Source: Alphaproteobacteria bacterium
Lineage (GTDB): Bacteria; Pseudomonadota; Alphaproteobacteria; SMXS01
Length of the DNA stretch: 64,000 nucleotides
Assembly: GCA_016124315.1 (NCBI GenBank)
Contig: WGNW01000063.1
Location: 1 to 64,000, forward strand
Reading direction: 5' to 3'
Part shown: positions 1 to 64,000 of the stretch, piece after piece
Layout of the letters: each line of letters starts with the position of its first letter
How positions within the stretch are numbered: the stretch's first letter is position 1
Translations under genes and position numbers: made by a program
The notes under the pieces: model-generated
Databases searched by the model: none
The model's input: the letters and a program-made list of their open reading frames with translations, nothing else
What the model was told of the DNA's origin: nothing

Positions 1-403
1 CCGCGCCCGCCATGTCCTGCAGCTCGCAATCGCCGTTGGCGGCGCAGGTCAGGCAGTCGAGCGGATGGTCGGAGATGTAGAGCTCCATCACGCCGCGGCG
101 CAGGTCGGCCAGCCGGTCCGTGTGGGTGTGCACCTTCATGCCGGGCACCACGGGCGTGGTGCAGGACGCCGGCGTGCCCTTGCGGCCATCGATCTCCACC
201 AGGCAAAGCCGGCACGAGCCGAACGCCTCCAGGCTGTCGGTGGCGCACAGCCTGGGAATCTGCACGCCGGCCTGCATGGCGGCGCGCATCACCGAGGTGC
301 CGTGGGGCACGGTGACCTCGGCGCCGTTGATCTCCAGGGTAACGGGGTGGCCGCCGTCGTCGCGGGCGGGCGTGCCGAAATCGGTTTCCTTGATCAGTCC
401 CAT
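1..403 (-). CDS. fdsA: NAD-dependent formate dehydrogenase alpha subunit, N-terminal part (runs off the window)
   Basis: This is the catalytic molybdenum subunit of soluble NAD-linked formate dehydrogenase, which oxidises formate to CO2. Only the first 134 residues are present. They form the NuoG-like ferredoxin domain: a [2Fe-2S] cluster set with C53, C64, C67 and C81, followed by DHPLDCLTC (about 112-120), which starts the next Fe-S binding segment. The ATG at 403 lies 4 nt after the fdsB stop, as expected for a translationally linked fdsG-fdsB-fdsA operon. The formate-site and bis-MGD domains lie outside the window, so integrity beyond residue 134 is unknown. A NuoG homologue is less likely because FdsB carries the extra N-terminal domain typical of Fds enzymes. 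Confidence 0.9.
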   Translation of the reverse strand, partial: MGLIKETDFGTPARDDGGHPVTLEINGAEVTVPHGTSVMRAAMQAGVQIPRLCATDSLEAFGSCRLCLVEIDGRKGTPASCTTPVVPGMKVHTHTDRLADLRRGVMELYISDHPLDCLTCAANGDCELQDMAGA

Positions 404-407
404 GGCG

Positions 408-1961
408 TCACTCGGCTGCGGCGGCGGGGCGCCGGAAATCCTCGGGGAAATGGCGCAGCGCGCTGCGCACCGGCGCCGGCGTCAGGCCGCCCATGGCGCA
501 CAGCGACGCGTCCGTCATCAGCGTGCACAGGTCGTCGAGCAACGCCAGGTTGCGCTGCGGCTGGACGCCGGCGGCGATGCGGTCCAGCACCTCGACGCCG
601 CGCACCGAACCGATGCGACAGGGCGTGCACTTGCCGCAGGATTCGTGGGCGCAGAATTCCATGGCGAAACGGGCCTGGCGCAGCATGTCGACGCTGTCGT
701 CGAAGACGACGATGCCGCCGTGGCCCAGCATGAAGCCGGCCTCGGCCAGGGCCTCGTAGTCGGCCGGCAGGTCCAGCATCGCCTCGGGGATGTAGCCGCC
801 CAGCGGACCACCCGCCTGCACCGCCCGCAGCAGCCGCCCGGAGGCGGTGCCGCCGCCGAAATCCTCCACCAGCTCGCGCAGGCTGACGCCGAACGCCTTT
901 TCCACCAGCCCGCCCCGGCGGATGTTGCCGGCAAGCTGGAAGGGCTGCGTGCCCCGCGACCGGCCCATGCCGAAATCCCGGTAGAACGCGCCGCCCCTCG
1001 CCAGGATGGTCGGGACCGCCGCCAGGGTGAGCACGTTGTTGATCACGGTCGGCCTGCCGAACAGGCCCTCGACGGCGGGCAGCGGCGGCTTGGGGCGGAT
1101 CATGCCGCGCCGGCCCTCCAGGCTCTCCAGCATCGCCGTCTCCTCGCCACAGATATAGGCGCCGGCGCCCTCGCGCACCTCCACGTCGAAGCCGAAGCCG
1201 CTGCCGCCGATATCCGGACCCAGCCACCCGGCCCCGCGCGCCCGGTCGATGGCGGCGCGCAGCATCCGTATCGCCGCCGGATATTCGGAGCGGACATAGA
1301 TGAAACCTCTGGAGGCGCCCACCGCCCGGCCGGCGATGGCCATGCCCTCCAGCAGCAGGAACGGATCGCCCTCCATCAGCATGCGGTCGGCGAAGGTGCC
1401 GCTGTCGCCCTCGTCGGCGTTGCAGCAGACATATTTGACGTCGCCGGTCGCGCCCTGCACCGCGCCCCACTTGACGGCGGCGGGAAAGCCGGCGCCGCCG
1501 CGGCCGCGCAGGCCGGACTCGGCCACCTCGTCGACGATCGCCTGCGGCGCCATGGCGAGCGCCCTCTCCAGCCCCGCGAAGCCGCCATGGATGCGGTAGT
1601 CGTCGATGGAGAGTGGGTCGACGATGCCGCAGCGGGCGAAGGTCAGCCGTTCCTGCCGGCGCAGATAGGGCAGGTCCTCCACCAGCCCCAGGCAACCCGC
1701 GCTGCCCGGGCTGAAAGCCTCGTCGAACAGCGACGCGACCGCGGCGCGGATGTCGCCGTCCGGCCTGAAGCCGATCCGGCCTTCGGCGGTCTCCACCTCC
1801 AGCATGGGTTCGAGGAAATAGAGGCCGCGGCTGCCGGTCCGCACGATGCGCGCCTCGATGCCTCGCGCGGCAGCTTCGGCCGCCAGCGCCTCGGCCAGCC
1901 GGTCCGCACCCACGGAGACGGAGGCGGAGTCGGCCGACACGTAGAAGATCATGCCGTTCAC
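408..1961 (-). CDS. fdsB: NAD-dependent formate dehydrogenase beta subunit (NuoF-like)
   Basis: This subunit passes electrons from formate oxidation to NAD+ through FMN and a [4Fe-4S] cluster. The 517-residue protein has an N-terminal thioredoxin-like [2Fe-2S]-type domain (about 1-90) that lacks the cysteine set. A NuoF core follows, with the FMN/NAD glycine-rich loop GRGGAGFP (153-160) and NADEGDSG (181-188). The C-terminal [4Fe-4S] ligands are C442, C445 and C448 in ESCGKCTPCRIGS, plus C488. Its length matches FdsB rather than the shorter NuoF of complex I. The ATG at 1961 overlaps the fdsG stop by 4 bp (ATGA), which supports this start and indicates coupled translation. Confidence 0.93.
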   Translation of the reverse strand: MNGMIFYVSADSASVSVGADRLAEALAAEAAARGIEARIVRTGSRGLYFLEPMLEVETAEGRIGFRPDGDIRAAVASLFDEAFSPGSAGCLGLVEDLPYLRRQERLTFARCGIVDPLSIDDYRIHGGFAGLERALAMAPQAIVDEVAESGLRGRGGAGFPAAVKWGAVQGATGDVKYVCCNADEGDSGTFADRMLMEGDPFLLLEGMAIAGRAVGASRGFIYVRSEYPAAIRMLRAAIDRARGAGWLGPDIGGSGFGFDVEVREGAGAYICGEETAMLESLEGRRGMIRPKPPLPAVEGLFGRPTVINNVLTLAAVPTILARGGAFYRDFGMGRSRGTQPFQLAGNIRRGGLVEKAFGVSLRELVEDFGGGTASGRLLRAVQAGGPLGGYIPEAMLDLPADYEALAEAGFMLGHGGIVVFDDSVDMLRQARFAMEFCAHESCGKCTPCRIGSVRGVEVLDRIAAGVQPQRNLALLDDLCTLMTDASLCAMGGLTPAPVRSALRHFPEDFRRPAAAAE

Positions 1962-2431
1962 GTGGCGTCTTCCAGGGCGGCCATCACCCGGTCTTCCGTG
2001 GCCCGCCCCTGCATCACGCCGTCGACGGTGACGGCCGGCGAGAGCGCGCAGTTGCCCAGGCAGTAGACCGGCTCCAGGCTCACGCCGTCCTCGCTGGTGC
2101 CTCCCAGCGCCACGCCCAGTCGGCCGGACAGCGCGTCGGTGAGGCTGCGCGCGCCCATGGCCTGACAGGCCTCGGCCTGGCAGACGCGGACCAGACGACG
2201 GCCCGCCGGCGCGCGGCGCAGGTCATGATAGAAGGTGAGAACGCCGTGGACGTCGGCCTGGCTCAGGCCCAGCGCCCGGGCGACCGGCGCCAGCGCCTCC
2301 TGGGGCACGTAGCCGAACGCGCGCTGGATGGCCTGGAGCACCATCAGGCAGCCGCCTTCCACGCCCTCATGCTCCGCCAGGATCCGCGCGACCCGCGCTT
2401 CGCTGTCCGACTGCGGCCGTGCGCCCGTCAT
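1958..2431 (-). CDS. fdsG: NAD-dependent formate dehydrogenase gamma subunit (NuoE-like)
   Basis: This is the small [2Fe-2S] subunit that forms the diaphorase module with FdsB. The 157-residue protein has a helical N-terminal part with FYHD near residue 67 and a thioredoxin-like C-terminal part. Cluster ligands are C84 and C89 (CQAEAC) and C124 and C128 (CLGNC), the NuoE spacing. It is the first gene of the fdsGBA cluster. The large Sel1-repeat gene lies 102 bp upstream on the same strand, so a dedicated promoter could sit in that gap, although no clear -35/-10 pair was picked out. Accessory fdsC/fdsD genes, if present, would lie beyond the left window edge. Confidence 0.92.
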   Translation of the reverse strand: MTGARPQSDSEARVARILAEHEGVEGGCLMVLQAIQRAFGYVPQEALAPVARALGLSQADVHGVLTFYHDLRRAPAGRRLVRVCQAEACQAMGARSLTDALSGRLGVALGGTSEDGVSLEPVYCLGNCALSPAVTVDGVMQGRATEDRVMAALEDAT

Positions 2432-2533
2432 GTCCTCTTCCCGATCAGAGTGGGCGGCCAGCCTAGCGCCGGACGAGCCGCCATCCCATAAGTCATTCTA
2501 CCATAACAGGCCGGCGCCCGATGGGCGGCCAAC

Positions 2534-5242
2534 TCACTCCTCATCGTCGCTGCCCTGCTGCGGCGCCCGCTGCTGCCAGCGGCGCCTGACGTCTGCAAGC
2601 TGGCCCGCGTCCAGATGCTGTTCCAGGGCGTGGACCAGTTCCTGGGCATCGCTGCGCATGGCGCCGGGCTTGAGGGCCTCGACCGCCAGGCCCAGCCAGT
2701 AGAGGGCCTCTTCCTCGTTGTCCGGCTGCCCGCCGGCGCGGGACGCCAGGATCGCGCCGACGCGGTACTGGGCGTCGGGATGGCCGGTCGCGGCGGCGCG
2801 GCGGAACCATTCCAGGGCGCGGTCCTCGTCGGCGTCGACGCCGTCGCCGCGCAGGTAGAGCATGCCGAGGGCGTACTGGGCCATGGAGCTGCCCTTGTCG
2901 GCCGCCTCCAGAAAGGCCTTGCGGGCCGCGTCCAGGTCGCGGTCCATCCCCCGCCCGTAATAGGCGGCCTCGCCATAGGCGACGAGCGCGCGGACGTTGC
3001 CGCCTGCCGCCGCCTGGTGCAAATAGTCGGCCGCCAGCTTGGGATCGGCCTTGACGTCGTCGCCGTCCGCATAGAGCTGGGAGAGGTACCATGCCGCCTC
3101 GCCGTCTCCCTGATCGGCCGCCGCCTTGAACAGGGCCACCGCGCGCGTCGGGTCCTTGGGACCGCCCAGGCCCAGATAGAGATATTTGCCCAGCCACAGC
3201 TCGGCGCTCTTCCAGCCCTGGTCGGCGGCCTTGCCGAACCAGTCGCGGGCCGCTGCGTCGTCCTGGGCGACCACCTCGCCCAGCTGATAGAATCGGCCGA
3301 TCCAGTACTGCGCCACCGGCACGCCGGCTTCGGCCGCCTTCCGGTAGCCGTCATAGGCCTGCTGCAGGTCGCGAGGGCCGCCGGTGCCGGTGAGGCGCAG
3401 GTAGGAGAGACTGGAAAGTGCTTCCATGTCGCCCTGCTCCGCCGCCGCCGCGAACCACCGCCGCGCCTCGCCCGCGTCGGGCGCGACCCCGGTTCCGAGG
3501 TAGTAGTCGGCCGCGACCTGCCGCTGCGCCGGCGCCAGTCCGCGGCCGGCGGCCCGGAGCAGCGCGGCGAAGGCCGCTTGCTTGTCCTGACGGCCATAGG
3601 CCGCGTCGTCGTACACCCTGGCCAGGATGTAGTCGGCTTCGGCGGAGCCCATGCCGGAGGCCGCCGAGAGATGCCCCATCGCCTCGCTCACCAGGCGGGA
3701 ACGCTCGGGCTCCGCAGCCTTGCGGGCCATGCGCAGGAACTCGCGGGCGTAGGAGACGCGCGCCTCGGCGTTGTCCACCGGGGCGGCCGCCGTGGCCGGC
3801 GAGGCGTTCGACGGATCGGCCGCATCGCCCGCCGCCAGCGCCGGATCGGTCGCGCCCGCGCCGTCCACGCCGGACAGGTAGTTGAGCGCCGATCGCGCCG
3901 AGTCCACGCCGCCCGCCGCCGCCTTGCGCAGCAATTCGCGGGCCTTGGCGTCGTCCTCGGACACACCCTCGCCCGATAGGTAAAGGCGGCCCAGCGCGTA
4001 TTCCGCATCGTGGTTGCCCTGCTCGGCCGCCTTGGACCAGTAGTCGGCGGCCTTGGCGGGATCGGCCGTCACGCCGTCACCGGTCAGGTACACCACCCCG
4101 GCATTGTACTGGCAATCGGCGACTCCCGCCTGGGCGCACTTCTCCAGCCAGGTGACGGCCTGCTTCATGTCGGGCGTGACGCCGATTCCCTCGCGGTAAT
4201 AGGTGAACAGCAGCAGCTGGCCGGCGGTGGCGCCGCCCTCGGCCGCCTCCTTGGCCAGCGAGAACGCCTTGGCATCGTCCTTCTCGACCCCCTCGCCGGC
4301 ACTGTAGGCGGCCGACAGCAGACCCTTGGCCTCGGGCGAGCCCTGGTCGGCGGCCCGCCGCAGCAGGTCGATGCCCCTGTCCAGATCCTTGTCGCCGCCC
4401 TTGCCGCCCACCAGCATCAGGCCCGCCATGTACTGGCCGTGCACGTTGCCGGCGTCGGCGGCCTTGAGAAAAAGCCCGCGGGCGGCCGTCTCGTCGCGGT
4501 CCACGCCCTTGCCCTCCAGGTAGAGCTGTGCGAGCGAAAGCATGCAGGCTTGCGAGCCCTCGTCGACCGCCTGCTTGAACTGGTCGACCATCCGCGCCAG
4601 TGCGTCCGGGCTCTTGTCGTCGTCGTAGTCCATCTGGGCGAGCACGCACAGGCCGTCCGCCAGCCCGGCCTCGTGGGCGAGGCGGAAATAGGTGCGCGCA
4701 TTGTCCCGGTTGGCGGGCTCGCCCCAGCCGTTGTAGGCGTGCAACCCCAACTGGTAGAGCGCCGCCGGCACGCCGGCGTCGGCCGCCTTCTGGAGCCACA
4801 CCAGCGCCTGCTTCTGATCGGCCTTGGTTCCCATGCCCCGCTGATAGGCGCCGCCGAGGATAAGCTCGGCGGTGGGATTCTCCTGGGCGGCGGCCCGCTT
4901 GAGCCAGCGGAAGCCCGTCGCGTCGTCCCGCTCCGTGCCGGCGCCCCAGTAGTAGCGCAGGGCCAGCCGCCACTGGGCGTCCGCCTCGCCCTTCTCCGCC
5001 CGGTCCTCCAGTTCGGAGAACGTCCGGAGCTGCATCAGATAGTCCGCATCCACGCCCGGGCTGCCGAGGAAGTCGGACGGCTTGTCGGGCTCGGGCTCCA
5101 GGACCTGCTGGTCGACCGTCGGCATGTCGGGGATGAGCGCCGATGCCGGCGCGGCGCAGGCCAGCACGGCCATGGCCGCGAGTCCGGCCGTCGCCGCGCG
5201 ATGCCGAAGCGGCAGGCAGGCAATTGGATGGAAGCGCTTCAT
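2534..5242 (-). CDS. Secreted Sel1-like repeat (TPR-type) protein, about 902 aa
   Basis: This is a scaffold protein built almost entirely of Sel1-like repeats. Units of about 36 residues recur from residue 75 to the C-terminus with the pattern A..LG..Y..G.GV..D...A..W...AA..G, and there are probably about 20 of them. The start at 5242 (MKRFHP) is chosen over an upstream in-frame ATG because it gives a signal peptide: basic start, hydrophobic stretch of about 20 residues, then ACAAPASA. A proline/acidic linker follows. No catalytic domain is visible. Proteins of this type usually mediate protein-protein contacts in the periplasm or envelope; a specific partner cannot be named. It is divergent from the sensor kinase gene across a 122-bp gap. 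Confidence 0.85.
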   Translation of the reverse strand: MKRFHPIACLPLRHRAATAGLAAMAVLACAAPASALIPDMPTVDQQVLEPEPDKPSDFLGSPGVDADYLMQLRTFSELEDRAEKGEADAQWRLALRYYWGAGTERDDATGFRWLKRAAAQENPTAELILGGAYQRGMGTKADQKQALVWLQKAADAGVPAALYQLGLHAYNGWGEPANRDNARTYFRLAHEAGLADGLCVLAQMDYDDDKSPDALARMVDQFKQAVDEGSQACMLSLAQLYLEGKGVDRDETAARGLFLKAADAGNVHGQYMAGLMLVGGKGGDKDLDRGIDLLRRAADQGSPEAKGLLSAAYSAGEGVEKDDAKAFSLAKEAAEGGATAGQLLLFTYYREGIGVTPDMKQAVTWLEKCAQAGVADCQYNAGVVYLTGDGVTADPAKAADYWSKAAEQGNHDAEYALGRLYLSGEGVSEDDAKARELLRKAAAGGVDSARSALNYLSGVDGAGATDPALAAGDAADPSNASPATAAAPVDNAEARVSYAREFLRMARKAAEPERSRLVSEAMGHLSAASGMGSAEADYILARVYDDAAYGRQDKQAAFAALLRAAGRGLAPAQRQVAADYYLGTGVAPDAGEARRWFAAAAEQGDMEALSSLSYLRLTGTGGPRDLQQAYDGYRKAAEAGVPVAQYWIGRFYQLGEVVAQDDAAARDWFGKAADQGWKSAELWLGKYLYLGLGGPKDPTRAVALFKAAADQGDGEAAWYLSQLYADGDDVKADPKLAADYLHQAAAGGNVRALVAYGEAAYYGRGMDRDLDAARKAFLEAADKGSSMAQYALGMLYLRGDGVDADEDRALEWFRRAAATGHPDAQYRVGAILASRAGGQPDNEEEALYWLGLAVEALKPGAMRSDAQELVHALEQHLDAGQLADVRRRWQQRAPQQGSDDEE

Positions 5243-5364
5243 GGCGGCATGATACTGCCGCCCGGGCGGCATCTCCAGAGCGCAGCCCCGGCGTTCGGCG
5301 CCACAAACCAGGGTTCGTCGGCCGCAGGCGTTGGGTGTAGGATGTTTCGCGAGCGTAGCGGCTC

Positions 5365-8300
5365 GTGGCCGACGCGCGGGGCTGGCAATGGGGGTTTTTC
5401 TTGAGGCGGCATCCAACGACGTCGGTGCGGCTCCTGATCGTACTTGTCGCGGCGATCTCCCTCGGCCTGCTCGCCACCCACGTGATCCAGATGCGCATCG
5501 ATCGCGAGCATGAAACCGTCCACGAGCACCAGGATCTCCAGAACATCACCGTCGCCCTCGCGTCGCTGACCATGCAGACCCTGGGAAGCGTCGACGAGAC
5601 GCTGGTTCGCCTGGGTGGCGAGGTCGATCTGCGCGGATCGCCGGCGGCGCTTCACGACAAGCTGCGAGCGTCGCGGGAAGCGTCGGCAGCCGTCCGCGAG
5701 TACTACATTACCGATGCCGACGGCCGCCTGCTCGCCTCCTCGGACAGTGTGTCGCCGGCGGCGATCGACATGTCCACCGAACCGCCCTTCATGGATCCGA
5801 CCGAAGGCACGCAGGCATCGCTGCGCATCAGTCCGCCGCTGAAGGGCCACGTCGGGCGCGCCGCAGACCGGACGGTGATCCGGCTGGCGCGGCGCTGGAC
5901 CGGCGACGACGGCAAGCCGCAGGGATGGTCGGTGGCGACGGTGGACGTGGACTATTTCCGCGAGATGTTCGACCGGTTCACATTGATGCCCCGCACCGCC
6001 GTGGCCCTGTTCCGGGAAGACGGCGTGCTGCTGGCCACCACGGCGGCGGAAACCACCGGCGCCATCGGGCCGGCGCAGCGCGAGGCGATGTTCCGCAAGC
6101 AGCTGCTCCACGCCACCACGGCGGGAACGTTCTGGAGCGGCGATTCCGGCGAAGAACGCAGCATGGTCGTCTACACCCGCGTGCCGGGCCTGCCGCTGGT
6201 GCTCGTCGCCCAGATGCCGGAAAGCGAAATCTATGCGGACTGGCGCGAGCGCGCGATCACCGCCTCGGCCATCGACCTCGTCCTCGTGGCGTGCATCATC
6301 GCCGCCACCATGCTGGTGGTGCGCATCATGCAGCTGCGCCAGCGCCAGGAAAGCGAAACCACCCGCCGGCTCAACCGTCTCGCCGCGGCCTCAATCGACA
6401 TTTCCCGCGAGCGGATCTCGGACCGGGTGCTCAGCCGCGCCGCCGAGATCGCCCGCGACCTGGTGCCGAGCCACCAGAGCGTCGTCAGCCTGACCGTGAG
6501 CGCCGACTTTGCGCAGGCCGTGCACACCGTGTCGCTCTCGGACAAGTACGCGCGCTGGCGCGACTACGACGAAATGGCTGACGGCTCCGGTATCTATCGT
6601 CTGGTCTGCAAGGAGAACCGGCCCTACCGGATGACCCAGCAGGCGCTGGAACGACACCCGGCCTGGAAGCACTTCGGCGACGCGCGGGACCGGCATCCGC
6701 CGATGCGGGGCTGGCTTGCCGTGCCGCTCGCGGCGCAGGACGGCAACAACCTCGGCCTGATCCAGCTCTCCGACCGCATGGAAGGCGAGTACACGGAGCA
6801 GGACGAGGCGGTGATCGTGCAGCTGGCGCAACTGGTGTCCGCGGCGGTGGAGATCGTCCAGCTCCTCGAGTCCCGGACCGAGGCGCTGAGAACGGCGGAG
6901 GCGGCCCGCGATGAAATCGCCCGCATCTTCTCCGCCATGTCCGACGGACTGTTCCACCTGGATCCGGCCTGGCGGTTCACCCGCGTCAACCGCGCCGCCG
7001 AGGAGATGCTGGACGCCGCCGAAGCCGATCTGGTCGGCCGCCCACTCTGGGACGTCTATCCCCAGTTGCGCGACACCCGGGTCTGGACGGAGTTCCACCG
7101 CGCGGCGGATACGGGGAGGCCGGCCACCTTCGAGAACCACTTCAAGCCGGTCGACCGCCACTTCCTGATCCGGCTGTTCCCCGGCGACGACGGCCTCGCC
7201 GTCTACGTCTCCGACGTCACCGAGCAGCGCCGCATCGAGCAGCAGCTGCAGCAGGCGCAGAAGATGGAGGCGGTGGGACAGCTCACCGGCGGCATCGCCC
7301 ACGATTTCAACAACCTGCTGACGGTCATCATGGGCAACACGGACATGCTGCTCGAGCTGGCCGAGTCCGATCCCCGCTACCGCACCATCGCCGAGATGAT
7401 CCAGGAGGCGGCGAGCCGCGGGGCGGACCTCACCCACCGTCTGCTGGCGTTCTCCCGCCGCCAGCCGCTGGAGCCGAGGGTGGTCGACGCGAACCAGCTG
7501 GTGACGAACCTGGAGGGCCTGCTGCGCCGCACCCTGCGCGAGAACATCGACCTCGAACTGGTGCGCGCTGCGGGACTCTGGAAGGCGCTGGTCGACCGCT
7601 CCCAGCTGGAAAGCGCGGTCATCAACCTCGCCATCAACGCCCGCGACGCCATGCCCGACGGCGGCAAGCTCACCATCGAGACGGCCAACGCCCGGCTCGA
7701 CGACGCCTACGCCGCCGCCCATGACGAGGTGCGCCCCGGCCAGTACGTGATGATTGCTCTGTCCGACACCGGCGAGGGCATGGACGAGGAGACGCTGGAG
7801 CGGGCGTTCGATCCCTTCTTCACCACCAAGCCCGTCGGCAAGGGCAGCGGTCTGGGCCTCAGCATGGTCTACGGCTTCGTCAAGCAGTCCGGCGGCCATG
7901 TGAAGCTGTACAGCGAGCCCGGTCTCGGCACGACAGTGAAGCTCTACCTGCCGCGCGCCGGCGATCGCAGCGCGCCCGCCGACGCGAGACCTCCGGACTT
8001 CGCCGCGCTGCCCCGCGGCAGCGAGCGCATCGCCGTGGTGGAGGACGAGGAACTGGTGCGCAGGTTCACCAGCGCCAACCTCACCGATCTGGGATATCAG
8101 GTGTCGTCCCACGCCACCGGCCCGGACCTGCTCCAGGCGATGGACGAGGGGCTGGAGTTCGACCTGCTGTTCACGGACGTGGTGCTCCCCGGCGGACTGA
8201 ACGGCCGGGACATCGCCGAGGCGGTCGCCCAGCGACTACCCCGGGTCAAGATCCTCTATTCGTCGGGTTACACGGACAACGCCATCGTCCACCACGGGCG

Positions 8301-8394
8301 GTTGGACGATGGCGTGCATCTCCTCAACAAGCCCTTCAGGAAGGCCGAACTGGCCCAGAAGGTCCGTGCCGTTCTGGACGACGGCGACGGGTGA
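5365..8394 (+). CDS. Membrane hybrid sensor histidine kinase (dCACHE-GAF-PAS-HisKA-HATPase-REC)
   Basis: This is a two-component sensor of an unknown extracytoplasmic ligand. Order of parts in the 1009 residues: TM1 (about 20-38), a periplasmic dCACHE/PDC-like sensor region (about 45-295), TM2 (about 302-322), a GAF-like domain (about 345-500), a PAS domain (about 515-625), HisKA with the phosphoacceptor H646 in GGIAHDFNN, and HATPase_c with [19 protein letters not shown] and [11 protein letters not shown]-terminal receiver follows with phospho-acceptor D938 in FTDVVLPGG and the KPF lysine. The HDFNN signature and C-terminal REC place it among HWE-independent hybrid kinases common in alphaproteobacteria. 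The start codon is uncertain: GTG at 5365 or TTG at 5401, and both precede TM1. No cognate regulator is adjacent. Confidence 0.9.
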
Positions 8395-8417
8395 GAAGCG
8401 GCACGAGGCCGCTCCCG

Positions 8418-8756
8418 TCAGTCGTGGTCGTGCCAGCGGCCGTCGTGATCGCGCCAGCCGTTACGATCATGATCGCGATCACGGCGGTCATGGTGATCGT
8501 GGCGGTCGCCGCGATGATGATCCCGGCCCCGGTCCCAGTCGCGATGATGCTCGCGGTGGCCGCGGTAGCCATTGTCGTAGTAGTACCCGCCACCGTAATA
8601 GCCGTCATAGTAGCCGCCGTCGCCATAGTACGCGGCACCGCCGTAGTAGCCGTCGCTGGCGCATGCGCCGAGGGCCAGCGCGCCGAGCGCGGTAGCGCCG
8701 ATGGCGGCGCGGACGAGCCACGACCGGGTAGTCTGGGTGTGCAATGTGCGTCTCAT
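8418..8756 (-). CDS. Small lipoprotein, Gly/Tyr-rich then His/Asp/Arg-rich
   Basis: A 112-residue protein. The N-terminus has basic residues, a hydrophobic core and a lipobox ending LALGAC, so C32 is the predicted lipidated cysteine. The mature part has two halves: a Tyr/Gly stretch (about 36-63, repeated YYGG/YYDG units) and a tail (about 65-112) made almost only of H, D, R, G and W, with repeated HDH/DHH clusters. A good Shine-Dalgarno (AAAGGAG) precedes the ATG. The composition suggests a disordered outer-membrane-associated, possibly metal-binding protein, but the function is unknown. It converges on the sensor kinase gene, with a 23-bp gap between the stops. Confidence 0.7.
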   Translation of the reverse strand: MRRTLHTQTTRSWLVRAAIGATALGALALGACASDGYYGGAAYYGDGGYYDGYYGGGYYYDNGYRGHREHHRDWDRGRDHHRGDRHDHHDRRDRDHDRNGWRDHDGRWHDHD

Positions 8757-9069
8757 CTCAGGCTCCTTTCTGGAGTCTCCAAGGCAATAGCCGTCTGTTT
8801 CCAGTAGAACGGCGACTCTGCCGCAAGGGTTCCGGCGAAAATGTCCGTGATCAGGAGATTCAAGCGTTACAGATGGACGCCGCAGATGGTCCCCGATTCG
8901 GCCCCAATTCGCCTTCTAGTCTCGGCTACAATACCGGACAGGCCTGAACTTCCGGTGAATACACCTCGAATACTGGCTTACCGCCAGGGGCCCGAAGATT
9001 GTCGTGCCGGGTGGAGAAGCCCGCCCAACTGCGTTAGGTCTTGGACACCGACATACCGAGGGAGATCAC
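8757..9069. other. Divergent intergenic region (313 bp)
   Basis: This lies between the lipoprotein (leftward) and the arylsulfotransferase-like gene (rightward), so it must hold both promoters. It is locally richer in A+T around 8840-8960 than the flanks. No convincing -35/-10 pair, repeat or small ORF with a ribosome binding site was found. Confidence 0.5.
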
Positions 9070-10329
9070 GTGCGCACCAGAACCGGACTCGTCCTTGCCG
9101 GCGCCGTCGCCCTGGCCGCCGTCACCGCCGCCCTGCTGCTGACCGGCCTGCCTTCCGGGTCGGGCGAACCCGACGTGGCCGAGCACCGCGAAACCATCGC
9201 CGATCCGCTGACCAGCGATCACTGGAGCCAGGCCCGCAACGGCGACCAGGGCGTCACCGTCTGGGACCCGCGGCACGCCCTGCGCGGATTCACCCTGTAT
9301 TCGACGGGCGACGGCGCCTCGGCCCACCTGGTGACCATGATCGGCCAGGAGGTCCAGCACTGGTCGCTGCCCTACAGCGCCGTCTGGAACCGGGAGACGG
9401 CTGCGGTGCAGGATCCCCAACCCGACGAACTGGTGTTCTTCCGCTGGGTCCATCTGTTCCCCGACGGCGACCTGCTGGCCAGCTACGCCGCAGCCGGGCA
9501 CACGCCTTCCGGCTATGGACTGGTGAAGATGGACAAGGACTCCCGCCCGATCTGGAGCTACCTGCAGCGGGTGGAAGGCGCGTTCGACGTGGGACCGGAC
9601 GGGCGCATCTACGCCGCCGTGCAGGATTTCGGCAAGAACGAGCGGGGACGGCGCATCCTGGACGACCTGCTCGTCGTGCTGTCGCCCGACGGCAAGGAGA
9701 TCTCCCGCCAGTCCATCGGCGCCGCCGTCCGACCGTCGTCGTTCCGCCAGTTGATCCTCGCCCCCGGGGGCGGGCCGCTGGACGTGGACAGCGTCGACGT
9801 GATCACCCCTGACACCGCGCCGCTCGTGCCCGGCGCAAAGCCCGGCGACGTGCTGCTGTCGTTCCCCCGGTCGGGTGCCGTCGCCGTGTTCGATCCCTCG
9901 AGCAACCACATTGTCTGGGCGGCACACGGCCCCTGGGCCGGCCAGCACGACGCCACACTGGTCGCCGGCGGCGGCATTCTCGCGTTCGACAACGGCGGCG
10001 GGACGCCGGATGCCAACGGCGCGCGGGTGATCGAGGCGTCGCCGCCCGCCATGGACGCGACGTGGCGCTACGCCGCCGCCTCCGGCCAGCCGCCGCTGGC
10101 GAGCGCGGCGCGCTCCGCCGCCAGGCGGCTGGCCAACGGCAACACCCTGATCACCGAGTCCGACGCCGGCCGAATCATTGAAGTGACCAAGGACGGCACC
10201 ATCGTGTGGGACTACATGAACCCCTTGCGCGGCGGCCCGGACGACGGCCGCATTCCGATCGTGACCGCCGGCCAGCGCATCCTGTCGAAGGACCTGGACC
10301 CGGCGTTCCGGGGCTCTAAACGACCATAG
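9070..10329 (+). CDS. Exported arylsulfotransferase (ASST)-family beta-propeller protein
   Basis: A 419-residue protein starting at GTG 9070, which places the basic/hydrophobic signal-anchor (about 3-30) at the N-terminus; the upstream in-frame ATG would bury it. The body is a repeated beta-propeller pattern: W.Y..., DVGPDGRIYAA, HDATLVAGGGILAFDNGG, RLANGNTLITES and GTIVWDY. These are hallmarks of the arylsulfotransferase (ASST) fold, where the ...HD.....G.....DNG segment carries conserved residues. Whether it transfers sulfate is unproven: many ASST-fold proteins have no known activity. Its 3' end overlaps the convergent LLM gene by 14 bp. Confidence 0.72.
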   Translation: MRTRTGLVLAGAVALAAVTAALLLTGLPSGSGEPDVAEHRETIADPLTSDHWSQARNGDQGVTVWDPRHALRGFTLYSTGDGASAHLVTMIGQEVQHWSLPYSAVWNRETAAVQDPQPDELVFFRWVHLFPDGDLLASYAAAGHTPSGYGLVKMDKDSRPIWSYLQRVEGAFDVGPDGRIYAAVQDFGKNERGRRILDDLLVVLSPDGKEISRQSIGAAVRPSSFRQLILAPGGGPLDVDSVDVITPDTAPLVPGAKPGDVLLSFPRSGAVAVFDPSSNHIVWAAHGPWAGQHDATLVAGGGILAFDNGGGTPDANGARVIEASPPAMDATWRYAAASGQPPLASAARSAARRLANGNTLITESDAGRIIEVTKDGTIVWDYMNPLRGGPDDGRIPIVTAGQRILSKDLDPAFRGSKRP

Positions 10330-11200
10330 GCGTCGTCTGCGCCGTATCCAGATGGTGGCGCACCTCCGCGAGGAAGTCGATGTGCGCCTCGGCGGTGGTC
10401 AGGCCCTTGCCCATGGAGTTGACGGTGGCGTGGGTGCCACCGAGGTCATGCCACCGCTTCAAGGTGTCGGCCACCTCCTGCGGCGTCTTGGCGCGCAGCA
10501 TGATCAGCTCCTTGCCGAACCCGTCCTCGGAGCGGCCCGAATCCTTCACGTGGTGGCGCACGCGGGCGAGCCCCTCGGTGGCGTGGTCGATGTCACCGGC
10601 GAAGATGTAGCCGTCGCCCATGCGTCCGCCGCGGCGGAACGCCGGCTCGGTGAAGCCGCCCACCCAGATCGGCACGGCGCGTTTGGGCCGGGGCAGGATG
10701 TTGCCCTTGTCGATGCGGTCGAAGCGGCCCTCGAAGCTCATCACGTCCTCGCTCCACAGCCGGCGCAGGAAGCCGATCTGCTCGTCGAGCCGGGCGCCGC
10801 GGGTGTGGAAGTCCTGGCCGAGGGCGTCGTACTCCACGTAGTTCCAGCCGGTGCCGACGCCGAGGCGCAGGCGCTCATGGGACAGCAGGTCGACGTCGGC
10901 GGCCTGCTGGGCCACCAGCACCGTCTGGCGCTGAGGCAGGATCAGGACGCCGGTGACCAGTTCGATCCTCTTCGTGAGACCGGCCAGGTAGCCGAACATC
11001 ACGAACGGGTCGTGGAACGGGTCCCGTTCGGTATACGGGCCCCACAGCTTGGGCTCCCGGTCGTGGGAGGCGCCGACCACATGGTCGAACACCAGCAAAT
11101 GGCTGTAGCCCATCTTCTCGATGGCGAGGCCGATGTCGTGGACGGCCTGCGGATCGCCCTTCAGTTCGGTCTGCGGATAGACGGCACCGACTTTCATCAT
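10316..11200 (-). CDS. LLM-class (luciferase-like) flavin/F420-dependent oxidoreductase
   Basis: A 294-residue TIM-barrel oxidoreductase of the luciferase-like monooxygenase superfamily. Visible family features: VGAVYPQTE at the N-terminus, VFDHVVG, LVTGVLILPQR.TVLVAQQAADVD, RLRLGVGTGWN, and the C-terminal W..LGGTHATV. The start is ATG 11200, overlapping the upstream SnoaL-like gene stop by 4 bp (ATGA); the in-frame ATG at 11197 is the next codon. Family members use F420 or FMN, and the sequence alone does not tell which here. Pairing with an NTF2-fold protein suggests a two-gene catabolic or secondary-metabolic unit of unknown substrate. Confidence 0.85.
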   Translation of the reverse strand: MMKVGAVYPQTELKGDPQAVHDIGLAIEKMGYSHLLVFDHVVGASHDREPKLWGPYTERDPFHDPFVMFGYLAGLTKRIELVTGVLILPQRQTVLVAQQAADVDLLSHERLRLGVGTGWNYVEYDALGQDFHTRGARLDEQIGFLRRLWSEDVMSFEGRFDRIDKGNILPRPKRAVPIWVGGFTEPAFRRGGRMGDGYIFAGDIDHATEGLARVRHHVKDSGRSEDGFGKELIMLRAKTPQEVADTLKRWHDLGGTHATVNSMGKGLTTAEAHIDFLAEVRHHLDTAQTTPMVV

Positions 11201-11733
11201 CGCTCCCCTTCCAGCGGCGGCAACAGGTCGTAGGACGGATCCCTCAGGTCGCGGGCGCCGTGGATCGCCCGCTGGCCCGGCGTGCCGGGGTAGAGGATCG
11301 CGCTGACGTCGCGCGAACCCACCGGCACCACCGTCCCCATGTCCTGTACATAGGTCCGTCCGGCGATTCTCCATCGGCCGTCCTGCTTGCGCCAGCGGTC
11401 CAGGTAGCGGCCGTGGCCGCTCAGGTCGACGAGCTCGCCGTTGGCCTCCATGCGCAGGGTGACGTGCACCATGGACTCGCTGGCCGCCTCGGTATCGGAC
11501 TTGAAGTCGACCAGGATGTTGGTGACGCGGTGGGCATGGCAGACCATGGCGGCGTGGACCGGCCAGAGCCATTCCACGAAGCCGGCCGGGCTGCCGTTGT
11601 AGAGGGTGCTGTATTCCAGGTTGGCCTCGGGCCAGAAGCAGTCCAGCGCCAGCGGCGCGTCCATCCGGTCCATGGACCGGCAGTAGCGGTAGATCGTCTC
11701 GTGGATTTCCAGCTTGTCTTCCGCGCCGGGCAT
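11197..11733 (-). CDS. SnoaL/NTF2-fold protein
   Basis: A 178-residue protein of the SnoaL-like/NTF2 superfamily: EIHETIYRYCRSMDRMD near the N-terminus, DCFWPEANLEY, HRVTNILVDF, and YLDRWRKQDGRWRIAGRTYV near the centre. This is the typical cone-shaped fold used by polyketide cyclases, dehydratases and ring-hydroxylating beta subunits. The start at 11733 is supported by AGGGGAGG 5 nt upstream. The track-length upstream extension lacks homology-like character. It is cotranscribed with the LLM oxidoreductase (4-bp overlap). The reaction is not predictable from sequence. Confidence 0.8.
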   Translation of the reverse strand: MPGAEDKLEIHETIYRYCRSMDRMDAPLALDCFWPEANLEYSTLYNGSPAGFVEWLWPVHAAMVCHAHRVTNILVDFKSDTEAASESMVHVTLRMEANGELVDLSGHGRYLDRWRKQDGRWRIAGRTYVQDMGTVVPVGSRDVSAILYPGTPGQRAIHGARDLRDPSYDLLPPLEGER

Positions 11734-11866
11734 TGCCGCCTCCCCTTCCCTGGCAGCCGGGCCGAACGCCGGCCCGGCGTCCCGTTCTAGCAGGGGCGGA
11801 CGGAGGGCGGAACCTGTCAGACCCGGCAGGCGGACGGGCGGGCCGCCGGACCCGCCCGCCAACAGC

Positions 11867-12244
11867 CTACATGCCGTCGTGGGACGCGCCGTCCTTCATG
11901 CCGTCGTGGGACATCCCGTCCTTCGACGTGTCGCCGCCCGACATGGCGCCACCCGACATGCCGCCGCCGGACGTACCGCCGTCCGACATGCCTGAGTCCT
12001 TGTCGTCGCAGTCCTTGGACATGCCGCCCGACGAGTCGCAGTCCTTCGCCATGCCGTCCTTGCCCATGTCGCCGGACTGCATGCCGTTCGACGACATGCC
12101 CTCCGAGGACATGCCTTCCGACTTCATGCCGTCGCCTTCCTTCATGCCGCCCTGATCCATGGCGTAGGCCGCCGACGACAGGGCGAGGCCCGCCGCCACG
12201 GCAAGCGCCAGGGCGGACGGGATCGTGGGGATCGAGACTTTCAT
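11867..12244 (-). CDS. mrpX: Exported Met-rich pentapeptide (MXKDX-type) repeat protein, MrpX-like
   Basis: A 125-residue protein with a clear Sec signal peptide (1-28, ending AAYA). The 97-residue mature part holds 15 methionines in a five-residue-type spacing (M-x-x-D/E-G, including MGKDG, MAKDC, MSKDC, MKDG) and only two cysteines. Everything else is G, S, D, K or E, so it should be disordered and very soluble. Family knowledge: MXKDX repeat proteins occur beside NrsF/ECF sigma genes, and in Azospira suillum the periplasmic Met-rich peptide MrpX is described as a hypochlorite scavenger recycled by a YedY-type methionine sulfoxide reductase. Its own ECF-type promoter lies 56-83 nt upstream. 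The role as oxidant sink is an inference from composition and context; metal binding is an alternative. Confidence 0.82.
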   Translation of the reverse strand: MKVSIPTIPSALALAVAAGLALSSAAYAMDQGGMKEGDGMKSEGMSSEGMSSNGMQSGDMGKDGMAKDCDSSGGMSKDCDDKDSGMSDGGTSGGGMSGGAMSGGDTSKDGMSHDGMKDGASHDGM

Positions 12245-12299
12245 CAGACCATTCCTCTCCAGATGGTTGCGGGCGGGAACGGGCGTTCCCGTACCTGAC

Positions 12300-12327
12300 C
12301 ATTCGCCGGAGAGGGCCGCAACGTTAC
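12300..12327 (-). promoter_or_regulatory. ECF sigma-type promoter of the Met-rich peptide gene
   Basis: Read on the minus strand: GTAACG (12327-12322), 16-nt spacer, CGAATG (12305-12300), then 55 nt to the ATG at 12244. The same bipartite element with the same spacer occurs in front of the cytochrome b/msrP genes and the msrA gene. It resembles the SigF/NrsF-group ECF promoters (GTAACC with a CGAA-type -10). It lies just past the nrsF stop, so the peptide can be made in excess over the sigma factor. Confidence 0.78.
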
Positions 12328-12329
12328 GC

Positions 12330-12974
12330 TCAGCGGCGCAGCAGGCCGCGGCCAGACAGGGCGACGACGATCACCACGAGGATGACCGCCATCCCGTGCA
12401 CCGCGAGGTCGGTCGCGGTGGCGTCGAACGGGTGGCACAAGTTGAGCAGGGCGGCGGCCCCGGCGGCACAGGCGAGCCCCGCGAGGGCGGCGGTGAGCGC
12501 CGGATAGAGCGGGAAGGTGCGCCGCAACAGCAGCAGCATCGCTCCCGCCAGCGGCACCGAGAAGCCGACGATGAACATCAGGCAGTCGCGGCCGTCGGCG
12601 GTGCCCTGCACGCCCGCCGCCGTCCAGGTGCGCAGGCAGCCCAGCCCGCTCGCCCCGATCCACAGCAGGGCGGGCGCCAGCGGCGCCAGCGCCCAGGCGC
12701 GGCTGCGGCCGGGGATGCCCAGCTCGAAGGCGGCCTTGGCGGCGAACACCGCGGTCAGCACCGCACCGAGCGCCGCCAGCCACAAGTCCGGCGCCGACGA
12801 GAGCCGCAGGACCATGGCGTTCATGTCGTAGGCAACCGCCAGCCCGGCCCCGAGCACGGCGACCACCGCGAGCCAGACGAGGGCAAGCCGGGTCGACGAG
12901 GCCACGCGGCGCACCGGCCGCAGCGAGGCGCCAAGGTCGCGGATCAGGCTGTCGTGGCTTTCGGAGGAGCGCAT
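12330..12974 (-). CDS. nrsF: NrsF-family (DUF1109) membrane anti-sigma factor
   Basis: A 214-residue integral membrane protein with a short cytoplasmic N-terminus (SLIRDLGASLRPVRR) and six hydrophobic segments. Typical DUF1109 features are the conserved cysteines in GCLRTW, DCLMF and, close to the last TM segment, LCHPFD. Family knowledge: NrsF/OsrA proteins hold an ECF sigma factor inactive, and oxidation or metal stress acting through cysteines releases it. The start codon lies 1 nt after the stop of the sigma gene, so the pair is translationally linked. Here it should gate the GTAACC/CGAATG promoters nearby. Confidence 0.9.
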   Translation of the reverse strand: MRSSESHDSLIRDLGASLRPVRRVASSTRLALVWLAVVAVLGAGLAVAYDMNAMVLRLSSAPDLWLAALGAVLTAVFAAKAAFELGIPGRSRAWALAPLAPALLWIGASGLGCLRTWTAAGVQGTADGRDCLMFIVGFSVPLAGAMLLLLRRTFPLYPALTAALAGLACAAGAAALLNLCHPFDATATDLAVHGMAVILVVIVVALSGRGLLRR

Positions 12975-12975
12975 G

Positions 12976-13623
12976 CTACCAGTCCTCCGGCTTCAGGCGG
13001 GCGCGCAGCGTCTTGAGCGCCCGGTGCAGGCTGACCTTGAGCGCCCCGGCGCTGCGGCCGGTCACGGCCTCCGCTTCAGCCAGGGAGCGATCCTTGAGCG
13101 CGACCTCCAGCACCGCCTCGCGCTGGCCGTCCGGCAGCCCGTCGACCGCGGCGCGGAGACGGCCGTCGCGCTCGGCGGCGTCGAGACCGGAGTCGGTCAC
13201 CGCGCTCTCGTCGGCGTGAATGTCGTAGGCCCCGGGCTCGTGCACCTCGCGGGCGCGCCGGCGGCCGTGGCGGCGCAGCACGTCGATGGCGCGCCGCTCA
13301 GCGATGGTGCGCAGCCAGGCAGTGAAGGAGCGGCCGGGATCGTAGGTGTGGCGCGCCCGGTGGACCGCCAGCAGGGTCTCCTGCACCACGTCGTCGACGC
13401 TGTCGGCGGACACGCCCCGTCCGCGGGCCGCCGCGGCGATCACCGGCACGCAGTCGCGCAGCAACCTGTCGTAGGCTGCCCGGTCGCCGGCCTGCGCCGC
13501 CGCCATGAGGGCGCCCCAGCTGCTGTCGGCCCGTTCCCGCTCGGTCGCTTCGGTATCCACCGTCGTGCTTCCCGCCGCGCGCGGCGTTGCGCGCGGCACC
13601 AAGCTAAGGACACCGGCGTGCAT
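12976..13623 (-). CDS. sigF: ECF RNA polymerase sigma factor (SigF/NrsF-associated group)
   Basis: A 215-residue sigma factor at most. Region 2 holds VDDVVQETLLAVHRARHTYDPGRSFTAW-type residues (about 88-120) and the basic RRHGRRRAR stretch. Region 4 holds LPDGQREAVLEVAL and the helix-turn-helix GRSAGALKVSLHRALKTLRARL at the C-terminus. Two starts are possible: ATG 13623 or GTG 13560; the latter removes a low-complexity N-terminal extension. It sits 24 bp (or 87 bp) downstream of the msrP-like gene on the same strand, so transcription from the GTAACC promoter ahead of the cytochrome b gene would give autoregulation. nrsF follows directly. Confidence 0.9.
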   Translation of the reverse strand: MHAGVLSLVPRATPRAAGSTTVDTEATERERADSSWGALMAAAQAGDRAAYDRLLRDCVPVIAAAARGRGVSADSVDDVVQETLLAVHRARHTYDPGRSFTAWLRTIAERRAIDVLRRHGRRRAREVHEPGAYDIHADESAVTDSGLDAAERDGRLRAAVDGLPDGQREAVLEVALKDRSLAEAEAVTGRSAGALKVSLHRALKTLRARLKPEDW

Positions 13624-13647
13624 TTGGCAAATTCCCCGTGCGGGACC

Positions 13648-14403
13648 TCATATGCCGCTGAACCAGTTGTATCCCTTGTCCTCCCAGTAGCCGCCCGGAT
13701 AGTCGTTGGTCACGAAGATCGCGGCGATGTGCTTGGGGTTCTTGAATCCCAGCTTGGTGGGGATGCGCAGCTTCATCGGATAGCCGTATTTGGGCGGCAG
13801 CGGGCTGCCGCCGTAGTCCAGCGCCATGATGGTCTGCGGGTGCAGCGCCGTGGGCATGTCGATGCTGCTGTAGTAGCCGTCGGCGCAGCGGAAGCCCACG
13901 TAGCGCGCCCGCGTGTCGGCGCCGACGCGCTTCAGGAAGGTGGCGAAGGGCACGCCCGACCACTGGCCGATGGCACTCCAGCCCTCGACGCAGACATGCC
14001 GGGTGATCTGGCTTTCCTGCGGCAGCCCGCGCAGGCCTTCGACCGTCCAGGGCGTCTTGTCGGCGATCCGGCCCGACAGTTCGAGCCGGTAGGTGGCGCC
14101 GTCGATCACCGGCGCCTGGGACTGCCGGTAGAAGGCGTTGAACGGGAACGGTTTGGTGATGGCGCTGGCCGGATAGGTGGGCGCCAGCCGCGCGCGGCTG
14201 AACAGCCAGGCCTGCACCCGGTCGTTCCAGCGCGACATGGCCATCAGCGCATTGTCGACGGAGTCGCCGTCCATCAGGTCGCAGCCGGTGAGCAGGCTGA
14301 GCGCGCCCAGCGACAGGGTGCCGCGCAGGAACAGGCGGCGCTGGGGGTCGGCCAGCTCCGGCCGGATGTCCTCGAGGCTGGGTCTTTCGGTGCGACGGGT
14401 CAT
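13648..14403 (-). CDS. MsrP/YedY-like exported molybdopterin oxidoreductase
   Basis: A 251-residue protein of the sulfite-oxidase fold. Its probable role is reduction of methionine sulfoxide in exported proteins. The molybdenum-ligating cysteine is C138 in RHVCVEGW, and the pattern KYGYPMKLRIPTKLGFK followed by YWEDKGYNWFSG at the C-terminus is characteristic of the YedY/SUOX Mo-binding domain. The N-terminus shows a twin-arginine motif (R22-R23 in RRLFLRG), a hydrophobic stretch and a lipobox-like LLTGC with C41. It may therefore be a Tat-exported lipoprotein, unlike soluble MsrP of enterobacteria. The start at ATG 14403 overlaps the cytochrome gene by 4 bp. It is shorter than E. coli MsrP (about 330 aa), so substrate range may differ. 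Confidence 0.83.
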   Translation of the reverse strand: MTRRTERPSLEDIRPELADPQRRLFLRGTLSLGALSLLTGCDLMDGDSVDNALMAMSRWNDRVQAWLFSRARLAPTYPASAITKPFPFNAFYRQSQAPVIDGATYRLELSGRIADKTPWTVEGLRGLPQESQITRHVCVEGWSAIGQWSGVPFATFLKRVGADTRARYVGFRCADGYYSSIDMPTALHPQTIMALDYGGSPLPPKYGYPMKLRIPTKLGFKNPKHIAAIFVTNDYPGGYWEDKGYNWFSGI

Positions 14404-15074
14404 GGGCGGGCCTCCGGAAGAGCGTCGCCGGCGTCGGGCACGCTGCCGCCGACGATCATGGGCGGCAGCGTCCTGGGCACCAGGATCACCAGCGCGATGT
14501 GGACGACGAAGAAGCCGACAATGCCGCTCATGGCGAGGAAATGGACGATGCGGGCGGTGTCGTAGCCGCCGAGCAGCGCCGTCAGCGGATGGAGCTGCAC
14601 CGGCTTCCAGATGGCGAGGCCCGACAGCACCGCCAGCGTCAGCAGCAGGATCACGCCGACGTAGAGCAGCCGCTGCACGGCGTTGTAGCGGCCCAGCGCG
14701 TGGGGCAGCCGCAGGGCCAGCGCTGCCCGGAAGTCGCGCCACACGCCGGCCGGCGTAAGCGGCAGGAGCGCCTGGCGGAAATGACCGGAGACCAGGCCGT
14801 AGCCGACATAGATCAGGCCGTTGAGCACCAGCAGCCACATGGCGGCGAAGTGCCAGGCGAGGGCGCCGGCCAGCCAGCCGCCCAGGGTGATGCTCCCGGG
14901 GAAGCGGAAGGGGAAGATCGGCGAGGCGTCGTAGATGCGCCAGCCGCTCATCACCATGGCGATCAGCGCCGCCGCGTTGATCCAGTGGGTCAGCCGCACC
15001 ATAAAAGGATGGATGGCGCGCCGCTTCGCCGAAGGGCCGGTGGAAGGATTGGTGGACCTGGTTTCGCCGCTCAT
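14400..15074 (-). CDS. Membrane cytochrome b (cytochrome b561/NiFe-hydrogenase cytochrome b type), electron donor to the MsrP-like enzyme
   Basis: A 224-residue integral membrane protein with about five TM segments. Candidate heme ligands are histidines in RLTHWINA (near 29), WHFAAMW (near 74), RIVHFLAM and FFVVHIALV. The fold is the PF01292-type cytochrome b rather than the ferric-reductase-like MsrQ/YedZ, but it occupies the same operon position, immediately before the molybdoenzyme with a 4-bp overlap. It probably carries quinol electrons across the membrane to the MsrP-like protein. It is the first gene after the GTAACC-N16-CGAATG promoter at 15148-15121, with 46 nt from the -10 element to the ATG. 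Confidence 0.85.
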   Translation of the reverse strand: MSGETRSTNPSTGPSAKRRAIHPFMVRLTHWINAAALIAMVMSGWRIYDASPIFPFRFPGSITLGGWLAGALAWHFAAMWLLVLNGLIYVGYGLVSGHFRQALLPLTPAGVWRDFRAALALRLPHALGRYNAVQRLLYVGVILLLTLAVLSGLAIWKPVQLHPLTALLGGYDTARIVHFLAMSGIVGFFVVHIALVILVPRTLPPMIVGGSVPDAGDALPEARP

Positions 15075-15120
15075 GCCGCTCCCCTGTGGTGGATCGCCGC
15101 CCGCAAGGGCCGCATCGTCC

Positions 15121-15148
15121 CATTCGACCGGGCCCCGCGTCCGGTTAC
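15121..15148 (-). promoter_or_regulatory. ECF sigma-type promoter of the cytochrome b-msrP(-sigF-nrsF) operon
   Basis: On the minus strand: GTAACC (15148-15143), 16-nt spacer, CGAATG (15126-15121). Both hexamers and the spacer length are identical to the msrA promoter on the other strand 45 bp away. Transcription would run through the cytochrome, msrP-like, sigma and nrsF genes, giving positive autoregulation. Confidence 0.8.
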
Positions 15149-15192
15149 ATCATGCCACAAGCGGCAGGGCGGCGGGAATCCGGCGGCAGGAC

Positions 15193-15220
15193 GTAACCCG
15201 CGGGGCGGCACCGTCGAATG
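15193..15220 (+). promoter_or_regulatory. ECF sigma-type promoter of msrA-msrB
   Basis: On the plus strand: GTAACC (15193-15198), 16-nt spacer, CGAATG (15215-15220), 41 nt before the msrA ATG. It is an exact hexamer and spacing match to the divergent promoter at 15121-15148. Confidence 0.8.
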
Positions 15221-15261
15221 GGGGAGCAGGAACAATCCACTCCAACCCGAGGAGATCAGCG

Positions 15262-15990
15262 ATGCAGGGCAACGACAGGAACGGCTTCTTGCGCCGCCTG
15301 ACCAGGCGCGCCGCGGCCGCGACGGCAGCCGCGGCCATGGTCGCGGGCGCGGGCGTGCTCGCCGCCCGGGCGGCCGAGCGGGCGGTGGAGATTCCTCCGG
15401 CCGCAATGACCGAGCCCGCCGCACAGGGGCCGCAGACGGTGGTTCTGGCCGGCGGCTGCTTCTGGGGCGTGCAGGGCGTCTACCAGCACGTCAAGGGCGT
15501 CGAGAGCGCCGTGTCCGGCTACACCGGCGGCACCACGGCTTCGCCCACCTATCACGAGGTCTCCACCGGGCGCACCGGCCACGCCGAATCGGTGAAGGTG
15601 ACGTTCGATCCGGCCAAGGTGTCCTATGGCCGCATCCTGCAGATCTTCTTCTCGGTGGTGCAGGACCCGACCCAGCTCGACCGGCAGGGCCCGGACACCG
15701 GTACGCAGTACCGGTCGGCCATCTTCACCACCACCGCCGCCCAGCGGAAGGTGGCGGATGCCTATATCGCCCAGCTCGACAAGGCCGGCGTGTGGAAGCG
15801 GCCCATCGTCACCACGGTGCAGCCGCTGGGCCGCTTCTACGAGGCCGAGGCCTACCACCAGGACTACGCGACCCTGCACCCGGACCAGCCTTACATCGCC
15901 CTCAACGACATCCCCAAGATCGACGCGCTGAAGCGGATGTTTCCGGCGAACTACCGGGCCAATCCGGTCACCGTCGCCGCGGCGCAGTAG
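15262..15990 (+). CDS. msrA: Exported peptide-methionine (S)-S-oxide reductase
   Basis: This enzyme reduces Met-S-sulfoxide in oxidised proteins. The 242-residue precursor starts at ATG 15262, supported by GAGGAG 7 nt upstream. Residues 1-38 form an export signal with two arginine pairs (R11-R12, R15-R16) and an Ala-rich hydrophobic core; Tat or Sec export are both possible. The catalytic C66 sits in GGCFWG, with GYTGGT, the YHEVSTGRTGHAE substrate loop and GTQYRSAIF downstream. It contains no cysteine other than C66, so the usual C-terminal resolving cysteines are absent and C66 sulfenic acid must be reduced by an external thiol partner. It is followed 16 bp later by msrB. Confidence 0.95.
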   Translation: MQGNDRNGFLRRLTRRAAAATAAAAMVAGAGVLAARAAERAVEIPPAAMTEPAAQGPQTVVLAGGCFWGVQGVYQHVKGVESAVSGYTGGTTASPTYHEVSTGRTGHAESVKVTFDPAKVSYGRILQIFFSVVQDPTQLDRQGPDTGTQYRSAIFTTTAAQRKVADAYIAQLDKAGVWKRPIVTTVQPLGRFYEAEAYHQDYATLHPDQPYIALNDIPKIDALKRMFPANYRANPVTVAAAQ

Positions 15991-16006
15991 GATGGGGAGC
16001 GAAGCC

Positions 16007-16495
16007 ATGCTGACGCGACGCGCCCTGCTGGCGAGCGGCGTGGGCCTGACCGCCCTGCTCGGCCTCGCCGGTCCGCGAGCGGTTCGGGCCAAGGAGGCGG
16101 AAACCTTCGAGGTCACCCACACCAAGGCGGAGTGGCGCAAGCTGCTGAGTCCGGAGGCCTATCACGTGCTGCGGGAGGATGGCACCGAGCGGGCGTTCAC
16201 CAGCCCGCTCAACGACGAGCACCGCAAGGGCATCTTCGCCTGTGCGGGATGCGACCTGCCGCTGTTCTCGTCGACGACCAAGTTCGACAGCGGCACCGGC
16301 TGGCCGAGCTTCTGGAAGCCGCTCGACAATGCGGTCCGCACCCGCAAGGATCTTTCGCTGGGAATTCCCCGCACCGAGGTGCATTGCCGGCGCTGCGGCG
16401 GGCATCTGGGCCACGTCTTCCACGACGGACCGCCGCCCACGGGCCTGCGCTACTGCATGAACGGCGTGGCGCTCAGCTTCAAGCCTGCGGGCTGA
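16007..16495 (+). CDS. msrB: Exported peptide-methionine (R)-S-oxide reductase
   Basis: This enzyme reduces Met-R-sulfoxide and complements MsrA. The start at ATG 16007 is chosen over ATG 15992 because GGGAG lies 8 nt before it and it gives a compact signal peptide (RR at 4-5, hydrophobic 6-22, cleavage after about AVRA). The 162-residue protein has zinc ligands C79/C82 and C127/C130, the SGTGWPSF motif (95-102) and catalytic C150 in GLRYCMNG. The position after SG in SGxGWPSF, a cysteine in many MsrBs, is Thr here, so no resolving cysteine is evident, mirroring the one-cysteine MsrA. It is cotranscribed with msrA. Confidence 0.95.
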   Translation: MLTRRALLASGVGLTALLGLAGPRAVRAKEAETFEVTHTKAEWRKLLSPEAYHVLREDGTERAFTSPLNDEHRKGIFACAGCDLPLFSSTTKFDSGTGWPSFWKPLDNAVRTRKDLSLGIPRTEVHCRRCGGHLGHVFHDGPPPTGLRYCMNGVALSFKPAG

Positions 16496-16514
16496 CCGGC
16501 CGCCCGGCCCGGGC

Positions 16515-16757
16515 TCAGGCGCGGCCGGCGGGCACCGAGATGGGCGACAGCTCGATGGTCCGGTCGATGACGCCGTCGACGATGTCGTGGATGTCCTCCC
16601 GGTGCATGCCGAGCTGGGCGAGGCCGCTGGCGCTGTACTGCAGGAACGCGCCGGCGGTGGCGACCTCCGAGATGCCGCGCGCCTTCATCTCCCTGTAGGC
16701 CGCGCGGCACACCTCGCGGGCGATCTGCTGCAGGTCTTCGTCCATCATTTCAGCCAT
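16515..16757 (-). CDS. Hypothetical helical protein, 80 aa
   Basis: A small predicted cytoplasmic, mostly alpha-helical protein. It has an acidic start (MAEMMDEDLQQIAREVCRAA), one cysteine (C17), and a middle part ASGLAQLGMHREDIHDIVDG resembling a short helical-hairpin. No domain is recognised. The codon use matches the neighbours and the gene ends 19 bp from the msrB stop in convergent orientation. A modest ribosome binding site (GGAGGAAC) lies 6-13 nt before the ATG. Confidence 0.6.
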   Translation of the reverse strand: MAEMMDEDLQQIAREVCRAAYREMKARGISEVATAGAFLQYSASGLAQLGMHREDIHDIVDGVIDRTIELSPISVPAGRA

Positions 16758-17116
16758 CTGTCAGTTCCTCCTGCTGGCCGGCGAATCCGCGCGCCTTCCG
16801 CGGGACGCGGAAAGCCGGCACGGACGCACGAGGGTGCGGGGAAGCGACACAGAATGACTGGCCCAGGACCCGGGCATGCAGCTCTGCGGAATTGTCGGCC
16901 TCGACAACCACCGGTAGCCCCCACCACCGTCACACGGTTGTCATTCTCGCACCGATCGCGCCAAGGGGCACCTGCGTTTTCTGCGCAAGCGCCCCGCCGT
17001 GCCGCGACCTCATGCGTTACCAACGGCGGGACCGGGAAAAAGTGCCACCGACGCTGGCTGGCGACGGCCTGCCGGCGCCGAGACGTCTATCGAGGTATGG
17101 GAAGTGCGGCCTTGTT
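16758..17116. other. Intergenic region without recognised gene (359 bp)
   Basis: Lies between two leftward genes, so it holds the promoter of the 80-aa gene and the 3' end of the secreted-protein transcript. No strong hairpin with a U-tract, tRNA-like fold or start codon with a ribosome binding site was found in either strand. The ORFs that cross it look like chance frames. Confidence 0.4.
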
Positions 17117-17653
17117 CTAGAGATCCCCCGCCGCGAGGGTGATGTCGTATTCCCATTTCGCCGCGCTGTTCTTGTACTGGCGCTGGCAGCTCAGCAACGC
17201 GTTGCCGGCACAATCTACAGCCCTGGCCAGGCTCCTGTAGTCGCTCGTTCCCGAGCGCACCTTAAAACCGAAATTGCACGTTATCGTTTGGGCTTTCACC
17301 CCTGGGGCCTTCGCTCGGGTAAACTCGACGATCAGTTTCTGGTCCGTGTTCTGGTTCTCGTTCGCATTCGAATACTGGAGTGACTGCCGGTAAACTTTGC
17401 TCATCTGCGTCGTCACCTTGATCGCATTGCTGCTGCTCTCCTTCGTCACGCAGCCGAGCTGAAATTCGCGCTTGGTGACCGTCCAGGCGGCGCCAAGGCC
17501 ATCCTGCTTTACGTTGACGACGGCGGCGGGAAGGCCGGAACGGGTGTTGCTGTCGGCGGTGCAGTTCGACCCCGCATGGGCGGACGCCGTAACGGCGAGC
17601 GTGAAGGCAAGGGCGCTGGTGAGACGGAGAAGACAGGAGGACGCGTTTTGCAT
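17117..17653 (-). CDS. Secreted cysteine-containing hypothetical protein, 178 aa
   Basis: The start at 17653 (MQNASSC) gives a good Sec signal peptide ending TASAHA about residue 27, preceded by GAGG 6 nt upstream. The mature protein has cysteines in SNCTAD, LGCVTK, ITCNFG, VDCAGN and LSCQRQ, suggesting two disulfides plus one free thiol. The C-terminus ends KWEYDITLAAGDL. No family is recognised. Codon use is clearly less GC-biased than the neighbours (many Asn, Lys, Ser codons), compatible with a recently acquired gene. It is monocistronic. Confidence 0.65.
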   Translation of the reverse strand: MQNASSCLLRLTSALAFTLAVTASAHAGSNCTADSNTRSGLPAAVVNVKQDGLGAAWTVTKREFQLGCVTKESSSNAIKVTTQMSKVYRQSLQYSNANENQNTDQKLIVEFTRAKAPGVKAQTITCNFGFKVRSGTSDYRSLARAVDCAGNALLSCQRQYKNSAAKWEYDITLAAGDL

Positions 17654-17975
17654 GAGAACCTCGCGACGATCGAGATGGACGTTCCGCATGAATGCAGAGG
17701 CGATGTGGTCACGCCCAGGAAACAATCTTTCCAGCGAGGTTCTCACGACATCCTGAAACGGTCTATAACTTGAATGGTAATAGAGCCCTCCAGGCCGGAA
17801 TTAATACGGTCTTTCTGCAGAGTATTTGCGGTTCTCAGACCTATACCTGCTTCATTCCGACGAGACTTTTGCGTTGTCTCGGCGCCCGAACGGCGAACTC
17901 TCCCGGCGCAAAGCCCGAAGAACCGTCTCCCGGACGTTGAGCGACGGACCTGTCATGGGAATGGCTTGAGAGAAA
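17654..17975. other. Intergenic region upstream of the secreted protein and downstream of tRNA-Thr (322 bp)
   Basis: Lower in G+C than the surroundings, with runs such as CTATAACTTGAATGGTAAT at 17762-17780 that could carry promoter elements for the leftward secreted-protein gene. No ORF with a ribosome binding site, no tRNA other than the annotated one, and no clear terminator with a U-tract were found. Confidence 0.4.
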
Positions 17976-18051
17976 TGGTGCCGCTTGTCGGACTCGAACC
18001 AACGACCCCCTCATTACGAATGAGGTGCTCTACCAACTGAGCTAAAGCGGC
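17976..18051 (-). tRNA. tRNA-Thr (anticodon CGU)
   Basis: A 76-nt cloverleaf on the minus strand. The acceptor stem is GCCGCTT/AAGCGGC, the D-arm contains AGTTGGTAGA, the anticodon stem is CCTCA/TGAGG with loop TTCGTAA (anticodon CGT, reading ACG codons), and the T-loop is GTTCGAGTC. The discriminator A and the 3' CCA are encoded. There is no intron and no sign of a truncated 3' duplicate nearby that would mark an integrated element. Confidence 0.95.
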
Positions 18052-18147
18052 GCCGAAGCGGGGCAACGGATAGACGAAGCGGGGGGCGAAATCAAGGCCG
18101 CTCTGGGCTTCGCCTCGTGTTGCCCGCGGCCGTCGCCGACGGCCGGG

Positions 18148-19233
18148 TCAGCCGCGCCGCGACAGCCGGCGCCGGCCCGCCCACAGCAGGCCGAGGCCCG
18201 CCGCCAGGATCAGCCACGCCTCCGGCTCGGGCACCGGGGTGCCGCCGCCGGAGCCGCCCGAGCCGCCGCTGCCGGGATCGCCGCCGGTGTCGCCGCCGGG
18301 CGGCGTCGCCGGCGGGTAGTAGCTGCCGTTGTAGGCGTACCCCGAGGAGCTGGTGTGGAATTCGCCGTTCTGCTGCAGGCTGGCGAACACCGCCGAGCCC
18401 TCGACGTAGTTGCTGGTCTGCGCCGCCGCATGGGGCGCCAGGATGGAGCCGCCCCAGGCGGTCGACAGGCTGAGGTTCGTCGCCTCGTAGAAATTCCAGA
18501 TCACGTGCTCGCCCAAGCCGCTGGTGCCGCCCAGGAAGTTCTTGTTGAGATTGATGTTGGTGCCGCTGACGTTGATCACCACCGTGTCGGCGCCGTTCAC
18601 GTTGAGCGCGATCTCGGAGAAGTTGTTGAGGTCGGACGAGGACATGTTGAACACCGCCAGCCCCGAGGAATTCGGTTGGGAGACGAAGGTGGCCCGGTTG
18701 GAGGCGATGTTGACGGTGCTGTTGGGGGTAAGCTGCGACAGCGACGTGGCGAGGTCGTTGAGGCTGCTGGTCAGCATGTCCTTCTGCTGGGTCAGGTTCG
18801 ACGTGAAATAGGCGTCGGAGGTGGCGAGCCCCGAGATCACCGTGTTCTGATTGACGTTGGTGTTGCTGATGGTGCCGCCGACCTTCACCGTCTGCACCGG
18901 CCCGTTGAGGTTGAACCCGCTGGTGACGTTACCGCCGATCACCGCGCCGGAGCCGTTGTTGAGGTTCTTGGTGTTGCCCGTGACGTTGCCGACGACCGTG
19001 AGGCCCGGCTGGCTCGTGGGCGAGGCGGCGGGGGTCTTGATCATGTAGTTGGACGAGCTTCCCGACAGGTTGCCGCCCACGAAGGTGCGGCCCGCCACCT
19101 CGGAGCTGGAGGTCAGGGCGCCAAGGACGATCAGGTTCCATTCGCGAAGGGCGTCGGTGCTGACCACCGAGGTCGCCCACGCCGGGGACGCCATCGCCAG
19201 GAGGGCGGTTACCGTCAGAACAACCTTCTTCAT
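18148..19233 (-). CDS. Secreted choice-of-anchor A family protein with PEP-CTERM sorting signal
   Basis: A 361-residue precursor. The start at 19233 (MKKVVLTV) gives a signal peptide ending SPAWA; the longer in-frame extension does not. The body is Asn/Ser/Thr/Gly-rich beta structure typical of choice-of-anchor A domains: VLGALTSSSEVAGRTFVGGN, AVIGGNVTSG, VIWNFYEAT and AWGGSILAPHA. A Gly/Ser/Pro linker (about 315-332) leads to the C-terminal PEP-CTERM signal: VPEPEAW, a hydrophobic TM of about 16 residues (ILAAGLGLLWAG), then RRRLSRRG. Family knowledge: such proteins are processed by an exosortase and accompany exopolysaccharide production. No exosortase gene is in this window. Confidence 0.88.
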   Translation of the reverse strand: MKKVVLTVTALLAMASPAWATSVVSTDALREWNLIVLGALTSSSEVAGRTFVGGNLSGSSSNYMIKTPAASPTSQPGLTVVGNVTGNTKNLNNGSGAVIGGNVTSGFNLNGPVQTVKVGGTISNTNVNQNTVISGLATSDAYFTSNLTQQKDMLTSSLNDLATSLSQLTPNSTVNIASNRATFVSQPNSSGLAVFNMSSSDLNNFSEIALNVNGADTVVINVSGTNINLNKNFLGGTSGLGEHVIWNFYEATNLSLSTAWGGSILAPHAAAQTSNYVEGSAVFASLQQNGEFHTSSSGYAYNGSYYPPATPPGGDTGGDPGSGGSGGSGGGTPVPEPEAWLILAAGLGLLWAGRRRLSRRG

Positions 19234-19523
19234 GTCACCACGTATTCGCAGGAATCGGATAGCATCAGTGATAACTGCTTTGCCCAAATCTTCAAGAAGA
19301 ATGTCCGCATAGCCGCCAGGTGACGGCGCGGAAACCCGACGATGTAAATACATTCTCGAGATCGCCGGCCAAGAAGGGCGTGACGATGAATAAAATCCCC
19401 TCATTCACCGCAAGCAAAACCCGTGATCGGAAAAGATCAATTGGCGGCCCTCGCGGCTCTTGCCGCAGGAAAGTCGCAATTTGAACATGCTTCCCACCGT
19501 CGGGAGACCGCTCCTCGGGCGGA

Positions 19524-20837
19524 TCAGCGGGCGCCGGATGCCCCCAGCCGACGCTTCAAGCCGTCGAGGATCTCCGCGGCCAGCCTGCCGTAGTCGCCGT
19601 CGAAATGGTGCGAGCCTTCCGTGGCGACCACCTGCACGCCCGCGCCGGCCAGCCGGGCGCATACCGATTCGTCGTCGTCCGTGCCGTAGAAGCACTGGAC
19701 GAGGCCGGGATCGATGCGGCGGACTTCGGGCAGCGTCGGCTCCCCGGCGCCCTCCTCCCCGACCCATCCCGAGACGGAGATCTCGAAATTCGTGGCGCCG
19801 GTCAGGCTGAGCAGGGACAGCTGGACAATCCGCGACCGGTCCGGGGCGGGCAGGCGATTGACCAGCGCGGGCAGCACGTCGGCGCCGAAGGAGTAGCCCA
19901 CCAGCAGCACCCGGTGCACCTTCCAGCGGTCGGTGTAGGTGTCGATCAGGTCGGCGAGGTCCGCCGCCGCGTCGGCCGGGTCCTTGCGGGTCCAGAAGTA
20001 GCGCAGCGTGTCGACGCCGATGGTCGGCACGCCCTCCCGTTGCAGGATTTCGGCGATGCTCCGGTCGAGGTCGCGCCAGCCACCGTCGCCGGAATAGACG
20101 ATGGCGAGGCTGTCGTAGGCAGGCGTGGCGGGCAGTTCTAACACGGACGGCGCGTCGTCGGCGTCGTCGGCCGCGCGGGCGACAAGCTGCGCAAGCTCGA
20201 GTCTCAGCGCCCGGGCGGCATCGCCGGGTTCGCGGCGCGCGTCGCCGACGCCCGCCGGCGCCGGAGCGGTCCCCGTCACCACCACATCGAGCGCCCCCGG
20301 CGGCGCCGCCGGCACCCGGTAGACCGTGCCGCCGCCGGTCCTGCCCGTGACGGTCGCGCCGCACAGCGTCTTGCGCAACGGCACCGCGGGGGCCGGGTCG
20401 ACGGCGAGGAAGCGGCCGATGGTCGCCGCCGGCGCCTGCCCGGCCAGCGCCAGCGCCAGGGCACCGCCCGCGCCGGTGCCGGCCAGGATGGGCGAATGAT
20501 AGGCGCCGCCGCTGGTCGACCGCTGGATGGCGTGGCTCAGGGTTTCGATGTCCCAGATCAGGTAGGCGCAGTCGCCCCCGGCGGCCTCGAGCCGCGCCAG
20601 ATAGGACGGCAGGTCGATGCCGACGACCGCTGCCCCCTGGTCGCGCAGGGAGAAGGCGAGCCGGCGTTCGTCGCCGTTCCAGCCGTCGTCGTCGGAGAAC
20701 AGGAAGATTACGGCCGCCGGCGGCCCGTCGGGCAGCCTTATGTCCACGTCGCCCAAGGCGCCGGTGTCGAACGGCCCGGCGCGGACGGCCGACGCGGCAA
20801 GACACAGCAGCAGGCAGAGCAGCACCCGGGCGGTCAC
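19524..20837 (-). CDS. acvB: AcvB/VirJ-family periplasmic protein, probable lysyl-phosphatidylglycerol hydrolase
   Basis: A 437-residue alpha/beta-hydrolase of the VirJ/AcvB type. GTG start at 20837 overlaps the mprF stop by 4 bp (GTGA) and is followed by a signal peptide ending SAVRA. It has two hydrolase-like halves. The catalytic half has nucleophile Ser in GYSFGAD, an acidic segment YGTDDDES and His in GSHHFDGDY near the C-terminus, together with VYSGDGGWRDLD. Family knowledge: in rhizobia and Agrobacterium the gene downstream of lpiA/mprF (acvB/atvA) encodes a periplasmic enzyme that cleaves lysyl-phosphatidylglycerol, and it affects acid tolerance and virulence. Here it would balance the MprF product made by the upstream gene. 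Confidence 0.88.
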   Translation of the reverse strand: MTARVLLCLLLCLAASAVRAGPFDTGALGDVDIRLPDGPPAAVIFLFSDDDGWNGDERRLAFSLRDQGAAVVGIDLPSYLARLEAAGGDCAYLIWDIETLSHAIQRSTSGGAYHSPILAGTGAGGALALALAGQAPAATIGRFLAVDPAPAVPLRKTLCGATVTGRTGGGTVYRVPAAPPGALDVVVTGTAPAPAGVGDARREPGDAARALRLELAQLVARAADDADDAPSVLELPATPAYDSLAIVYSGDGGWRDLDRSIAEILQREGVPTIGVDTLRYFWTRKDPADAAADLADLIDTYTDRWKVHRVLLVGYSFGADVLPALVNRLPAPDRSRIVQLSLLSLTGATNFEISVSGWVGEEGAGEPTLPEVRRIDPGLVQCFYGTDDDESVCARLAGAGVQVVATEGSHHFDGDYGRLAAEILDGLKRRLGASGAR

Positions 20838-23497
20838 TTGCCGACCACCCCCTTGAGGCCGCCGCCGATCAGGATGGCCGCATCGGCAAGCGCCATGGCC
20901 GGGCTGCCGGCAACGGCGATGTAGCGGGGCCGCCAGACCGGCTGGAACTTGTCCTTGAAGGCGCGCAGGCCGCGGAAATTGTAGAATCGTTCGCCATGCT
21001 CGAACACGGTGCTGCCGATGCGGTTCCACACCGGCGCCGCCGGGCTGCCGGAGAAGCCGGAGAGCGGCGCCATGCCCAGATTGAGCCAGGAGAAGCCCGC
21101 GTCGCGGAAATGTTCGATGGCCCGGACGAACAGCATCTCCATGGCGCCGTAGGGGGCATCGGGCGTGAAGCGCATCAGGTCGACGGCCGCCTCCTCCCGC
21201 CGGCCGGTGGTCATCACCGTGAGGAAGGCGACGATGCGGCCATCGCGCTCCAGCACGGCAACGGTCTGCGCCAGCACGTAACCGGCCTCGAACGCGCCGA
21301 TGGAAAAGCGCTTCTCCCGCGCCCGGTGCATCGCCAGCCAGCCGTCCGACACCGCCCGCAGTTCCCCCATCCGGGCGGCGACCGCCTCGGGCGACAGCAC
21401 GGAGAACACCGCGCCCTCGCGGGTGCCGCGGCTGACGGCGTTGCGCAGCTTGCCCTTGGCGGCGCCCTTCAGGTCGAAGCCGGGCAGCCGTACCCGCGCC
21501 TCCTCGCCCAGGCGGAAGGCCCGCAGCCCCGCATCCGCATAGAAGCCCAGCCCGTCCGCCGTCGCCTGGTAGAACACCGGCCGGCCGCCTTCCGCGCGCG
21601 CCGCCTCGACGAACGACCAGACCAGCGCCGGCCACGCAGCGGCCGGTCCCACAGGATCGGCCAGGGCAACCCAGGAGCGGCCCTGGCGGGCATACATGAT
21701 GAAGGCCGACTTGTCGGCCGAGAACATCAGGTTCTTGTCGCCAAGGCGCACCAGTTCCGCGTCGGGGCGGGACTGATCATCGGCGATGGCGAGGGCGCGC
21801 TCCAGGTCCTGCGGACCGGGCGGTGGCGTCCAGCGGGCCACCGGCCGCAGCAGCAGCAGGCCGGCCGTCGCCCCGGCCGCCAGGCAGACGCCGACCATGG
21901 CGCGCAGGCTGCGCGGCGCCTCGGCGGAGAATTCGAACTGCCACCACAACTCGCCGCCATAAGCCACGTCGCGGTAGACGAAGAACAGCAGTACCGCCGC
22001 GGCGATCAGCACGGTGCACAGCGCCGCCAGCCACATGGGGGTCAGCGCCTGGTGGGTGAGCGAGGCCGGACAGGTGAATTCGCGCCGGCTGGCCGCCAGC
22101 GAGAGCACCAGAACCACCAGCAGGCTCGCCTCCACGGCGGCGATTCCCTTGATCAGCGACAGCACGATGGCGGCGGCGCTCATGACGAGCGCGGCGTACC
22201 ATGCGCCGTCGAGCCGGTAGGAAAGGCCGCGGGCGGCGATGATCATGCCCAGCCCCAGGACGCTGGCGAGGAAGTGAGCGCCCTCGACGAGAGGCAGCGG
22301 AATGCTGGCGGCGAGCACCTCGAGGCGCCAGGGCGCGGCGGGGGTCACGCCCGAGAAGATCAGCATCGCCCCCAGCACCAGGCAGAGCGCGCCGAGCACG
22401 GGCGGCGCGAGCCGGACGCCGGCGCTGACGGCGCGGCTGACGGCGGCACCCATGGCCGCCCGCCGGAGCTCGAGCAAGGCAACGCCCAGGGCGGCGATCA
22501 GCAGCGGCAGCACGTGGTAGACGATGCGGTAGAGCAGCAGGGCGCTCAGCACCGAATCCAGCGGCGCGGCGCGGCCGACCAGCGCGACGATGACGGTCTC
22601 GAACACGCCGATGCCGCCGGGCAGGTGGCTGAGCACGCCGAGGCCGATGGCACAGGCGTAGATGGCGACGAAGCCGGGCAGGCCCATGCCGGGATCGGGG
22701 AGCAGCACCCACAGCACCGCCGCCGAGGCCACCACGTCGAGGAACGTGACGGCGAACTGGCCGGTCATCAGCCGGATGGAGGGCGGCCGCAGGGTGATGC
22801 CCGCCACCGCCAGCGAGCCGCCACGGCGGGCGAGAACGGCGACCGCGCCGAGCAGCATCGCCAGGACCGCCCCGCCCGCGAGCCGAAGCAACGGCGGCGG
22901 CAGCCCGAGATAGGGCGCCACCTGGGGAGCGGCGACCAGCAGCGCCAGCGCGGTGACGCCAGCGAGCCCGACGCCGAAGGCCGTCGTTACGAAGGCCACG
23001 ACCCTGCCCACGTCCTCGGCGCCCAGACCGAGGGGCGACAGGAAGCGGTAGCGGATCGCGCCGCCGGTGAGCGGCCCGAAGCCGGCGGTGTTGCTGACCG
23101 CGTAGGCGCCGAAGGAGACCAGACCGACGATCCGGTAGGGCAGGCGCCGGCCCGCATAGGCCAGCGCCGAGACGTCGTAGAGGGTGAGCAGCAGGAAGCT
23201 GAGGGCGGTAAAGCCGGCGGCCGCGGCCATCCGCCGCCACGACACCGCAGCGATCGCCGCCATCACGTCGGCATACGTCACCTCGCGCACCAGGTGGGCG
23301 ATAGCGACGGCCACCAGGGCCGCGACGATCACCGCCACGGCCGCCGTGAGGGCGCCGCGTGACGGGAGCAGGTCGGATCTTGCCAAGCGGAACGTCTTCA
23401 GCCTCGTCGGGTCAGCCGCCGAGCGCCGGCGGAACCGGCCCCTTCCATACCCAAATGACGGCGCCCGCGCCAGTTCCACGTGAGGGTCCCCCTGCAT
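20834..23497 (-). CDS. mprF: Lysylphosphatidylglycerol synthase/flippase MprF (LpiA)
   Basis: An 887-residue inner-membrane protein that transfers lysine from Lys-tRNA to phosphatidylglycerol and flips the product, making the surface less anionic. The N-terminal two thirds hold about 12-14 TM segments, with flippase-domain motifs NTAGFGPLTGGAIRYRFL (about 136-153) and HLPGGIGVFETVI (about 292-304). The cytosolic DUF2156 catalytic domain covers about 560-880, with FSADKSAFIMYARQGRSWVAL, FYQATADGLGFY, FDLKGAAKGKLRNAVSRG and LNLGMAPLSG. Length and layout match alphaproteobacterial LpiA. The first 30-40 residues are unusual and the true start may be further in. It is followed by acvB with a 4-bp overlap. 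Confidence 0.93.
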   Translation of the reverse strand: MQGDPHVELARAPSFGYGRGRFRRRSAADPTRLKTFRLARSDLLPSRGALTAAVAVIVAALVAVAIAHLVREVTYADVMAAIAAVSWRRMAAAAGFTALSFLLLTLYDVSALAYAGRRLPYRIVGLVSFGAYAVSNTAGFGPLTGGAIRYRFLSPLGLGAEDVGRVVAFVTTAFGVGLAGVTALALLVAAPQVAPYLGLPPPLLRLAGGAVLAMLLGAVAVLARRGGSLAVAGITLRPPSIRLMTGQFAVTFLDVVASAAVLWVLLPDPGMGLPGFVAIYACAIGLGVLSHLPGGIGVFETVIVALVGRAAPLDSVLSALLLYRIVYHVLPLLIAALGVALLELRRAAMGAAVSRAVSAGVRLAPPVLGALCLVLGAMLIFSGVTPAAPWRLEVLAASIPLPLVEGAHFLASVLGLGMIIAARGLSYRLDGAWYAALVMSAAAIVLSLIKGIAAVEASLLVVLVLSLAASRREFTCPASLTHQALTPMWLAALCTVLIAAAVLLFFVYRDVAYGGELWWQFEFSAEAPRSLRAMVGVCLAAGATAGLLLLRPVARWTPPPGPQDLERALAIADDQSRPDAELVRLGDKNLMFSADKSAFIMYARQGRSWVALADPVGPAAAWPALVWSFVEAARAEGGRPVFYQATADGLGFYADAGLRAFRLGEEARVRLPGFDLKGAAKGKLRNAVSRGTREGAVFSVLSPEAVAARMGELRAVSDGWLAMHRAREKRFSIGAFEAGYVLAQTVAVLERDGRIVAFLTVMTTGRREEAAVDLMRFTPDAPYGAMEMLFVRAIEHFRDAGFSWLNLGMAPLSGFSGSPAAPVWNRIGSTVFEHGERFYNFRGLRAFKDKFQPVWRPRYIAVAGSPAMALADAAILIGGGLKGVVGK

Positions 23498-23593
23498 CTG
23501 CCGGCGTCAAGTCTGGCCGGCACCGTCATTTCCTGTAAGATGCCCGGCACGCCGGCAGGGCGTGCGCGCGAAGTGTAAGGGGAGACGCACGGC

Positions 23594-24832
23594 GTGAAGA
23601 TCTATTACGGATGGTATGTCATCGCCGTCGCCATAGTTTTCCAGGCGGTCACCTTCGGGCTCGGCACCTATTCCTTCACCTTCTGGGTGCCTTCCTGGAT
23701 GCACGAATTCCATGCCGGTCGCGGCGACGTGATGTGGGCCACTTCCCTGCTCACCATCGCTCTCGGCGTAATGGGGCCTGCCGCCGGCTGGGCGTTCGAC
23801 CGGGTTTCCATACGCTGGCTGGCGTGTCTGGGCGGCGCGGTCTATGCCCTGGGCTTGGCGTTGATCTCCATCTCCACCGCCCTGTGGCAGATCGTCGCGA
23901 TCTATGCGGTGCTGCTGGGCATGGGATTCACCCTGGCGGGCTCGCTGACGGGCCAAACCCTGGCCGCGAAGTGGTTCCGCGGCCGCCGCGGCCTCGCCAT
24001 CGGCATCGTCTCCATCGGCAGCTCGGTGGGCGGCTTCCTGCTGCCGCCGCTGGTCGCCCACCTGATCGGCGAGTACGACTGGCGCACCGCGCAACGGATT
24101 CTCGCCGTGCTGACCGCCGTCGCCATCATCCCACTGTCGTGGCTGATCGTGCGCAACAGTCCGGAAGAGGCCGGCATCGAGCCGGAGCCGGAGAGCGACG
24201 CTTCGCGCCACGTCGTCGCCTCGGGCGTCCACAGGACCTGGACCTACGGCGACATCCTGCGTGAACGGACGTTCTGGCTGACGGTGGTCGGCATCCTGCC
24301 GCCGGCGCTGGCATTTGCCGGCGCGCTGGGCAATTTGCGCCCCTACGCCGTCGACATCGGCATTCCGGCGGAGAAGACGGCGCTGCTGATGTCCGAGATC
24401 GCCGGCATCATGGTGATCTCCAAGCTCAGCATCGGCGCGCTGTCCGATAGGGTCGACCTGCGGATCATCTACTGGGTCGCCGCCGCTCCGCTGGTCATCG
24501 GCATGGCGCTGATGCTCGGCCGCCCAGACTTCTCGACCATGCTGCTGGTGGCGCCGCTTCTCGGCTTCACCGGCGGCTCGCACATGGCGCTGCTGGGTGC
24601 GATCGTCGGCAGCCGCTTCGGGCCGGCGTCGTTCGGCAAAGTGGCCGGCCTGCTGATGCCATTCCTCACCATCAGCGCCCTGGGCGCCGTGATTTCGGGC
24701 ACCATCCGCGACAAGATGGGGTCCTACGACGCGGTGCATGAAATCTACATCGTCATCGCCCTGATTTCGGCCGCCTGCATGGTCTTCCTGCCCACGACGA
24801 GAAAGGCGCCGCCGAAGGAGATCGCGTCATGA
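23594..24832 (+). CDS. MFS transporter (OxlT/monocarboxylate-like)
   Basis: A 412-residue, 12-TM major facilitator. It begins KIYYGWYVIAVAIVFQAVTFGLG, typical of the OFA/monocarboxylate branch. Between TM2 and TM3 lies GPAAGWAFDRVSIRW and between TM8 and TM9 lies GALSDRVDLR. The GTG start at 23594 is backed by AGGGGAGA 8 nt upstream. It overlaps the next gene (an LLM oxidoreductase) by 4 bp, so the transported compound is probably the oxidoreductase substrate or product, likely a small organic acid. The substrate is not predictable. Confidence 0.87.
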   Translation: MKIYYGWYVIAVAIVFQAVTFGLGTYSFTFWVPSWMHEFHAGRGDVMWATSLLTIALGVMGPAAGWAFDRVSIRWLACLGGAVYALGLALISISTALWQIVAIYAVLLGMGFTLAGSLTGQTLAAKWFRGRRGLAIGIVSIGSSVGGFLLPPLVAHLIGEYDWRTAQRILAVLTAVAIIPLSWLIVRNSPEEAGIEPEPESDASRHVVASGVHRTWTYGDILRERTFWLTVVGILPPALAFAGALGNLRPYAVDIGIPAEKTALLMSEIAGIMVISKLSIGALSDRVDLRIIYWVAAAPLVIGMALMLGRPDFSTMLLVAPLLGFTGGSHMALLGAIVGSRFGPASFGKVAGLLMPFLTISALGAVISGTIRDKMGSYDAVHEIYIVIALISAACMVFLPTTRKAPPKEIAS

Positions 24833-25689
24833 AGTTCGGCATCGGCCCGATCAACAAGGGCGTCGCCTCGCCCGACGAGATGATCGAAAGCGCCCGGCTC
24901 GCGGAATCCGCCGGCATCGAATCCGTCTGGACCTTCGAGCATGTGGTCATCCCGGTCGACTACGAGTCCCGCTACCCCTACAGCGCCGACGGGCGGATGT
25001 CGGCGGCGCCGGAGACCAACTACGTGGACCCGCTGATCGGCCTCGCCGCCATCGCCGCGGAAACCAGCCGCCTCCGCCTCGGCACGGGCGTCAACATCCT
25101 GCCGCAGGCCAACCCGCTGCTGCTGGCGAAGCAGGCGGCGAGCCTGGACTTCGTCTCGCGGGGACGGTTCATGCTGGGCGTGGGGATCGGCTGGCTGCAG
25201 GAGGAATTCGCCGCCATGGGCACGCCGTTCGAGCGGCGCGGCGCGCGCTTCGACGACTATCTGGCGGCGATGCGCAAGGTGTGGTCAGGCGACGTGGTCG
25301 AGCATGACGGCGAGTTCCTGACGTGGCACGGTTTCAAGAGCTATCCGCTGCCCGTCCAGTCGCCCCTGCCGGTGCATATCGGCGGCAACAAGGGCAAGGC
25401 GTTCGAGCGGGTGGCCCGCTACGGCAACGGCTGGTACTCGCCCAGCGGCAGTCCGACCGAACTGGCCGGACATCTGGCCGAACTACGGGCGACCTGCGAC
25501 CGCGTGGGCCGCAACTTCGACGAGATCGAGATCACCGCCATGTGGACCATGAAGGGCGGGCTGGACGGCGTGAAGCGGTTCGCCGACATCGGCGTGCACC
25601 GGCTGACGGTGCCGGTCTTCGCGCTCTGGCCGGACGACGCCGCCGACCGGATCAGGCAGCTTGGCGACGAGATCGTCCCGGCCGTCTGA
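24829..25689 (+). CDS. LLM-class F420-type oxidoreductase (TIGR03619-like)
   Basis: A 286-residue luciferase-like TIM barrel. Features: KFGIGPINKGVASPDEM at the N-terminus, SVWTFEHVVIP, RLRLGTGVNILPQANPLLLAKQAASLD, FMLGVGIGWLQEEFAAMG, VHIGGNKGKAFERVARYGNGW. This arrangement (LRLGTGVxxLPQ, GVGxGWL) is that of the TIGR03619 subgroup, usually annotated as F420-dependent, although in proteobacteria FMN use is common. It shares a 4-bp overlap with the upstream MFS gene. It is related to, but clearly distinct from, the LLM gene at 10316-11200. Confidence 0.88.
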   Translation: MKFGIGPINKGVASPDEMIESARLAESAGIESVWTFEHVVIPVDYESRYPYSADGRMSAAPETNYVDPLIGLAAIAAETSRLRLGTGVNILPQANPLLLAKQAASLDFVSRGRFMLGVGIGWLQEEFAAMGTPFERRGARFDDYLAAMRKVWSGDVVEHDGEFLTWHGFKSYPLPVQSPLPVHIGGNKGKAFERVARYGNGWYSPSGSPTELAGHLAELRATCDRVGRNFDEIEITAMWTMKGGLDGVKRFADIGVHRLTVPVFALWPDDAADRIRQLGDEIVPAV

Positions 25690-25722
25690 GCCGCCCCTCG
25701 GCACGCCGACGGGCCCGAACCG

Positions 25723-25893
25723 CTAGTCGCGGATCTCGCGGATGGCGAGGCGCACCTGGTTCCAGACGCCAGCTTCCTGACGGTCGCCCCGGTCCTGGCA
25801 TTCCTTGGCACGGTTGGCGGCCTCGTATTCGGCATGCGCACCATGGGCCTTGTAGAGGCGCTGGGCGTAGTCGATGACCTGCGTGGCTTGCAT
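25723..25893 (-). CDS. Small cytoplasmic protein, 56 aa, unknown
   Basis: A 56-codon ORF with a near-perfect ribosome binding site (AAGGAG, 7 nt before the ATG at 25893). The peptide starts MQATQVIDYAQRLYKAHG and continues as one or two amphipathic helices containing one cysteine (C32). The last residues are IREIRD. GC-rich third positions agree with translation. The DUF-like pattern, helix with YAQRLYKAHG and a single W, resembles short uncharacterised alphaproteobacterial proteins. It is convergent with the LLM gene (33 bp between the stops) and upstream of an MFS gene on the same strand. Confidence 0.68.
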   Translation of the reverse strand: MQATQVIDYAQRLYKAHGAHAEYEAANRAKECQDRGDRQEAGVWNQVRLAIREIRD

Positions 25894-25938
25894 CACGTCT
25901 CTCCTTCGACTGTCTTCTCCACCCGGAAAGATAGGCCC

Positions 25939-27243
25939 CTACCCGGTACCTTCAACGGGCGCGCTGGCGTAGCCGGTGACCAGCATGAAGATGCCGGCGG
26001 CCACGCCGATCAGGCAGGTGGCCATCACGTACCAGGCCGGCGCCTCGCGGCTGCGCTCCAGCGCGGCGGCCACCGCCAGCGGGGTCAGCCCGCCGAACAC
26101 GGCATAGGCGATGTTGTAGGAGAAGGAGAGGCCCGAGAAGCGGACGTCGGGCGGAAACGCCCGCACCATCACATAGGGCACGGCGCCGACCACGCCGACC
26201 GCCAGCCCCGCCAGGGCGTAGGCCGGCACCAGCAGTCCCGGATCGGTGGCGATGTGGGCGTAGAGGCCGTAGACGGTGGCGGCGAGCACGACGCTGCCGG
26301 CAACGAAGGTGCGGCCCGGGCCGTAGCGGTCGACCGCGGCGCCGGCGGCGACGCAGCCGATGGTGAGGCAGACGACCGCCACCGTGTTGGCCTCGAGCGC
26401 CGCCATGGCGGTGAAGCCGTACTGGGACTGCAGGATGGACGGGGTCATCAGGATCACCACCACGATGGCCGCGGTCAGCAGCATGGACAGCACGACCGGG
26501 CCAGGATGGGCGGTGATCACCCGCTTCACCGGCAGCTCGGCGGAGAGCGCCTTGCGCTCGCGCATCGCCTCGAACACCGGGGTCTCCCGGAGGTAGCCGC
26601 GCAGGTAGACGCCCAGCAGGCCGAAGACACCGCCCAGCACGAAGGCGGCGCGCCAGCCCCAGGCCAGCACCTGTTCAGGCGTCAGCACCGCGTTGATCAG
26701 CGTGGCGACCAGCGAGCCGAGCAGGATGCCGGCAGTGAGCCCCGCCGTCAGCGTGCCGCAGGCGAAGCCCACATGGCGGGAGGGTACGTGCTCTGCGACG
26801 AAAACCCAGGCACCGGGCACCTCGCCGCCCACAGCCGCACCCTGCACGATCCGCAGCACCAGCATGAGCAGCGGCGCCAGCAGGCCGATGTCGGCATAGG
26901 TCGGCAGCAGGCCCATCAGGAAGGTCGGCACCGCCATGAGGAAAATGCTCAGCGTGAACATCCGCTTCCGCCCCGCCAGGTCGCCGAAATGCGCCATGAC
27001 GATGCCGCCCAGCGGCCGCGCCAGATAGGCGGCGGCGAACAGGCCGTAGACCTGCAGCTGCTTGGCGAACGCCGACTGGTCGGGAGAGAAGAACAGCTGG
27101 CCCAGCGCCTGGGTGAAGAACACGAAGACGATGAAGTCGTAGAACTCGAGGGCGCCGCCGAGTGCAGACAGCCCGAGGGTCTTCATGTCCTGCCGGGAGA
27201 GGCCGCGGCCGCCGGCGGACGCGGCAGAGGAGGAGGAGGTCAT
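25939..27243 (-). CDS. MFS transporter, metabolite:H+ symporter (MHS) family
   Basis: A 434-residue 12-TM carrier of the MHS family (proline/betaine/alpha-ketoglutarate permease-like). Diagnostic features: ALEFYDFIVFVFFTQAL in TM1 (GxxxEWYDF-type), ARPLGGIVMAHFGDLAGRKR between TM2 and TM3, RIVQGAAVGGEVPGA in TM4 and WGWRAAFVLGGV in TM6. The start at ATG 27243 is preferred over the in-frame upstream ATG because the N-terminus before TM1 then has normal length; the ribosome binding site is weak. Substrates of MHS members are carboxylates, so an organic acid is likely. Confidence 0.88.
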   Translation of the reverse strand: MTSSSSAASAGGRGLSRQDMKTLGLSALGGALEFYDFIVFVFFTQALGQLFFSPDQSAFAKQLQVYGLFAAAYLARPLGGIVMAHFGDLAGRKRMFTLSIFLMAVPTFLMGLLPTYADIGLLAPLLMLVLRIVQGAAVGGEVPGAWVFVAEHVPSRHVGFACGTLTAGLTAGILLGSLVATLINAVLTPEQVLAWGWRAAFVLGGVFGLLGVYLRGYLRETPVFEAMRERKALSAELPVKRVITAHPGPVVLSMLLTAAIVVVILMTPSILQSQYGFTAMAALEANTVAVVCLTIGCVAAGAAVDRYGPGRTFVAGSVVLAATVYGLYAHIATDPGLLVPAYALAGLAVGVVGAVPYVMVRAFPPDVRFSGLSFSYNIAYAVFGGLTPLAVAAALERSREAPAWYVMATCLIGVAAGIFMLVTGYASAPVEGTG

Positions 27244-27425
27244 CGAAGGTCTTTCGCGGATGTCCCGCCACGGCGGACGCCGCGACCGTCCCTGATTAGT
27301 CGAAGCCGCCGGCACGCGCCACGGTTATCGTTCGGATGCGACCGGCGCGCCGCCGGAACATTCCGGGTCCGGCACCGTTCCTAGATGATGCGTGCCGATC
27401 CTCAGCCGGCTACGCACAGGACGGG

Positions 27426-27451
27426 GCCCGGCCGGTGCCCGCCGGTCGGGC
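27426..27451 (-). terminator. Possible terminator hairpin after the autotransporter gene
   Basis: A 10-bp stem with one G-U pair (GCCCGGCCGG/CCGGTCGGGC on the plus strand) and a 6-nt loop, 19 nt beyond the autotransporter stop. No U-tract follows on the minus strand, so termination efficiency is uncertain. Confidence 0.35.
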
Positions 27452-27469
27452 TTCGCCCTTCGCCGAAGA

Positions 27470-30400
27470 TCAGAAGCTTACCCGGACCGTGCCCGAGACG
27501 ACGTGGTTCAGCTTGCCGCTGCCCATCTCCGCGTCGTAGTCGAAGGAAAGCGTGCCGAAATACGAGGTCACGTCGATGCCCACGCCGGCGTAGTAGGTGG
27601 TCGCCGCCCCAAGTTCGCCCAGGGTGGTGAATGCCGTGGACGGTCCGCCGGCCAGGAAGTAGGCGACGTTGACGGGTCCCTTGTAGCGGAATTCGTGCGT
27701 GAGGCCGCCGCGGATCTGCGGTTCGATCACGCCGGCTCCGTCGCGGATCTGCATGCCGAGCTGGAAGCCGAGATTACCGCGCAGGAACTCCACCGTCTGG
27801 CCTTCGACGGCGAGCCTGACGCCGTCGGCCGTCGTGTCCGTCGCCTTGGCATCGGCGATGCCGCGTTCCGTGTAGCCGTTCTCGTGCAGCTTCATGTAGC
27901 TCATGGCGGCCATGCCGGTCAGCGTGAAGCGACCGAGGGTCGCCGTGTAGCCGACGCGGACATTGGCATTCATGTGGTGGCCGCCCCAGTTGCTGAACAT
28001 GCTGCGGTCGACGTCGCCGATGACCAGCCGGCGCTCCTGGTCGTAGCTGCTGAAGCCGTAGCCACCGGTGACATCGACGAAGAAACCGCCGGTCTCGATA
28101 CCGGCATAGAGGTTGAGCTGGGTGGTCTGGGTCGCGAGGGGCTTGTCGAACGAGCCCTTCTCCCGGTACTCGGACCAGACCTGCGAGATGCTGAAGCCGA
28201 AGGCGTCGAGGCCGAACAAGGGGTAGTCGGCGCCCATCGCGATGCCGTAGCTGTAGCCGCCGTAGCCGAGCTGCTGGCCGTAGGGATTCTGGTTCGCGAC
28301 ATAGACGAGCTGCTCGGCCCAGATGGTCGGCGCGTGCCGCCGGTCCATCTTCTTGGCCCGCTCCGGATCCTTGCCGGCGATGCGCTGCACCCGCTCCTTG
28401 TAGCGCCGGTCCAGCTTGTAGATGCTGTCCATGCGCTTGTTGATGGCGCTGAAGATGGCGGCCTGGGTCTTGAAGATGCCGATCTGGGTGGCCCCGCTGT
28501 TGTCGGGCATCAACTGGTTGAACGCGTCCTGCACCTGTTCCTTGGTCGCCAGGTTGGCGAACGCGGCGCCCACCTGCTGGTCGGCCTGGAGCACGTCGGG
28601 CGAGGCATTGAACACGGCGGTCTGGTTGGACGTGAGCCCCAGTTCCTCGGCGCTGGCGCGGTGGACCGTCACGATGATCTTGTTGGAATTCGTCGGGTCC
28701 AGCGCGACATCCACATTGAAGAATGCCGAGGTGTCGCTGACGTTCAGCCCGTCGAGACCGTTCTCCAGCGATAGGGTGCCGGCATCGACCAGCGTAAAGG
28801 TGACATCCGTCGACGCCAGCGTCTTGAAATCGGTGATCAGGGTGGCGCCGCTGGCGAACGAGGCGGTGCCCGAGGCGACCAGCGAGCCGGCCGTCGCGTC
28901 GCTGCCGTAGATCGGCACCACCAGGGTCGACGTGGCGTCGAAGCTGGCGTCGTGCACATGCGCGCCGGTCGAATTGGAGATGGCGAAGGAGGAATTGGTG
29001 ACGGCAAGGTCCACCTGGCCGTTGCTGGCAGTCAGGCTGCCGTCGAACTTGGCCTGATCGACGAGGCCCAGCGTATTGTTGCCGGCCCCCATCTCCAGGT
29101 TCCCGGTCAGCGATCCGCCGGTGATCGTCACCGCGTCGTTGCCGCTGCCCAGCACGACGTCGCCGGTGATCGAGCCGGTATTGTCGATGGTGGAGTCGAT
29201 GGTCGAGGCGGAAAGGTCGATCGCCCGGGTCGACGAGGCCGACGTGTTGATCTGCCCGCTGTTGACGATGCTCTGGAGCGTCCCCGAAAGGTCGATGATG
29301 CCCACGGCGCGGGCGCCCGAATCCGTGCCCGTCGCCGAGATGATCCCGGAGTTGGTGATGGTGGGCACGGTGGCGCCTACCTGGATCGAGATGCCGGTGG
29401 CCAACTGGGTATCGGTGGTCGCCGCGATGTTGCCGGTATTGTTGATCTCGGGAACGCTTGCCAGGGAACCGATGGTGACCGCCGTGGCGTTGGCCTTCTG
29501 CGCTGTGGCCGTGATGTCGCCGCCGTCGTTCAGGAAGCCGCCCTCGACGGTGGTGGAGGAGGCGACCGGCGGCGCGGCGTCGAGGCCGATGCGGACGGTC
29601 TCCACGTCGAGGTTGTCGGTCTGGGACTTGCTCGAGAGTTCGCCGCGGTTGACGACGCCGTAGATGTTGCCGTCCTCCGGGAGTACGCCGATCGTGATAT
29701 CGCCGCCGCTGGCGCCGTTGGCGTCCGGGCCGATCTTCAGGGCGTTGGCGCCGCCCGTGACGGTGATGGAGGCGTCGGTGCCGATATTGTCCTTGGTCTT
29801 GCCCCGCACCGTGTCGACGGTGCCGTTGCTGAGATCGGTGGTCTCCTGCGTCGTCAGCCCGTCGCCGTCGTTGAGCACGCCGCCGGCCACGCTGCCGCCG
29901 ATGGCCAGGCCCGTGCCGCCGTTCACTTCGGCGATGGTCGTCGGATTTCCCTTGTTGTCGTAGGTGGTCACCGACGCGCTGCCGGTCTTGATGGTGCCGG
30001 TATTGGAGACGGTTCCGCCGACATTGCCGAGGATCACCATGCCCATGCCGTTGCTGCCGTCAGCGGTGATCGAGCCGCCGTTGGTGACCTTGCCCGAGAC
30101 GGAGCCCAGGGTATAGATGCCCACCGAATCCTTCCCCTGCGCCGTGATGGTGCCGGCCGTGCCATTGACGATATCGCCCGTCAGGCTCGCCCCGGGCTCG
30201 ACATAGATGCCGTAGTTGCCCTGGTCGACGGTGGTGCTGTCGCTGTCCTGCGACAGGCTGATGGAGCCGTTGTTGGTGATGGTGCTGGTGAACGCCCCGG
30301 GGGCGATCATGATGCCGCGCGTGTCCGTGCCGGCGCTCGACTCCAGGGTTCCGCCATTGGTGACGTCGTTGCTGCTGTCGACAATGATCGCGGCGCCTGA

Positions 30401-30610
30401 GCTGACGTTGACCCGGCCGTTCGCGTTCACCGTAATGTCGCCGGGTCCGCCGTCCGCATCGGAGGTGCTGACCGTGTCCGTGCGGGAGTTCGAGATCGTC
30501 AGGTCGGCCGCGTGGCCATATACCGGCGCCGCAAGCGTGCCCGCCAGAACGAGGCTTCGGGCGAGAACGCTGCCGTTGCGCAGGCGGCGGCGGGACGGTA
30601 GTTCGGACAT
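27470..30610 (-). CDS. Autotransporter (type Va) with glycine/asparagine-rich beta-helix passenger
   Basis: A 1046-residue surface or secreted protein. The basic N-terminus plus hydrophobic segment ending PVYGHA is a signal peptide (about 1-34). The passenger (about 35-640) is a run of short beta-helix rungs rich in N-x-G, TGNI and ITNSG-type motifs, including GGTVSNTGTIKTG and GNDAVTITGGSLTGN. A helical linker follows (about 660-730, with LQADQQVGAAFANLATKEQ). The C-terminal 280 residues are a 12-strand autotransporter barrel ending VSGTVRVSF, the terminal aromatic expected for BAM insertion. Passenger function (adhesion, aggregation) is not readable. It is monocistronic and divergent from the RhlE gene. 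Confidence 0.9.
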   Translation of the reverse strand: MSELPSRRRLRNGSVLARSLVLAGTLAAPVYGHAADLTISNSRTDTVSTSDADGGPGDITVNANGRVNVSSGAAIIVDSSNDVTNGGTLESSAGTDTRGIMIAPGAFTSTITNNGSISLSQDSDSTTVDQGNYGIYVEPGASLTGDIVNGTAGTITAQGKDSVGIYTLGSVSGKVTNGGSITADGSNGMGMVILGNVGGTVSNTGTIKTGSASVTTYDNKGNPTTIAEVNGGTGLAIGGSVAGGVLNDGDGLTTQETTDLSNGTVDTVRGKTKDNIGTDASITVTGGANALKIGPDANGASGGDITIGVLPEDGNIYGVVNRGELSSKSQTDNLDVETVRIGLDAAPPVASSTTVEGGFLNDGGDITATAQKANATAVTIGSLASVPEINNTGNIAATTDTQLATGISIQVGATVPTITNSGIISATGTDSGARAVGIIDLSGTLQSIVNSGQINTSASSTRAIDLSASTIDSTIDNTGSITGDVVLGSGNDAVTITGGSLTGNLEMGAGNNTLGLVDQAKFDGSLTASNGQVDLAVTNSSFAISNSTGAHVHDASFDATSTLVVPIYGSDATAGSLVASGTASFASGATLITDFKTLASTDVTFTLVDAGTLSLENGLDGLNVSDTSAFFNVDVALDPTNSNKIIVTVHRASAEELGLTSNQTAVFNASPDVLQADQQVGAAFANLATKEQVQDAFNQLMPDNSGATQIGIFKTQAAIFSAINKRMDSIYKLDRRYKERVQRIAGKDPERAKKMDRRHAPTIWAEQLVYVANQNPYGQQLGYGGYSYGIAMGADYPLFGLDAFGFSISQVWSEYREKGSFDKPLATQTTQLNLYAGIETGGFFVDVTGGYGFSSYDQERRLVIGDVDRSMFSNWGGHHMNANVRVGYTATLGRFTLTGMAAMSYMKLHENGYTERGIADAKATDTTADGVRLAVEGQTVEFLRGNLGFQLGMQIRDGAGVIEPQIRGGLTHEFRYKGPVNVAYFLAGGPSTAFTTLGELGAATTYYAGVGIDVTSYFGTLSFDYDAEMGSGKLNHVVSGTVRVSF

Positions 30611-31085
30611 TCAAAAGCCTCGCTTCAGGTTCGGAGAGCGCGTGCGCAATCTCAACTGTTCAGGCGATAAATTGCAACCGCCCAACTGATAGCCGGGCAG
30701 CGGGATGATCGGCAACGAAGAAACGGTTGTCCCGTCCGGACGTCTCCAGGTCCCCTCTCCATCCTCCCTCGGCCGCGCCCGGGCGCGGCCGGCTGCATAG
30801 GAGGTAGGGGAGCGTAGCAGATTCGGCTTCGTCGGTCGGAAAAGATTTGCCGGGTGTTGCGAAAAGGCACCACATCTCAACCTCCTAGCTTGATGCCGCT
30901 TGACAATGCGCCCAATCGGGCGCACTTACCGTCCGTCCCGCCGAGACCGCGCGATGCGCCGCACAGGCGTCTCCTTCCGGCGGGAACCTCCCAACAACAG
31001 CTCATTTCCAGGCGCGCGTGGAAAAACAGCAACACGCCGGGCCGGGCGCAGGACGCGCCGGCAAGCGGCGAAGGATTCTAGTTAC
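30611..31085. other. Divergent regulatory region with two palindromes (475 bp)
   Basis: This lies between the autotransporter (leftward) and the RhlE-type helicase (rightward). It contains a 20-bp perfect palindrome, GGCCGCGCCC/GGGCGCGGCC, at 30771-30790. A hairpin TGCGCCC-AATC-GGGCGCA at 30907-30924 directly follows a consensus-like TTGACA at 30900-30905, with no good -10. The distance to the helicase start implies a long 5' UTR, as is common for cold-induced helicases. Small ORFs here lack ribosome binding sites and are not supported. Confidence 0.5.
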
Positions 31086-32330
31086 GTGACGACGACTTTC
31101 GAGGCCCTTGGACTCATCGAGCCTCTGCAACGCGCCCTCAAGGCGGAAAACTACACCACTCCCACACCCATCCAGTCCCAGGCCATCCCGTTGCTGCTTG
31201 ACGGCGGCGACCTGCTGGGCATCGCCCAGACCGGCACCGGCAAGACGGCCGCGTTCTCGCTGCCCATGCTGCAGCGGCTAGCTGCCGAGGACATCCGGCC
31301 GGCGCCCCGCACGGCGCGCGCCCTGATCCTCGCGCCCACCCGCGAGCTGGCGGTGCAGATCGCCGACAGCATCCGGGCCTATGGCCGGCACCTGAACCTG
31401 CGCCATACGGTGATCCTGGGCGGCGTCGGCCAGAACCCCCAGGTGAAGGCCATGGCCCGCGGCGTCGACATCCTGGTGGCGACGCCGGGCCGACTGCTCG
31501 ACCTGGTGAACCAGAAGCACGTGGATCTTTCCGGAACCGGTCTGCTCGTTCTGGACGAGGCCGACCGCATGCTCGACATGGGCTTCATCCGCGACGTCCG
31601 CAAGATCGTCGCGGCGCTGCCCCGCCGCCGCCAGTCGCTGCTGTTCTCGGCGACCATGCCGGCCGACGTGGCCCGCCTCGCCCATGACATGCTGCGTGAT
31701 CCCATGCGCGTGGAGGTGACGCCGGCAGCCACCACCGTCGACCGCATCCGGCAGAGCGTCTACTTCGTCGAGGCGGCGGGCAAGCAGTCGCTGCTGTCCA
31801 GCCTGCTGCGCGACGGCGATCTCAGCAAGGTGATCGTCTTCACCCGGACCAAGCACCGGGCGAACCGGGTCGCCGAACAGCTCAGCAAGGGCGGCACCGC
31901 CGCCGATGCCATCCACGGCAACAAGTCGCAGAGCGCCAGACAGAAGGCGCTGGAGCGGTTTCGCAGCGGCGATTCCCGCGTGCTGGTGGCGACCGACATC
32001 GCCGCCCGCGGCATCGATGTGGACGGCGTGACCCACGTCATCAACTTCGAGCTGCCCAACGAACCGGAGAGCTACGTCCACCGCATCGGCCGCACCGCCC
32101 GCGCGGGTGCCGACGGCGCGGCCATCGCCTTCTGCGACCCGAGCGAGCGGACCTACCTGAAGAGCATCGAGAAGCTGACGCGGGTCCGGCTCACCATCGT
32201 CGGCGACCGACCCGAGCCCGCGCCCCAGGTGGAGACCGCCCGCCGCGAATCGGAGCCGGCCGAGGCCAAGTCGGCCCCGCGGCGGCGGCGGCGGCGGCCT
32301 CGTCGCCCTGCGGTTCGCCGGGCCGCCTGA
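31086..32330 (+). CDS. rhlE: DEAD-box ATP-dependent RNA helicase, RhlE-like
   Basis: A 414-residue RNA helicase for ribosome assembly or RNA decay at low temperature. Motifs in order: Q-motif with Q30 in TPIQSQAIP, walker A AQTGTGKT (47-54), [20 protein letters not shown] (157-160), SAT (from 188), ARGIDV, and [10 protein letters not shown] (about 332-341). The C-terminal tail is extremely basic ([16 protein letters not shown]), typical of RhlE/cold-shock helicases. The GTG at 31086 is chosen because the domain starts there ([10 protein letters not shown]) and AAGGA lies 10 nt upstream; the longer upstream frame is non-homologous basic sequence. A cold-shock protein gene follows. Confidence 0.92.
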
Positions 32331-32340
32331 GCGCAGACCC

Positions 32341-32373
32341 GCGCAATCCGGGCCCTTTGGGCCCGGAGTGCGC
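32341..32373 (+). terminator. Strong hairpin after the RhlE gene
   Basis: A 9-bp perfect stem TCCGGGCCC/GGGCCCGGA with a TTT loop, extended after an A-G mismatch by GCGCA/TGCGC. It begins 10 nt past the helicase stop. There is no U-tract, so it may stabilise the 3' end or act with Rho rather than as an intrinsic terminator. Confidence 0.5.
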
Positions 32374-32393
32374 CGTCCCGGTGAATTGAGTTG

Positions 32394-32418
32394 TATAATT
32401 GCCCGGGCCGGATTATAT
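32394..32418 (+). promoter_or_regulatory. Candidate promoter elements of the cold-shock gene
   Basis: An AT-rich island holds TATAAT at 32394-32399 and, 13 nt on, TTATAT at 32413-32418; TTGTAT at 32391-32396 lies 16 nt before the latter. Either could serve as -10. The distance of about 140-160 nt to the ATG implies the long structured 5' UTR usual for CspA-family genes. Confidence 0.4.
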
Positions 32419-32560
32419 GGGCAACATCAGTGACCTAAGGCCCGGCGTATCCGCTTCGTCGCCGACCGAGCTACCGATTCCCAGGACTTCAGCGAGCTGA
32501 GAAACCGTCTGCACCCCTCGTGCAAGCGGTCGTTACGTCATCATCAAGGAAGCACTATCT

Positions 32561-32770
32561 ATGACCAACGGAACCGTGAAGTGGTTCAACGCGACCAAGG
32601 GCTATGGTTTCATCCAGCCGGAAGACGGCTCGGCTGACGCCTTCGTCCATATCTCCGCCGTGGAGCGTGCGGGCCTGACCGGCCTTCGTGAAGGCCAGAA
32701 GGTCTCCTACGAACTGGTCCGTGGCCGCAACGGCAAGAGCTCTGCTGAAGACCTGAAGGTTATCGGCTAA
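32561..32770 (+). CDS. csp: CspA-family cold-shock protein
   Basis: A 69-residue single OB-fold RNA chaperone. RNP1 is KGYGFIQP (13-20) and RNP2 is AFVHIS (27-32), with conserved aromatic W8 in GTVKWFN and the C-terminal GKSSAEDLKVIG. The length is standard. AAGGAAG lies 10-16 nt before the ATG, and a 230-bp leader separates it from the helicase gene. It is followed by two strong hairpins. The protein is expected to melt RNA secondary structure after temperature downshift or during growth restart. Confidence 0.97.
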   Translation: MTNGTVKWFNATKGYGFIQPEDGSADAFVHISAVERAGLTGLREGQKVSYELVRGRNGKSSAEDLKVIG

Positions 32771-32788
32771 CAAGCCGGCGATCTGCCG

Positions 32789-32817
32789 GGAGGGCCTCAC
32801 CTTCTGGTGAGCCCTCC
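32789..32817 (+). terminator. Hairpin directly after the cold-shock gene
   Basis: A 12-bp stem with a single bulged C (GGAGGGC-CTCACC / GGTGAGCCCTCC) and a TTCT loop, 18 nt after the stop. It has no U-tract. It may protect the short mRNA from 3' exonucleases. Confidence 0.6.
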
Positions 32818-32888
32818 AAGCGCAGGCCCGGAGACGGACGCCAACGTCCGTCGCGGCAGGCTTTGCTTCAATTCATACCCATCAAACT

Positions 32889-32914
32889 GCCTCGATTCCG
32901 AGGCCGTTTTTTTT
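32889..32914 (+). terminator. Rho-independent terminator of the cold-shock transcript
   Basis: Stem GCCTCG/CGAGGC with ATTC loop, two nucleotides, then eight T residues (32907-32914). This is a canonical intrinsic terminator. Confidence 0.88.
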
Positions 32915-33045
32915 ATACGGGTGATCATTCCGGCTCGCCCGGTTGCCGCGGCGACACGCTGGCCCGGAAGAGCATCATGATCGGCAGGCATTGAAAAAAG
33001 ATAGGATTCTGGTACTAAACACTGCTGATTAAGGAGACGTTGATC

Positions 33046-33459
33046 GTGTCGGCCAGCAGTGGAATTGCGCCAGATACGGCGAAGCTTGACGCCCAATTGT
33101 CCACGCGGCGGGCGCGCCCCGACAGCGAGGGTGTTAACGATCGTGCAAAGCTTCTCATGCACCGTCTCATCGCTCGGCAACTGAAGTCTAATCCTGCAAT
33201 CCTCGAGAGGGTGACGCGCGAACTGAGAGACGGTGGCTCTGAACGACCTCTCTATTCGGATGAATGGCGGGAGATATTGGCGTCTGACGTTGTGACGATT
33301 CGCAATCGGATCAGCAGTCGCGACAGGCGGATGGTACGGCTCCGCCTCAGTTCTCCGCTTTCAAGCGTCCTAGATTTCCGTGACCCGGCCCTTCGTCGGC
33401 GCATCTGGAAAAAGGCCAAGCTGATGACCCCTGTCCGAGCCAGGCGTTCCGTCGGCTGA
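33046..33459 (+). CDS. Hypothetical protein, probable partner (antitoxin candidate) of the downstream nucleotidyltransferase-like gene
   Basis: A 137-residue soluble protein. GTG 33046 is preferred because AAGGAG (33031-33036) is 9 nt before it, whereas the TTG at 33040 would be only 3 nt away. The middle part has LLMHRLIARQLKSNPAILERV and YSDEWREILA, then SSRDRRMVRLRLSSPL and the basic end RIWKKAKLMTP. No known domain is assigned with certainty; the arrangement (small helical protein, 2-nt gap, DUF6036-like nucleotidyltransferase) is what is seen in some toxin-antitoxin pairs. Base composition is clearly less GC-rich than the flanks, consistent with horizontal acquisition. Confidence 0.65.
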   Translation: MSASSGIAPDTAKLDAQLSTRRARPDSEGVNDRAKLLMHRLIARQLKSNPAILERVTRELRDGGSERPLYSDEWREILASDVVTIRNRISSRDRRMVRLRLSSPLSSVLDFRDPALRRRIWKKAKLMTPVRARRSVG

Positions 33460-33461
33460 AC

Positions 33462-34052
33462 ATGGATCGCGCGCGCACGGTTGAGGATCTGGACCGTGCC
33501 GTCAGAGCCATCGCGGTGCATTTCAGGGCCGACGTTGTCGTCATCGTCGGCAGTCAGTCAGTGCTTCTTGAATGGCCTGACGCCCCATTGATCATGCGCA
33601 TTTCCAGCGAGATCGACGCGTATCCGGGAAATATCAGGGAATGGGAGGCACGTCATTCGGGTGAACCCGCATCCGAAGAGATTGCGGCACTCTTCGGATG
33701 GGGCTCGGCGTTTCATGATGAGTTCGGCTTCTACATAGACGGCGTCGACGAGACAACGGCAAGACTTCCCGACGGCTGGCAGGACAGGGCCATTGAACGC
33801 CGCCTGCGGGTGGAACGCAGGACTGTAAAGGCGATCGCGCCATCGCCACTTGACCTGGCAGTGTCAAAACTGCACAGGCTGGATGAAAAGGACCGCGACT
33901 ATATCAGCCTGAGGCATCGACTCAGACCTCTCGACCTCGACCTGCTAACGCAACGTCTGGCCGAGACGAACCCCGATCCTCAGATCTTCGCGCGTGCGAT
34001 CGCCTTCATCGACAGCCTGCGACATCGCGGATCGCCCGACGATTATCCGTAG
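33462..34052 (+). CDS. DUF6036-like nucleotidyltransferase-fold protein (toxin candidate)
   Basis: A 196-residue protein. The N-terminal half has the nucleotidyltransferase-like pattern VVIVGSQSVLLE (28-39) followed by SSEIDAYPGN (48-57), matching the G-S and acidic metal-site elements of minimal nucleotidyltransferases of the DUF6036 group. Downstream are DEFGFYIDGVD and LDLAVSKLHRLDEKDRDYI, a helix-rich part resembling AbiEii/MNT-type proteins. It begins 2 nt after the upstream stop, so the two are an operon. Codon use is less GC-biased than neighbouring genes. Assignment as toxin is inference; a housekeeping nucleotidyltransferase cannot be excluded. Confidence 0.65.
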   Translation: MDRARTVEDLDRAVRAIAVHFRADVVVIVGSQSVLLEWPDAPLIMRISSEIDAYPGNIREWEARHSGEPASEEIAALFGWGSAFHDEFGFYIDGVDETTARLPDGWQDRAIERRLRVERRTVKAIAPSPLDLAVSKLHRLDEKDRDYISLRHRLRPLDLDLLTQRLAETNPDPQIFARAIAFIDSLRHRGSPDDYP

Positions 34053-34063
34053 TCCGGGCGCAG

Positions 34064-36130
34064 CTACTTAACCTCACCTACCGCCCGGTTTTCCAGCCGC
34101 CGCAGGTAGGCCTGCGCCCGGCCCATCGCCATCAGCGGGAAATAGTGGCGGTACAGGTTGTAGTTGATCATGAAGCCGCGGCTGAGCTCGATCGACTGGC
34201 CCAAATTCTCCGCCACGCCGGTCTGCAGCTCGATGTGACGGCCCAGCCCGTAGCCCGGGAAACCGGTGCCGGTGTATTCGGGCTCGTCCCAGCTGCCCGC
34301 CCGCTGCCGCGCCGTCAGGAACCGCAGCCCGGCCTCCACCGCGCCGTGATCCGCGGGACGCCCGGCCGCCAGCAGCGCCATCAGCGCCCAGGCGGTCTGC
34401 GACGCGGTGCTGTCGCCCCGGCCGGCCAGCGCGCGGTCCATGTAGGAGCCGCAGGTCTCGCCCCAGCCTCCGTCGGCATTCTGGCGCGACGTCACCCAGT
34501 CGGCGGCGCGGCCGACGAAACCGGCCGCCATGTCTGCGCCGACCGCCTTCAGGGCGGGCAGCACCGCGGCGGTGCCGTAGACGTAGTTGACGCCCCAGCG
34601 TCCCCACCAGCTGCCGTCCTCCTCCTGCTCGCGGCGCAGGAAGGCGAGACCGCGGGCAATCGCCGGGTGGCGCCGGTCGTATCCGAGCGCCCCCAGCGCC
34701 TCGAGCACGTGGGCGGTCACGTCGACGCTGGGCGGGTCGAGCGCCTCGCCGAAATCACTGAACGGGATGCGGGTGAGGATCGGCTTGTCGTTGTCCCGAT
34801 CGAAGGCGGCCCAGCCGCCGCCCGAACATTGCATGGCCAGCACCCAGCCGACGGCGCGGTCGATGGCCTGGCGGATGCCCCGGGCGCGCCATTTCGGCTC
34901 ATCACGCAAGTGCGACAGCACGATCAGCGCCACCGCCGTGTCGTCCACGTCGGGGTAGAACTGGTTGGCGTACTCGAAGGCCCAGCCGCCGGGCGCGACG
35001 CCGCGCACCTTGTGCGACCAGTCGCCGGGATAGCGCACCTCATTGTCGAGCAGCCATTCGACGGCGCGGTCCGCCGCCTCGCGGTGCGCCTCCCGCATGT
35101 CGCAATCGTCCATGGCCAGCAGGGTCAGCACCGTGTCCCACACCGGCGAGACCGACGCCTGCACGGAGCGCGCGCCGTCCTCCTCGTAGCTCCAGCGCGG
35201 ATCGTCGAGGGCCGCGAGCCCCTTCGCCACCACGGGATGCCCCAGCGGATAGCCTTCCCCGTGGAGCGCCAGCAGGCTGTAGATCCAGGGCGGCTGGATG
35301 CCGCCCCAGGCGCCGTCGGCGTCCTGGTGCTTGATGATCCATTCCAGCACGCGTGCGACGGCAGCCTCGCGGCCCGGCACCAGGCGGCGGCGCTGCGCCC
35401 AGTGCAGCACCTTGTCGGCCGCCATGAAGAAGTGCTCCCAGGTGAGCGGCTTGATCTTCTTGGGCAGCGAATAGTCGAAGCGGCCGCGGCCCACCGGGAA
35501 CAGCTCGTCGAGCCGGCTTTCCGGCGGCAGCGGGCGCACCGGCCGGCGCGCCGACAGGACCGCGATCGGCATCAGCGTCGCCCGCGCCCAGGAGGCGAAG
35601 TTGTAGATGCTGAACGGGAACCAGAGGGGAAAGCGGATCACCTCGGGCGGGATGTTGGGGGTCTTCTCCCACGGCCATTCGCCGATCAGCGCCAGCCAGT
35701 AGCGGGTGAACACCCGGATGTGGCGCAGGCCGCCCCGCTGCGCGATCCAGCCGCGGGCGCGGGTCAGGGTCGGCTCGGACGCGGCCATGCCGGAACAGCG
35801 CAGCGCCGCGTAGGCCTCGACGGTGGCGTTGATGTCGCCGGCCGGCGCACCGTGATAGATCGCCCAGGAACCGTCCTCCCGCTGACCCCGGAGCAGCGCG
35901 CGGACGAGGCCCGGCACGTGCGGGTGGTCGCGCAGTCCCAGGACGTGCAGCGCCAGCACCCATTCCGCTTCCATGCAGGCGTTGGTCTGCAGCCTGCCGA
36001 CCCAATAGCCGTCGGCATGCTGGCGCGCCGCCGACCAGGCGAAGCCGTCGCGGATCGCCTCGGCGAGCGCGTCCTCCAGCGAGCCGGCGGCGGAAGGGTC
36101 CGTCTGAATCAGGGGGGCGGGCGTTTCCAT
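34064..36130 (-). CDS. shc: Squalene-hopene cyclase
   Basis: This enzyme cyclises squalene to hopene/hopanol for membrane hopanoids. The 688-residue protein has the catalytic DVDDTA motif (394-399; the central Asp is the proton donor in the family). It has repeated QW motifs such as QREDGSWAIY, QDADGAWGG, GGGWAAFD, QEEDGSWWGRWG and QNADGGWGE across both alpha-barrel domains, and the C-terminal GYGLGRHIELQ...INYNLYRHYFPLMA. Length and motif order are normal. It stands upstream of hemH in the same orientation (hemH then shc, 41 bp apart). No hpn genes are adjacent. Confidence 0.96.
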   Translation of the reverse strand: METPAPLIQTDPSAAGSLEDALAEAIRDGFAWSAARQHADGYWVGRLQTNACMEAEWVLALHVLGLRDHPHVPGLVRALLRGQREDGSWAIYHGAPAGDINATVEAYAALRCSGMAASEPTLTRARGWIAQRGGLRHIRVFTRYWLALIGEWPWEKTPNIPPEVIRFPLWFPFSIYNFASWARATLMPIAVLSARRPVRPLPPESRLDELFPVGRGRFDYSLPKKIKPLTWEHFFMAADKVLHWAQRRRLVPGREAAVARVLEWIIKHQDADGAWGGIQPPWIYSLLALHGEGYPLGHPVVAKGLAALDDPRWSYEEDGARSVQASVSPVWDTVLTLLAMDDCDMREAHREAADRAVEWLLDNEVRYPGDWSHKVRGVAPGGWAFEYANQFYPDVDDTAVALIVLSHLRDEPKWRARGIRQAIDRAVGWVLAMQCSGGGWAAFDRDNDKPILTRIPFSDFGEALDPPSVDVTAHVLEALGALGYDRRHPAIARGLAFLRREQEEDGSWWGRWGVNYVYGTAAVLPALKAVGADMAAGFVGRAADWVTSRQNADGGWGETCGSYMDRALAGRGDSTASQTAWALMALLAAGRPADHGAVEAGLRFLTARQRAGSWDEPEYTGTGFPGYGLGRHIELQTGVAENLGQSIELSRGFMINYNLYRHYFPLMAMGRAQAYLRRLENRAVGEVK

Positions 36131-36171
36131 GCCGCCGGTTATTCGGCCGCCTGCGGGTGCCTGTCAAGAAT

Positions 36172-37206
36172 CTAGAGCCAGCCGCCCAGTTCCCGACGCA
36201 CCAGTACTTCCAGCAGATCGATGGCGGCGGGCGCGTCGTTGAGGCAGGGAATGTAGGTGAACTCCTCGCCTCCGGCGGCGAGGAAGGTCTCGCGTCCCCG
36301 TTCGGCCATCTCCTCCAGGGTCTCAAGGCAGTCGGCCAGGAAGGCGGGCGACAGCACCGCCACGCGCCTGACGCCCTCTGCAGGCAGCGCCTTCAGGGTC
36401 TCGTCCGTGTAGGGCTGCAGCCACTCCATCGGCCCGAAGCGGGACTGGAAGGTCATGCGCAGGGAGCCTTCGGCCCATCCAAGCGCCTCGCCCAGCAGGC
36501 GGGTGGTCTTGGCGCAGTGGCAGTAATACGGGTCGCCGGCGTCGAAATACCGCTTCGGGATGCCGTGGTAGGATGCCACGACCGCCTCGGGCGCCCAGGG
36601 CAGCGCCGACAGGTGGTCGCGCACCGTGCCGGCCAGGGCGCCGACATAGGCGGGATGGTCGTGGAACGGCGGCGCCGTGCGCAGGGCGGGCTGCCACCGC
36701 ATCGCCTCCAGCGCCCGGAACACGGCGTCGTAGGCGGAGGCCGTGGTGGTGCCGCTGTACTGGGGATAGAGCGCGAAGGCGAGGATGCGGTCGCAGCCCG
36801 CCCGTCGCAGGCTTTCGAGCCGCTCGGCGACCGACGGCGTGCCGTAGCGCATCGCCCAGTCCACCACCACGCCCGCGTGCAGGCCTGACATGCCGCGGCC
36901 GAGCCCCTCGGCCTGCAGCCGCGTGAAGTGGCGCAGCGGCGAGCCGTCGGCGTCGGCACGCCAGATCAGCCGGTAGGCCGCCGCCGTGCGCTGCGGCCGG
37001 AAGGGCAGGATGAACAGGTTGAGGATCGGCTGCCACACCAGCGGACTGGTCTCGATGATCCGGCGATCGCTGAGGAACTCGCGCAGGTACCGGCGCACCG
37101 CCGCCGCCGTCGGCGCCTCGGGCGTCCCCAGATTGATCAGCAGCACGCCGAGGCGGCCGCGGGGCACGGCGGGATGGTCGGACGGCTGGGGCGCGGGCTG
37201 GCTCAT
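36172..37206 (-). CDS. hemH: Ferrochelatase
   Basis: This enzyme inserts Fe2+ into protoporphyrin IX, the last step of heme b synthesis. The 344-residue protein has LLINLGTPEAPT at the N-terminus, LREFLSDRRI, ALYPQYSGTTTAS, the catalytic H214 in SYHGIPKRY, QSRFGPMEWLQPYTDE, and AFLADCLETLEE with the conserved Glu residues. A short Pro-rich N-terminal extension precedes the domain. The end is standard for bacterial HemH without a ferredoxin-like tail. Its gene precedes shc by 41 bp on the same strand, so cotranscription is possible. It supplies heme for, among others, the cytochrome b and P450s in this window. Confidence 0.96.
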   Translation of the reverse strand: MSQPAPQPSDHPAVPRGRLGVLLINLGTPEAPTAAAVRRYLREFLSDRRIIETSPLVWQPILNLFILPFRPQRTAAAYRLIWRADADGSPLRHFTRLQAEGLGRGMSGLHAGVVVDWAMRYGTPSVAERLESLRRAGCDRILAFALYPQYSGTTTASAYDAVFRALEAMRWQPALRTAPPFHDHPAYVGALAGTVRDHLSALPWAPEAVVASYHGIPKRYFDAGDPYYCHCAKTTRLLGEALGWAEGSLRMTFQSRFGPMEWLQPYTDETLKALPAEGVRRVAVLSPAFLADCLETLEEMAERGRETFLAAGGEEFTYIPCLNDAPAAIDLLEVLVRRELGGWL

Positions 37207-37238
37207 GGCCGCCTATACGCGGCTTATCGCCCGCCGGT

Positions 37239-38255
37239 TCAGGCGATGCGGCAAAGCTGCTTCCCCAGGTTCTGGCCGTGGAACAGGCGCAGCAGGGTGG
37301 CGGGCACGTTCTCGAACCCTTCCTGAAGGTCCACGGCGTAACGGATCTTGCCGTTGCGCGCCCACTCGCCGAGCTGGGCGACCGCCTCGTCGAACCGCGA
37401 CTTGTACTGGCCCAGCAGGAAGCCGCTCATGGTGGAGGGGCTGTTGAGGATGCGCATGTAGTTGCGCGGCCCGACCAGCGCCTCGTCGGACACGTTGTAG
37501 CTCGAGGTGCCGCCGCAGATGACGATGCGGCTGCCCGTCGCGATGTTGTCGAGCGCCGCCTCGAGGACGCTGCCGCCCACATTGTCGTAGAACACGTCGA
37601 TGCCGTCGGGGCACAGATCCTTCAGCCGCTCGCTGAGGTTGCCCGCCTTGTAGTCCAGCGCCGCGTCGAAGCCGGCGGTCTGGGTGAGCCAGGCGCATTT
37701 GCGCTCGCCGCCGGCGATGCCGATCACCCGGCCGCCCTGGATGCGGGCGATCTGCCCCGCGATGGAGCCGGTCGCGCCGGCGGCGCCGGAAACCACCACC
37801 GTGTCGCCGGGCTGTGGCCGGCCGACGTCGATCATGCCGAAATAGGCGGTCAGGCCGGTGATGCCGAACAGCGCCAGGGCCATCTCCTCGGTGACGCCGT
37901 CGGGCAGCCTGCGAACCGGCAGCAGTTCGCCCTGCACGTCGACCACGGCGTATTCCTGCCAGCCGAACATGCCGGTCACCCGGTCGCCCGGCTTGAAGTT
38001 GATGTGACGCGAGGCCACCACCTCGCCTGCGCCCTGGGCTCGCATCACCGTGCCCAGCTGCACGTTGGAGCCCTGGCCCGGGACGTCGCGCACCCAGCCG
38101 CGCATCGCCGGCTCGAAGGCGACATAGGTCACCTTGACGACCACCTGGCCGTCCTTCGGCTCGGGAACGTCGGCGGTGCCGGGCTGGAAATTGTCGACGG
38201 AGATCATGCCCAGCGGCCGGCTCGCCAGCAGCCATTGTCGGTTCACCTGCGTCAT
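37239..38255 (-). CDS. NADP-dependent oxidoreductase, zinc-free MDR (LTB4 12-hydroxydehydrogenase/CurA-like), copy 1
   Basis: A 338-residue medium-chain reductase without zinc ligands that reduces activated C=C bonds with NADPH. Family features: NRQWLLASRPLGM at the N-terminus, MRGWV, GLTAYFGMIDVGRPQPGDTVVVSGAAGATGS (nucleotide-binding region about 135-165), GGERKCAWL, YKAGNLSERL, DVFYDNVGG and the C-terminal HGQNLGKQLCRIA. It is about 60-70% similar by eye to the next gene upstream, a tandem paralogue. The natural substrate is unknown; alkenals, alkenones or prostaglandin-like enones are typical. Confidence 0.92.
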   Translation of the reverse strand: MTQVNRQWLLASRPLGMISVDNFQPGTADVPEPKDGQVVVKVTYVAFEPAMRGWVRDVPGQGSNVQLGTVMRAQGAGEVVASRHINFKPGDRVTGMFGWQEYAVVDVQGELLPVRRLPDGVTEEMALALFGITGLTAYFGMIDVGRPQPGDTVVVSGAAGATGSIAGQIARIQGGRVIGIAGGERKCAWLTQTAGFDAALDYKAGNLSERLKDLCPDGIDVFYDNVGGSVLEAALDNIATGSRIVICGGTSSYNVSDEALVGPRNYMRILNSPSTMSGFLLGQYKSRFDEAVAQLGEWARNGKIRYAVDLQEGFENVPATLLRLFHGQNLGKQLCRIA

Positions 38256-38283
38256 GGGTGCGTCCTCCCCTTGGTCTTTTGGT

Positions 38284-39300
38284 TCACGCGATCCGGCAGA
38301 GCTGCTTGCCCAGGTTCTGGCCCCGGAACAGCCGCAGGAAGGTGTGCGGAACCGTCTCGAATCCCTCCTGCACGTCGACCGCGTAGGTCAGCCGGCCGTC
38401 GGCGACCCATTCGCCGAGCTGGCTGCGCGCCTCGTCGAAGCGGTCCGCGTACTGGCCGAGCAGGAAGCCGGCCATGATCGAGGGCTTCCAGACGATGGCC
38501 ATGTAGTTGCGCGGGGGCGCCGGCAACGCGCCGGTATTGTAGCCCGAGATGGCGCCGCAGATGATGATCCGGCTGCCGACGGCGATATTGTTGAGCGCGG
38601 CCTCGAGGATCTCGCCGCCCACATTGTCGTAGAACACATTGAGCCCTTCGGGCGCCAGCTCCCGCAGCCGGCGGCTCACCCGCTCCGCCTTGTAGTCGAT
38701 GGCGGCGTCGAAGCCCGCCTCGCCGGTCAGCCAGGCGCATTTCTCGGCGCCGCCGGCGATGCCGATGACCCGGGCGCCCTTGATGCGGGCGATCTGCCCG
38801 GCGACGGAGCCGGTGGCGCCCGCCGCGCCGGAAACCGCCACCGTGTCGCCAGGCTGGGGCCTGCCCACGTCGAGCATGCCGAAATAGGCGGTCAGCCCGG
38901 TAATGCCGAGGACGCTGAGCGCGGTCTCCTCGGTGACGCCGTCCGTCAGCTTCTGGACGGACAGCAGCTCGCCGCCCGGCGCCGCAAGCGCATAGTCCTG
39001 CCAGCCGAACATGCCGGAAACCCGGTCACCAGGCTTGAATCCGGGATGCCGCGAGTCGACCACCCGGCCGGCGCCCTGGGAGCGCATCACGCCGCCGATC
39101 GGGATCGCCGTGGTGTAGCCGGGCCGCTCCGACATCCAGCCGCGCATGGCCGGCTCATAGGCCACATGGGTCACGCGAACGAGAATCTGCCCGTCGGCCG
39201 GCGTCGGCACGGCCGCCTCGCCCCGGGCGAAATTGTCGACGCCGACCATGCTCTCCGGCCGGCTCGCCAGCAGCCACTGGCGATTGATCTCGGCGTTCAT
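38284..39300 (-). CDS. NADP-dependent oxidoreductase, zinc-free MDR, copy 2 (tandem paralogue)
   Basis: A 338-residue paralogue of the downstream gene, with the same length and landmark motifs: NRQWLLASRPESM, MRGWM, GLTAYFGMLDVGRPQPGDTV, AGATGSVAGQIARI, GGAEKCAWL, NVFYDNVGGEILEAALNNI and HGQNLGKQLCRIA-type end (RGQNLGKQLCRIA). The start at ATG 39300 is chosen since the longer in-frame extension comes from the neighbouring region. Separation from copy 1 is only 28 bp. It probably arose by tandem duplication and divergence; distinct enone substrates are plausible. Confidence 0.92.
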   Translation of the reverse strand: MNAEINRQWLLASRPESMVGVDNFARGEAAVPTPADGQILVRVTHVAYEPAMRGWMSERPGYTTAIPIGGVMRSQGAGRVVDSRHPGFKPGDRVSGMFGWQDYALAAPGGELLSVQKLTDGVTEETALSVLGITGLTAYFGMLDVGRPQPGDTVAVSGAAGATGSVAGQIARIKGARVIGIAGGAEKCAWLTGEAGFDAAIDYKAERVSRRLRELAPEGLNVFYDNVGGEILEAALNNIAVGSRIIICGAISGYNTGALPAPPRNYMAIVWKPSIMAGFLLGQYADRFDEARSQLGEWVADGRLTYAVDVQEGFETVPHTFLRLFRGQNLGKQLCRIA

Positions 39301-39397
39301 GCGTCCTCCCTTCGCTGTGACTGGCACCATAGCCAGTGAGGCGGGCGAGGGACAGACGTTTGCTGGATGGAGCCGAAAGAACGCCCGGGCGGCAGGC

Positions 39398-40186
39398 CTA
39401 GCGGTAGAACAGGGCGCGCATTCCGCTGCGGTCGAAGGGCGTCCAGCCGTCCTCGGGCAGGGCCAGCCGGTCGGCCACCGCATAGAGCACCAGTGGGTTG
39501 AAGCCGAGGCCCGTGTGGCTGCCGACCACCTCGATGTTGTCGGTGTCCGGCCCTTCTTCCTCCACGCAGACCTGCCACACGGCCACACCGTCGGTCTTGG
39601 AGTAGATCGCCGTGCACGGTACAGGGGGACGCAGCCTGCGGTGCGCCTTGATGTGGTCGGGCGCGTGCTCGGTCATGTCGCCCGACAGCAGTTCGTAGAG
39701 CTGGGCGATCTCGCGGTTGGTGCCGCCATGGGCGGCGCTGCCGAAGGGGCTGCCCATGGTGATGACCTGGCGCACCGCCTCCGGGACGTCGCGGGCGATC
39801 TGGCGGGCGAAGATGCCGCCCAGGCTCCAGCCGACCAGGCTGACCTTGCAGTCGTGGGTGGCGGAAATGTGGTTGGCCCGTTCCACCATGCGGTGCTCGA
39901 TGTCGCCACGCGGCCCGAAGTTGCGGCCCAGCGCCCAGGGATAGACTTCGTAGCCCAGCATGGTCAGGTAGGCGCGCAGCACCGACGTGGACCCGTCGGT
40001 TCCCATGAAGCCCGGAATCACCATCACGGGGTGTCCGTCGCCACGCGGCGCATTGCCGAGACAGAACGAGGCGAAGGGTAGCGCGCCGAACTCCGCCGCC
40101 GCCCTGGCCGGTTCCAGCAGGGACCAGATGGCGGCAGGTGGATGATAGCGTAGGACAGTCGGCCTCAGATGCGCTTCCGCATTCAT
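39398..40186 (-). CDS. Alpha/beta-hydrolase (lipase/triacylglycerol-lipase-like)
   Basis: A 262-residue serine hydrolase. The oxyanion region is VIPGFMGTDGST (56-67), the nucleophile elbow is GWSLGG with S121, and an acidic residue candidate lies in YSKTDGVAVW with His in GSHTGLGFNPLVLY near 234. YPWALGRNFGPRGD is reminiscent of lipase/PGAP1-like hydrolases. There is no signal peptide, so it acts in the cytoplasm. It lies upstream of the two MDR genes on the same strand (97-bp gap) and is divergent from the phasin gene. The substrate may be an ester or polyhydroxyalkanoate-related, but this is not determined. Confidence 0.82.
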   Translation of the reverse strand: MNAEAHLRPTVLRYHPPAAIWSLLEPARAAAEFGALPFASFCLGNAPRGDGHPVMVIPGFMGTDGSTSVLRAYLTMLGYEVYPWALGRNFGPRGDIEHRMVERANHISATHDCKVSLVGWSLGGIFARQIARDVPEAVRQVITMGSPFGSAAHGGTNREIAQLYELLSGDMTEHAPDHIKAHRRLRPPVPCTAIYSKTDGVAVWQVCVEEEGPDTDNIEVVGSHTGLGFNPLVLYAVADRLALPEDGWTPFDRSGMRALFYR

Positions 40187-40340
40187 TGCTTCTCTCTCCG
40201 CACCGCCGGGCGGCGGCCTTCCCCCAGAACCTCACACTATAACCGGTATTTTCCGGCCGTCACCCCTCAGTAACATAACGCGCGCCGGGCGGTCCGGTGC
40301 CGTCCGGGAAAAGTCATTCAGACATGCTTGTATATTGCGG

Positions 40341-40379
40341 TTGCAAAGTGGGGCGACTCGGTTATATTGCACCGCAGCA
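40341..40379 (+). promoter_or_regulatory. Phasin promoter with overlapping PhaR-type box
   Basis: A -35-like TTGCAA (40341-40346), 16-nt spacer and TATATT (40363-40368). TGCACCGCAGCA at 40368-40379 matches the PhaR consensus TGCRNYGCASMA reported for Bradyrhizobium exactly. A second inverted element, TTGC-GGTT-GCAA, lies at 40335-40346 over the -35. PhaR is known to repress phasin genes until polyhydroxybutyrate sequesters it. Confidence 0.62.
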
Positions 40380-40430
40380 AAGGGGCGCGGCTCAGGCGCT
40401 CCGCGTGTTCACACTGCCTAGGAGAGACCG

Positions 40431-40874
40431 ATGACCCAGAGCAACCCCATGACGGACGCGTTCGAGACCTGGAGCAAGAGCTTCACCCAGTTCACCGGCG
40501 CGGCCATCCCCGGCTTCAGCGTCGATTCGATGATGAAGACCGGCCAGGCCAACATCGCCGCCCTGACGGAGGCCAACCGCATCGCCATCGAGGGCCTGCA
40601 GGCCGTCGCCAAGCGCCAGCAGGAAATGGCCGCCGCGGCGATCAGCGATTTCCAGGAGACCGCCAAGACGATCGGCGCCGGCAAGGGCACCGAGATGTTC
40701 TCCAAGCCGGTCGAGATGGCCCGCGAAGCGTTCGAGAAGTCGGTCGCCAACATGAAGGAACTGGCCGAGCTGGCCGGCAAGTCCCAGACCGAGGCGTGGG
40801 GCGTCATCGGCCGCCGCTTCCAGGACAGCCTGTCGGAAGTCCAGGCCACGGCCAAGCCGGCCGCCAAGAAGTAA
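40431..40874 (+). CDS. phaP: Phasin family protein
   Basis: A 147-residue helical protein that coats polyhydroxyalkanoate granules. Pattern: MTDAFETWSKSFTQF at the N-terminus, FSVDSMMKTGQANIAALTEANRIAIEGLQAVAKRQQEM in the phasin_2-type coiled region (about 25-62), long alternating Ala/Glu/Lys helices, and an AATAKPAAKK-like basic end. AGGAGAG precedes the ATG at good distance. A promoter with a PhaR-type box is upstream. It is followed 34 bp later by the WS/DGAT gene, linking carbon storage as PHA with neutral-lipid storage. Confidence 0.93.
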   Translation: MTQSNPMTDAFETWSKSFTQFTGAAIPGFSVDSMMKTGQANIAALTEANRIAIEGLQAVAKRQQEMAAAAISDFQETAKTIGAGKGTEMFSKPVEMAREAFEKSVANMKELAELAGKSQTEAWGVIGRRFQDSLSEVQATAKPAAKK

Positions 40875-40908
40875 TCCGGACCGCGCTTCGCCCGGCACGG
40901 ACAAGTCC

Positions 40909-42369
40909 ATGGAGCAGTTGAGCCCGCTCGACGCCTCGTTCCTCTTCAGCGAGAACGAGCGGGTCGCCAACCATATCGGTGGACTGTACATCTACGACCA
41001 GTCCACCGTGCCGGGCGGTGCCCTGCGCTTCCGCCAGATCCTGCGGTATCTGGAAGCGCGCCTCCACAAGACCCCCCGTCTCCGGCAGAAGCTGGCGAGG
41101 GTGCCGCTGGACCTCGACTACCCCTACTGGGTGGACGATTCCCGCTTCGACATCGAATACCACGTGCGCCATCTGGCGCTGCCCAAGCCCGGCGACTGGC
41201 GCCAGCTCTGCATTCTCGCATCGCGCCTCCACGACCGGCCGCTCGACCTCCACCGCCCGCTGTGGGCGCTCTACGTGATCGAGGGCCTGGACAACGTCGA
41301 AGGGCTGCCGCCCGACAGCTTCGCCATCGTCACCAAGCTGCACCATGCGGCGCTCGACGGCGTGTCGGCCGTTTCGACGAATACCTCGCTGCACGAGACC
41401 GAGCCGGGACTGCGGATCGGCCAGGCGTTGCCGTGGACGCCCGAACCGGAGCCCAGCCCGCTCGACCTGCTGTTCCGCGCCCATCTGAACTATCTGGCGC
41501 AGCCGTTCCGCCTGCTCAACACACTGGCCGAATCCGTGCCCGCGCAGACCCGCTTCCTCGCGTCGTTCGGCGAGGAGAGCTTCACCTCGCCCCGGTCGGT
41601 CGCCGTGCCGCGCACCCGCTTCAACCGCGACACGTCGGGCCGCCGGGTGATCAACGGCATCTCCTACGACCTGCCCGCGCTGCGCCGGATCAAGGAGGCG
41701 CTGCCGGGCGCGACCGTGAACGACGTCATGCTGGCCCTGACCGGCGGCGCCCTGCGCCGCTACCTCAAGGCCAAGAACGACCTGCCGGACGAAGCGATGG
41801 TGGCGCTCGTGCCGGTCTCCGTCCGGTCGCCGGACGCCGAGGGCCCCACGGGCAACGAGGTCATCGCCATGCTCGCCTCGCTCGGCACCGACGAGGCCGA
41901 CCCGCGGCGCCGGCTCGAGGCCGTGCACACCTCGACCTTCAGCTCCAAGGCGCTGACCAACGCCATCGGCACCCGCCTGCTCACCGACTACCAGCAGTTC
42001 CTGCCGGCCGCGACCAGCGGCATGTTCTCGCGCTTCTTCGCCCAGATGCGCCAGGCGGGACCGGCGGCGCCCGCCTTCAACACGGTGCTCACCAACGTGC
42101 CGGGACCGCAGCACCCGCTGTTCTTCTGCGGCGCGCGGCTGGTCAACCAGTATGGCCTCGGCATGATCCAGGACGGCGTCGGCCTGTTCCACACGGTGTT
42201 CAGCTACGACGGCAAGCTCACGCTCACCGCCGTGTCCGACCGGGAGATGATGCCCGATCCCGAATTCTACATGAGCTGCTTCCGCGACTCCTTCGAGGAA
42301 TTGCGGGCGGCCACGCGGCCCGCGCCCCGGCCCCGCCCGAAGGCCGCGACGGCACCCGCCCGCGCCTGA
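40909..42369 (+). CDS. Wax ester synthase/diacylglycerol acyltransferase (WS/DGAT)
   Basis: A 486-residue bifunctional acyltransferase that forms wax esters or triacylglycerol from acyl-CoA. The N-terminus has LSPLDASFLF (4-13), the catalytic HHxxxDG motif is HHAALDG (145-151), followed by PLP-like motif region VNDVMLALTGGALRRYL (about 268-284) and the TNVPGPQHPLFFCGARL motif near 397. The C-terminal domain ends RPAPRPRPKAATAP, a disordered tail. It follows the phasin gene by 34 bp in the same direction. It is convergent with the MFS gene, with only 3 bp between the stops. Confidence 0.93.
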   Translation: MEQLSPLDASFLFSENERVANHIGGLYIYDQSTVPGGALRFRQILRYLEARLHKTPRLRQKLARVPLDLDYPYWVDDSRFDIEYHVRHLALPKPGDWRQLCILASRLHDRPLDLHRPLWALYVIEGLDNVEGLPPDSFAIVTKLHHAALDGVSAVSTNTSLHETEPGLRIGQALPWTPEPEPSPLDLLFRAHLNYLAQPFRLLNTLAESVPAQTRFLASFGEESFTSPRSVAVPRTRFNRDTSGRRVINGISYDLPALRRIKEALPGATVNDVMLALTGGALRRYLKAKNDLPDEAMVALVPVSVRSPDAEGPTGNEVIAMLASLGTDEADPRRRLEAVHTSTFSSKALTNAIGTRLLTDYQQFLPAATSGMFSRFFAQMRQAGPAAPAFNTVLTNVPGPQHPLFFCGARLVNQYGLGMIQDGVGLFHTVFSYDGKLTLTAVSDREMMPDPEFYMSCFRDSFEELRAATRPAPRPRPKAATAPARA

Positions 42370-42372
42370 CGC

Positions 42373-43758
42373 TCAGCCCGCCTCCATCATCCGAACGGTC
42401 TGCGCCTCGACCTCGGCGAGGCTCGCGCGGAAGTGCTTCAGGCACCGCCCGATCATCACCGCCGCCACCGGCGCGCCGAGGCAGTTGAGCACGGCGAGCG
42501 CCTCGCCGAGCATGGACTCGTCCCGAAACACGTAGGTGGTGAGCAGACCCACCAGCGTGGTGCCCAGCCCGATGCCGACGATGCTGCTGCAGAACAGGTA
42601 GAGCGAGGCGGCCTTAGCGCGCATCTCGTTGGGCGTGATCGACAGCATCGCGGCGCCGGCGAGTCCGGCGGGCACCGCCCCCAGGAACTGACACGGCGCC
42701 AGCGCCACCAGCGCCCATCCTTCTGAGGGCGCCGCCAGGAACGCCAGCGCGGCGCAGGGCGCCAGCGGCGCCGTGCACAGCAGGCTGGCGCGCAGCGGCG
42801 CGTCGGTGTGACCGGCCAGGCTCAGCCGCCCCGACAGCCAGCCGCCGAAGAAGGCGCCCGCGGTGCCGAAGATCGTCACCACGACGCCGTAGCCGGCGCC
42901 CGCCTCGGTCTGGTGGACGCCGAACGCGCGCACCAGGTATTGCACCACCCAGCCGAAATTGGCGTAGGCGATCATCACCAGGATGGTGAAGCTGCCGATC
43001 AGCAGCCCGAAGGTGCGGCGGTGCGCCAGCAGGAAGCGGCCGAAGGCGGCAAGCTGGGCGCGACTTCCGGTGGACGCTGCGTCCGCCATCCGGCCCCTAC
43101 GGACCGGCTCGCGGATGGTCAGCGTCAACAGCGCCAGCACGAGGCCGGGCAGGCCGACGCAGACGAACGCCAGCTGCCACGGCCGCAGCGTGCCGACCAG
43201 CCAAAGGTCGGAGGCGCCCAGCGACCGGATGGCTGCCAGCAGCGCACTGCCGAGCAGCAGCGCCAGGCCGATCCCCGTCAGGTTGCCCATGGTGAAGACG
43301 CCCATGGCCAGCGCAAGCCGCGACTTGGGAAAGTAGTCGCTGATGATCGAGTAGGCCGACGGGGTGAGGGTCGCCTCGCCCACCCCGACGCCGATCCGCG
43401 CCAGGAAGAGCTGCACGAAGCTGCCGGCGAGGCCGCAGGCGGCCGTCGCCACGCTCCAGAAGGCGATGCCGACGGCGATGAGGTTGCGCCGGCTGAACCG
43501 GTCGGCGGTCAGCGCGATGGGCACGGACATGAGGGCGTAGAAGATGCCGAAGGGCGGTCCCTGCAGCAGGCCGATCTCGAAGTCCGACAGGCTCAGGTCC
43601 GCCTTGATGTCGCTCACCATGATGGCGATGATCTGCCGGTCGAGGAACGACACGATGGACGCCGCGAACAGCACGCCGACGACGTACCACGCGTAGGCGG
43701 GGCTGGGCCAGGGCGCCTCGGCCTGCCCGGACGGGGCTCCGGAAGTGGGATTGTGCAT
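42373..43758 (-). CDS. MFS transporter (spinster-like)
   Basis: A 461-residue 12-TM carrier. The start at 43758 (MHNPTSG) gives a normal N-terminus. TM1 has SIVSFLDRQIIAIMV, the loop after TM2 holds PIALTADRFSRRNLIA, TM4-TM5 have RIGVGVGEATLTPSAYSII, and the loop after TM8 holds GWLSGRLSLAGH. These motifs (FLDRQI, GVGEA) are typical of the spinster branch of MFS, whose members move lipophilic compounds. It lies at the left side of the uptake/P450 island and 200 bp downstream of the first TonB receptor on the same strand, so a role with the same substrate is possible. Confidence 0.88.
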   Translation of the reverse strand: MHNPTSGAPSGQAEAPWPSPAYAWYVVGVLFAASIVSFLDRQIIAIMVSDIKADLSLSDFEIGLLQGPPFGIFYALMSVPIALTADRFSRRNLIAVGIAFWSVATAACGLAGSFVQLFLARIGVGVGEATLTPSAYSIISDYFPKSRLALAMGVFTMGNLTGIGLALLLGSALLAAIRSLGASDLWLVGTLRPWQLAFVCVGLPGLVLALLTLTIREPVRRGRMADAASTGSRAQLAAFGRFLLAHRRTFGLLIGSFTILVMIAYANFGWVVQYLVRAFGVHQTEAGAGYGVVVTIFGTAGAFFGGWLSGRLSLAGHTDAPLRASLLCTAPLAPCAALAFLAAPSEGWALVALAPCQFLGAVPAGLAGAAMLSITPNEMRAKAASLYLFCSSIVGIGLGTTLVGLLTTYVFRDESMLGEALAVLNCLGAPVAAVMIGRCLKHFRASLAEVEAQTVRMMEAG

Positions 43759-43875
43759 CGATCGGTTCCCGGATTGCCGCCGAGGCGGGCGCGGGGCTGG
43801 CGGACGGCGAGCCCGGCTTCTTCTACGCGACTTGGTCCGGCCGGCAAAGCGGATCCCGCGCGACGGCCCGAACGG

Positions 43876-43900
43876 AAAGGCGGGCGCCGAAGCGCCCGCC
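43876..43900 (-). terminator. Hairpin terminator after TonB receptor 1
   Basis: On the minus strand: GGCGGGCGC-TTCG-GCGCCCGCC, 9-bp stem with a stable UUCG loop, then TTT. It lies 59 nt past the receptor stop. The core is the same as that of the hairpin behind receptor 2. Confidence 0.65.
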
Positions 43901-43958
43901 CGATCCGCCTTCGGTGGCCCCGGCGCCGCTCGCCGCGGCGGCGGGGAACCGGTCTCCT

Positions 43959-46664
43959 CTAGAAGTAGACGCCGAACTCGACGCCATACTCGCGCGGACG
44001 GCCCCACATGGTGAAGTTCCACAGGCCGGCCACGGAGTTCGCGCCATAGCGGTAGCGCTCGTCCAGGATGTTCTTGACGTATCCGGTGACCCGGTAGCGC
44101 TCGTTCACGTCACGCCACGTCACGCTCGCGTCCCACAGGGTGCGGGCATTCTGCTGGGTGTAGATGGAGTTGAACACCGAGGTCTCGGACGTCGAGGTGT
44201 ACTGGACCGTGGTGTTCATGGTCAGCGTGCCCGAGTTGCCCAGCGCGGCGTCGTAGGTGATGCCGCCGCCCAGCTTCCACTTCGGCGAGTAGGGTACCCT
44301 CAGGTCCGACAGGTCCTGCCCGCCCAGCATGAACTCGATGTACTTGTGGTCCATATAGCCCAGGCTGAAGTCGAACCGCAGGTTGTCGATCGGCACCCAG
44401 GTCGCTTCCAGTTCGACGCCCACGTTGCGCGACTTGCCGGCGTTCACGTTGACCGTCTCCTGGGTGGTGACACCGAACGCGTTGGTGAACGGCACCACCT
44501 GGGAGCGGACCAGGTTGGAATAGCGGGTGTAGAACACCGAGAGGTTGGTCTGCAGGGTCTGGTCGAAGAACCGCGCCTTCAGGCCCGCCTCGGCGTTCCA
44601 GTTGGTCTCGGACTGGTAGCCCTGGCAGGTGGCCAGGCTGGAGCAGGTTTCGGTGAAGCCGCCGGGAATGAAGCCGGTCGAGTAGCTGGCATAGATCATG
44701 CCGTCCTCGAAGGCCCGGTAGTCCACCACGGCGCGCCACGTGAACTTGGTCCAATGGTTTTGGAACTCGTCGTGGATGCCGAAGGCGGACAGCGGCAGCG
44801 GCAGGTTGTAGGGATCCAGATCCTGGACCTGGAAGCCGTTGCCGACGCGCGAGACCGAGTTCGACTTGGCGTCGAGGCACACGCCGTTGACGGTCCGCTG
44901 GTCGATGAACGGCGTTTGTGCCGTGCAGGGCCCGCCCGGGTTGGCGCGGCGCAGGAACCGCTTCTGGTCGTAGGTGTAGCGGCCGCCGAGGGTGAGGCGC
45001 AGCTTGTCGGTGACGTCGAGATGCGCGTCGGCGTAGGCGGCGTAGGTGTTCCGCCACTGCTTGGCGCCGCCCATGGTGGGATCGTTGAAGTAGCTGTAGT
45101 CGAGATTGATGAAGCCGCGGTCGTCCAGGAACGGGTTGCCGTTGGCGGGATGCCCCAGCGCCGTGTCGGTCTGCGGCAGCAGGCCGGACAGGCCGACGGT
45201 GGCGTAGGAGATCATGTCGGTCTTGTCGTAAGCGTAGGACAGACCGGCGACGAAGTTGAAGGGGCCGTCGAAGGTGGTGGACGCCCGCAGCTCGATCTGG
45301 GCCTGGTGGCGACGGGTGTTGCGCGACGCATCGAACAACGAATTGAACGCCTCGCCCGTGTAGGTGTCGGGCAGGATTTCCGTCATGTGCCGGTAGGCGG
45401 TGATCAGCTTGAAGGTGACGGAGTCCAGCGTCAGCGTCTGCTGCAGGTTGTACATCTCGACGCCGACCCGGTGGCCCTTGGTCTGGCAGAACGCGCTGCC
45501 GCCGCCGGGGCACTGGTTGGTGGTGCCGGTGCTGTAGGGGTCATGCTCGCCATTGGTGTGGACGCCGTCGAAGCCGAGCAGCGGGAGCAGCATGGCGGTC
45601 GGCGCGTTGCGCACGAAGGTGCCGTCCGCGAGCCGCTGGATGCCGGGGTCGACCTGGCCGACGGCCGGGGATTCGTTGACGCCCGGCACCGCTTCCGAGC
45701 GGTCGCGCAGGAACTGGAAGATGAAGTACGCCTCGTACCTGTCGGTCGGGGTGAACAGCGCCTTGAAATTGGCCGCGAACGCGTCGGTGCCGTTGAGATG
45801 CTCGCCACCGCCGTGGTTGGTCGTGTTCAGTTCGGGCGGCAGGGGCGGATTGTTCACCGGCAGCCCGTAGGCGCCGTAGATCGGCACATAGTTCGGGAAG
45901 CCGCTGGCCGGCTTGTCGTTGCGGAAGTAGCCGTCGTCGTAGTCGTAGAGGGCGGTGATGCGGAACGCCAGCTTGTCCTGCACGATGGGCAGATTGAGCG
46001 CCATGCGCCCCTTGCCGATCACGCCGCCCTGCTTGTTGCCGAACTTGCCGATCTGGCCTTCGATGTCGGCGCTGAACTTGTTGATGATCGGCCGCTTGGT
46101 GACGATCGAGATGGCGCCGCCGGTGGCGCTCTTGCCGAACAGCGTGCCCTGCGGACCGCGGTAGACCTCGACCCGGTCGACGTCGAACAGCTCGACGAAC
46201 TGGGACTGCACGTTGGTCAGCGCGAACTCGTCGACCAGCAGCACCACCGAGCTGTCCTGGGTCACCAGGATCGAGTTCTGGCCGGTGCCGCGGATGCCGC
46301 CGGCCACGGCCCGGAAGCCGGGCAGCTGGCCGAGCTGCACGCCCGGAGACAGGTCGCTGACCGCCAGGATGTCGGTGCGGAAGGTGTTCTTCAGCTGATC
46401 GGCCGAGATCGCCGACAGCGAGATCGGCACGTCCTGCGCCAGTTCGTTGCGCTTGGTGCCGGTCACCGTCACCGTTTCCAGCTTGCCGACGGCGATACGG
46501 CCCTGCGGCAGCTTATCCATATCTTCTTGCGAGACCGAGGACGACGCCGTGGACGACGCCACCTGTGGCTCAACGGCAAAAGCCGCCCCCGCCGTGACGG
46601 CGGATGCGGCGAGCGCGATCGTAGCCGCGCCGAACTGGCGCGCCAGTATTGACTTGAGGTTCAT
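43959..46664 (-). CDS. TonB-dependent outer-membrane receptor 1
   Basis: A 901-residue outer-membrane receptor for TonB-driven uptake. Signal peptide about 1-30 (ending GAAFA). A TonB box-like ETVTVTGTK (about 63-71) precedes the plug domain (about 75-185, with SQFVELFDVDRVEVYRGPQG and LFGKSATGGAISIVTKRP). The 22-strand barrel occupies the rest and ends GVEFGVYF with terminal Phe. There is no STN signalling domain and no siderophore-specific signature, so the ligand is probably a hydrophobic organic compound. It shares most of its sequence with receptor 2 at 46928-49612. Confidence 0.92.
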   Translation of the reverse strand: MNLKSILARQFGAATIALAASAVTAGAAFAVEPQVASSTASSSVSQEDMDKLPQGRIAVGKLETVTVTGTKRNELAQDVPISLSAISADQLKNTFRTDILAVSDLSPGVQLGQLPGFRAVAGGIRGTGQNSILVTQDSSVVLLVDEFALTNVQSQFVELFDVDRVEVYRGPQGTLFGKSATGGAISIVTKRPIINKFSADIEGQIGKFGNKQGGVIGKGRMALNLPIVQDKLAFRITALYDYDDGYFRNDKPASGFPNYVPIYGAYGLPVNNPPLPPELNTTNHGGGEHLNGTDAFAANFKALFTPTDRYEAYFIFQFLRDRSEAVPGVNESPAVGQVDPGIQRLADGTFVRNAPTAMLLPLLGFDGVHTNGEHDPYSTGTTNQCPGGGSAFCQTKGHRVGVEMYNLQQTLTLDSVTFKLITAYRHMTEILPDTYTGEAFNSLFDASRNTRRHQAQIELRASTTFDGPFNFVAGLSYAYDKTDMISYATVGLSGLLPQTDTALGHPANGNPFLDDRGFINLDYSYFNDPTMGGAKQWRNTYAAYADAHLDVTDKLRLTLGGRYTYDQKRFLRRANPGGPCTAQTPFIDQRTVNGVCLDAKSNSVSRVGNGFQVQDLDPYNLPLPLSAFGIHDEFQNHWTKFTWRAVVDYRAFEDGMIYASYSTGFIPGGFTETCSSLATCQGYQSETNWNAEAGLKARFFDQTLQTNLSVFYTRYSNLVRSQVVPFTNAFGVTTQETVNVNAGKSRNVGVELEATWVPIDNLRFDFSLGYMDHKYIEFMLGGQDLSDLRVPYSPKWKLGGGITYDAALGNSGTLTMNTTVQYTSTSETSVFNSIYTQQNARTLWDASVTWRDVNERYRVTGYVKNILDERYRYGANSVAGLWNFTMWGRPREYGVEFGVYF

Positions 46665-46770
46665 GGACCTACCCTCCCCGTTTTCTTCCTCATTCCGGCT
46701 CGGCGTGCCCCTTGTTACCGGCCGGTGGAAAAACGATACGAAGTAATTTCGGTTTCGTCACGGAAAAAGA

Positions 46771-46780
46771 TCAAGCGTGA
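46771..46780. promoter_or_regulatory. Shared near-palindromic operator candidate ahead of TonB receptor 1
   Basis: TCAAGCGTGA, preceded by an A-rich run and followed by TTGTTGG. It lies 107 bp upstream of the receptor 1 start. One of four related sites in this island. Confidence 0.45.
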
Positions 46781-46857
46781 TTGTTGGTTTTAAAAGCGTT
46801 GTGTACGTAATGTTTTAGACGCAGCGGTTCTCGGCCCTCCCGTAACGGCCTTACAAC

Positions 46858-46886
46858 AAAAAGGGCGGGCGCCGAAGCGCCCGCCC
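46858..46886 (-). terminator. Rho-independent terminator after TonB receptor 2
   Basis: On the minus strand: GGGCGGGCGC-TTCG-GCGCCCGCCC, a 10-bp stem, then five T residues. It starts 42 nt after the receptor stop and is a canonical intrinsic terminator. Confidence 0.85.
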
Positions 46887-46927
46887 GTAAGTTTCAGGTT
46901 GGTCCGCGCGCGGCGCGGAGCCGACGC

Positions 46928-49612
46928 CTAGAAGTAGACGCCGAACTCCATGCCGAACTCGCGCGGACGGCCCCACATGGTGAAGTTCCACAGACCCGCC
47001 ACCGAGTTGGCGCCGGTGCGATACCGCTGGTCCAGGATGTTCTTCACATAGGCCGTCACCCGGTAGCGCTCGTCCGCGTCGCGCCAGGTCAGGCTGGCGT
47101 CCCACAGGGTGCGGGCGCTGTACTGGGTGTAGAGCGAGTTGAACACCGAGGACTCGGACACCGACGTGTAGTTCACCGTGGTGTTCATGGTCAGCGTACC
47201 GCCATTGCCCAGCGAGGCGTCGTAGGTGATGCCGCCGCCCAGCTTCCAGTGCGGCGAGAACGGCACGGTCAGGTCCGACAGGTCCTGCCCGCCCAGCATG
47301 AACTCGATGTACTTATGGTCCATGTAGCCCATGTTGAAGTCGATGCGCAGGTCGTCGAGCGGCACCCACGTCGCCTCCAGCTCCACGCCGATGTTGCGCG
47401 ACTTGCCCGCATTCACGTTGATCGTCTCCTGGGTCGTCGTCCCGAACGCGTCGGTGAACGGAATGACCTGGGAGCGGACCAAGTTGGAATAGCGGGTGTA
47501 GTAGACCGAGAGGTTGGTCTGCAGGGTCTGGTCGAAGAACCGCGCCTTCAGGCCCGCCTCGGCGTTCCAGTTGGTCTCGGATTCGAAGGGCTGGCAGGTG
47601 GCCAGGCTCGAGCAGGTCTCGGTGAAGCCGCCCGGGATGAAGCCCGTCGAATAGCTGGCGTAGATCATGGCGTCCTCGACCACCTTGTAGTCGAGCACGG
47701 CGCGCCAGGTCAGCTTCGCCCAGTGATCGTGGAACGTGTCGGCGATGCCGAAGGCGCTGTCGGGCAGCGGAATATGGAACGGATCCAGGTCCGCCGCGGT
47801 GAAGCCGCTGCCGACGCGCGAGACCGCGTTCGACCGCTTGTCGAGGCAGGCGCCGTTCACCGTGACCTGGTCCCGGGCGGGCGTCAGGTCGGTGCAGGGG
47901 CCGCCCGGATTCTGCCGGCGGAAGAAGGTCTTCACGTCGTAGGTGTAGCGGCCGCCCAGGGTGAAGCGGAGCTTGTCGGTGATGTCGTAGTGACCGTCGA
48001 TGTAGATGGCGTAGGTGTTACGCTTCTGGCGCGCGCCGGTCATCGTCGGATCGTTGATGTAGTCCAGGTCGAGGTTCAGGAAGCCCCGGTCGTCCAGCAG
48101 GCCGGAGGCGACCAGCGGGTTCGAACTGTTCGGATCGACCGACGGCAGGAAGGTGATCAGGCTGGTGAGGCCGACCGTGGAATAGGCCAGCATGTCGGTC
48201 TTGTCGTAGGCGTAGGAGAGACCGGCGACGAAGTTGAACGGCCCGTCGAAGGTAGTGGTCGCCCGCAGCTCGATCTGGGCCTGCTTGCGCGTGGTGTTGC
48301 GCGACGCGTCGAACAGCGACGTGAACGCCTCGCCCGTGTAAGTGTCGGGCAGGATTTCCGTCATGTGCCGGTAGGCGGTGATCAGCTTGAACGCCACGTC
48401 GTCGTAGGTCAGCGTCTGCTGCAGGTTGTAGCCCTCGACGCTCACCCGGTGGCCCTTGGTCTGGCAGAAGGCGCCGCCGCCGAAGCACTGGTTGGTGGTG
48501 CCGGTGTTGTAGACGTCCTTCTGGCCGGTGGCCTCGACGCCGTCGAAGCCCAGCAGCGGCAGCAGCATGTAGGTCGGCGCGTTGCGCACGAAGGTGCCGT
48601 CCGAGAGGCGGGCGACGCCCGGGTCGACCTGGCCCAGCGCCGGCGATTCGTTGACGCCGGGAACGGCATCCGACCGGTCACGCAGGAAGTCGAAGATGAA
48701 GTAGGCCTCGTAGTGGTCGCTGGGCGTCAGCAGCGCCTTGAAGCGGCCCGAGAAGGAATCGGTGCCGTTGAGGTGCTCGCCGCCGCCCTGGCTGTTGGTG
48801 TTGAGCTCCGGCGGGAACGGCGGGTTGACCACCGGCAGGCCGTAGTTGGAGTAGATCGGCACGACGTTGGGGAAGTTGTTGGCCGCCTTGCCGTTGCGGA
48901 AGTAGCCGTCGTCGTAGTCGTAGATGGCGGTCAGGCGGAACGCCAGCTTGTCCTGGATGACGGGAATGTTGATGGCGAGGCGGCCTTTGCCGATCATGCC
49001 GCCATCCTTGTTGTCGAACTTGCCGATCTGGGCCTCGATGTCGGCGCTGAACTCGTTCAGCTTCGGCCGCTTGGTGATGATCGAGATGGCGCCGCCAGTG
49101 GCGCTCTTGCCGAACAGCGTGCCCTGCGGACCGCGATACACCTCGACCCGGTCGACGTCGAACAGCTCGACGAACTGGGACTGCACGTTGGTCAGCGCGA
49201 ACTCGTCGAGCAGCAGCACCACCGAGCTGTCCTGGGTCACCAGGATCGAGTTCTGGCCGGTGCCGCGGATGCCGCCGGCGACGGCGCGGAAGCCCGAGAC
49301 CTGGCCGAGCTGCACGCCCGGCGACAGCTCGCTGACCGCGAGGATGTCGGTGCGGAAGGTGTTCTTGAGCTGGTTGGCGGAGATCGCCGACAGCGAGATC
49401 GGCACGTCCTGCGCCAGCTCGTTCCGCTTGGTGCCGGTGACGGTCACCGATTCCAGGGTGCCCAGCATGGGCTTGCCGGCCGGCGTGGTCGCCTGGCTGG
49501 CCGCCGGGTGCTGCTGGGATGGGGCCGCGTCCTGCGCGGCGGCCTGGCCCGCCATGGCGGCCAGAGGCAATGCGATCGACGCGCAGAGCGCGCTACGCCA
49601 CTTCACAATCAT
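46928..49612 (-). CDS. TonB-dependent outer-membrane receptor 2 (paralogue of receptor 1)
   Basis: An 894-residue receptor with a signal peptide ending AAMAGQAAAQ (about 1-26), a low-complexity linker, TonB box-like ESVTVTGTK, a plug with VELFDVDRVEVYRGPQG and FGKSATGGAISIITKRP, and a 22-strand barrel ending GMEFGVYF. The plug and C-terminal third are almost identical to receptor 1, while loops at about 260-330 and 480-500 differ. This is the pattern expected if paralogues changed ligand preference. The pair is transcribed in the same direction with an intrinsic terminator between them. It is divergent from the P450 operon across 361 bp. Confidence 0.93.
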   Translation of the reverse strand: MIVKWRSALCASIALPLAAMAGQAAAQDAAPSQQHPAASQATTPAGKPMLGTLESVTVTGTKRNELAQDVPISLSAISANQLKNTFRTDILAVSELSPGVQLGQVSGFRAVAGGIRGTGQNSILVTQDSSVVLLLDEFALTNVQSQFVELFDVDRVEVYRGPQGTLFGKSATGGAISIITKRPKLNEFSADIEAQIGKFDNKDGGMIGKGRLAINIPVIQDKLAFRLTAIYDYDDGYFRNGKAANNFPNVVPIYSNYGLPVVNPPFPPELNTNSQGGGEHLNGTDSFSGRFKALLTPSDHYEAYFIFDFLRDRSDAVPGVNESPALGQVDPGVARLSDGTFVRNAPTYMLLPLLGFDGVEATGQKDVYNTGTTNQCFGGGAFCQTKGHRVSVEGYNLQQTLTYDDVAFKLITAYRHMTEILPDTYTGEAFTSLFDASRNTTRKQAQIELRATTTFDGPFNFVAGLSYAYDKTDMLAYSTVGLTSLITFLPSVDPNSSNPLVASGLLDDRGFLNLDLDYINDPTMTGARQKRNTYAIYIDGHYDITDKLRFTLGGRYTYDVKTFFRRQNPGGPCTDLTPARDQVTVNGACLDKRSNAVSRVGSGFTAADLDPFHIPLPDSAFGIADTFHDHWAKLTWRAVLDYKVVEDAMIYASYSTGFIPGGFTETCSSLATCQPFESETNWNAEAGLKARFFDQTLQTNLSVYYTRYSNLVRSQVIPFTDAFGTTTQETINVNAGKSRNIGVELEATWVPLDDLRIDFNMGYMDHKYIEFMLGGQDLSDLTVPFSPHWKLGGGITYDASLGNGGTLTMNTTVNYTSVSESSVFNSLYTQYSARTLWDASLTWRDADERYRVTAYVKNILDQRYRTGANSVAGLWNFTMWGRPREFGMEFGVYF

Positions 49613-49712
49613 GGGTGACTCCCCCTTGGTGTTTCCCCCTGGAGCCTTTGGAAGCTCCTTGGACGGCGGGAGGTTAAGCAGGAAAAAACCGGGGCGTCAT
49701 CTTAAAACGGTT

Positions 49713-49722
49713 CACGCGTGAC
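49713..49722. promoter_or_regulatory. Shared operator candidate ahead of TonB receptor 2 (perfect palindrome)
   Basis: TCACGCGTGA, a perfect 10-bp palindrome, preceded by AAAACGGT and followed by CTTTAGGG; 101 bp upstream of the receptor start. Confidence 0.5.
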
Positions 49723-49899
49723 TTTAGGGCCTAAGTTATTCTGGTGGTGTGACAATCCGGCAACACCATACAGGATGCTTTTTTAGGTGCGCCAGGCGCG
49801 GGTGTCCAGCGGGAATGGTTGGCGCTTCACCAGAGTGCCGGCGCGGCGCCTTCGGCCTTGACTCCCGCGGCGGCGTAGCTTCAAACTGCCGCAAAACAA

Positions 49900-49909
49900 T
49901 CATGCGTGA
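49900..49909. promoter_or_regulatory. Shared operator candidate ahead of the ABM/P450 operon
   Basis: TCATGCGTGA, preceded by AAAACAA and followed by AGGTTGAG; 64 bp upstream of the first gene of the operon. Confidence 0.48.
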
Positions 49910-49973
49910 AGGTTGAGCCGGCGACGGTTCGCTGCGCGCGACGGGGATCTCATCGAAACGGGAAAGATCGCAG

Positions 49974-50381
49974 ATGGCGACGTTGCTGGCCCATATCCGC
50001 ATCCGGCCGGGCAAGGAGGCGCGGTTCGAGGAACTGCAGGGCGCGCTGTGGCGCTCCACCCATGCCGACGAGCCGGGCTGCCGGCGCTACGAGTTCTTCC
50101 GCGGCGAGGCGGAGGGCAGCTACTACGGCCTGCTCTCCTTCGACGACTTCCAGGCGTTCCTGGTGCACCAGTCCAGCGATGCGCACGAGGATTTCGGCGC
50201 CGAATTCGCCGACGTGGTGAGCGACATCCGTATCGAATGGATCGATCCGGTGCAGGGCGCCTCGGCGCTGGCGCCGACCGCGCCGCAGGAGGCGCCGGAA
50301 GGCGCCGGGGACCTGATGAAGGAATACAGCAAGACATACGCGGTCCGCATGGCGGACTGGTGGCACGCGCTCAGGACCTAG
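49974..50381 (+). CDS. ABM-domain (antibiotic biosynthesis monooxygenase-like) protein 1
   Basis: A 135-residue ferredoxin-like dimeric alpha/beta protein. Pattern: ATLLAHIRIRPGKEARFEEL, CRRYEFFRGEAEGSYYGLLSFDDFQAFLVHQSS and SDIRIEWIDPVQGASAL, then a C-terminal MKEYSKTYAVRMADWWHAL tail absent from minimal ABM domains. Some ABM proteins are cofactor-free monooxygenases, others bind heme or act as isomerases. It starts the seven-gene plus-strand operon and is followed 13 bp later by a paralogue. Confidence 0.8.
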   Translation: MATLLAHIRIRPGKEARFEELQGALWRSTHADEPGCRRYEFFRGEAEGSYYGLLSFDDFQAFLVHQSSDAHEDFGAEFADVVSDIRIEWIDPVQGASALAPTAPQEAPEGAGDLMKEYSKTYAVRMADWWHALRT

Positions 50382-50394
50382 GGAGACGCACGGC

Positions 50395-50793
50395 ATGGCG
50401 ACCATTCTCGCCCACATCAAGGTGTTCGACGGCAAGGAAGCCGAGTTCGAGAAGACGGTGAAGCCGCTCTGGGAAGCGACGCACCGGCTCGAGCCCCATT
50501 GCCGCCGCTACGAATATTTCCGCGGCGAGAAACCGGGTCACTACTACTGCCTGCTGTCGTTCGACGACTTCCGGTCGTTCATGGTCCACCAGACCAGCGA
50601 CCATCACGAGGCGCCCGACTTCCCCTCCTTCCTGGAGGTCATCCGGCTCGAGTGGCTCGACCCGGTCCAGGGCGCCTCGGAGCTGGTGCCGACCGAGCCG
50701 CAGGACGTCCCGGACGACGCCAGCGAGCTGATGAAGCGCTATTCGAAGGACCACGCCGTGGCCATGCAGGACTGGTGGAAACGCCTGCGCTGA
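50395..50793 (+). CDS. ABM-domain protein 2 (tandem paralogue)
   Basis: A 132-residue homologue of the preceding gene with the same layout: ATILAHIKVFDGKEAEFEK, CRRYEYFRGEKPGHYYCLLSFDDFRSFMVHQTSDH, EVIRLEWLDPVQGASELVPTEPQD, and the tail MKRYSKDHAVAMQDWWKRL. GGAGA lies 9 nt before the ATG. It contains histidines (HH at about 67-68) not present in copy 1. The pair may form a heterodimer. It is followed 27 bp later by the P450. Confidence 0.8.
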   Translation: MATILAHIKVFDGKEAEFEKTVKPLWEATHRLEPHCRRYEYFRGEKPGHYYCLLSFDDFRSFMVHQTSDHHEAPDFPSFLEVIRLEWLDPVQGASELVPTEPQDVPDDASELMKRYSKDHAVAMQDWWKRLR

Positions 50794-50820
50794 CCAAGGC
50801 CGGAGACTTGTGAGGACGCC

Positions 50821-52059
50821 ATGAACGAGGAAAAACTCGATATCCGCCTGCTCGACCCGGCCAGCGTCGAGTGCCCCTACCACGACTACCAGCGGCTCCG
50901 CGAGGAAGCGCCGGTCTACCGCATGCCCGAGACCGGCTGGTACGTGGTCACCACCTACGATCTGTGCCGCAAGGTGGCCAAGGACTGGGAGACCTTCTCC
51001 GACCAGCTCAACGACTGGTCCCACGAGACGCTGTGGAGCAATTCGGAGATTCCCGGCCTGTTCGAGAAGGACGGCTGGCCCCGAGACCAGATTCTGTCGC
51101 GCGACCCGCCGCTGCACGACATGTATCGCAGCCTGGTGGACGTCTCGTTCACCAAGAGCCGCATCGACGCCATGGAGCCGTTCATCACCAAGCTGGTGAA
51201 CGAGCTGATCGACAAGTTCATCGACAAGGGCGAGTGCGACTTCATCATGGATTTCGCCTATCCCCTGCCCATGCACGTCATCGCCGACCGGCTCGGCCTG
51301 CCGCCCGAGGACCTGCCCAGGCTGAAGTTCTGGTCGGAGGAGTGGGTGCTGCCCCACGCCCACACCATGAGCCACGAGCGCGAGGTGGAGTGCGCCCGCA
51401 ACATCATCGACCTGCAGCACTACCTGGTGGAGAAGTTCGAGGAGAAGCGCCAGCACCGGGACGACCGCATCATCAGCGACCTGGTGCACGGCCTGTTCAA
51501 CGGCGAGCGCCACCTCAACACCCGCGAGATCCTGTCGATGGTGGAGCAGCTGCTGGTGGGCGGCAACGAGACCACCACCAACGCCATGTCCTCGGGCATG
51601 ATGCTGCTGATCCAGAACCCCGACGAGTACCGCAAGGTCCAGGACGATCCCAAGCTGATCAAGAACTTCGTCGAGGAGGTGCTGCGCATCGAGAGCCCGA
51701 CCCAGGGCATCTTCCGCGTCGCGGTCAAGGACACCGAGCTCGGCGGCGTGAAGATCCCGCGCGGCTCGATGATCAACATGCGCTTCGGCTCGGCCAACCG
51801 GGACGAGAAGGTGTTCCCCGACGCCGGCCGGCTCGACGTGTGCCGCAAGAACGCCGGCGCGCACCTGGCGTTCAGCACCGCCGAGCATCACTGCGTCGGC
51901 GCGCCGCTCACCCGGCAGGAGATGAACATCGCCTTCCGCATCCTGTTCGAGCGGATGAAGAACTTCCAGTTCGCGCCCGACCGGAACGACTTCCAGCACG
52001 CGGGCAACTTCATGGTGCGGGCGCTCAAGCACCTGCACATCACCTTCGAAAAGCGCTGA
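50821..52059 (+). CDS. Cytochrome P450, class I, soluble (copy 1)
   Basis: A 412-residue bacterial P450. The I-helix has GGNETTTN (E251-T252), the ExxR is E286-x-x-R289 in EEVLRIESP, and the heme thiolate Cys is C358 in FSTAEHHCVGAPLTRQE. The usual FGxGxHxCxG is FSTAEHHCVG here, so the two Gly residues before the His are replaced by S and A/E. The N-terminus reads SVECPYHDYQRLREEAPVY, typical of CYP-family proteins that act on terpenoids or steroids. Electrons would come from a ferredoxin and reductase, which are not encoded in this window. It is the third gene of the operon and is followed 5 bp later by an MDR reductase. Confidence 0.93.
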   Translation: MNEEKLDIRLLDPASVECPYHDYQRLREEAPVYRMPETGWYVVTTYDLCRKVAKDWETFSDQLNDWSHETLWSNSEIPGLFEKDGWPRDQILSRDPPLHDMYRSLVDVSFTKSRIDAMEPFITKLVNELIDKFIDKGECDFIMDFAYPLPMHVIADRLGLPPEDLPRLKFWSEEWVLPHAHTMSHEREVECARNIIDLQHYLVEKFEEKRQHRDDRIISDLVHGLFNGERHLNTREILSMVEQLLVGGNETTTNAMSSGMMLLIQNPDEYRKVQDDPKLIKNFVEEVLRIESPTQGIFRVAVKDTELGGVKIPRGSMINMRFGSANRDEKVFPDAGRLDVCRKNAGAHLAFSTAEHHCVGAPLTRQEMNIAFRILFERMKNFQFAPDRNDFQHAGNFMVRALKHLHITFEKR

Positions 52060-52064
52060 CCGGC

Positions 52065-53096
52065 ATGCCGACACTCCCCAACGAACGTCGCAACAACCAG
52101 CTCTACATGGCCCGCTTCCCCAGCGGCGAGGCCGGACCCGGCGACTTCGAGGTGCGCGAGGCGCCGGTGCCCGAGCCCAAGGACGGCGAGGTCCTGGTGG
52201 AGACCCACTACCTGTCGGTGGACGCGGCGCTCCGGCTGATCATGCGCGACAGCAAGGACTTCCTGTTCCGAGTCCAGCCGGGCGACCTGGTGCGCGGCTC
52301 GGTGGCCGGGCGCATCGTCGAATCCCGCAACCCGGATTTCCGCGAGGGCGACTACGTCACCGGCGGGCTCGGCGTGCAGAACTACGCCGTGTCCGACGGC
52401 ACGGGCCTCGCCAAGGTCGACACCGCGACCGCGCCGCTGTCCGCCTGGCTGGGCGGCATGGGCGTCTCGGGCCTCACCGCCTACTTCGCGGTGACCGAGG
52501 AGTGCAAGCCGGCGCCGGGCAAGACGCTGGTGGTGAACGGCGCCGCCGGCGCCGTCGGCTCCATCGCCGGGCAGATCGGCCGCATCCTCGGCGCGCGGGT
52601 GATCGGCATCACCGGCAGCGACGAGAAGTGCCGCTGGCTGACGGAGGAACTGGGCTACGACGTCGCCATCAACTATCGCAACGGCGACCTCTACGAGCGG
52701 CTGGTCGAAGCCGCGCCCGACCGCATCGACGCCATCTTCGACAATGTGGGCGGACCGATCCTCGACGAGAGCCTGCGCTGGATCGGCCTGCGCGGGGTGG
52801 TGCTGCTGTGCGGCTCCACCTCCCAGTATACCGAGGAGAAGATGGCCGGCCCCGCCAACTATATCTGGCTGGGCACCATGCGCGCCCGGATGCAGGGCTT
52901 CGTTGTCTACGATTACGCCGACCGCTTCGCCGAGGCCCAGAAGCAGCTCGCCCAGTGGGTGCGCGAGGGCAAGCTGGTGATGCGCGAGAACGTGGTGGAA
53001 GGCGACGTCGGCGACTTCCCCGACGTCTTCCGCCGTCTCTATCACGGCGAGAACCGCGGCAAGATGGTGATCCGCCTGCCGGCGGCCGCCGACTAG
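52065..53096 (+). CDS. NADP-dependent oxidoreductase, zinc-free MDR, copy 3 (P450 operon)
   Basis: A 343-residue member of the same family as the two genes at 37239-39300, but more divergent (LPNERRNNQLYMARFPSG at the N-terminus). Nucleotide-binding region: GVSGLTAYFAVTEECKPAPGKTLVVNGAAGAVGS (about 129-165 with interruptions), then GSDEKCRWLTEELG and DAIFDNVGGPILDE. C-terminal HGENRGKMVIRLPAAAD. The start at ATG 52065 is 5 nt after the P450 stop. It likely reduces an enone formed after hydroxylation and dehydrogenation. Confidence 0.9.
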   Translation: MPTLPNERRNNQLYMARFPSGEAGPGDFEVREAPVPEPKDGEVLVETHYLSVDAALRLIMRDSKDFLFRVQPGDLVRGSVAGRIVESRNPDFREGDYVTGGLGVQNYAVSDGTGLAKVDTATAPLSAWLGGMGVSGLTAYFAVTEECKPAPGKTLVVNGAAGAVGSIAGQIGRILGARVIGITGSDEKCRWLTEELGYDVAINYRNGDLYERLVEAAPDRIDAIFDNVGGPILDESLRWIGLRGVVLLCGSTSQYTEEKMAGPANYIWLGTMRARMQGFVVYDYADRFAEAQKQLAQWVREGKLVMRENVVEGDVGDFPDVFRRLYHGENRGKMVIRLPAAAD

Positions 53097-53132
53097 AAAA
53101 CAACCTCAGGGAACCAGGAAAGGAACAACGGG

Positions 53133-53912
53133 ATGGGTGCTCTCGATCTCTTCAAGCTGGACGGCAAGGTGGCCGTCGTGACCGGCGCCGGCAAAGGCAT
53201 CGGCCGCGGCATCGCGCTGACGCTGGCCGAGGCCGGCGCGGACGTGGCCGTCGCCTCGCGCAGCAAGGACGACCTGGAAAAGGTGGCGCAGGAAATCCGC
53301 GACCGCGGCCGGCGCGCCATCGCCGTGCCGACGGACGTCACCAAGATGGAATTCCTGGAGAACCTGGCGAAGCGGACGCAGGACGAGCTGGGCAAGATCG
53401 ACATCTGGGTGAACAACGCCGGCGGCCTGCCCGACGGCACGCCGCGCTGGCTGACCCGCACGTCGGAGGAGCAGTTCGAGGCGCAGATCGACCTCAACCT
53501 CAAGGCGGTATGGGCCGGCTGCGTGGTCGCCGCCAAGGCGATGGCGGAGAACGGCGGCGCCATCGTCAACATCTCGTCGCGGGCCGCCAAGGACATGGGC
53601 CCGAACCTGAAGAACGGCCCCTACGGCGCCTCCAAGTCGGCGGTGAACAGCCTGACCGCCACCTTCTCGCGCGAACTGGCCCCGAAGATCCGCATCAACG
53701 CGGTGGCGCCGGGCCCGATCCCGACCGAGAACTTCATCGACTCCATGAAGATGCACACCAAGGAGCGCGAGGAGGAGCTGAGGCAGTACATCGCGCTGCC
53801 GCTGCAGCGCTGGGGCACCCCCGAGGACATCGGCGCCGCCGTGCTCTACATGGTCTCGCCGGCGTCGGGCTGGGTGACCGGCCAGTGCCTCTACGTCACC
53901 GGCGGCTCCTGA
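53133..53912 (+). CDS. Short-chain dehydrogenase/reductase (SDR)
   Basis: A 259-residue classical SDR that oxidises or reduces an alcohol/ketone using NAD(P). It has the TGAGKGIG cofactor motif (17-24), NNAGG near 94-98, active-site S in NISSRAA (about 147) and Y164-x-x-x-K168, and the end VTGQCLYVTGGS. AAAGGAAC precedes the ATG at 11-18 nt. The position between the MDR and iron-ADH genes suggests it handles the P450 hydroxylation product. Classical SDR residues are intact. Confidence 0.93.
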   Translation: MGALDLFKLDGKVAVVTGAGKGIGRGIALTLAEAGADVAVASRSKDDLEKVAQEIRDRGRRAIAVPTDVTKMEFLENLAKRTQDELGKIDIWVNNAGGLPDGTPRWLTRTSEEQFEAQIDLNLKAVWAGCVVAAKAMAENGGAIVNISSRAAKDMGPNLKNGPYGASKSAVNSLTATFSRELAPKIRINAVAPGPIPTENFIDSMKMHTKEREEELRQYIALPLQRWGTPEDIGAAVLYMVSPASGWVTGQCLYVTGGS

Positions 53913-53919
53913 TCCGGGA

Positions 53920-55086
53920 ATGCCGGCGGGCGTCTACGACTACATCCCGCAGGAGCGCATCGTCTTCGGCCGCCCGGCGGCCGAGGCGATCCGCGCGGAA
54001 GCGGAGCGGCTGGGCAAGACCCGGCTGTTCCTCGTCACCGCCAAATCGCTGAACCGCAAGACGCCGGCCATCGGCGAGCTGCGGGCGGCGCTGGGCCGCC
54101 TGGTGGTCGGGCTCTATGACGACTGCATCGCCCACACGCCGCGCGAGACGGTGGTCGCCTGCGCCGAGGCGGTGCGCCAGGCCGGCGCCGACATGATCGT
54201 CACCATCGGCGGCGGCACCGCCATCGACATGGTGAAGGCGGTGCAGATCTGCCTGGCCGAGGACGTGCGCACGGTCGAGGGCCTCGACGACTGGCACACC
54301 CGGGTCAACCCGGACGGCAGCTACCACACGCCGCGGACGAAACCCTCGCCGGTGCGCCAGATCATCGTGCCGACCACCCTGTCGGGCGCCGAGTTCAGCA
54401 CCATCGCCGGCGTCACCGACACCCGGACCCACGTGAAGGAAGGCTATGTGGGCACCGACGCGGCCGGCCAGGCGGTGATCCTCGACGCGGCGATCACCGT
54501 CCACACGCCCGAATGGCTGTGGCTGTCGACCGGCGTGCGCGGCCTCGACCACGCCGTCGAGGGCATCTGCTCGATCCGCGCCAATCCGTTCATCACCGGC
54601 TGCTGCCGGCAGGCCATCGAGATGTTCGCCGCCGCCCTGCCCCGCACCAAGGCCGACCCGCAGGATCTCGACGCCCGCCTCGCCTGCCAGCAGGCCACCT
54701 GGATCGCCGGCCACGGCATCGACCGCGCCCCCTACGGCGCCTCCCACGGCATCGGCGGCGTGCTGGGCGGCCTCAAGGACGTGCCGCACGGCTACACCTC
54801 GTGCATCCTGCTGCCCCACGTGCTGCGCTGGAACCGGCCGGCGACCGAGGCCCAGCAGCGCTACGTGTCCGCCGCCTTCGGACATCCCGACGCCGACGCC
54901 GCAGACCTGGTGGCGGACTTCGTCGGCCGCCTCGGACTGCCGCAGCGGCTGCGCGACGTGGGCGTGAGCCGCGACGACTTCCCCGCCATCGCCAGGCGGT
55001 GCCGCAAGAACATGTGGGTGCTGACGAATCCCCGTCCGCTGCCCGACGACGACGCCATCATGGCCCTGCTCGAGGCCGCCTACTGA
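53920..55086 (+). CDS. Iron-containing alcohol dehydrogenase family protein
   Basis: A 388-residue group III metal-type alcohol dehydrogenase, closest in pattern to maleylacetate reductase/1,3-diol dehydrogenases. It has the N-terminal Rossmann-like half with TIGGGTAIDMVKAV (92-105), the sequence VPTTLSGAEFSTIAGVTD, then metal-site region histidines in GLDHAVEG, ASHGIGG and VPHGYTSC. The gap to the SDR stop is 7 bp, showing translational coupling. It probably oxidises a second alcohol or reduces an aldehyde in the same pathway. NAD(H) or NADP(H) preference is not evident. Confidence 0.88.
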   Translation: MPAGVYDYIPQERIVFGRPAAEAIRAEAERLGKTRLFLVTAKSLNRKTPAIGELRAALGRLVVGLYDDCIAHTPRETVVACAEAVRQAGADMIVTIGGGTAIDMVKAVQICLAEDVRTVEGLDDWHTRVNPDGSYHTPRTKPSPVRQIIVPTTLSGAEFSTIAGVTDTRTHVKEGYVGTDAAGQAVILDAAITVHTPEWLWLSTGVRGLDHAVEGICSIRANPFITGCCRQAIEMFAAALPRTKADPQDLDARLACQQATWIAGHGIDRAPYGASHGIGGVLGGLKDVPHGYTSCILLPHVLRWNRPATEAQQRYVSAAFGHPDADAADLVADFVGRLGLPQRLRDVGVSRDDFPAIARRCRKNMWVLTNPRPLPDDDAIMALLEAAY

Positions 55087-55139
55087 CCCGGGTTCGTCGG
55101 TGGCGCGCCCGCGCCGCCGGCCCAGCAACGGAACGCATC

Positions 55140-56711
55140 ATGCTCACGCAGTTCGAACGGGAAGCCAACCTCTCCGACCTCATGGACTACCACGCCCGCA
55201 CCCGGCCGGAGGCGGAGATGCTGGTGTTCGAGAGCCGGCGCTGGACCTGGGGCGAGGGCGACCGCATCGTCAACCGGATCGCCCACGGCCTGATCGGCCT
55301 GGGCGTCGGGCGCAACGACAAGGTGGCGGTCCTGGCCGCCACGTCGCCGGAATACTTCTTCACCTTCTGGGGCATCATCCGCGCCGGCGCCTGCGCGGTG
55401 CCGCTGTCGGGCATGGCGAGCGCCGAATCCCTGGAGCTGATGATCGCCGACAGCGGCGCCAAGGTGCTGTTCGCCTCGGAAAAGACCATGGACCTGATCG
55501 GCCGCATCGACGCGCGCCTCGACGGCATCGTCACCGGCGGGCGCATCGCCTACGACTTCGCCGCGCCCGGCTGGCGCCGCTTCGACGACTGGATCGCCGC
55601 CGAGCCCGACACCAACCCCGGCGTCGCCATCGACCCGCTGGACGACTTCAACATCATCTACTCGTCGGGCACCACCGGCGTGCCCAAGGGCATCCTGCAC
55701 GACCACCGGACGCGCATCTCCTACTGGGCGACCCGCGACGCCTTCGCCTACGGGCCGGACACGCGGCTGATCGTCTCCACCCCGCTCTATTCCAACACCA
55801 CCCTGTTCGCGCTGCTGCCGGCGCTCGCCTGGGGCGGCGCGACCATCCTGCTGCCCCGGTCGGACACGGAGAACTTCCTGCGCCTCGCCGAGCGCGAGCG
55901 GGCGACCCACACCATGCAGGTGCCGGTGCAGTACCACCGGCTGCACGACTTCCCCGACTTCGGCGGGTACGACCTGTCCAGCTTCAAGTGGAAGTTCTGC
56001 ACCTCGGCGCCGCTGCGGCCGGCCTTCAAGACCTGGCTGATCACCGCCTGGCCGGGCGGCTTCACCGAGATCTACGGCATGACCGAGGGCGGCGTCGGCT
56101 GCTTCCTCAACGCCCACGAATATCCGGACAAGGTGCATACCGTCGGCTTCGCCCGCGAGGGCAGCGAGTTGCGGGTGGTGGACGAGGCGATGAACGAGGT
56201 GCCGCGCGGCGAGATCGGGGAGCTGATCGGCTGGTCCGCCTACATGATGACCGGCTACTACAACAAGCCCGACAAGACCACCGAAAGCCGCTGGACCGAC
56301 AAGGAGGGCCGCGTCTGGCAGCGCAGCGGCGACATGGGGCGGATGGACGAGGACGGCTTCATCGTGCTGCTCGACCGAGCCAAGGACATGATCATCTCGG
56401 GCGGCTTCAACATCTACGCCGCCGACCTGGAGGCTGAGCTGCTGAAGCACCCGGCGGTGGACGACGCGGCGGTGATCGCCGTGCCCAGCGAGGACTGGGG
56501 CGAGACGCCGCTCGGCCTGGTGGTGTTGAAGCCCGGCGCCTCGGCCAGCGGCGACGACATCCGCGGCTGGGCCAACGAGCGGCTGGGCAAGCTGCAGCGG
56601 CTGAGCGCCGTCGAGCTCCGCGACACCCTGCCCCGCAGCACCATCGGCAAGCTGCTCAAGCGCGAGCTGCGCGAACCCTACTGGGCCGGCATGGAACGCC
56701 GGGTGGGATAA
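55140..56711 (+). CDS. AMP-dependent acyl-CoA synthetase/ligase
   Basis: A 523-residue ANL-superfamily enzyme that activates a carboxylic acid to its CoA thioester via an acyl-AMP. Motifs: P-loop YSSGTTGVPKG (174-184), YGMTEGG (about 311-317), TGYYNKPDKTTE, SGDMGRMDEDGF, DRAKDMIISGGFNIY, and the C-terminal catalytic lysine K504 in PRSTIGKLLKRELRE. ATG 55140 follows the iron-ADH stop by 53 bp. It ends the plus-strand operon, so the final product of the pathway is expected to be a CoA thioester for beta-oxidation. Confidence 0.92.
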   Translation: MLTQFEREANLSDLMDYHARTRPEAEMLVFESRRWTWGEGDRIVNRIAHGLIGLGVGRNDKVAVLAATSPEYFFTFWGIIRAGACAVPLSGMASAESLELMIADSGAKVLFASEKTMDLIGRIDARLDGIVTGGRIAYDFAAPGWRRFDDWIAAEPDTNPGVAIDPLDDFNIIYSSGTTGVPKGILHDHRTRISYWATRDAFAYGPDTRLIVSTPLYSNTTLFALLPALAWGGATILLPRSDTENFLRLAERERATHTMQVPVQYHRLHDFPDFGGYDLSSFKWKFCTSAPLRPAFKTWLITAWPGGFTEIYGMTEGGVGCFLNAHEYPDKVHTVGFAREGSELRVVDEAMNEVPRGEIGELIGWSAYMMTGYYNKPDKTTESRWTDKEGRVWQRSGDMGRMDEDGFIVLLDRAKDMIISGGFNIYAADLEAELLKHPAVDDAAVIAVPSEDWGETPLGLVVLKPGASASGDDIRGWANERLGKLQRLSAVELRDTLPRSTIGKLLKRELREPYWAGMERRVG

Positions 56712-56766
56712 CCGACATGCGGACGCTTCTCCCGACCGGGATCGGCGGCGTCGGACCCGCCGGATC

Positions 56767-56783
56767 ATTACCGCGAGGGTAAT
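56767..56783. promoter_or_regulatory. Small perfect palindrome ATTACC-GCGAG-GGTAAT in the ligase-DAPDH-like gap
   Basis: A 6-bp inverted repeat with 5-nt loop, 56 bp after the ligase stop and 214 bp before the next ATG. It could be a weak hairpin or an operator. The rest of the 285-bp gap has no ORF with a ribosome binding site. Confidence 0.35.
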
Positions 56784-56996
56784 TGCGCCTTTCGCCGGCC
56801 GCTGGAAAACTGAACGGTAGAGCCTGTTGCTGGAGTCGGAAGGCGCAATGCCCGCTCAGGGCTTTCTACGGCTTCCCTACCTGGCGATAGAACGGCACCT
56901 TTCGGAGGAGCCCCTCTGAAAGCTGCATCCGATGGAAACCGGTTCTGCGGCCCGGTATCGTGCGACTTTGCACGGACAACGCGACGGGGGGAGGCC

Positions 56997-58079
56997 ATGA
57001 CGTACAAGGTGATCCAGTGGTCCAGCGGCAATGTAGGCAAGCACGCGGTGCGGGCCGTCGCCGAACGTACCGGCATGAAGCTCGTCGGCATGTACGTCTT
57101 CTCGGCCGACAAGGCCGGACGGGACGCGGGCGAGATCGCCGGCATCGGCAAGCTGGGCGTCAAGGCCACCGACGACGTGGAGAAGATCATCGCGATGGAC
57201 GCCGACGTGGTGCTGCACACCGCGCTGCCCTCGCTGGTCTACGGCGAGGAGCCCATGGCCGACATCGATACGTTCTGCCGGCTGCTGGCATCCGGCAAGA
57301 ACGTCATTACCACCGTCGGCTACATGTATCCCCAGGTCTACGGAGGCAAGTTCACCAAGCAACTGGAGGAGGCCTGCCGGCTGGGCGGTTCGACCTTCCA
57401 TTCCACCGGCCTCAACCCCGGCTGGATGGGCGACCTGCTGCCGGTGACCATGACCGCGCTGTCGCGCCGGGTGGACCGCATCCACGTGCGGGAGATCTCC
57501 AACTTCCAGCACTACCCGTCGCCCGAGATCATGTTCGACATGATGGGCTTCGCCAAGACGCCGGCCCAGTTCAAGAACGACGCCGAGCGCTACAAATTCT
57601 GGCTGTCGGGCCTGTTCCGCGAAAGCGTGCAGATGGTGGCCGACGCGCTGGGCGTGAAACTGGACGAGATCCGCGAAAAGACCGAGCGGGCGCTGGCGGA
57701 GACCGACCTTGAAACCGCGGCGGGGCTGGTGAAGAAGGGCACCGTGGCTGGCCAGCACTGGGAATGGGCCGGTATGGCTGGCGGCGAGAAGGTGATCGTC
57801 CACGAGACGGTCTGGCGCATGCACGAGAGCGTCGCGCCCGGCTGGCCCAACGGCGACCATTCGATCGTCGTCGACGGCGAGCCGCGCATGGAGGTGAAGT
57901 TCGACGCGCGCTGGATCGGCGACGGCCTGCAGGGCACGGCGATGCACGCGGTCAACGCCATCCCCTATGTCTGCGACGCGCCCTGCGGCATCAAGACCTT
58001 CCTCGACCTGCCCTGGATCGTCGGCAAGGGCACGGTCCACGTCCCGAAGAAAAAGGCCGACAAGAAAAAGAAGAAGTAG
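56997..58079 (+). CDS. Diaminopimelate-dehydrogenase-like NAD(P)-dependent oxidoreductase
   Basis: A 360-residue reductase of the DAP_DH_C/dihydrodipicolinate reductase-like group, often seen in catabolic clusters. Cofactor-binding loop: WSSGNVGKHAVRAV (8-21), then GKLGVKATDD, TVGYMYPQVYGG and TGLNPGWMGDLLP. The C-terminus is an unusually basic tail of KKKADKKKKK after the last structured residues. GGGGGAGG lies 2-9 nt before the ATG. The biosynthetic role (lysine) is unlikely given context; a role in the catabolic island is inferred. It is convergent with the DHA2 pump gene (4 bp apart). Confidence 0.82.
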   Translation: MTYKVIQWSSGNVGKHAVRAVAERTGMKLVGMYVFSADKAGRDAGEIAGIGKLGVKATDDVEKIIAMDADVVLHTALPSLVYGEEPMADIDTFCRLLASGKNVITTVGYMYPQVYGGKFTKQLEEACRLGGSTFHSTGLNPGWMGDLLPVTMTALSRRVDRIHVREISNFQHYPSPEIMFDMMGFAKTPAQFKNDAERYKFWLSGLFRESVQMVADALGVKLDEIREKTERALAETDLETAAGLVKKGTVAGQHWEWAGMAGGEKVIVHETVWRMHESVAPGWPNGDHSIVVDGEPRMEVKFDARWIGDGLQGTAMHAVNAIPYVCDAPCGIKTFLDLPWIVGKGTVHVPKKKADKKKKK

Positions 58080-58083
58080 CGGC

Positions 58084-59622
58084 CTACTCCACCGCCGCTT
58101 CCGGCGGCGGCGCCATCATGTTCTTGGGCAGGCACACCAGCAGCAGCAGCGGCAGGATGCAGATGGTGGCGATCATCACCAGCTGGAAGTCGGTGGTGAA
58201 GGCCATCATCGACGCCTGCCGCGTCAGTTCGGCGTCGATGGCGGCGCGGCCGGCGGCGCTGCCCAGGTCCCAGACGTCCGGCTTCAGGTAGTTGAACGCG
58301 TTGTTGAACGGCGTGAACAGCTCGGACAGGGTCGCGTGGTTGAGCTGGGAGGCGCGGGTCTGGAAGGCGAACACCACGGCGATGCCCATGCTCGAGCCGA
58401 AGGTGCGCATGGTGTTGGCGAACGACGCCGCCTCGGTTCGCAGCCGGGTGCTCAGCGTCGAGTAGGAGATCAGGTTCAGCGACACGAAGGTCATGCCGAT
58501 GCCGATGCCCTGCACCACGCCGATCCAGATCAGCTCGAACTCGCCGGTATAGAGGTTGAAGCGGGACATCTCCCACAGGGTGAAGATGGTCAGGCTGAGG
58601 CCGATGATGATGAACAGCCTCGGGTCGCCGCCCCGCTGGGCGAGGCGGCCCACCGTGGTCATGCCGATCATCATGCCGAAGCCGCGCGGCGCGATGATCA
58701 TGCCGGTGGTCAGCACCGGATAGCCCATCAGGTTCTGCAGCATCACCGGCACCAGCGCCATGGAGGTGTAGAGCACCATGGCGACGCAGAAATAGAACAT
58801 GGAGCCGGCGACGAAGTTGCGGTCGCGCAGGATCTCCCGGTGCACGAACGGGTTCTTCGAGAACACCATGTGGTGGATGAACAGGTAGAACCCGGTGAAC
58901 GCCAGCACCGCCCACAGCACGATCTCGCTGGACTGGAACCAGTCCTGCCGCTCGCCCCGGTCGAGCATGAGCTGGAACGCCATGATGCCGAGCGCCAGCG
59001 CGGCGTAGCCGTAGCCGGCGAACTTGCGCTCCTTGTCGAGCGGCGTGTCCTGGGAGAACAGCGCCAGGCCGATGAACGACAGCACGCCGAACGGCACGTT
59101 GATGTAGAAGATCCAGCGCCAGTTGTAGAACTCGGTGAGGTAGCCGCCCAGGGTCGGTCCGAGGATCGGTCCGACCATCACGCCGACGCCCCACACCGCC
59201 ATGGCCTTGCCGCGCTCGTGGTCGGGATAGCTGTCGAGCATGATCGACTGGGAGAGCGGGATGAGGCCGGCGCCCAGCACACCCTGCAGGGCGCGGAAGA
59301 TCAGCATCTCGTCCAGCGTCGTGGCGAGGCCGCACAGCGCCGAGGCGACGGTGAAGCCGGCGATGGACATCAGGTAGATGGACTTGCGGCCGTAGCGCAG
59401 CGCGAGGAAGCCGGTGAGCGGGATCATCACCGCCGAGGCGACGATGTAGGAAGTGAGCACCCAGGCAATCTGGTCCGGCGTCGCCGACAGGCTGGCCTGC
59501 ATGTGCGGCAGCGCCACGTTGGCGATGGTGCCGTCGATCGCCTGCATGGTGGTGGCCATCATCGCCGAGACGGACACCAGCCCCCGATAGGGCGGAACCT
59601 TGTGCGCGGTCGCCGCGGTCAT
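58084..59622 (-). CDS. emrB: DHA2-family MFS multidrug efflux transporter (EmrB-like)
   Basis: A 512-residue, 14-TM proton antiporter. TM1 has MQAIDGTIANVALPHMQASL, followed by TSYIVASAVMIPLTGFLALRYGRK (motif A-like) and RALQGVLGAGLIPLSQSIML in TM4. GPILGPTLGGYLTEFYNWRWIFYINVP is the motif C region. The start at ATG 59622 is preferred over the upstream in-frame ATG. Only 7 bp separate it from the emrA stop. With EmrA it should form a tripartite pump working with an outer-membrane TolC-like channel, not found here. Confidence 0.93.
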   Translation of the reverse strand: MTAATAHKVPPYRGLVSVSAMMATTMQAIDGTIANVALPHMQASLSATPDQIAWVLTSYIVASAVMIPLTGFLALRYGRKSIYLMSIAGFTVASALCGLATTLDEMLIFRALQGVLGAGLIPLSQSIMLDSYPDHERGKAMAVWGVGVMVGPILGPTLGGYLTEFYNWRWIFYINVPFGVLSFIGLALFSQDTPLDKERKFAGYGYAALALGIMAFQLMLDRGERQDWFQSSEIVLWAVLAFTGFYLFIHHMVFSKNPFVHREILRDRNFVAGSMFYFCVAMVLYTSMALVPVMLQNLMGYPVLTTGMIIAPRGFGMMIGMTTVGRLAQRGGDPRLFIIIGLSLTIFTLWEMSRFNLYTGEFELIWIGVVQGIGIGMTFVSLNLISYSTLSTRLRTEAASFANTMRTFGSSMGIAVVFAFQTRASQLNHATLSELFTPFNNAFNYLKPDVWDLGSAAGRAAIDAELTRQASMMAFTTDFQLVMIATICILPLLLLVCLPKNMMAPPPEAAVE

Positions 59623-59629
59623 GAAGCGA

Positions 59630-60739
59630 TCAGCCGAAGATCTTGTGGAGCAGCCTCGCCAACCCGCTGCTGTGCTCGGTGTCGACCTCCACATGGGCGG
59701 AGAGCCCCGCCGCCAGCGGCGGATCGCCGGTGTAATCGGTGAGGTAGACGCGCACCGGCAGGCGCTGGACCACCTTCACCCAGTTGCCCGAGGCGTTCTG
59801 CGGCGGGATCAGCGAGAACTCGGCGCCGGTGGCCGGGCTGATGCTGCCCACGGTGGCGTGCCACGTCTTGTCGGGATAAAGGTCCACCGACACGGTCGCC
59901 TTCTGCCCGGCGTGCACGTGGGTGAGCTCGGTTTCCTTGAAGTTGGCGGTCACCCACAGGGAGCGCGTCGCCACCAGGCTGACCACGGGCTTGCCCGGCT
60001 CCACGTGCTCGCCGAGCTGCAGGTTGACCGAGGCGACGATGCCGTCCTCGGGCGCGCGCACCACGGTGTGCTCCAGGTCCAGCTTGGCCTGCTCGTAGGC
60101 GGCGACGGCCGCCATCACCTCGGGGTTCTTGTCCACGTCCTGGCCGGGATTGCCGTTCAGCCGCGCGTCGATGGACGCCAGGTCCTGTCGCGCCTCGTCC
60201 CGCTTCTGGTTGGCGACGTTGAGGTCGTGCTCGGCCTGGTCGAACCGCACCTTGGAGACCACGCCGCGGGCCACCAGCTCCTTCTGCCGGTCGAACTCCT
60301 TCTTGGCGTAGGCGATGTTCTCGCCGGTGGTGCCCAGGGCCGCCTGCTTCTCCCGGTAGGAGGCCTGGAGCGCGGAAATCTCGTTGCGCGTTGCCTCGAC
60401 CTGGGCCTTGGCCTTGGCCACGGCGATGCGGTACTGGGCGTCGTCGATGCGGAACAGCACCTCGCCGGCCTTCACCCGCTGGTTGGTCTGGGCGTCGATC
60501 TCGACGGCCCGGCCCTCGACCTGGGCGCTGAGGAACGACTTGTTGGCCTGCACGAAGGCGTTGTCGGTGCTGACGTAGCGCCCCGAGAGCAGGTAGATGA
60601 CGAGGCCGGCGATCAGCCCGAGGACGAGCACCACCAGCAGCCCCTTGCGCACCAGTTCGCGCACGGAGAAGCGGGAGGCTTTCTGCTCGTCGCCGGCCTC
60701 GAAGGCGCCGGGTCTCTCGAAACGGGCCAGCTTATTCAT
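59630..60739 (-). CDS. emrA: EmrA/HlyD-family membrane fusion protein
   Basis: A 369-residue periplasmic adaptor with one N-terminal TM (about 33-52, VLVLGLIAGLVIYLLSG). The biotinyl-lipoyl domain part is VSTDNAFVQANKSFLSAQVEGRAVEID. A long alpha-helical hairpin spans about 105-215 (QASYREKQAALG...LNVANQKRDEARQDL). The beta-barrel part contains VRAPEDGIVASVNLQLGEHVEPGK. The marR stop overlaps the emrA start by 8 bp, so all three genes form marR-emrA-emrB. Confidence 0.93.
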   Translation of the reverse strand: MNKLARFERPGAFEAGDEQKASRFSVRELVRKGLLVVLVLGLIAGLVIYLLSGRYVSTDNAFVQANKSFLSAQVEGRAVEIDAQTNQRVKAGEVLFRIDDAQYRIAVAKAKAQVEATRNEISALQASYREKQAALGTTGENIAYAKKEFDRQKELVARGVVSKVRFDQAEHDLNVANQKRDEARQDLASIDARLNGNPGQDVDKNPEVMAAVAAYEQAKLDLEHTVVRAPEDGIVASVNLQLGEHVEPGKPVVSLVATRSLWVTANFKETELTHVHAGQKATVSVDLYPDKTWHATVGSISPATGAEFSLIPPQNASGNWVKVVQRLPVRVYLTDYTGDPPLAAGLSAHVEVDTEHSSGLARLLHKIFG

Positions 60740-61202
60740 GGGCCGCCAGCTCCAGCAGGGTTTCCGTGGTCTTGTTGGTCAGTCTCGCCTTGATGCGCAT
60801 CAGCATCTCGATCAGCTTGTCGCGTTCCCGTGGGGTGAGGTCGCCCAGGATCTCACTCCGCAGTTCCTCGGAAATGGTTTCGAGGCGGTTGATCAGCGGG
60901 CGGGCCTTGGGGGTGAGGAAGAGCATGTAGGCGCGCCGGTCCTGCGGGTCGGCGCGGCGCTCTACGTACCCTGCGCCCTCCAGCTTGTCCAGCAGGCGCA
61001 CCAGGGTGATCGGCTCCACGTCCATGCGGTCGGCGAGCTGGCTCTGGTTGATGCCCTCGACGCGGCGCAGATGCGCCAGCACCCGCCACTGGCTGCGGGT
61101 GAATCCCATGTCGCGGACGCGCCGGTCGAACTCGCGGCGCATCAGCCTGCCAATGTCGTGCACCAGGAAGCCGAAGGTGCGATCCATTTCGTCGGTATGC
61201 AT
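60732..61202 (-). CDS. MarR-family transcriptional regulator
   Basis: A 156-residue winged-helix repressor. The start at 61202 (MHTDEMDRTF) is chosen because the longer frame reads back through the operator region. Key parts: recognition-helix region NQSQLADRMDVEPITLVRLLDKLEGAGYVERRADPQDRRAYML is split by the HTH (about 52-95) and the wing RRADPQDRRAY. It likely autoregulates the marR-emrA-emrB operon through the palindrome at 61228-61250 and responds to a phenolic or pathway-derived ligand. Confidence 0.92.
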   Translation of the reverse strand: MHTDEMDRTFGFLVHDIGRLMRREFDRRVRDMGFTRSQWRVLAHLRRVEGINQSQLADRMDVEPITLVRLLDKLEGAGYVERRADPQDRRAYMLFLTPKARPLINRLETISEELRSEILGDLTPRERDKLIEMLMRIKARLTNKTTETLLELAAHE

Positions 61203-61227
61203 GTTGGTGCTTAATATAGAGCGTCTA

Positions 61228-61250
61228 GATAATATACAATGCTTATTATC
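61228..61250. promoter_or_regulatory. MarR-type operator palindrome
   Basis: A 23-bp imperfect inverted repeat with arms GATAATA and TATTATC and inner CA/TG symmetry. It stands 26 bp upstream of marR and about 97 bp upstream of the P450 gene, in an AT-rich island unlike the flanks. It could regulate both directions. Confidence 0.68.
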
Positions 61251-61321
61251 TTGTGAACGGTAAATCTGGGGTTCAGGGTTCACCGCCCTTTACCGCCGGA
61301 CGGCAACGGGGGTACAAACCA

Positions 61322-61331
61322 TCATGTGTGA
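61322..61331. promoter_or_regulatory. Shared operator candidate just upstream of P450 copy 2
   Basis: TCATGTGTGA, preceded by ACAAACCA and followed by CTTTGGGG, only 15 bp upstream of the ATG. Binding here would overlap or lie next to the ribosome binding site GGGGAG (61336-61341). Confidence 0.42.
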
Positions 61332-61346
61332 CTTTGGGGAGCGATC

Positions 61347-62609
61347 ATGAGCACCACGCTGCAGCAGCCCGACGACCTGAACTTCTTCGACGCCGACACC
61401 CAGGATTGCCCGTACGACGCCTACAAGGTGCTCCGCGAGGAGGCGCCGGTGTGGCGCGACCCGGTCACCGGCTTCTACTACATCACCCGCTACGACGACC
61501 TGCGGCAGGTGCTGCTGGACACCGAGCACTTCAGCAACGAGCGGCCCAAGGTCGCCCGGGACACCGAACGCGCCGAGCGGATGAAGAAGCTCTACGAGGA
61601 GAAGGGCTGGCTGCCGTCGCCGACGCTGGCCGGCCGCGACGATCCCAACCACAAGCAGATGCGCGCCATGTTCGACAACGCCTTCCGGGCGGGGAAGATC
61701 AAGGGCATGGACCCGCTGGTCGAGGAGACCGCCTACAAGCTGATCGACGGCTTCCTTGACGACGGCCACTGCGACTGGGTCAAGCAGTTCGCCGTGCCGC
61801 TGCCGCTGATCATCATCGGCAAGCAGATGGGCGCGAAGGAAGAGGACATCTGGCGCATCAAGGCCTGGACCGACGCCTGGGTGCAGCGACTCGGCATGAT
61901 GCAGACCGAGGACGAGGAGCGCTGGTCGGTCGAGATGGAGATCGAGGCGCAGCACTACTTCCAGCCGATCTTCGAGCGGCTGCGCAAGCAGCCCGACGGC
62001 TCGCTGCTGTCCGACCTGGTGAACACGGTGATCCCGGAATGGGGCCGCCCGCTCAACAACAACGAGCTGCACGCCGAGATGATGGCCGATACCTTCGTCG
62101 GCGGCTCCGAGACCTCCACCAACGCGCTGTCCGCCGGCATGATGCTGGCGATCCAGAACCCGGATGTGTGGGACCGGCTGAAGCAGGGCAACGACAAGGA
62201 CCTGCGCACCTTCGCCGAGGAGGTGCTGCGGCTGGAAAGCCCGGTGCAGAGCCTGTTCCGCATCGCCGCCAAGGACATCGAGCTGCACGGCGTCACGATT
62301 CCGGCGGGCTCGATGATCAACACCCGCTACGCCTCGGCCAACCGCGACGAGGGCCATTTCGAGTGCCCGGAGAAGCTGGACCTGGACCGCAAGAACGCCG
62401 GCAGCCACCTGGCCTTCGGCTCGGGCATCCATCACTGCCTGGGCGCGCCGCTGGCCCGCCGCGAGCTCTACTGGGGCTTCAAGGCCATGGTCGACCGGTT
62501 CGACGAGATCCGCTTCGCCGAGGGCAGGAACGACTTCCGCCACGCGCCCAATTTCTGCCTGCGCGCGCTGAAGGAGCTGCACATCGAATTCACCCCGGCG
62601 AAGCGCTGA
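61347..62609 (+). CDS. Cytochrome P450, class I, soluble (copy 2)
   Basis: A 420-residue P450 related to copy 1 but with a canonical heme loop. I-helix GGSETSTN (E255-T256), E292-x-x-R295 in EEVLRLESP, and thiolate C364 in FGSGIHHCLGAPLARRE. The N-terminus contains DCPYDAYKVLREEAPVW. GGGGAG precedes the ATG. It is divergent from marR, sharing the operator region, and is followed 2 bp after the stop by a lactonase-like gene. The substrate is unknown; the context favours a hydrophobic terpenoid-like or cyclic compound. Confidence 0.94.
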   Translation: MSTTLQQPDDLNFFDADTQDCPYDAYKVLREEAPVWRDPVTGFYYITRYDDLRQVLLDTEHFSNERPKVARDTERAERMKKLYEEKGWLPSPTLAGRDDPNHKQMRAMFDNAFRAGKIKGMDPLVEETAYKLIDGFLDDGHCDWVKQFAVPLPLIIIGKQMGAKEEDIWRIKAWTDAWVQRLGMMQTEDEERWSVEMEIEAQHYFQPIFERLRKQPDGSLLSDLVNTVIPEWGRPLNNNELHAEMMADTFVGGSETSTNALSAGMMLAIQNPDVWDRLKQGNDKDLRTFAEEVLRLESPVQSLFRIAAKDIELHGVTIPAGSMINTRYASANRDEGHFECPEKLDLDRKNAGSHLAFGSGIHHCLGAPLARRELYWGFKAMVDRFDEIRFAEGRNDFRHAPNFCLRALKELHIEFTPAKR

Positions 62610-62611
62610 CC

Positions 62612-63622
62612 ATGGCGCGGGAAAAGCGGGCGCGGGTTGCGCCATCCGTCTTCGCCGCCGCCAGGGCGACGCCGGTCCACACGCCGCCCACCACGACGGT
62701 GCCGGCGGTCAACGTCCGCGTCATCACCGAAGGGCTGCGGTTCCCCGAAGGGCCGGTGGTGATGGACGACGGCAGCGTGCTGGTGGTGGAGATCGAGGGG
62801 CAGGCGCTGACCCGCTGCTACCCGGACGGCAGCGTCGAGGTGGTGGCCGAGGTGCCGGGCGGCCCGAACGGCGCCGCCATCGGGCCCGACGGCGCCTGCT
62901 ACATCACCAACAATGGCGGCTTCGAGTTCCACACCCTGGACAGCGGCCTGGTGCTGCCGGGCCACCAGGCGAGGACCTACACGGGCGGCTCCATCGACCG
63001 GGTCGACCTGAAGACCGGCAAGGTGACCCGGCTCTACGACAGCGTGAACGGCCACAAGCTGTGCGGTCCCAACGACCTGATGTTCGACCGGGACGGCGGC
63101 TTCTGGTTCACCGACCTGGGCCAGGGCCGGGCGCGCGAGCAGGACCGGGGCGGCCTCTACTACGCCAGGCCGGACGGCTCGTTCATCACCGAGGCGGTCC
63201 ACCCGCTGCTCACGCCGAACGGCTGCGGCATCTCGCCCGACGGCAAGCGGGTCTACGCAGCCGAGTCCATGAGCGGCCGGCTGATCGCCTTCGACATCAC
63301 CGGCGAGGGCACGGTGGCGGGCCCCCGCGGCCTGTTCCCCGGCACCGTGATCGCCTGCCCCGGCGGCAACACCTACTGGGATTCCCTCGCCATCGAGGCG
63401 GACGGCAGCATCGTCATCGCCACCCCGGTGAAGGGCGGGCTGACCCGCGTGACCCCTGACGGTTCGGTGATCGAGCACACGCCGCTGGACGACTTCCTCA
63501 CCACCAACGTCGCCTTCGGCGGCCCGGACATGAAGACCGCCTACGTCACCCTTTCCGGCGTCGGCCAGCTGATCGCGCTGGACTGGCCCCGGCCGGGCCT
63601 GAGGCTGCCGTTCACGGCGTAG
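62612..63622 (+). CDS. SMP-30/gluconolactonase-family lactonase
   Basis: A 336-residue six-bladed beta-propeller enzyme that hydrolyses lactones with a divalent metal. Signature motifs: LRFPEGPVVMDDGSVLV, PNGAAIGPDGACYITNNGG, GPNDLMFDRDGGFWFTD, TPNGCGISPDGKRVYAAES and SLAIEADGSIVIAT. The metal-ligand Glu and Asn residues lie in these. The ATG is 2 nt after the P450 stop, so translation is coupled. A pathway in which P450 or BVMO-like oxidation creates a lactone that this enzyme opens is plausible. Confidence 0.92.
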   Translation: MAREKRARVAPSVFAAARATPVHTPPTTTVPAVNVRVITEGLRFPEGPVVMDDGSVLVVEIEGQALTRCYPDGSVEVVAEVPGGPNGAAIGPDGACYITNNGGFEFHTLDSGLVLPGHQARTYTGGSIDRVDLKTGKVTRLYDSVNGHKLCGPNDLMFDRDGGFWFTDLGQGRAREQDRGGLYYARPDGSFITEAVHPLLTPNGCGISPDGKRVYAAESMSGRLIAFDITGEGTVAGPRGLFPGTVIACPGGNTYWDSLAIEADGSIVIATPVKGGLTRVTPDGSVIEHTPLDDFLTTNVAFGGPDMKTAYVTLSGVGQLIALDWPRPGLRLPFTA

Positions 63623-63638
63623 TTCTTTGTAGCCGTCA

Positions 63639-63656
63639 CCCCGCCGAAGGGCGGGG
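63639..63656. repeat. Short REP-like hairpin
   Basis: CCCCGCC-GAAG-GGCGGGG with 7-bp stem and tetraloop, preceded by CGTCA and followed by TCCAG. These flanks are typical of dispersed extragenic palindromes in alphaproteobacteria. It also lies 17 nt behind the lactonase stop and could help end that transcript, though no U-tract follows. Confidence 0.6.
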
Positions 63657-63729
63657 TCCAGGCCTGGCGGAGGCGCCGACTGGATCACTGTCCGCGCGGG
63701 GGGGCAAGCCTATCTCTCACCCGCTCAGG

Positions 63730-63820
63730 TCGAGTGATTTGGCGTTGTGCGCCAAATCGTATCGAGACCCGGCCGCCGGTTCCGCGCATCTCGATACACG
63801 GCCCTGCGGGCCGCACTCGA
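63730..63820. repeat. 91-nt cloverleaf-forming repeat element
   Basis: Closing stem TCGAGTG (63730-63736)/CACTCGA (63814-63820) encloses three hairpins in series. These are ATTTGGCG/CGCCAAAT (63737-63744, 63750-63757), GTATCGAGA/TCTCGATAC (63759-63767, 63789-63797) and CGGCCC/GGGCCG (63799-63804, 63808-63813). All base pairs are Watson-Crick. There is no ORF. It may be a mobile miniature element or a structured RNA; no function can be assigned. Confidence 0.65.
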
Positions 63821-63858
63821 TGCGAGCGCAGGATTTGGAATCAGCCGGGAGGCGGCCC

Positions 63859-63947
63859 CTGGATTGCCGCGTCGGCTGCGCCTCCCCGCAATGACGGTCC
63901 GGGGCCTTTTACGGTTCCGTCACTGCGAGCGCAGCGTAGCAGTCCAG
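63859..63947. repeat. Long imperfect REP-like hairpin
   Basis: CTGGATTGC (63859-63867) pairs with GCAGTCCAG (63939-63947), GCTGCGC (63875-63881) with GCGCAGC (63929-63935), and GCAATGACGG (63888-63897) with CCGTCACTGC (63917-63926), using G-U pairs where they differ. The sequence class GATTGCCGCG...GCAATGACGG...GCGAAGCAATCC is a known kind of dispersed repeat in alphaproteobacterial genomes. Confidence 0.65.
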
Positions 63948-63967
63948 CGCCTCGGGAACGGACGCGC

Positions 63968-64000
63968 CTACTTCCCCTCGAACCTGGGCTCGCGCTTTTC
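63968..64000 (-). CDS. C-terminal end of a probable enoyl-CoA hydratase (runs off the window)
   Basis: Ten codons plus stop read EKREPRFEGK on the minus strand. This ending is characteristic of crotonase-family enoyl-CoA hydratases, which often end in ..K.P.F.G. The identification rests on these residues only and is provisional. It would fit a beta-oxidation role next to the acyl-CoA ligase pathway. Confidence 0.45.
   Translation of the reverse strand, partial: EKREPRFEGK

Follow-up and report, generated by a model that had tools for sequence, protein, structure and literature searches.

In the window, by which we mean the whole stretch of 64,000 nucleotides analysed, two tandem TonB-dependent receptor genes, an ABM/P450 operon, a second P450 gene and a MarR-family gene are found around four copies of a palindromic site, which we call operators 1 to 4:

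43959-46664, minus strand: TonB-dependent receptor 1, 901 aa (PF00593 7.6e-37, Plug 3.2e-13)
46766-46785, minus strand: putative operator 1, core 46771-46780 TCAAGCGTGA, read AACAATCACGCTTGATCTTT on the gene strand, upstream of receptor 1, 28.5 bits
46928-49612, minus strand: TonB-dependent receptor 2, 894 aa, 80% identical to receptor 1 (PF00593 1.3e-36)
49707-49726, no strand assigned: putative operator 2, core 49712-49721 TCACGCGTGA, a perfect palindrome, upstream of receptor 2, 17.9 bits
49895-49914, plus strand: putative operator 3, core 49900-49909 TCATGCGTGA, upstream of the ABM/P450 operon, 30.1 bits
49974-50381, plus strand: ABM-domain monooxygenase-like protein 1 (PF03992 1.1e-12)
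50395-50793, plus strand: ABM-domain monooxygenase-like protein 2 (PF03992 2.1e-10)
50821-52059, plus strand: cytochrome P450 copy 1, 412 aa (PF00067 4.7e-27)
52065-53096, plus strand: zinc-type NADP-dependent oxidoreductase, ADH_N_2 (PF16884 3.2e-31)
53133-53912, plus strand: short-chain dehydrogenase (PF13561 2.4e-57)
53920-55086, plus strand: iron-containing alcohol dehydrogenase (PF25137 1.7e-35, PF00465 5.5e-28)
60732-61283, minus strand: MarR-family regulator of the island (PF01047 1.3e-17)
61317-61336, plus strand: putative operator 4, core 61322-61331 TCATGTGTGA, 20 bp before P450 copy 2, 20.6 bits
61347-62609, plus strand: cytochrome P450 copy 2, 420 aa (PF00067 4.2e-25)

From the site centre to the start codon, the distance is about 111 bp for receptor 1, 104 bp for receptor 2, 69 bp for the first ABM gene and 20 bp for P450 copy 2. 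The nearest solved structure to P450 copy 1 is a protein named CYP125MRCA, a resemblance that may point to a steroid- or terpenoid-like substrate. Elsewhere in the window, two tandem paralogous genes of about 1 kb each (37239-39287) resemble in DNA, on the opposite strand, a portion of the ADH_N_2 gene (52065-53096).

The first-pass annotation had reported four 10-bp sites, each preceded by an A-rich run and most followed by a KTNRGG-type stretch. Three of them, at 46771, 49900 and 61322, are exactly where they had been placed; the second, given as 49713-49722, was off by one, and is indeed a perfect palindrome at 49712-49721. The A-rich run and the KTNRGG stretch proved to be not separate elements, but the two arms (AAMAR...YTKTT around the core) of one longer palindrome of about 20 bp, roughly AAMARTCAYGCRTGAYTKTT, of which the four 10-mers are the cores. 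Within the 64 kb, TCANGYGTGA matches at these four places only, while 0.93 +/- 1.04 matches were expected and five were reached in none of 100 shuffles. A symmetric matrix of 20 positions was built from 37 gene-oriented sites, none of which lies in the window or at a locus orthologous to it. It ranked the four sites first to fourth in the window (30.1, 28.5, 20.6 and 17.9 bits, the fifth position scoring 9.6), the core of this matrix, and less so its flanks, being fixed by construction because a pattern taken from the window motif had served to find the training sites. A score of 17.9 bits or higher was never reached in 30 first-order Markov copies of the window. We confirmed in this way that the four short sites are true copies of one control site of about 20 bp.

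In the 3.95-Mb host genome (G000), the 10-mer was found 33 times, versus 7 for its reversed control. The bare 10-mer also matches by chance and within coding sequence, and the flanks strip nearly all such matches. A scan against random DNA, proposed along with the original motif, revealed a difference in density when the extended pattern AMANTCANGCRTGA was used: 12 matches in the host against 0 for the reversed control, and 81 against 5 across ten genomes of the family. Among 289 genomes sampled from the class, the four that belong to the family had 12, 11, 11 and 7 matches, and the 285 others mostly 0 to 2, the highest count being 7 in a 5.4-Mb genome; per genome, the genus and G007 reach 7 to 13 matches versus 0 to 2 in most of the class. 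According to ORF calls, each of the 12 matches in the host either falls between genes or overlaps a start codon. At 5 of the 12, the first gene encodes a TonB receptor or a P450 (binomial 2e-6, for a background of roughly 73 such genes in 3,700, the latter number being estimated). Sites outside the window show the same palindrome arms in their flanks. A literature search for the palindrome string returned unrelated papers only.

Outside the window, the following genes of the host were found with a site:

Contig C21: a pair of TonB receptors and two P450 genes with sites, those of the second receptor and second P450 being variants (matrix or extended pattern)
Contig C21: a TonB protein gene, with a weak site lacking the flanks
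Contig C46: a P450 gene preceded by a site
Contig C72: a TonB receptor gene preceded by a site
Contig C7: an SDR/acyl-CoA dehydrogenase operon preceded by a site, with a FabK-like nitronate monooxygenase gene divergent from it
Contig C36: an aldo/keto reductase (AKR) gene preceded by a site
Contig C73: a SnoaL-like protein gene preceded by a site
Contig C39: an EthD protein gene preceded by a site
Contig C76: a zinc alcohol dehydrogenase gene preceded by a site
Contig C90: a site between gltX and comEC

Since the sites stand at uptake and oxidation genes over many loci, they form a genome-wide regulon and are not a feature of the island alone. The comEC/gltX pair is the only clearly non-catabolic target; its site, AAAGTCAYGCGTGATAGTTT (L036:6001, that is C90:34053 of the host; also L232, L240 and L246), is strongly conserved in four species. 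On C21, a second island (L028, C21:36000-55900) contains tandem P450 genes with sites before the first and the third, as well as a TonB gene followed by ExbB/ExbD-looking genes, two TonB receptors being encoded elsewhere on this contig. Tandem duplicated receptors with one site per copy are seen both in the window (43959-49612, 80% identical) and on C21 (L027:6313-11891, 56%). Most of the approximately 38 P450 and 35 TonB receptor genes of the host are without a site, which rules out a global TonB/P450 regulator.

Conservation in related strains, suggested as a check on the motif, was borne out: in related species, sites are kept before the orthologs of the TonB receptor, P450, SDR/acyl-CoA dehydrogenase, aldo/keto reductase, SnoaL, EthD and gltX genes and of the ABM operon. 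The targets recur at orthologous places in G002, G003 and G006, and partly in G007 to G009. Operator 1 is kept upstream of the orthologous receptor at L043, L044, L045 and in G006, operator 2 corresponds to sites preceding receptor genes in G003 (L245) and G006 (L247), and operator 3 is kept at L043, L044 and L045/G002 (evidently the same assembly), as well as in G003 and G006. The forms taken by the site at receptor promoters are TCATGCTTGA, TCACGGTTGA, TCACGATTGA or TCACGCTTGA. A single receptor is present at L043 and L044, versus the tandem pair of the window. Orthologs of P450 copy 1 with 90% identity are present in three further genomes (L043 to L045). Copy 2 is absent from these syntenic loci, and its 73% identical orthologs are found elsewhere in G002, G003 and G006, where they adjoin an EthD gene, with a site between both, 111 bp upstream of the P450; the host has its EthD gene on C39, apart from P450 copy 2 (C19), with a site at each. 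For the SDR operon, the AKR, SnoaL and gltX genes and the C21 receptors, the site is found again in at least three species, and P450 sites are present too in G007, G008 and G009, which represent two further genera. Taken together, these comparisons support a conserved, family-specific and dispersed regulon of uptake and oxidative catabolism genes.

The position of the site relative to the promoter was best seen at the ABM operon, upstream of which lies the following element:

49858-49887, plus strand: putative sigma-70-type promoter of the ABM operon (TTGACT at 49858-49863, 18-nt spacer, CAAACT at 49882-49887)

Its promoter function is deduced from the conservation of both boxes and of their spacing while the spacer sequence varies. 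Upstream, the aligned sequences vary, apart from TTGACT, CA(A/C)ACT exactly 18 nt further on, and the operator block ACA(A/G)TCACG(C/T)ATGAAGGTTG; in six genomes, G003 and G006 included, TTGACT-N18-CA(A/C)ACT is followed by the operator 11-12 nt downstream (12 nt in the window). The aldo/keto reductase gene has the same layout, TTGCGG-N17-TCTAAT with the site 12 nt further downstream. Being 11-12 nt after the −10 box, the site would be near the point where transcription is expected to start; a protein bound there blocks the polymerase, and the placement of the site at both loci appears repressor-like. At the SnoaL and EthD loci, the site immediately precedes a TTGGMC element and is near the −35 box or upstream of it, a position from which repression and activation are both possible. 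The start codon of the SDR gene (ATG or GTG) is inside the operator TCACGC[A/G]TGA (L025:6001-6010, orthologs L233, L239 and L303), so that the operator coincides with the start codon and perhaps with the start site, and the mRNA may be leaderless.

We searched for the protein that might read these sites. No TetR gene was found on the contig of the window, and the host genome has about 36 TetR-type genes. One of them, TetR-A (C7:17929-18567), is the last gene of the SDR-acyl-CoA dehydrogenase-TetR operon, on another contig than the window, and the site at the start of this operon (C7:15835) is a perfect palindrome. TetR-A has orthologs in 10 of 10 family genomes, mostly in or adjoining an operon with its own site. 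A site precedes the SDR operon holding or adjoining TetR-A in the genus and G009, and in G007 a site is found 113 bp before the TetR-A ortholog itself (L215); the SDR-TetR pair of G008 has no site above the matrix threshold. In the 289-genome class sample, E values below 1e-90 were obtained only within the family, the best outsider being 41% identical. The distribution of TetR-A matches the range of site enrichment, a co-occurrence that cannot separate TetR-A from other family-specific regulators because orthology is complete inside the family. TetR-A carries a TetR_N helix-turn-helix domain (PF00440, 46.9 bits for a cut-off of 24) and matches solved structures only distantly; compared with the named equivalogs BetI, RutR, AcrR, FadR and PsrA, it scored 47.6 bits at best, the NCBIfam cut-offs being at least 118. 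Its neighbours are ADH_N_2, glyoxalase-like, luciferase-like, thiolase-like and cytochrome c genes; a steroid operon of the HIP/KstR2 type was rejected as its context, the expected CoA-transferase being absent among them. On these grounds, TetR-A is the most likely reader of the sites, and we favour, with reasonable though limited confidence, the explanation that the four sites are operators of one dimeric TetR-family repressor controlling a dispersed regulon of receptors and oxidative enzymes.

Alternatively, the main reader may be TetR-B or TetR-C, or several TetR paralogs may share the operator, each with its own inducer. TetR-B is 34% identical to TetR-A, with a recognition helix TRGAVQYYF versus SRGAMQYHF; most of this helix is common to TetR-A, B and C. 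Furthermore, a strong site, ATAAAGTCATGCGTGATGGTCC, is found 45-60 bp upstream of TetR-B in four species, G001, G002, G004 and G005 (near-identical sequence in G002; locus L227:2291-3004, also L287, L288 and L289). However, this site has decayed in G003 and is lost in G000 and G006, although the regulon is retained. The promoters of those TetR-C genes that were examined are devoid of a site, and the site of the TetR-A operon is kept in nearly all species looked at. We consider this alternative unlikely. As to the more specific proposal that TetR-A, B and C act on one operator sequence, such that different inducers converge on the TonB receptor/P450 regulon, it is rather doubtful.

A reader from another family (LysR, GntR or a two-component response regulator, for example), encoded elsewhere and having the TetR genes as mere targets, would account for the non-catabolic gltX/comEC among the targets, and for a site position that varies relative to the promoter, as is the case for dual-function regulators. 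A palindromic operator of about 20 bp and autoregulation are nevertheless typical of TetR proteins, and no regulator type other than TetR was seen to start directly downstream of a site at the loci examined, which makes a reader of this kind improbable. A LysR gene is present beside a G007 site (L226), on the wrong side of it. CRP/FNR-type sites (TGTGA-N6-TCACA) were rejected, since the half-sites are here in the opposite order, TCAY..RTGA.

The MarR protein, the only regulator that the first-pass annotation had identified in the island, is encoded divergently from P450 copy 2, but it is not the reader because relatives with sites are without it: G002, G007, G008 and G009 all keep sites and have no close ortholog, the best match in G002 (100% complete) being a 41% identical paralog. 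With a gene that adjoins HlyD/MFS efflux genes, and given this distribution, MarR is excluded as regulator of the sites. An A+T-rich stretch upstream of the MarR gene (61180-61260) is possibly its own site for these efflux genes. Finally, chance or compositional matches, as observed for the bare 10-mer inside coding sequence elsewhere, are a negligible prospect in view of the extended-pattern counts versus controls, the matrix ranks, the Markov copies and the conserved orthologous promoters.

Coming back to a TetR-family repressor, most likely TetR-A, we propose that its dimer would act in trans by binding the palindrome of about 20 bp upstream of outer-membrane receptor and oxidative catabolic enzyme genes dispersed over the genome. 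As the TetR-A operon has its own site, TetR-A would also regulate itself. When the substrate is absent, the repressor would sit on or next to the promoter, until released by an inducer that is probably an intermediate of the pathway, an acyl-CoA for instance; receptors and P450s would then be switched on together. Repression, the inducer and the identity of the protein are what we infer, and by analogy with EdcR and PheR, release by a pathway intermediate appears most likely. The idea of the first-pass annotation that one DNA-binding protein could co-regulate uptake and oxidation is supported by the comparative data, and a single protein would read all four sites of the window.

KstR and KstR2 also control dispersed regulons, which include genes for P450s, SDRs and acyl-CoA dehydrogenases; their operators are probably of another sequence than the site described here, they belong to another phylum, and TonB receptors are not known among their targets. 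These two actinobacterial proteins of the TetR family repress the upper and the lower pathway of cholesterol catabolism, and their inducers are CoA thioesters (PMC8700777). EdcR of Caenibius tardaugens is a TetR repressor of the estradiol cluster, whose palindromic operator, TnnCnnTACnAnTnGTAnnGnnA, overlaps the −10 box; the cluster includes the edcT promoter, and weak self-repression was proposed (PMC8700777). Like the system proposed here, it associates a sphingomonad TetR-type repressor, a palindromic operator and a catabolic target cluster. It differs in that its regulon is one local cluster, whereas here the sites are on many contigs and the candidate reader is encoded elsewhere; TnnCnnTACnAnTnGTAnnGnnA is a different sequence and does not match our site consensus. 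PheR of Sphingobium sp. SHPJ-2 is an IclR repressor of a catabolic operon, acting over the start site with an essential GCAACG core; in its deletion mutant, tonB/exbBD and TonB receptors rise as well, uptake and oxidation being therefore coupled there (PMC13273656). It differs by its family, IclR, and by a receptor effect reported from transcriptomics rather than from a common site shown receptor by receptor (PMC13273656).

In sphingomonad-like bacteria, TonB receptors and P450s are abundant and their substrates mostly unassigned. A common operator singles out a few co-acting genes among about 35 receptors and 38 P450s; it predicts receptor-enzyme pairs, and the candidate repressor could be used to find the inducer. 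Should the reading by paralogous TetR proteins be true, it would amount to a bacterial network for sensing xenobiotics or terpenoids through one DNA code.

Follow-up and report, generated by a model that had tools for sequence, protein, structure and literature searches.

A seven-gene cytochrome P450 operon and two divergent TonB-dependent receptors with a shared candidate operator in an uncultured alphaproteobacterium

The seven genes located at positions 49974-56711 of the window analyzed here, a 64-kb stretch of DNA from an uncultured alphaproteobacterium, raise the question of whether they work as a unit and on what kind of compound. A preliminary description had placed them on one strand with small gaps and regarded them as a single transcript. 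The coordinates confirmed this arrangement (Table 1), with all genes on the plus strand and intergenic gaps of 13, 27, 5, 36, 7, and 53 bp (range 5-53 bp), and the family name proposed for each of the seven proteins was backed by Pfam. The start of the MDR gene is our choice of start codon; this gene has no separate entry in the list of open reading frames because it is contained in a longer open frame. When synteny was compared, as had been recommended, the seven-gene order was found to be kept in five of the six other genomes of the genus, i.e. in all five that harbor an ortholog of the P450, and therefore it is not due to chance; the sixth genome is 78% complete and lacks a P450 ortholog, and one of the five carries an extra P450. 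Taken together, the gaps, the conserved order, and one conserved promoter with a candidate operator support a single transcription unit. The neighbors listed earlier were also found, namely two divergent TonB receptors, a DAPDH-like protein, an EmrAB-type pump, and an SGL-family lactonase-like open reading frame. Because the gene caller used, which scores amino acid composition, overlooked the MDR and ligase genes of the window, a missing neighbor at other loci constitutes weak evidence.

Table 1. Features of the operon and of the divergent receptor genes (positions within the 64-kb window)
Feature	Coordinates	Strand	Remarks
TonB-dependent receptor 1 (TBDR1)	43959..46664	-	PF00593+PF07715; TIGR01783 136.2 bits
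Palindromic site TCAAGCGTGA, upstream of TBDR1	46771..46780	n/a	
Terminator-like hairpin with T-run, just past TBDR2 end	46863..46886	-	
TonB-dependent receptor 2 (TBDR2)	46928..49612	-	PF00593+PF07715; TIGR01783 150.9 bits
Palindromic site TCACGCGTGA, upstream of TBDR2	49712..49721	n/a	
Promoter-like TTGACT-N18-CAAACT	49858..49887	+	same layout in 6/6 genomes
Palindromic site TCATGCGTGA, 12 bp past the -10-like hexamer of the operon	49900..49909	n/a	
ABM1	49974..50381	+	ABM domain and WW tail; PF03992 1.1e-12; AF2 fold
ABM2	50395..50793	+	ABM1 paralogue; PF03992 2.1e-10; 60% identity to ABM1
Cytochrome P450	50821..52059	+	PF00067 4.7e-27; haem motif FSTAEHHCVG
MDR, enone/alkenal reductase-like	52065..53096	+	PF16884/PF00107; CurA-like 290.5 bits; PDB 4b7c 3.5e-96
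Classical SDR	53133..53912	+	PF13561/PF00106
Fe-ADH superfamily protein, maleylacetate-reductase-like, metal Asp -> Arg	53920..55086	+	PF00465/PF25137
Acyl-CoA ligase	55140..56711	+	PF00501/PF13193

The layout TTGACT-N18-C[AC][AC]ACT-N11/12-TCANGNNTGA precedes the operon in six of six genomes, the promoter being followed in each by TCANGCNTGA or a one-base variant; that of the window was read directly from the sequence, and a stricter promoter scan did not return it. The palindrome TCANGCNTGA, a new observation of this analysis, has just three copies in the 64 kb, each ahead of one of the divergent receptor genes or of the operon and within the 624 bp that precede TBDR1, TBDR2, and ABM1. At loci L039 and L041 the operon site departs in its core (TCACGTATGA), and no exact TCANGCNTGA is present ahead of the receptor. 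Receptors and operon are predicted to share one DNA control site. The association of both elements is further supported by gammaproteobacterial genomes, where receptor and ABM genes are also divergent: a tailed ABM protein 69-70% identical to ABM2 was found in five of the seven genomes reached through the P450, and its gene adjoins receptors 53-60% identical to TBDR1/2 in four of these five, although these genomes were selected by a P450 homolog and may be close kin, and the counts are not independent events.

The receptors could instead import siderophores, the redox genes being incidental to an iron-scavenging locus, and the siderophore receptor family TIGR01783 is indeed the best NCBIfam model of both receptors. 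However, neither score (Table 1) reaches the cut-off of 223.5 bits, no Fur-type box was found in the 64-kb window at up to three mismatches, and a different palindrome is common to the receptors and the catabolic genes. Induction by iron limitation only, raised earlier as an alternative, is accordingly weakened, and we consider an iron-scavenging locus highly improbable.

Across seven genomes of the genus, the pattern ANTCANGCNTGANT yielded 41 sites, versus 2 for a reversed-pattern control. Throughout the genus and also in gammaproteobacteria, further copies of the palindrome precede receptor, P450, and SnoaL-like genes, so that uptake and oxidation are probably parts of a single regulon. A TBDR, SnoaL, or P450-type start lies within 600 bp at 21 of the 41 sites, a match rate inflated by neighbor queries that were partly drawn from genes beside sites in genomes G000 and G003. 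Seven sites had no matched gene, and four overlap a ligase start codon and may represent conserved coding sequence. Acyl-CoA dehydrogenase and aldehyde dehydrogenase genes were also found near the palindrome elsewhere, at less certain sites. In gammaproteobacteria, the ABM/receptor locus is preceded by it in L092 and L096, as are P450 genes in L092, L093, and L049. Loci L094 and L095 have no copy. The exact WTCAYGCRTGAW occurs at four sites in the genome of the window, one of them upstream of a SnoaL_4 gene on contig C73, another within a CheB coding sequence and another between convergent genes, as by chance. A TetR gene beside the gammaproteobacterial ABM is retained only as a lead to the regulator; homologs exist in ten of ten genomes of the family, but the alphaproteobacterial ones have a different upstream palindrome (AAAGTC-N6-GACTTT) that is only partly alike.

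The protein families are consistent with a hydrophobic catabolic substrate. The P450 (PF00067, 95.3 bits, above the cut-off) keeps the haem Cys (HHCVG) in six orthologs. Its haem motif, invariant in six of six orthologs, has Ala at the Gly position of the FxxGxxxCxG signature, of which variants are known; a second P450 inserted at locus L043 shows FSQGIHHC. No relative with a characterized or annotated substrate was found, the relatives in the plasmid collection were all below 60% identity, and the surroundings of two plasmid-borne ones yielded no context. The MDR resembles CurA/prostaglandin reductase-type enzymes (Table 1), but its score with curcumin reductase NF058644 lies below the curated equivalog cut-off of 440, and the ligase reached 243.5 bits with the steroid-24-oyl-CoA synthetase CasG (NF052580), below the cut-off of 750. 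The alcohol/aldehyde oxidation earlier assigned to the Fe-ADH-like protein is disfavored. Its best PDB relatives are the maleylacetate reductases 3w5s and 3hl0 together with 3jzd, it has R-x-x-D-H in common with MAR1 (9ph0), and the Asp of the FucO-type D-x3-H motif, which we take to be the first metal ligand of Fe-ADH proteins, is replaced by Arg in the window and in five of five orthologs (six of six in total) when aligned with 9ldl, which has Asp. Because the protein is maleylacetate-reductase-like and has lost a metal ligand, reduction appears likelier than oxidation; nevertheless, the resemblance to maleylacetate reductases is distant, and the operon lacks ring-cleavage genes. Relatives on Azospirillum and Cupriavidus plasmids lie in mixed contexts that gave no substrate clue; one Cupriavidus copy adjoins an AMP-binding gene. 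Neither the functional order of steps proposed earlier nor any named substrate can be deduced from these data.

We therefore favor, with moderate confidence, one operon within a regulon that is controlled by a repressor and serves the uptake and oxidation of a hydrophobic organic substrate, the operon probably oxidizing a water-insoluble compound imported by the neighboring outer membrane receptors. TBDR1, TBDR2, and perhaps further receptors would carry the substrate through the outer membrane, and the P450 would hydroxylate it. Interconversion of alcohol, ketone, or enol groups would fall to the SDR and to the Fe-ADH-like protein, and reduction of an activated C=C bond to the MDR, while the ligase would yield a CoA thioester that enters breakdown of the beta-oxidation type. 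Control would be exerted by a repressor, probably a TetR-type protein, that binds TCANGCNTGA right after the promoter and ahead of the receptors and is released in the presence of the substrate or a product. Points that count against this model include the lack of ferredoxin and reductase genes in the operon, the absence of an annotated relative with a known substrate, and the loci with a deviating or missing palindrome.

The window also contains a squalene-hopene cyclase gene (34064-36130) and, downstream of the operon, an EmrAB-type exporter. Both could fit an operon for making or tailoring a metabolite instead of one for breaking down an imported compound; it might, for example, modify a hopanoid or other lipid of the cell itself, and members of the ABM and P450 families often serve in biosynthesis. 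However, the divergent TonB receptors carry the palindrome of the operon, the acyl-CoA ligase points to breakdown, and so do the acyl-CoA dehydrogenase and aldehyde dehydrogenase genes at the less certain sites, which makes biosynthesis unlikely.

Within the catabolic reading, the paired ABM proteins deserve separate attention. Both passed the PF03992 cut-off of 23.1 bits (48.3 for ABM1 and 41.1 for ABM2), yet the domain spans residues 1-74 of 135 and 1-73 of 132, respectively, unlike typical (not required) PF03992 proteins, which are single-domain without extension. The conserved tail outside the domain comprises about 40 residues and ends in a WW that, as had been noticed, is conserved, in 22 of 22 aligned members of the subfamily, while the remainder of the protein varies. 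Tailed ABM proteins were found in 11 of 289 genomes of the class (one a partial match over 3-102); the single positive genome among 398 of other Pseudomonadota was the window's own, that among 321 sampled Gammaproteobacteria was the centre itself, and neither the plasmid collection nor an IMG/VR scan with the ABM profile gave a match. As judged from these searches, they are a rare, defined subfamily. The predicted fold of residues 1-97 resembles LsrG, YgiN, SnoaB, PA3566, and Rv0793 (VIA Z 13-15), but these enzymes align with that region only and not with the tail, at 15-22% identity. The likeliest role of the pair would be that of an enzyme working without a cofactor, either an isomerase or an oxygenase, with the product of the P450 as its substrate.

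The general barrel fold of ABM proteins is presumably also that of EthD. Instead of being enzymes, the tailed ABM proteins might be partners without which the P450 does not work, the relation of EthD to the P450 EthB, and might present the substrate or tune electron transfer. In the Eth system, activity is reported for EthABD but not for EthABC (PMC7934444). The invariance of the tail, the position of tailed ABM genes beside or close to P450 genes (window, L081, and L082), and the five of seven P450-reached genomes agree with such a role. On the other hand, PF03992 is the sole Pfam match and they are not EthD-family members, no P450 was found near those of L079 and L080, those of L076-L078 lie beside PQQ enzymes, SnoaL, and MAPEG, and the genome of the window has three tailed ABM genes versus at least 24 P450 places, so that we regard this role as rather unlikely. 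A wider and more speculative proposal, itself doubtful, is that tailed ABM proteins, which became paired in two lineages independently, represent a novel type of partner acting directly with P450s when water-insoluble compounds supplied through TonB receptors are oxidized. The WW tail would then serve for docking or as a lid, and TCANGCNTGA would mark an entire P450-receptor regulon common to alpha- and gammaproteobacteria. The role of the subfamily is testable by one reconstitution experiment. The palindrome, by tying some of the P450 places to outer membrane receptors, offers a route from sequence to substrate, since its occurrences show which of the P450s and receptors go together and with which small barrel proteins.

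No description of a tailed-ABM/P450/TonB operon was found in the literature searched, which is no proof of its absence in print. Among the closest likenesses is EthRABCD, in which a P450 is encoded together with a small protein reported to be indispensable for activity, and which dealkylates ETBE and chloroacetanilides (PMC7934444). EthRABCD encodes a ferredoxin and a reductase with the P450, whereas a Pfam search of the seven operon genes found neither here, the small proteins are tailed ABM proteins and paired, and the downstream genes continue to a CoA ligase. For the control of catabolism together with TonB uptake by one repressor, as predicted here, the likeness is PheR of the phenanthrene degrader Sphingobium SHPJ-2, whose loss raises a catabolic operon and TonB receptors in the sections of the account at hand (PMC13273656). 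PheR is nonetheless of the IclR type with another site, and in those same sections the phenanthrene pathway starts from phnA1 and a P450-ABM operon does not appear.

The preliminary description of seven closely spaced genes on one strand was borne out: every ORF lies at the claimed coordinates, with gaps of 13, 27, 5, 36, 7, and 53 bp. Pfam assigned them, in order, to the ABM, ABM, P450, ADH_N_2/ADH_zinc_N, adh_short, Fe-ADH, and AMP-binding families, and GC3 is 0.91-0.97 across all seven. We infer an alphaproteobacterial lineage for the host genome (3.95 Mb, 112 contigs, 84% complete; the window belongs to contig C19), whose genus has seven members in a family of three genera according to the kinship lists. 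P450 orthologs (88-90% identity) were found in five of the six other genus members and not in G005, a genome 78% complete. The proposed synteny comparison upheld the ABM1-ABM2-P450-MDR-SDR-FeADH-ligase order in all five ortholog-bearing genomes (70-90% identity), with an additional P450 (47%) inserted between ABM2 and P450 in genome G003. A divergent TonB receptor lies upstream at 5/5 of these loci; at L039, L041, and L042, three of the five, DAPDH, EmrAB, and MarR lie on the downstream side.

Coordinates of features in the window and in related loci
Feature	Position	Strand	Remark
Ice-binding-like adhesive domain protein	18148-19404	-	
Autotransporter	27470-30610	-	1046 aa
Squalene-hopene cyclase	34064-36130	-	
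Ferrochelatase	36172-37206		next to cyclase
Two MDR reductases	37239-38255, 38284-39588		near cyclase
Phasin, then wax ester synthase/DGAT	40431-42369	+	
TBDR1	43959-46664	-	TonB receptor
TBDR2	46928-49612	-	TonB receptor
TCANGCNTGA copies	46771, 49712, 49900		
Operon	49974-56711	+	
P450b	61347-62609	+	second P450
Tandem P450-like genes	L137:10319-17533		genome G000
SnoaL_4-type protein	L136:5128-5679		
TetR gene	L092:10468-11232		adjoins ABM

The evidence for an operon with a shared palindrome is strong. A promoter, TTGACT-N18-C[AC][AC]ACT, followed 11-12 bp on by TCANGNNTGA, is present at the head of the operon in 6/6 genomes, and was not returned by a generic promoter scan. The palindrome core at the operon is TCANGCNTGA in four of the six genomes and TCACGTATGA in two (L039 and L041). 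Only three copies of TCANGCNTGA occur in the 64-kb window, and each lies no more than 624 bp in front of TBDR1, TBDR2, or ABM1; Markov shuffles of the two stretches concerned gave expected means of 0.0006 and 0.004. A looser 12-mer, allowing one mismatch, gave 4 matches vs 1.1 expected, three being the same sites. A hairpin with a T-run lies just after TBDR2.

In the seven genus genomes, ANTCANGCNTGANT gave 41 sites vs 2 for the backwards-read pattern. The starts of TonB receptor, SnoaL, P450, or P450-like genes lie ≤600 bp from 21 of the 41 sites; six sites are flanked by an aldo-keto reductase and a band-7 gene, five lie at AMP-ligase-like genes (four overlapping the start codon), two beside an RND adaptor, and seven have no matched gene (one by an aldehyde dehydrogenase ORF, one by an acyl-CoA dehydrogenase ORF). 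Because some of the queries were themselves genes adjoining G000 and G003 sites, the whole tally is circular for those loci. The tally using window genes only, which is not circular, placed sites before receptors and ABM1 in the window (3/3), L040 (2/3), L042 (3/3), and L043 (2/3), and none in L039 (0/1) or L041 (no site). At L137 and L140, four tandem P450-like genes and a Rieske oxygenase lie under two palindromes in G000, and G003 has a similar set; a P450-like pair is also present in L092 and L093. At L136, a SnoaL_4-type protein is divergent from a TonB receptor, with the palindrome in between; it shares 36% identity with the SnoaL that neighbours the L076 ABM pair.

Of seven genomes found by way of the P450, five, all labelled gamma/Pseudomonadales, contain ABM proteins with the C-terminal WW tail, and the Myxococcota and Novosphingobium genomes do not; in the class sample the only hit (1/321) was the centre genome itself. 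These gammaproteobacterial genomes may be close kin. At L092, L093, L095, and L096, four of the five loci, the ABM shares 69-70% identity with ABM2 and is oriented divergently to receptors that share 53-60% with TBDR1/2; L094 has the ABM without a receptor. In L092 and L096 the palindrome precedes receptors or ABM; in L092, L093, and L049 it precedes P450s. The TetR gene adjoining the ABM in L092 has homologs in 10/10 family genomes; in several cases the homolog and a P450 are divergent and flank an AAAGTC-N6-GACTTT palindrome.

The WW near the C terminus is kept in 22/22 subfamily members, and H65, Q66, H71, E72, E88, W89, Y118, W129, and W130 are invariant in the 17 aligned. The ABM1 sequences form a single clade (99/100), and G057/G181 owe their tandem pair to a duplication of its own (100/98), so the ABM pair arose at least twice. 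An AF2 model (8 sequences, pLDDT 72.9) has a ferredoxin-like domain and a low-confidence C-terminal helix (113-134). Known ABM enzymes match this fold nearly all over 1-97 only (Foldseek, VIA), and a profile run against PDB sequences hit 3bm7, over 1-94. Subfamily neighbours include SnoaL_4, PQQ enzymes, and MAPEG genes (L076-L078), P450 and Rieske oxygenase (L081), P450s (L082), and DUF4345 (L079).

The P450 keeps the haem Cys and has Ala at a haem-signature position usually occupied by Gly. Among PDB entries, its best relative is CYP125MRCA, whose name points to a CYP125 ancestor, with macrolide hydroxylases near behind, and therefore no substrate can be deduced. The MDR is a relative of double-bond reductases, and the ligase fell under every curated cut-off shown. 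The alcohol/aldehyde oxidation first ascribed to the Fe-ADH-like protein was not supported: the protein is closest to maleylacetate reductases, with a metal-ligand Asp replaced by Arg in 6/6 orthologs, and would therefore be expected to reduce an enol or a keto group, not to oxidise an alcohol.

Storage-lipid genes (phasin and wax ester synthase/DGAT) lie close to the island. At L052, in the same family, a P450b homolog (74%) is grouped with ligase (64%), DAPDH-like (64%), and SDR (52%) homologs, so that DAPDH and P450b may belong to one pathway.

The locus likely serves catabolism of a hydrophobic compound, whose uptake and oxidation would be under repressor control, with the ABM pair acting downstream of the P450 step. 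The main alternative is that the ABM proteins are EthD-like partners of the P450; in Rhodococcus B2, EthABD is functional and EthABC is not (PMC7934444). Control of the locus by iron is unlikely. PheR offers a precedent for coupled control of receptors and catabolism (PMC13273656).
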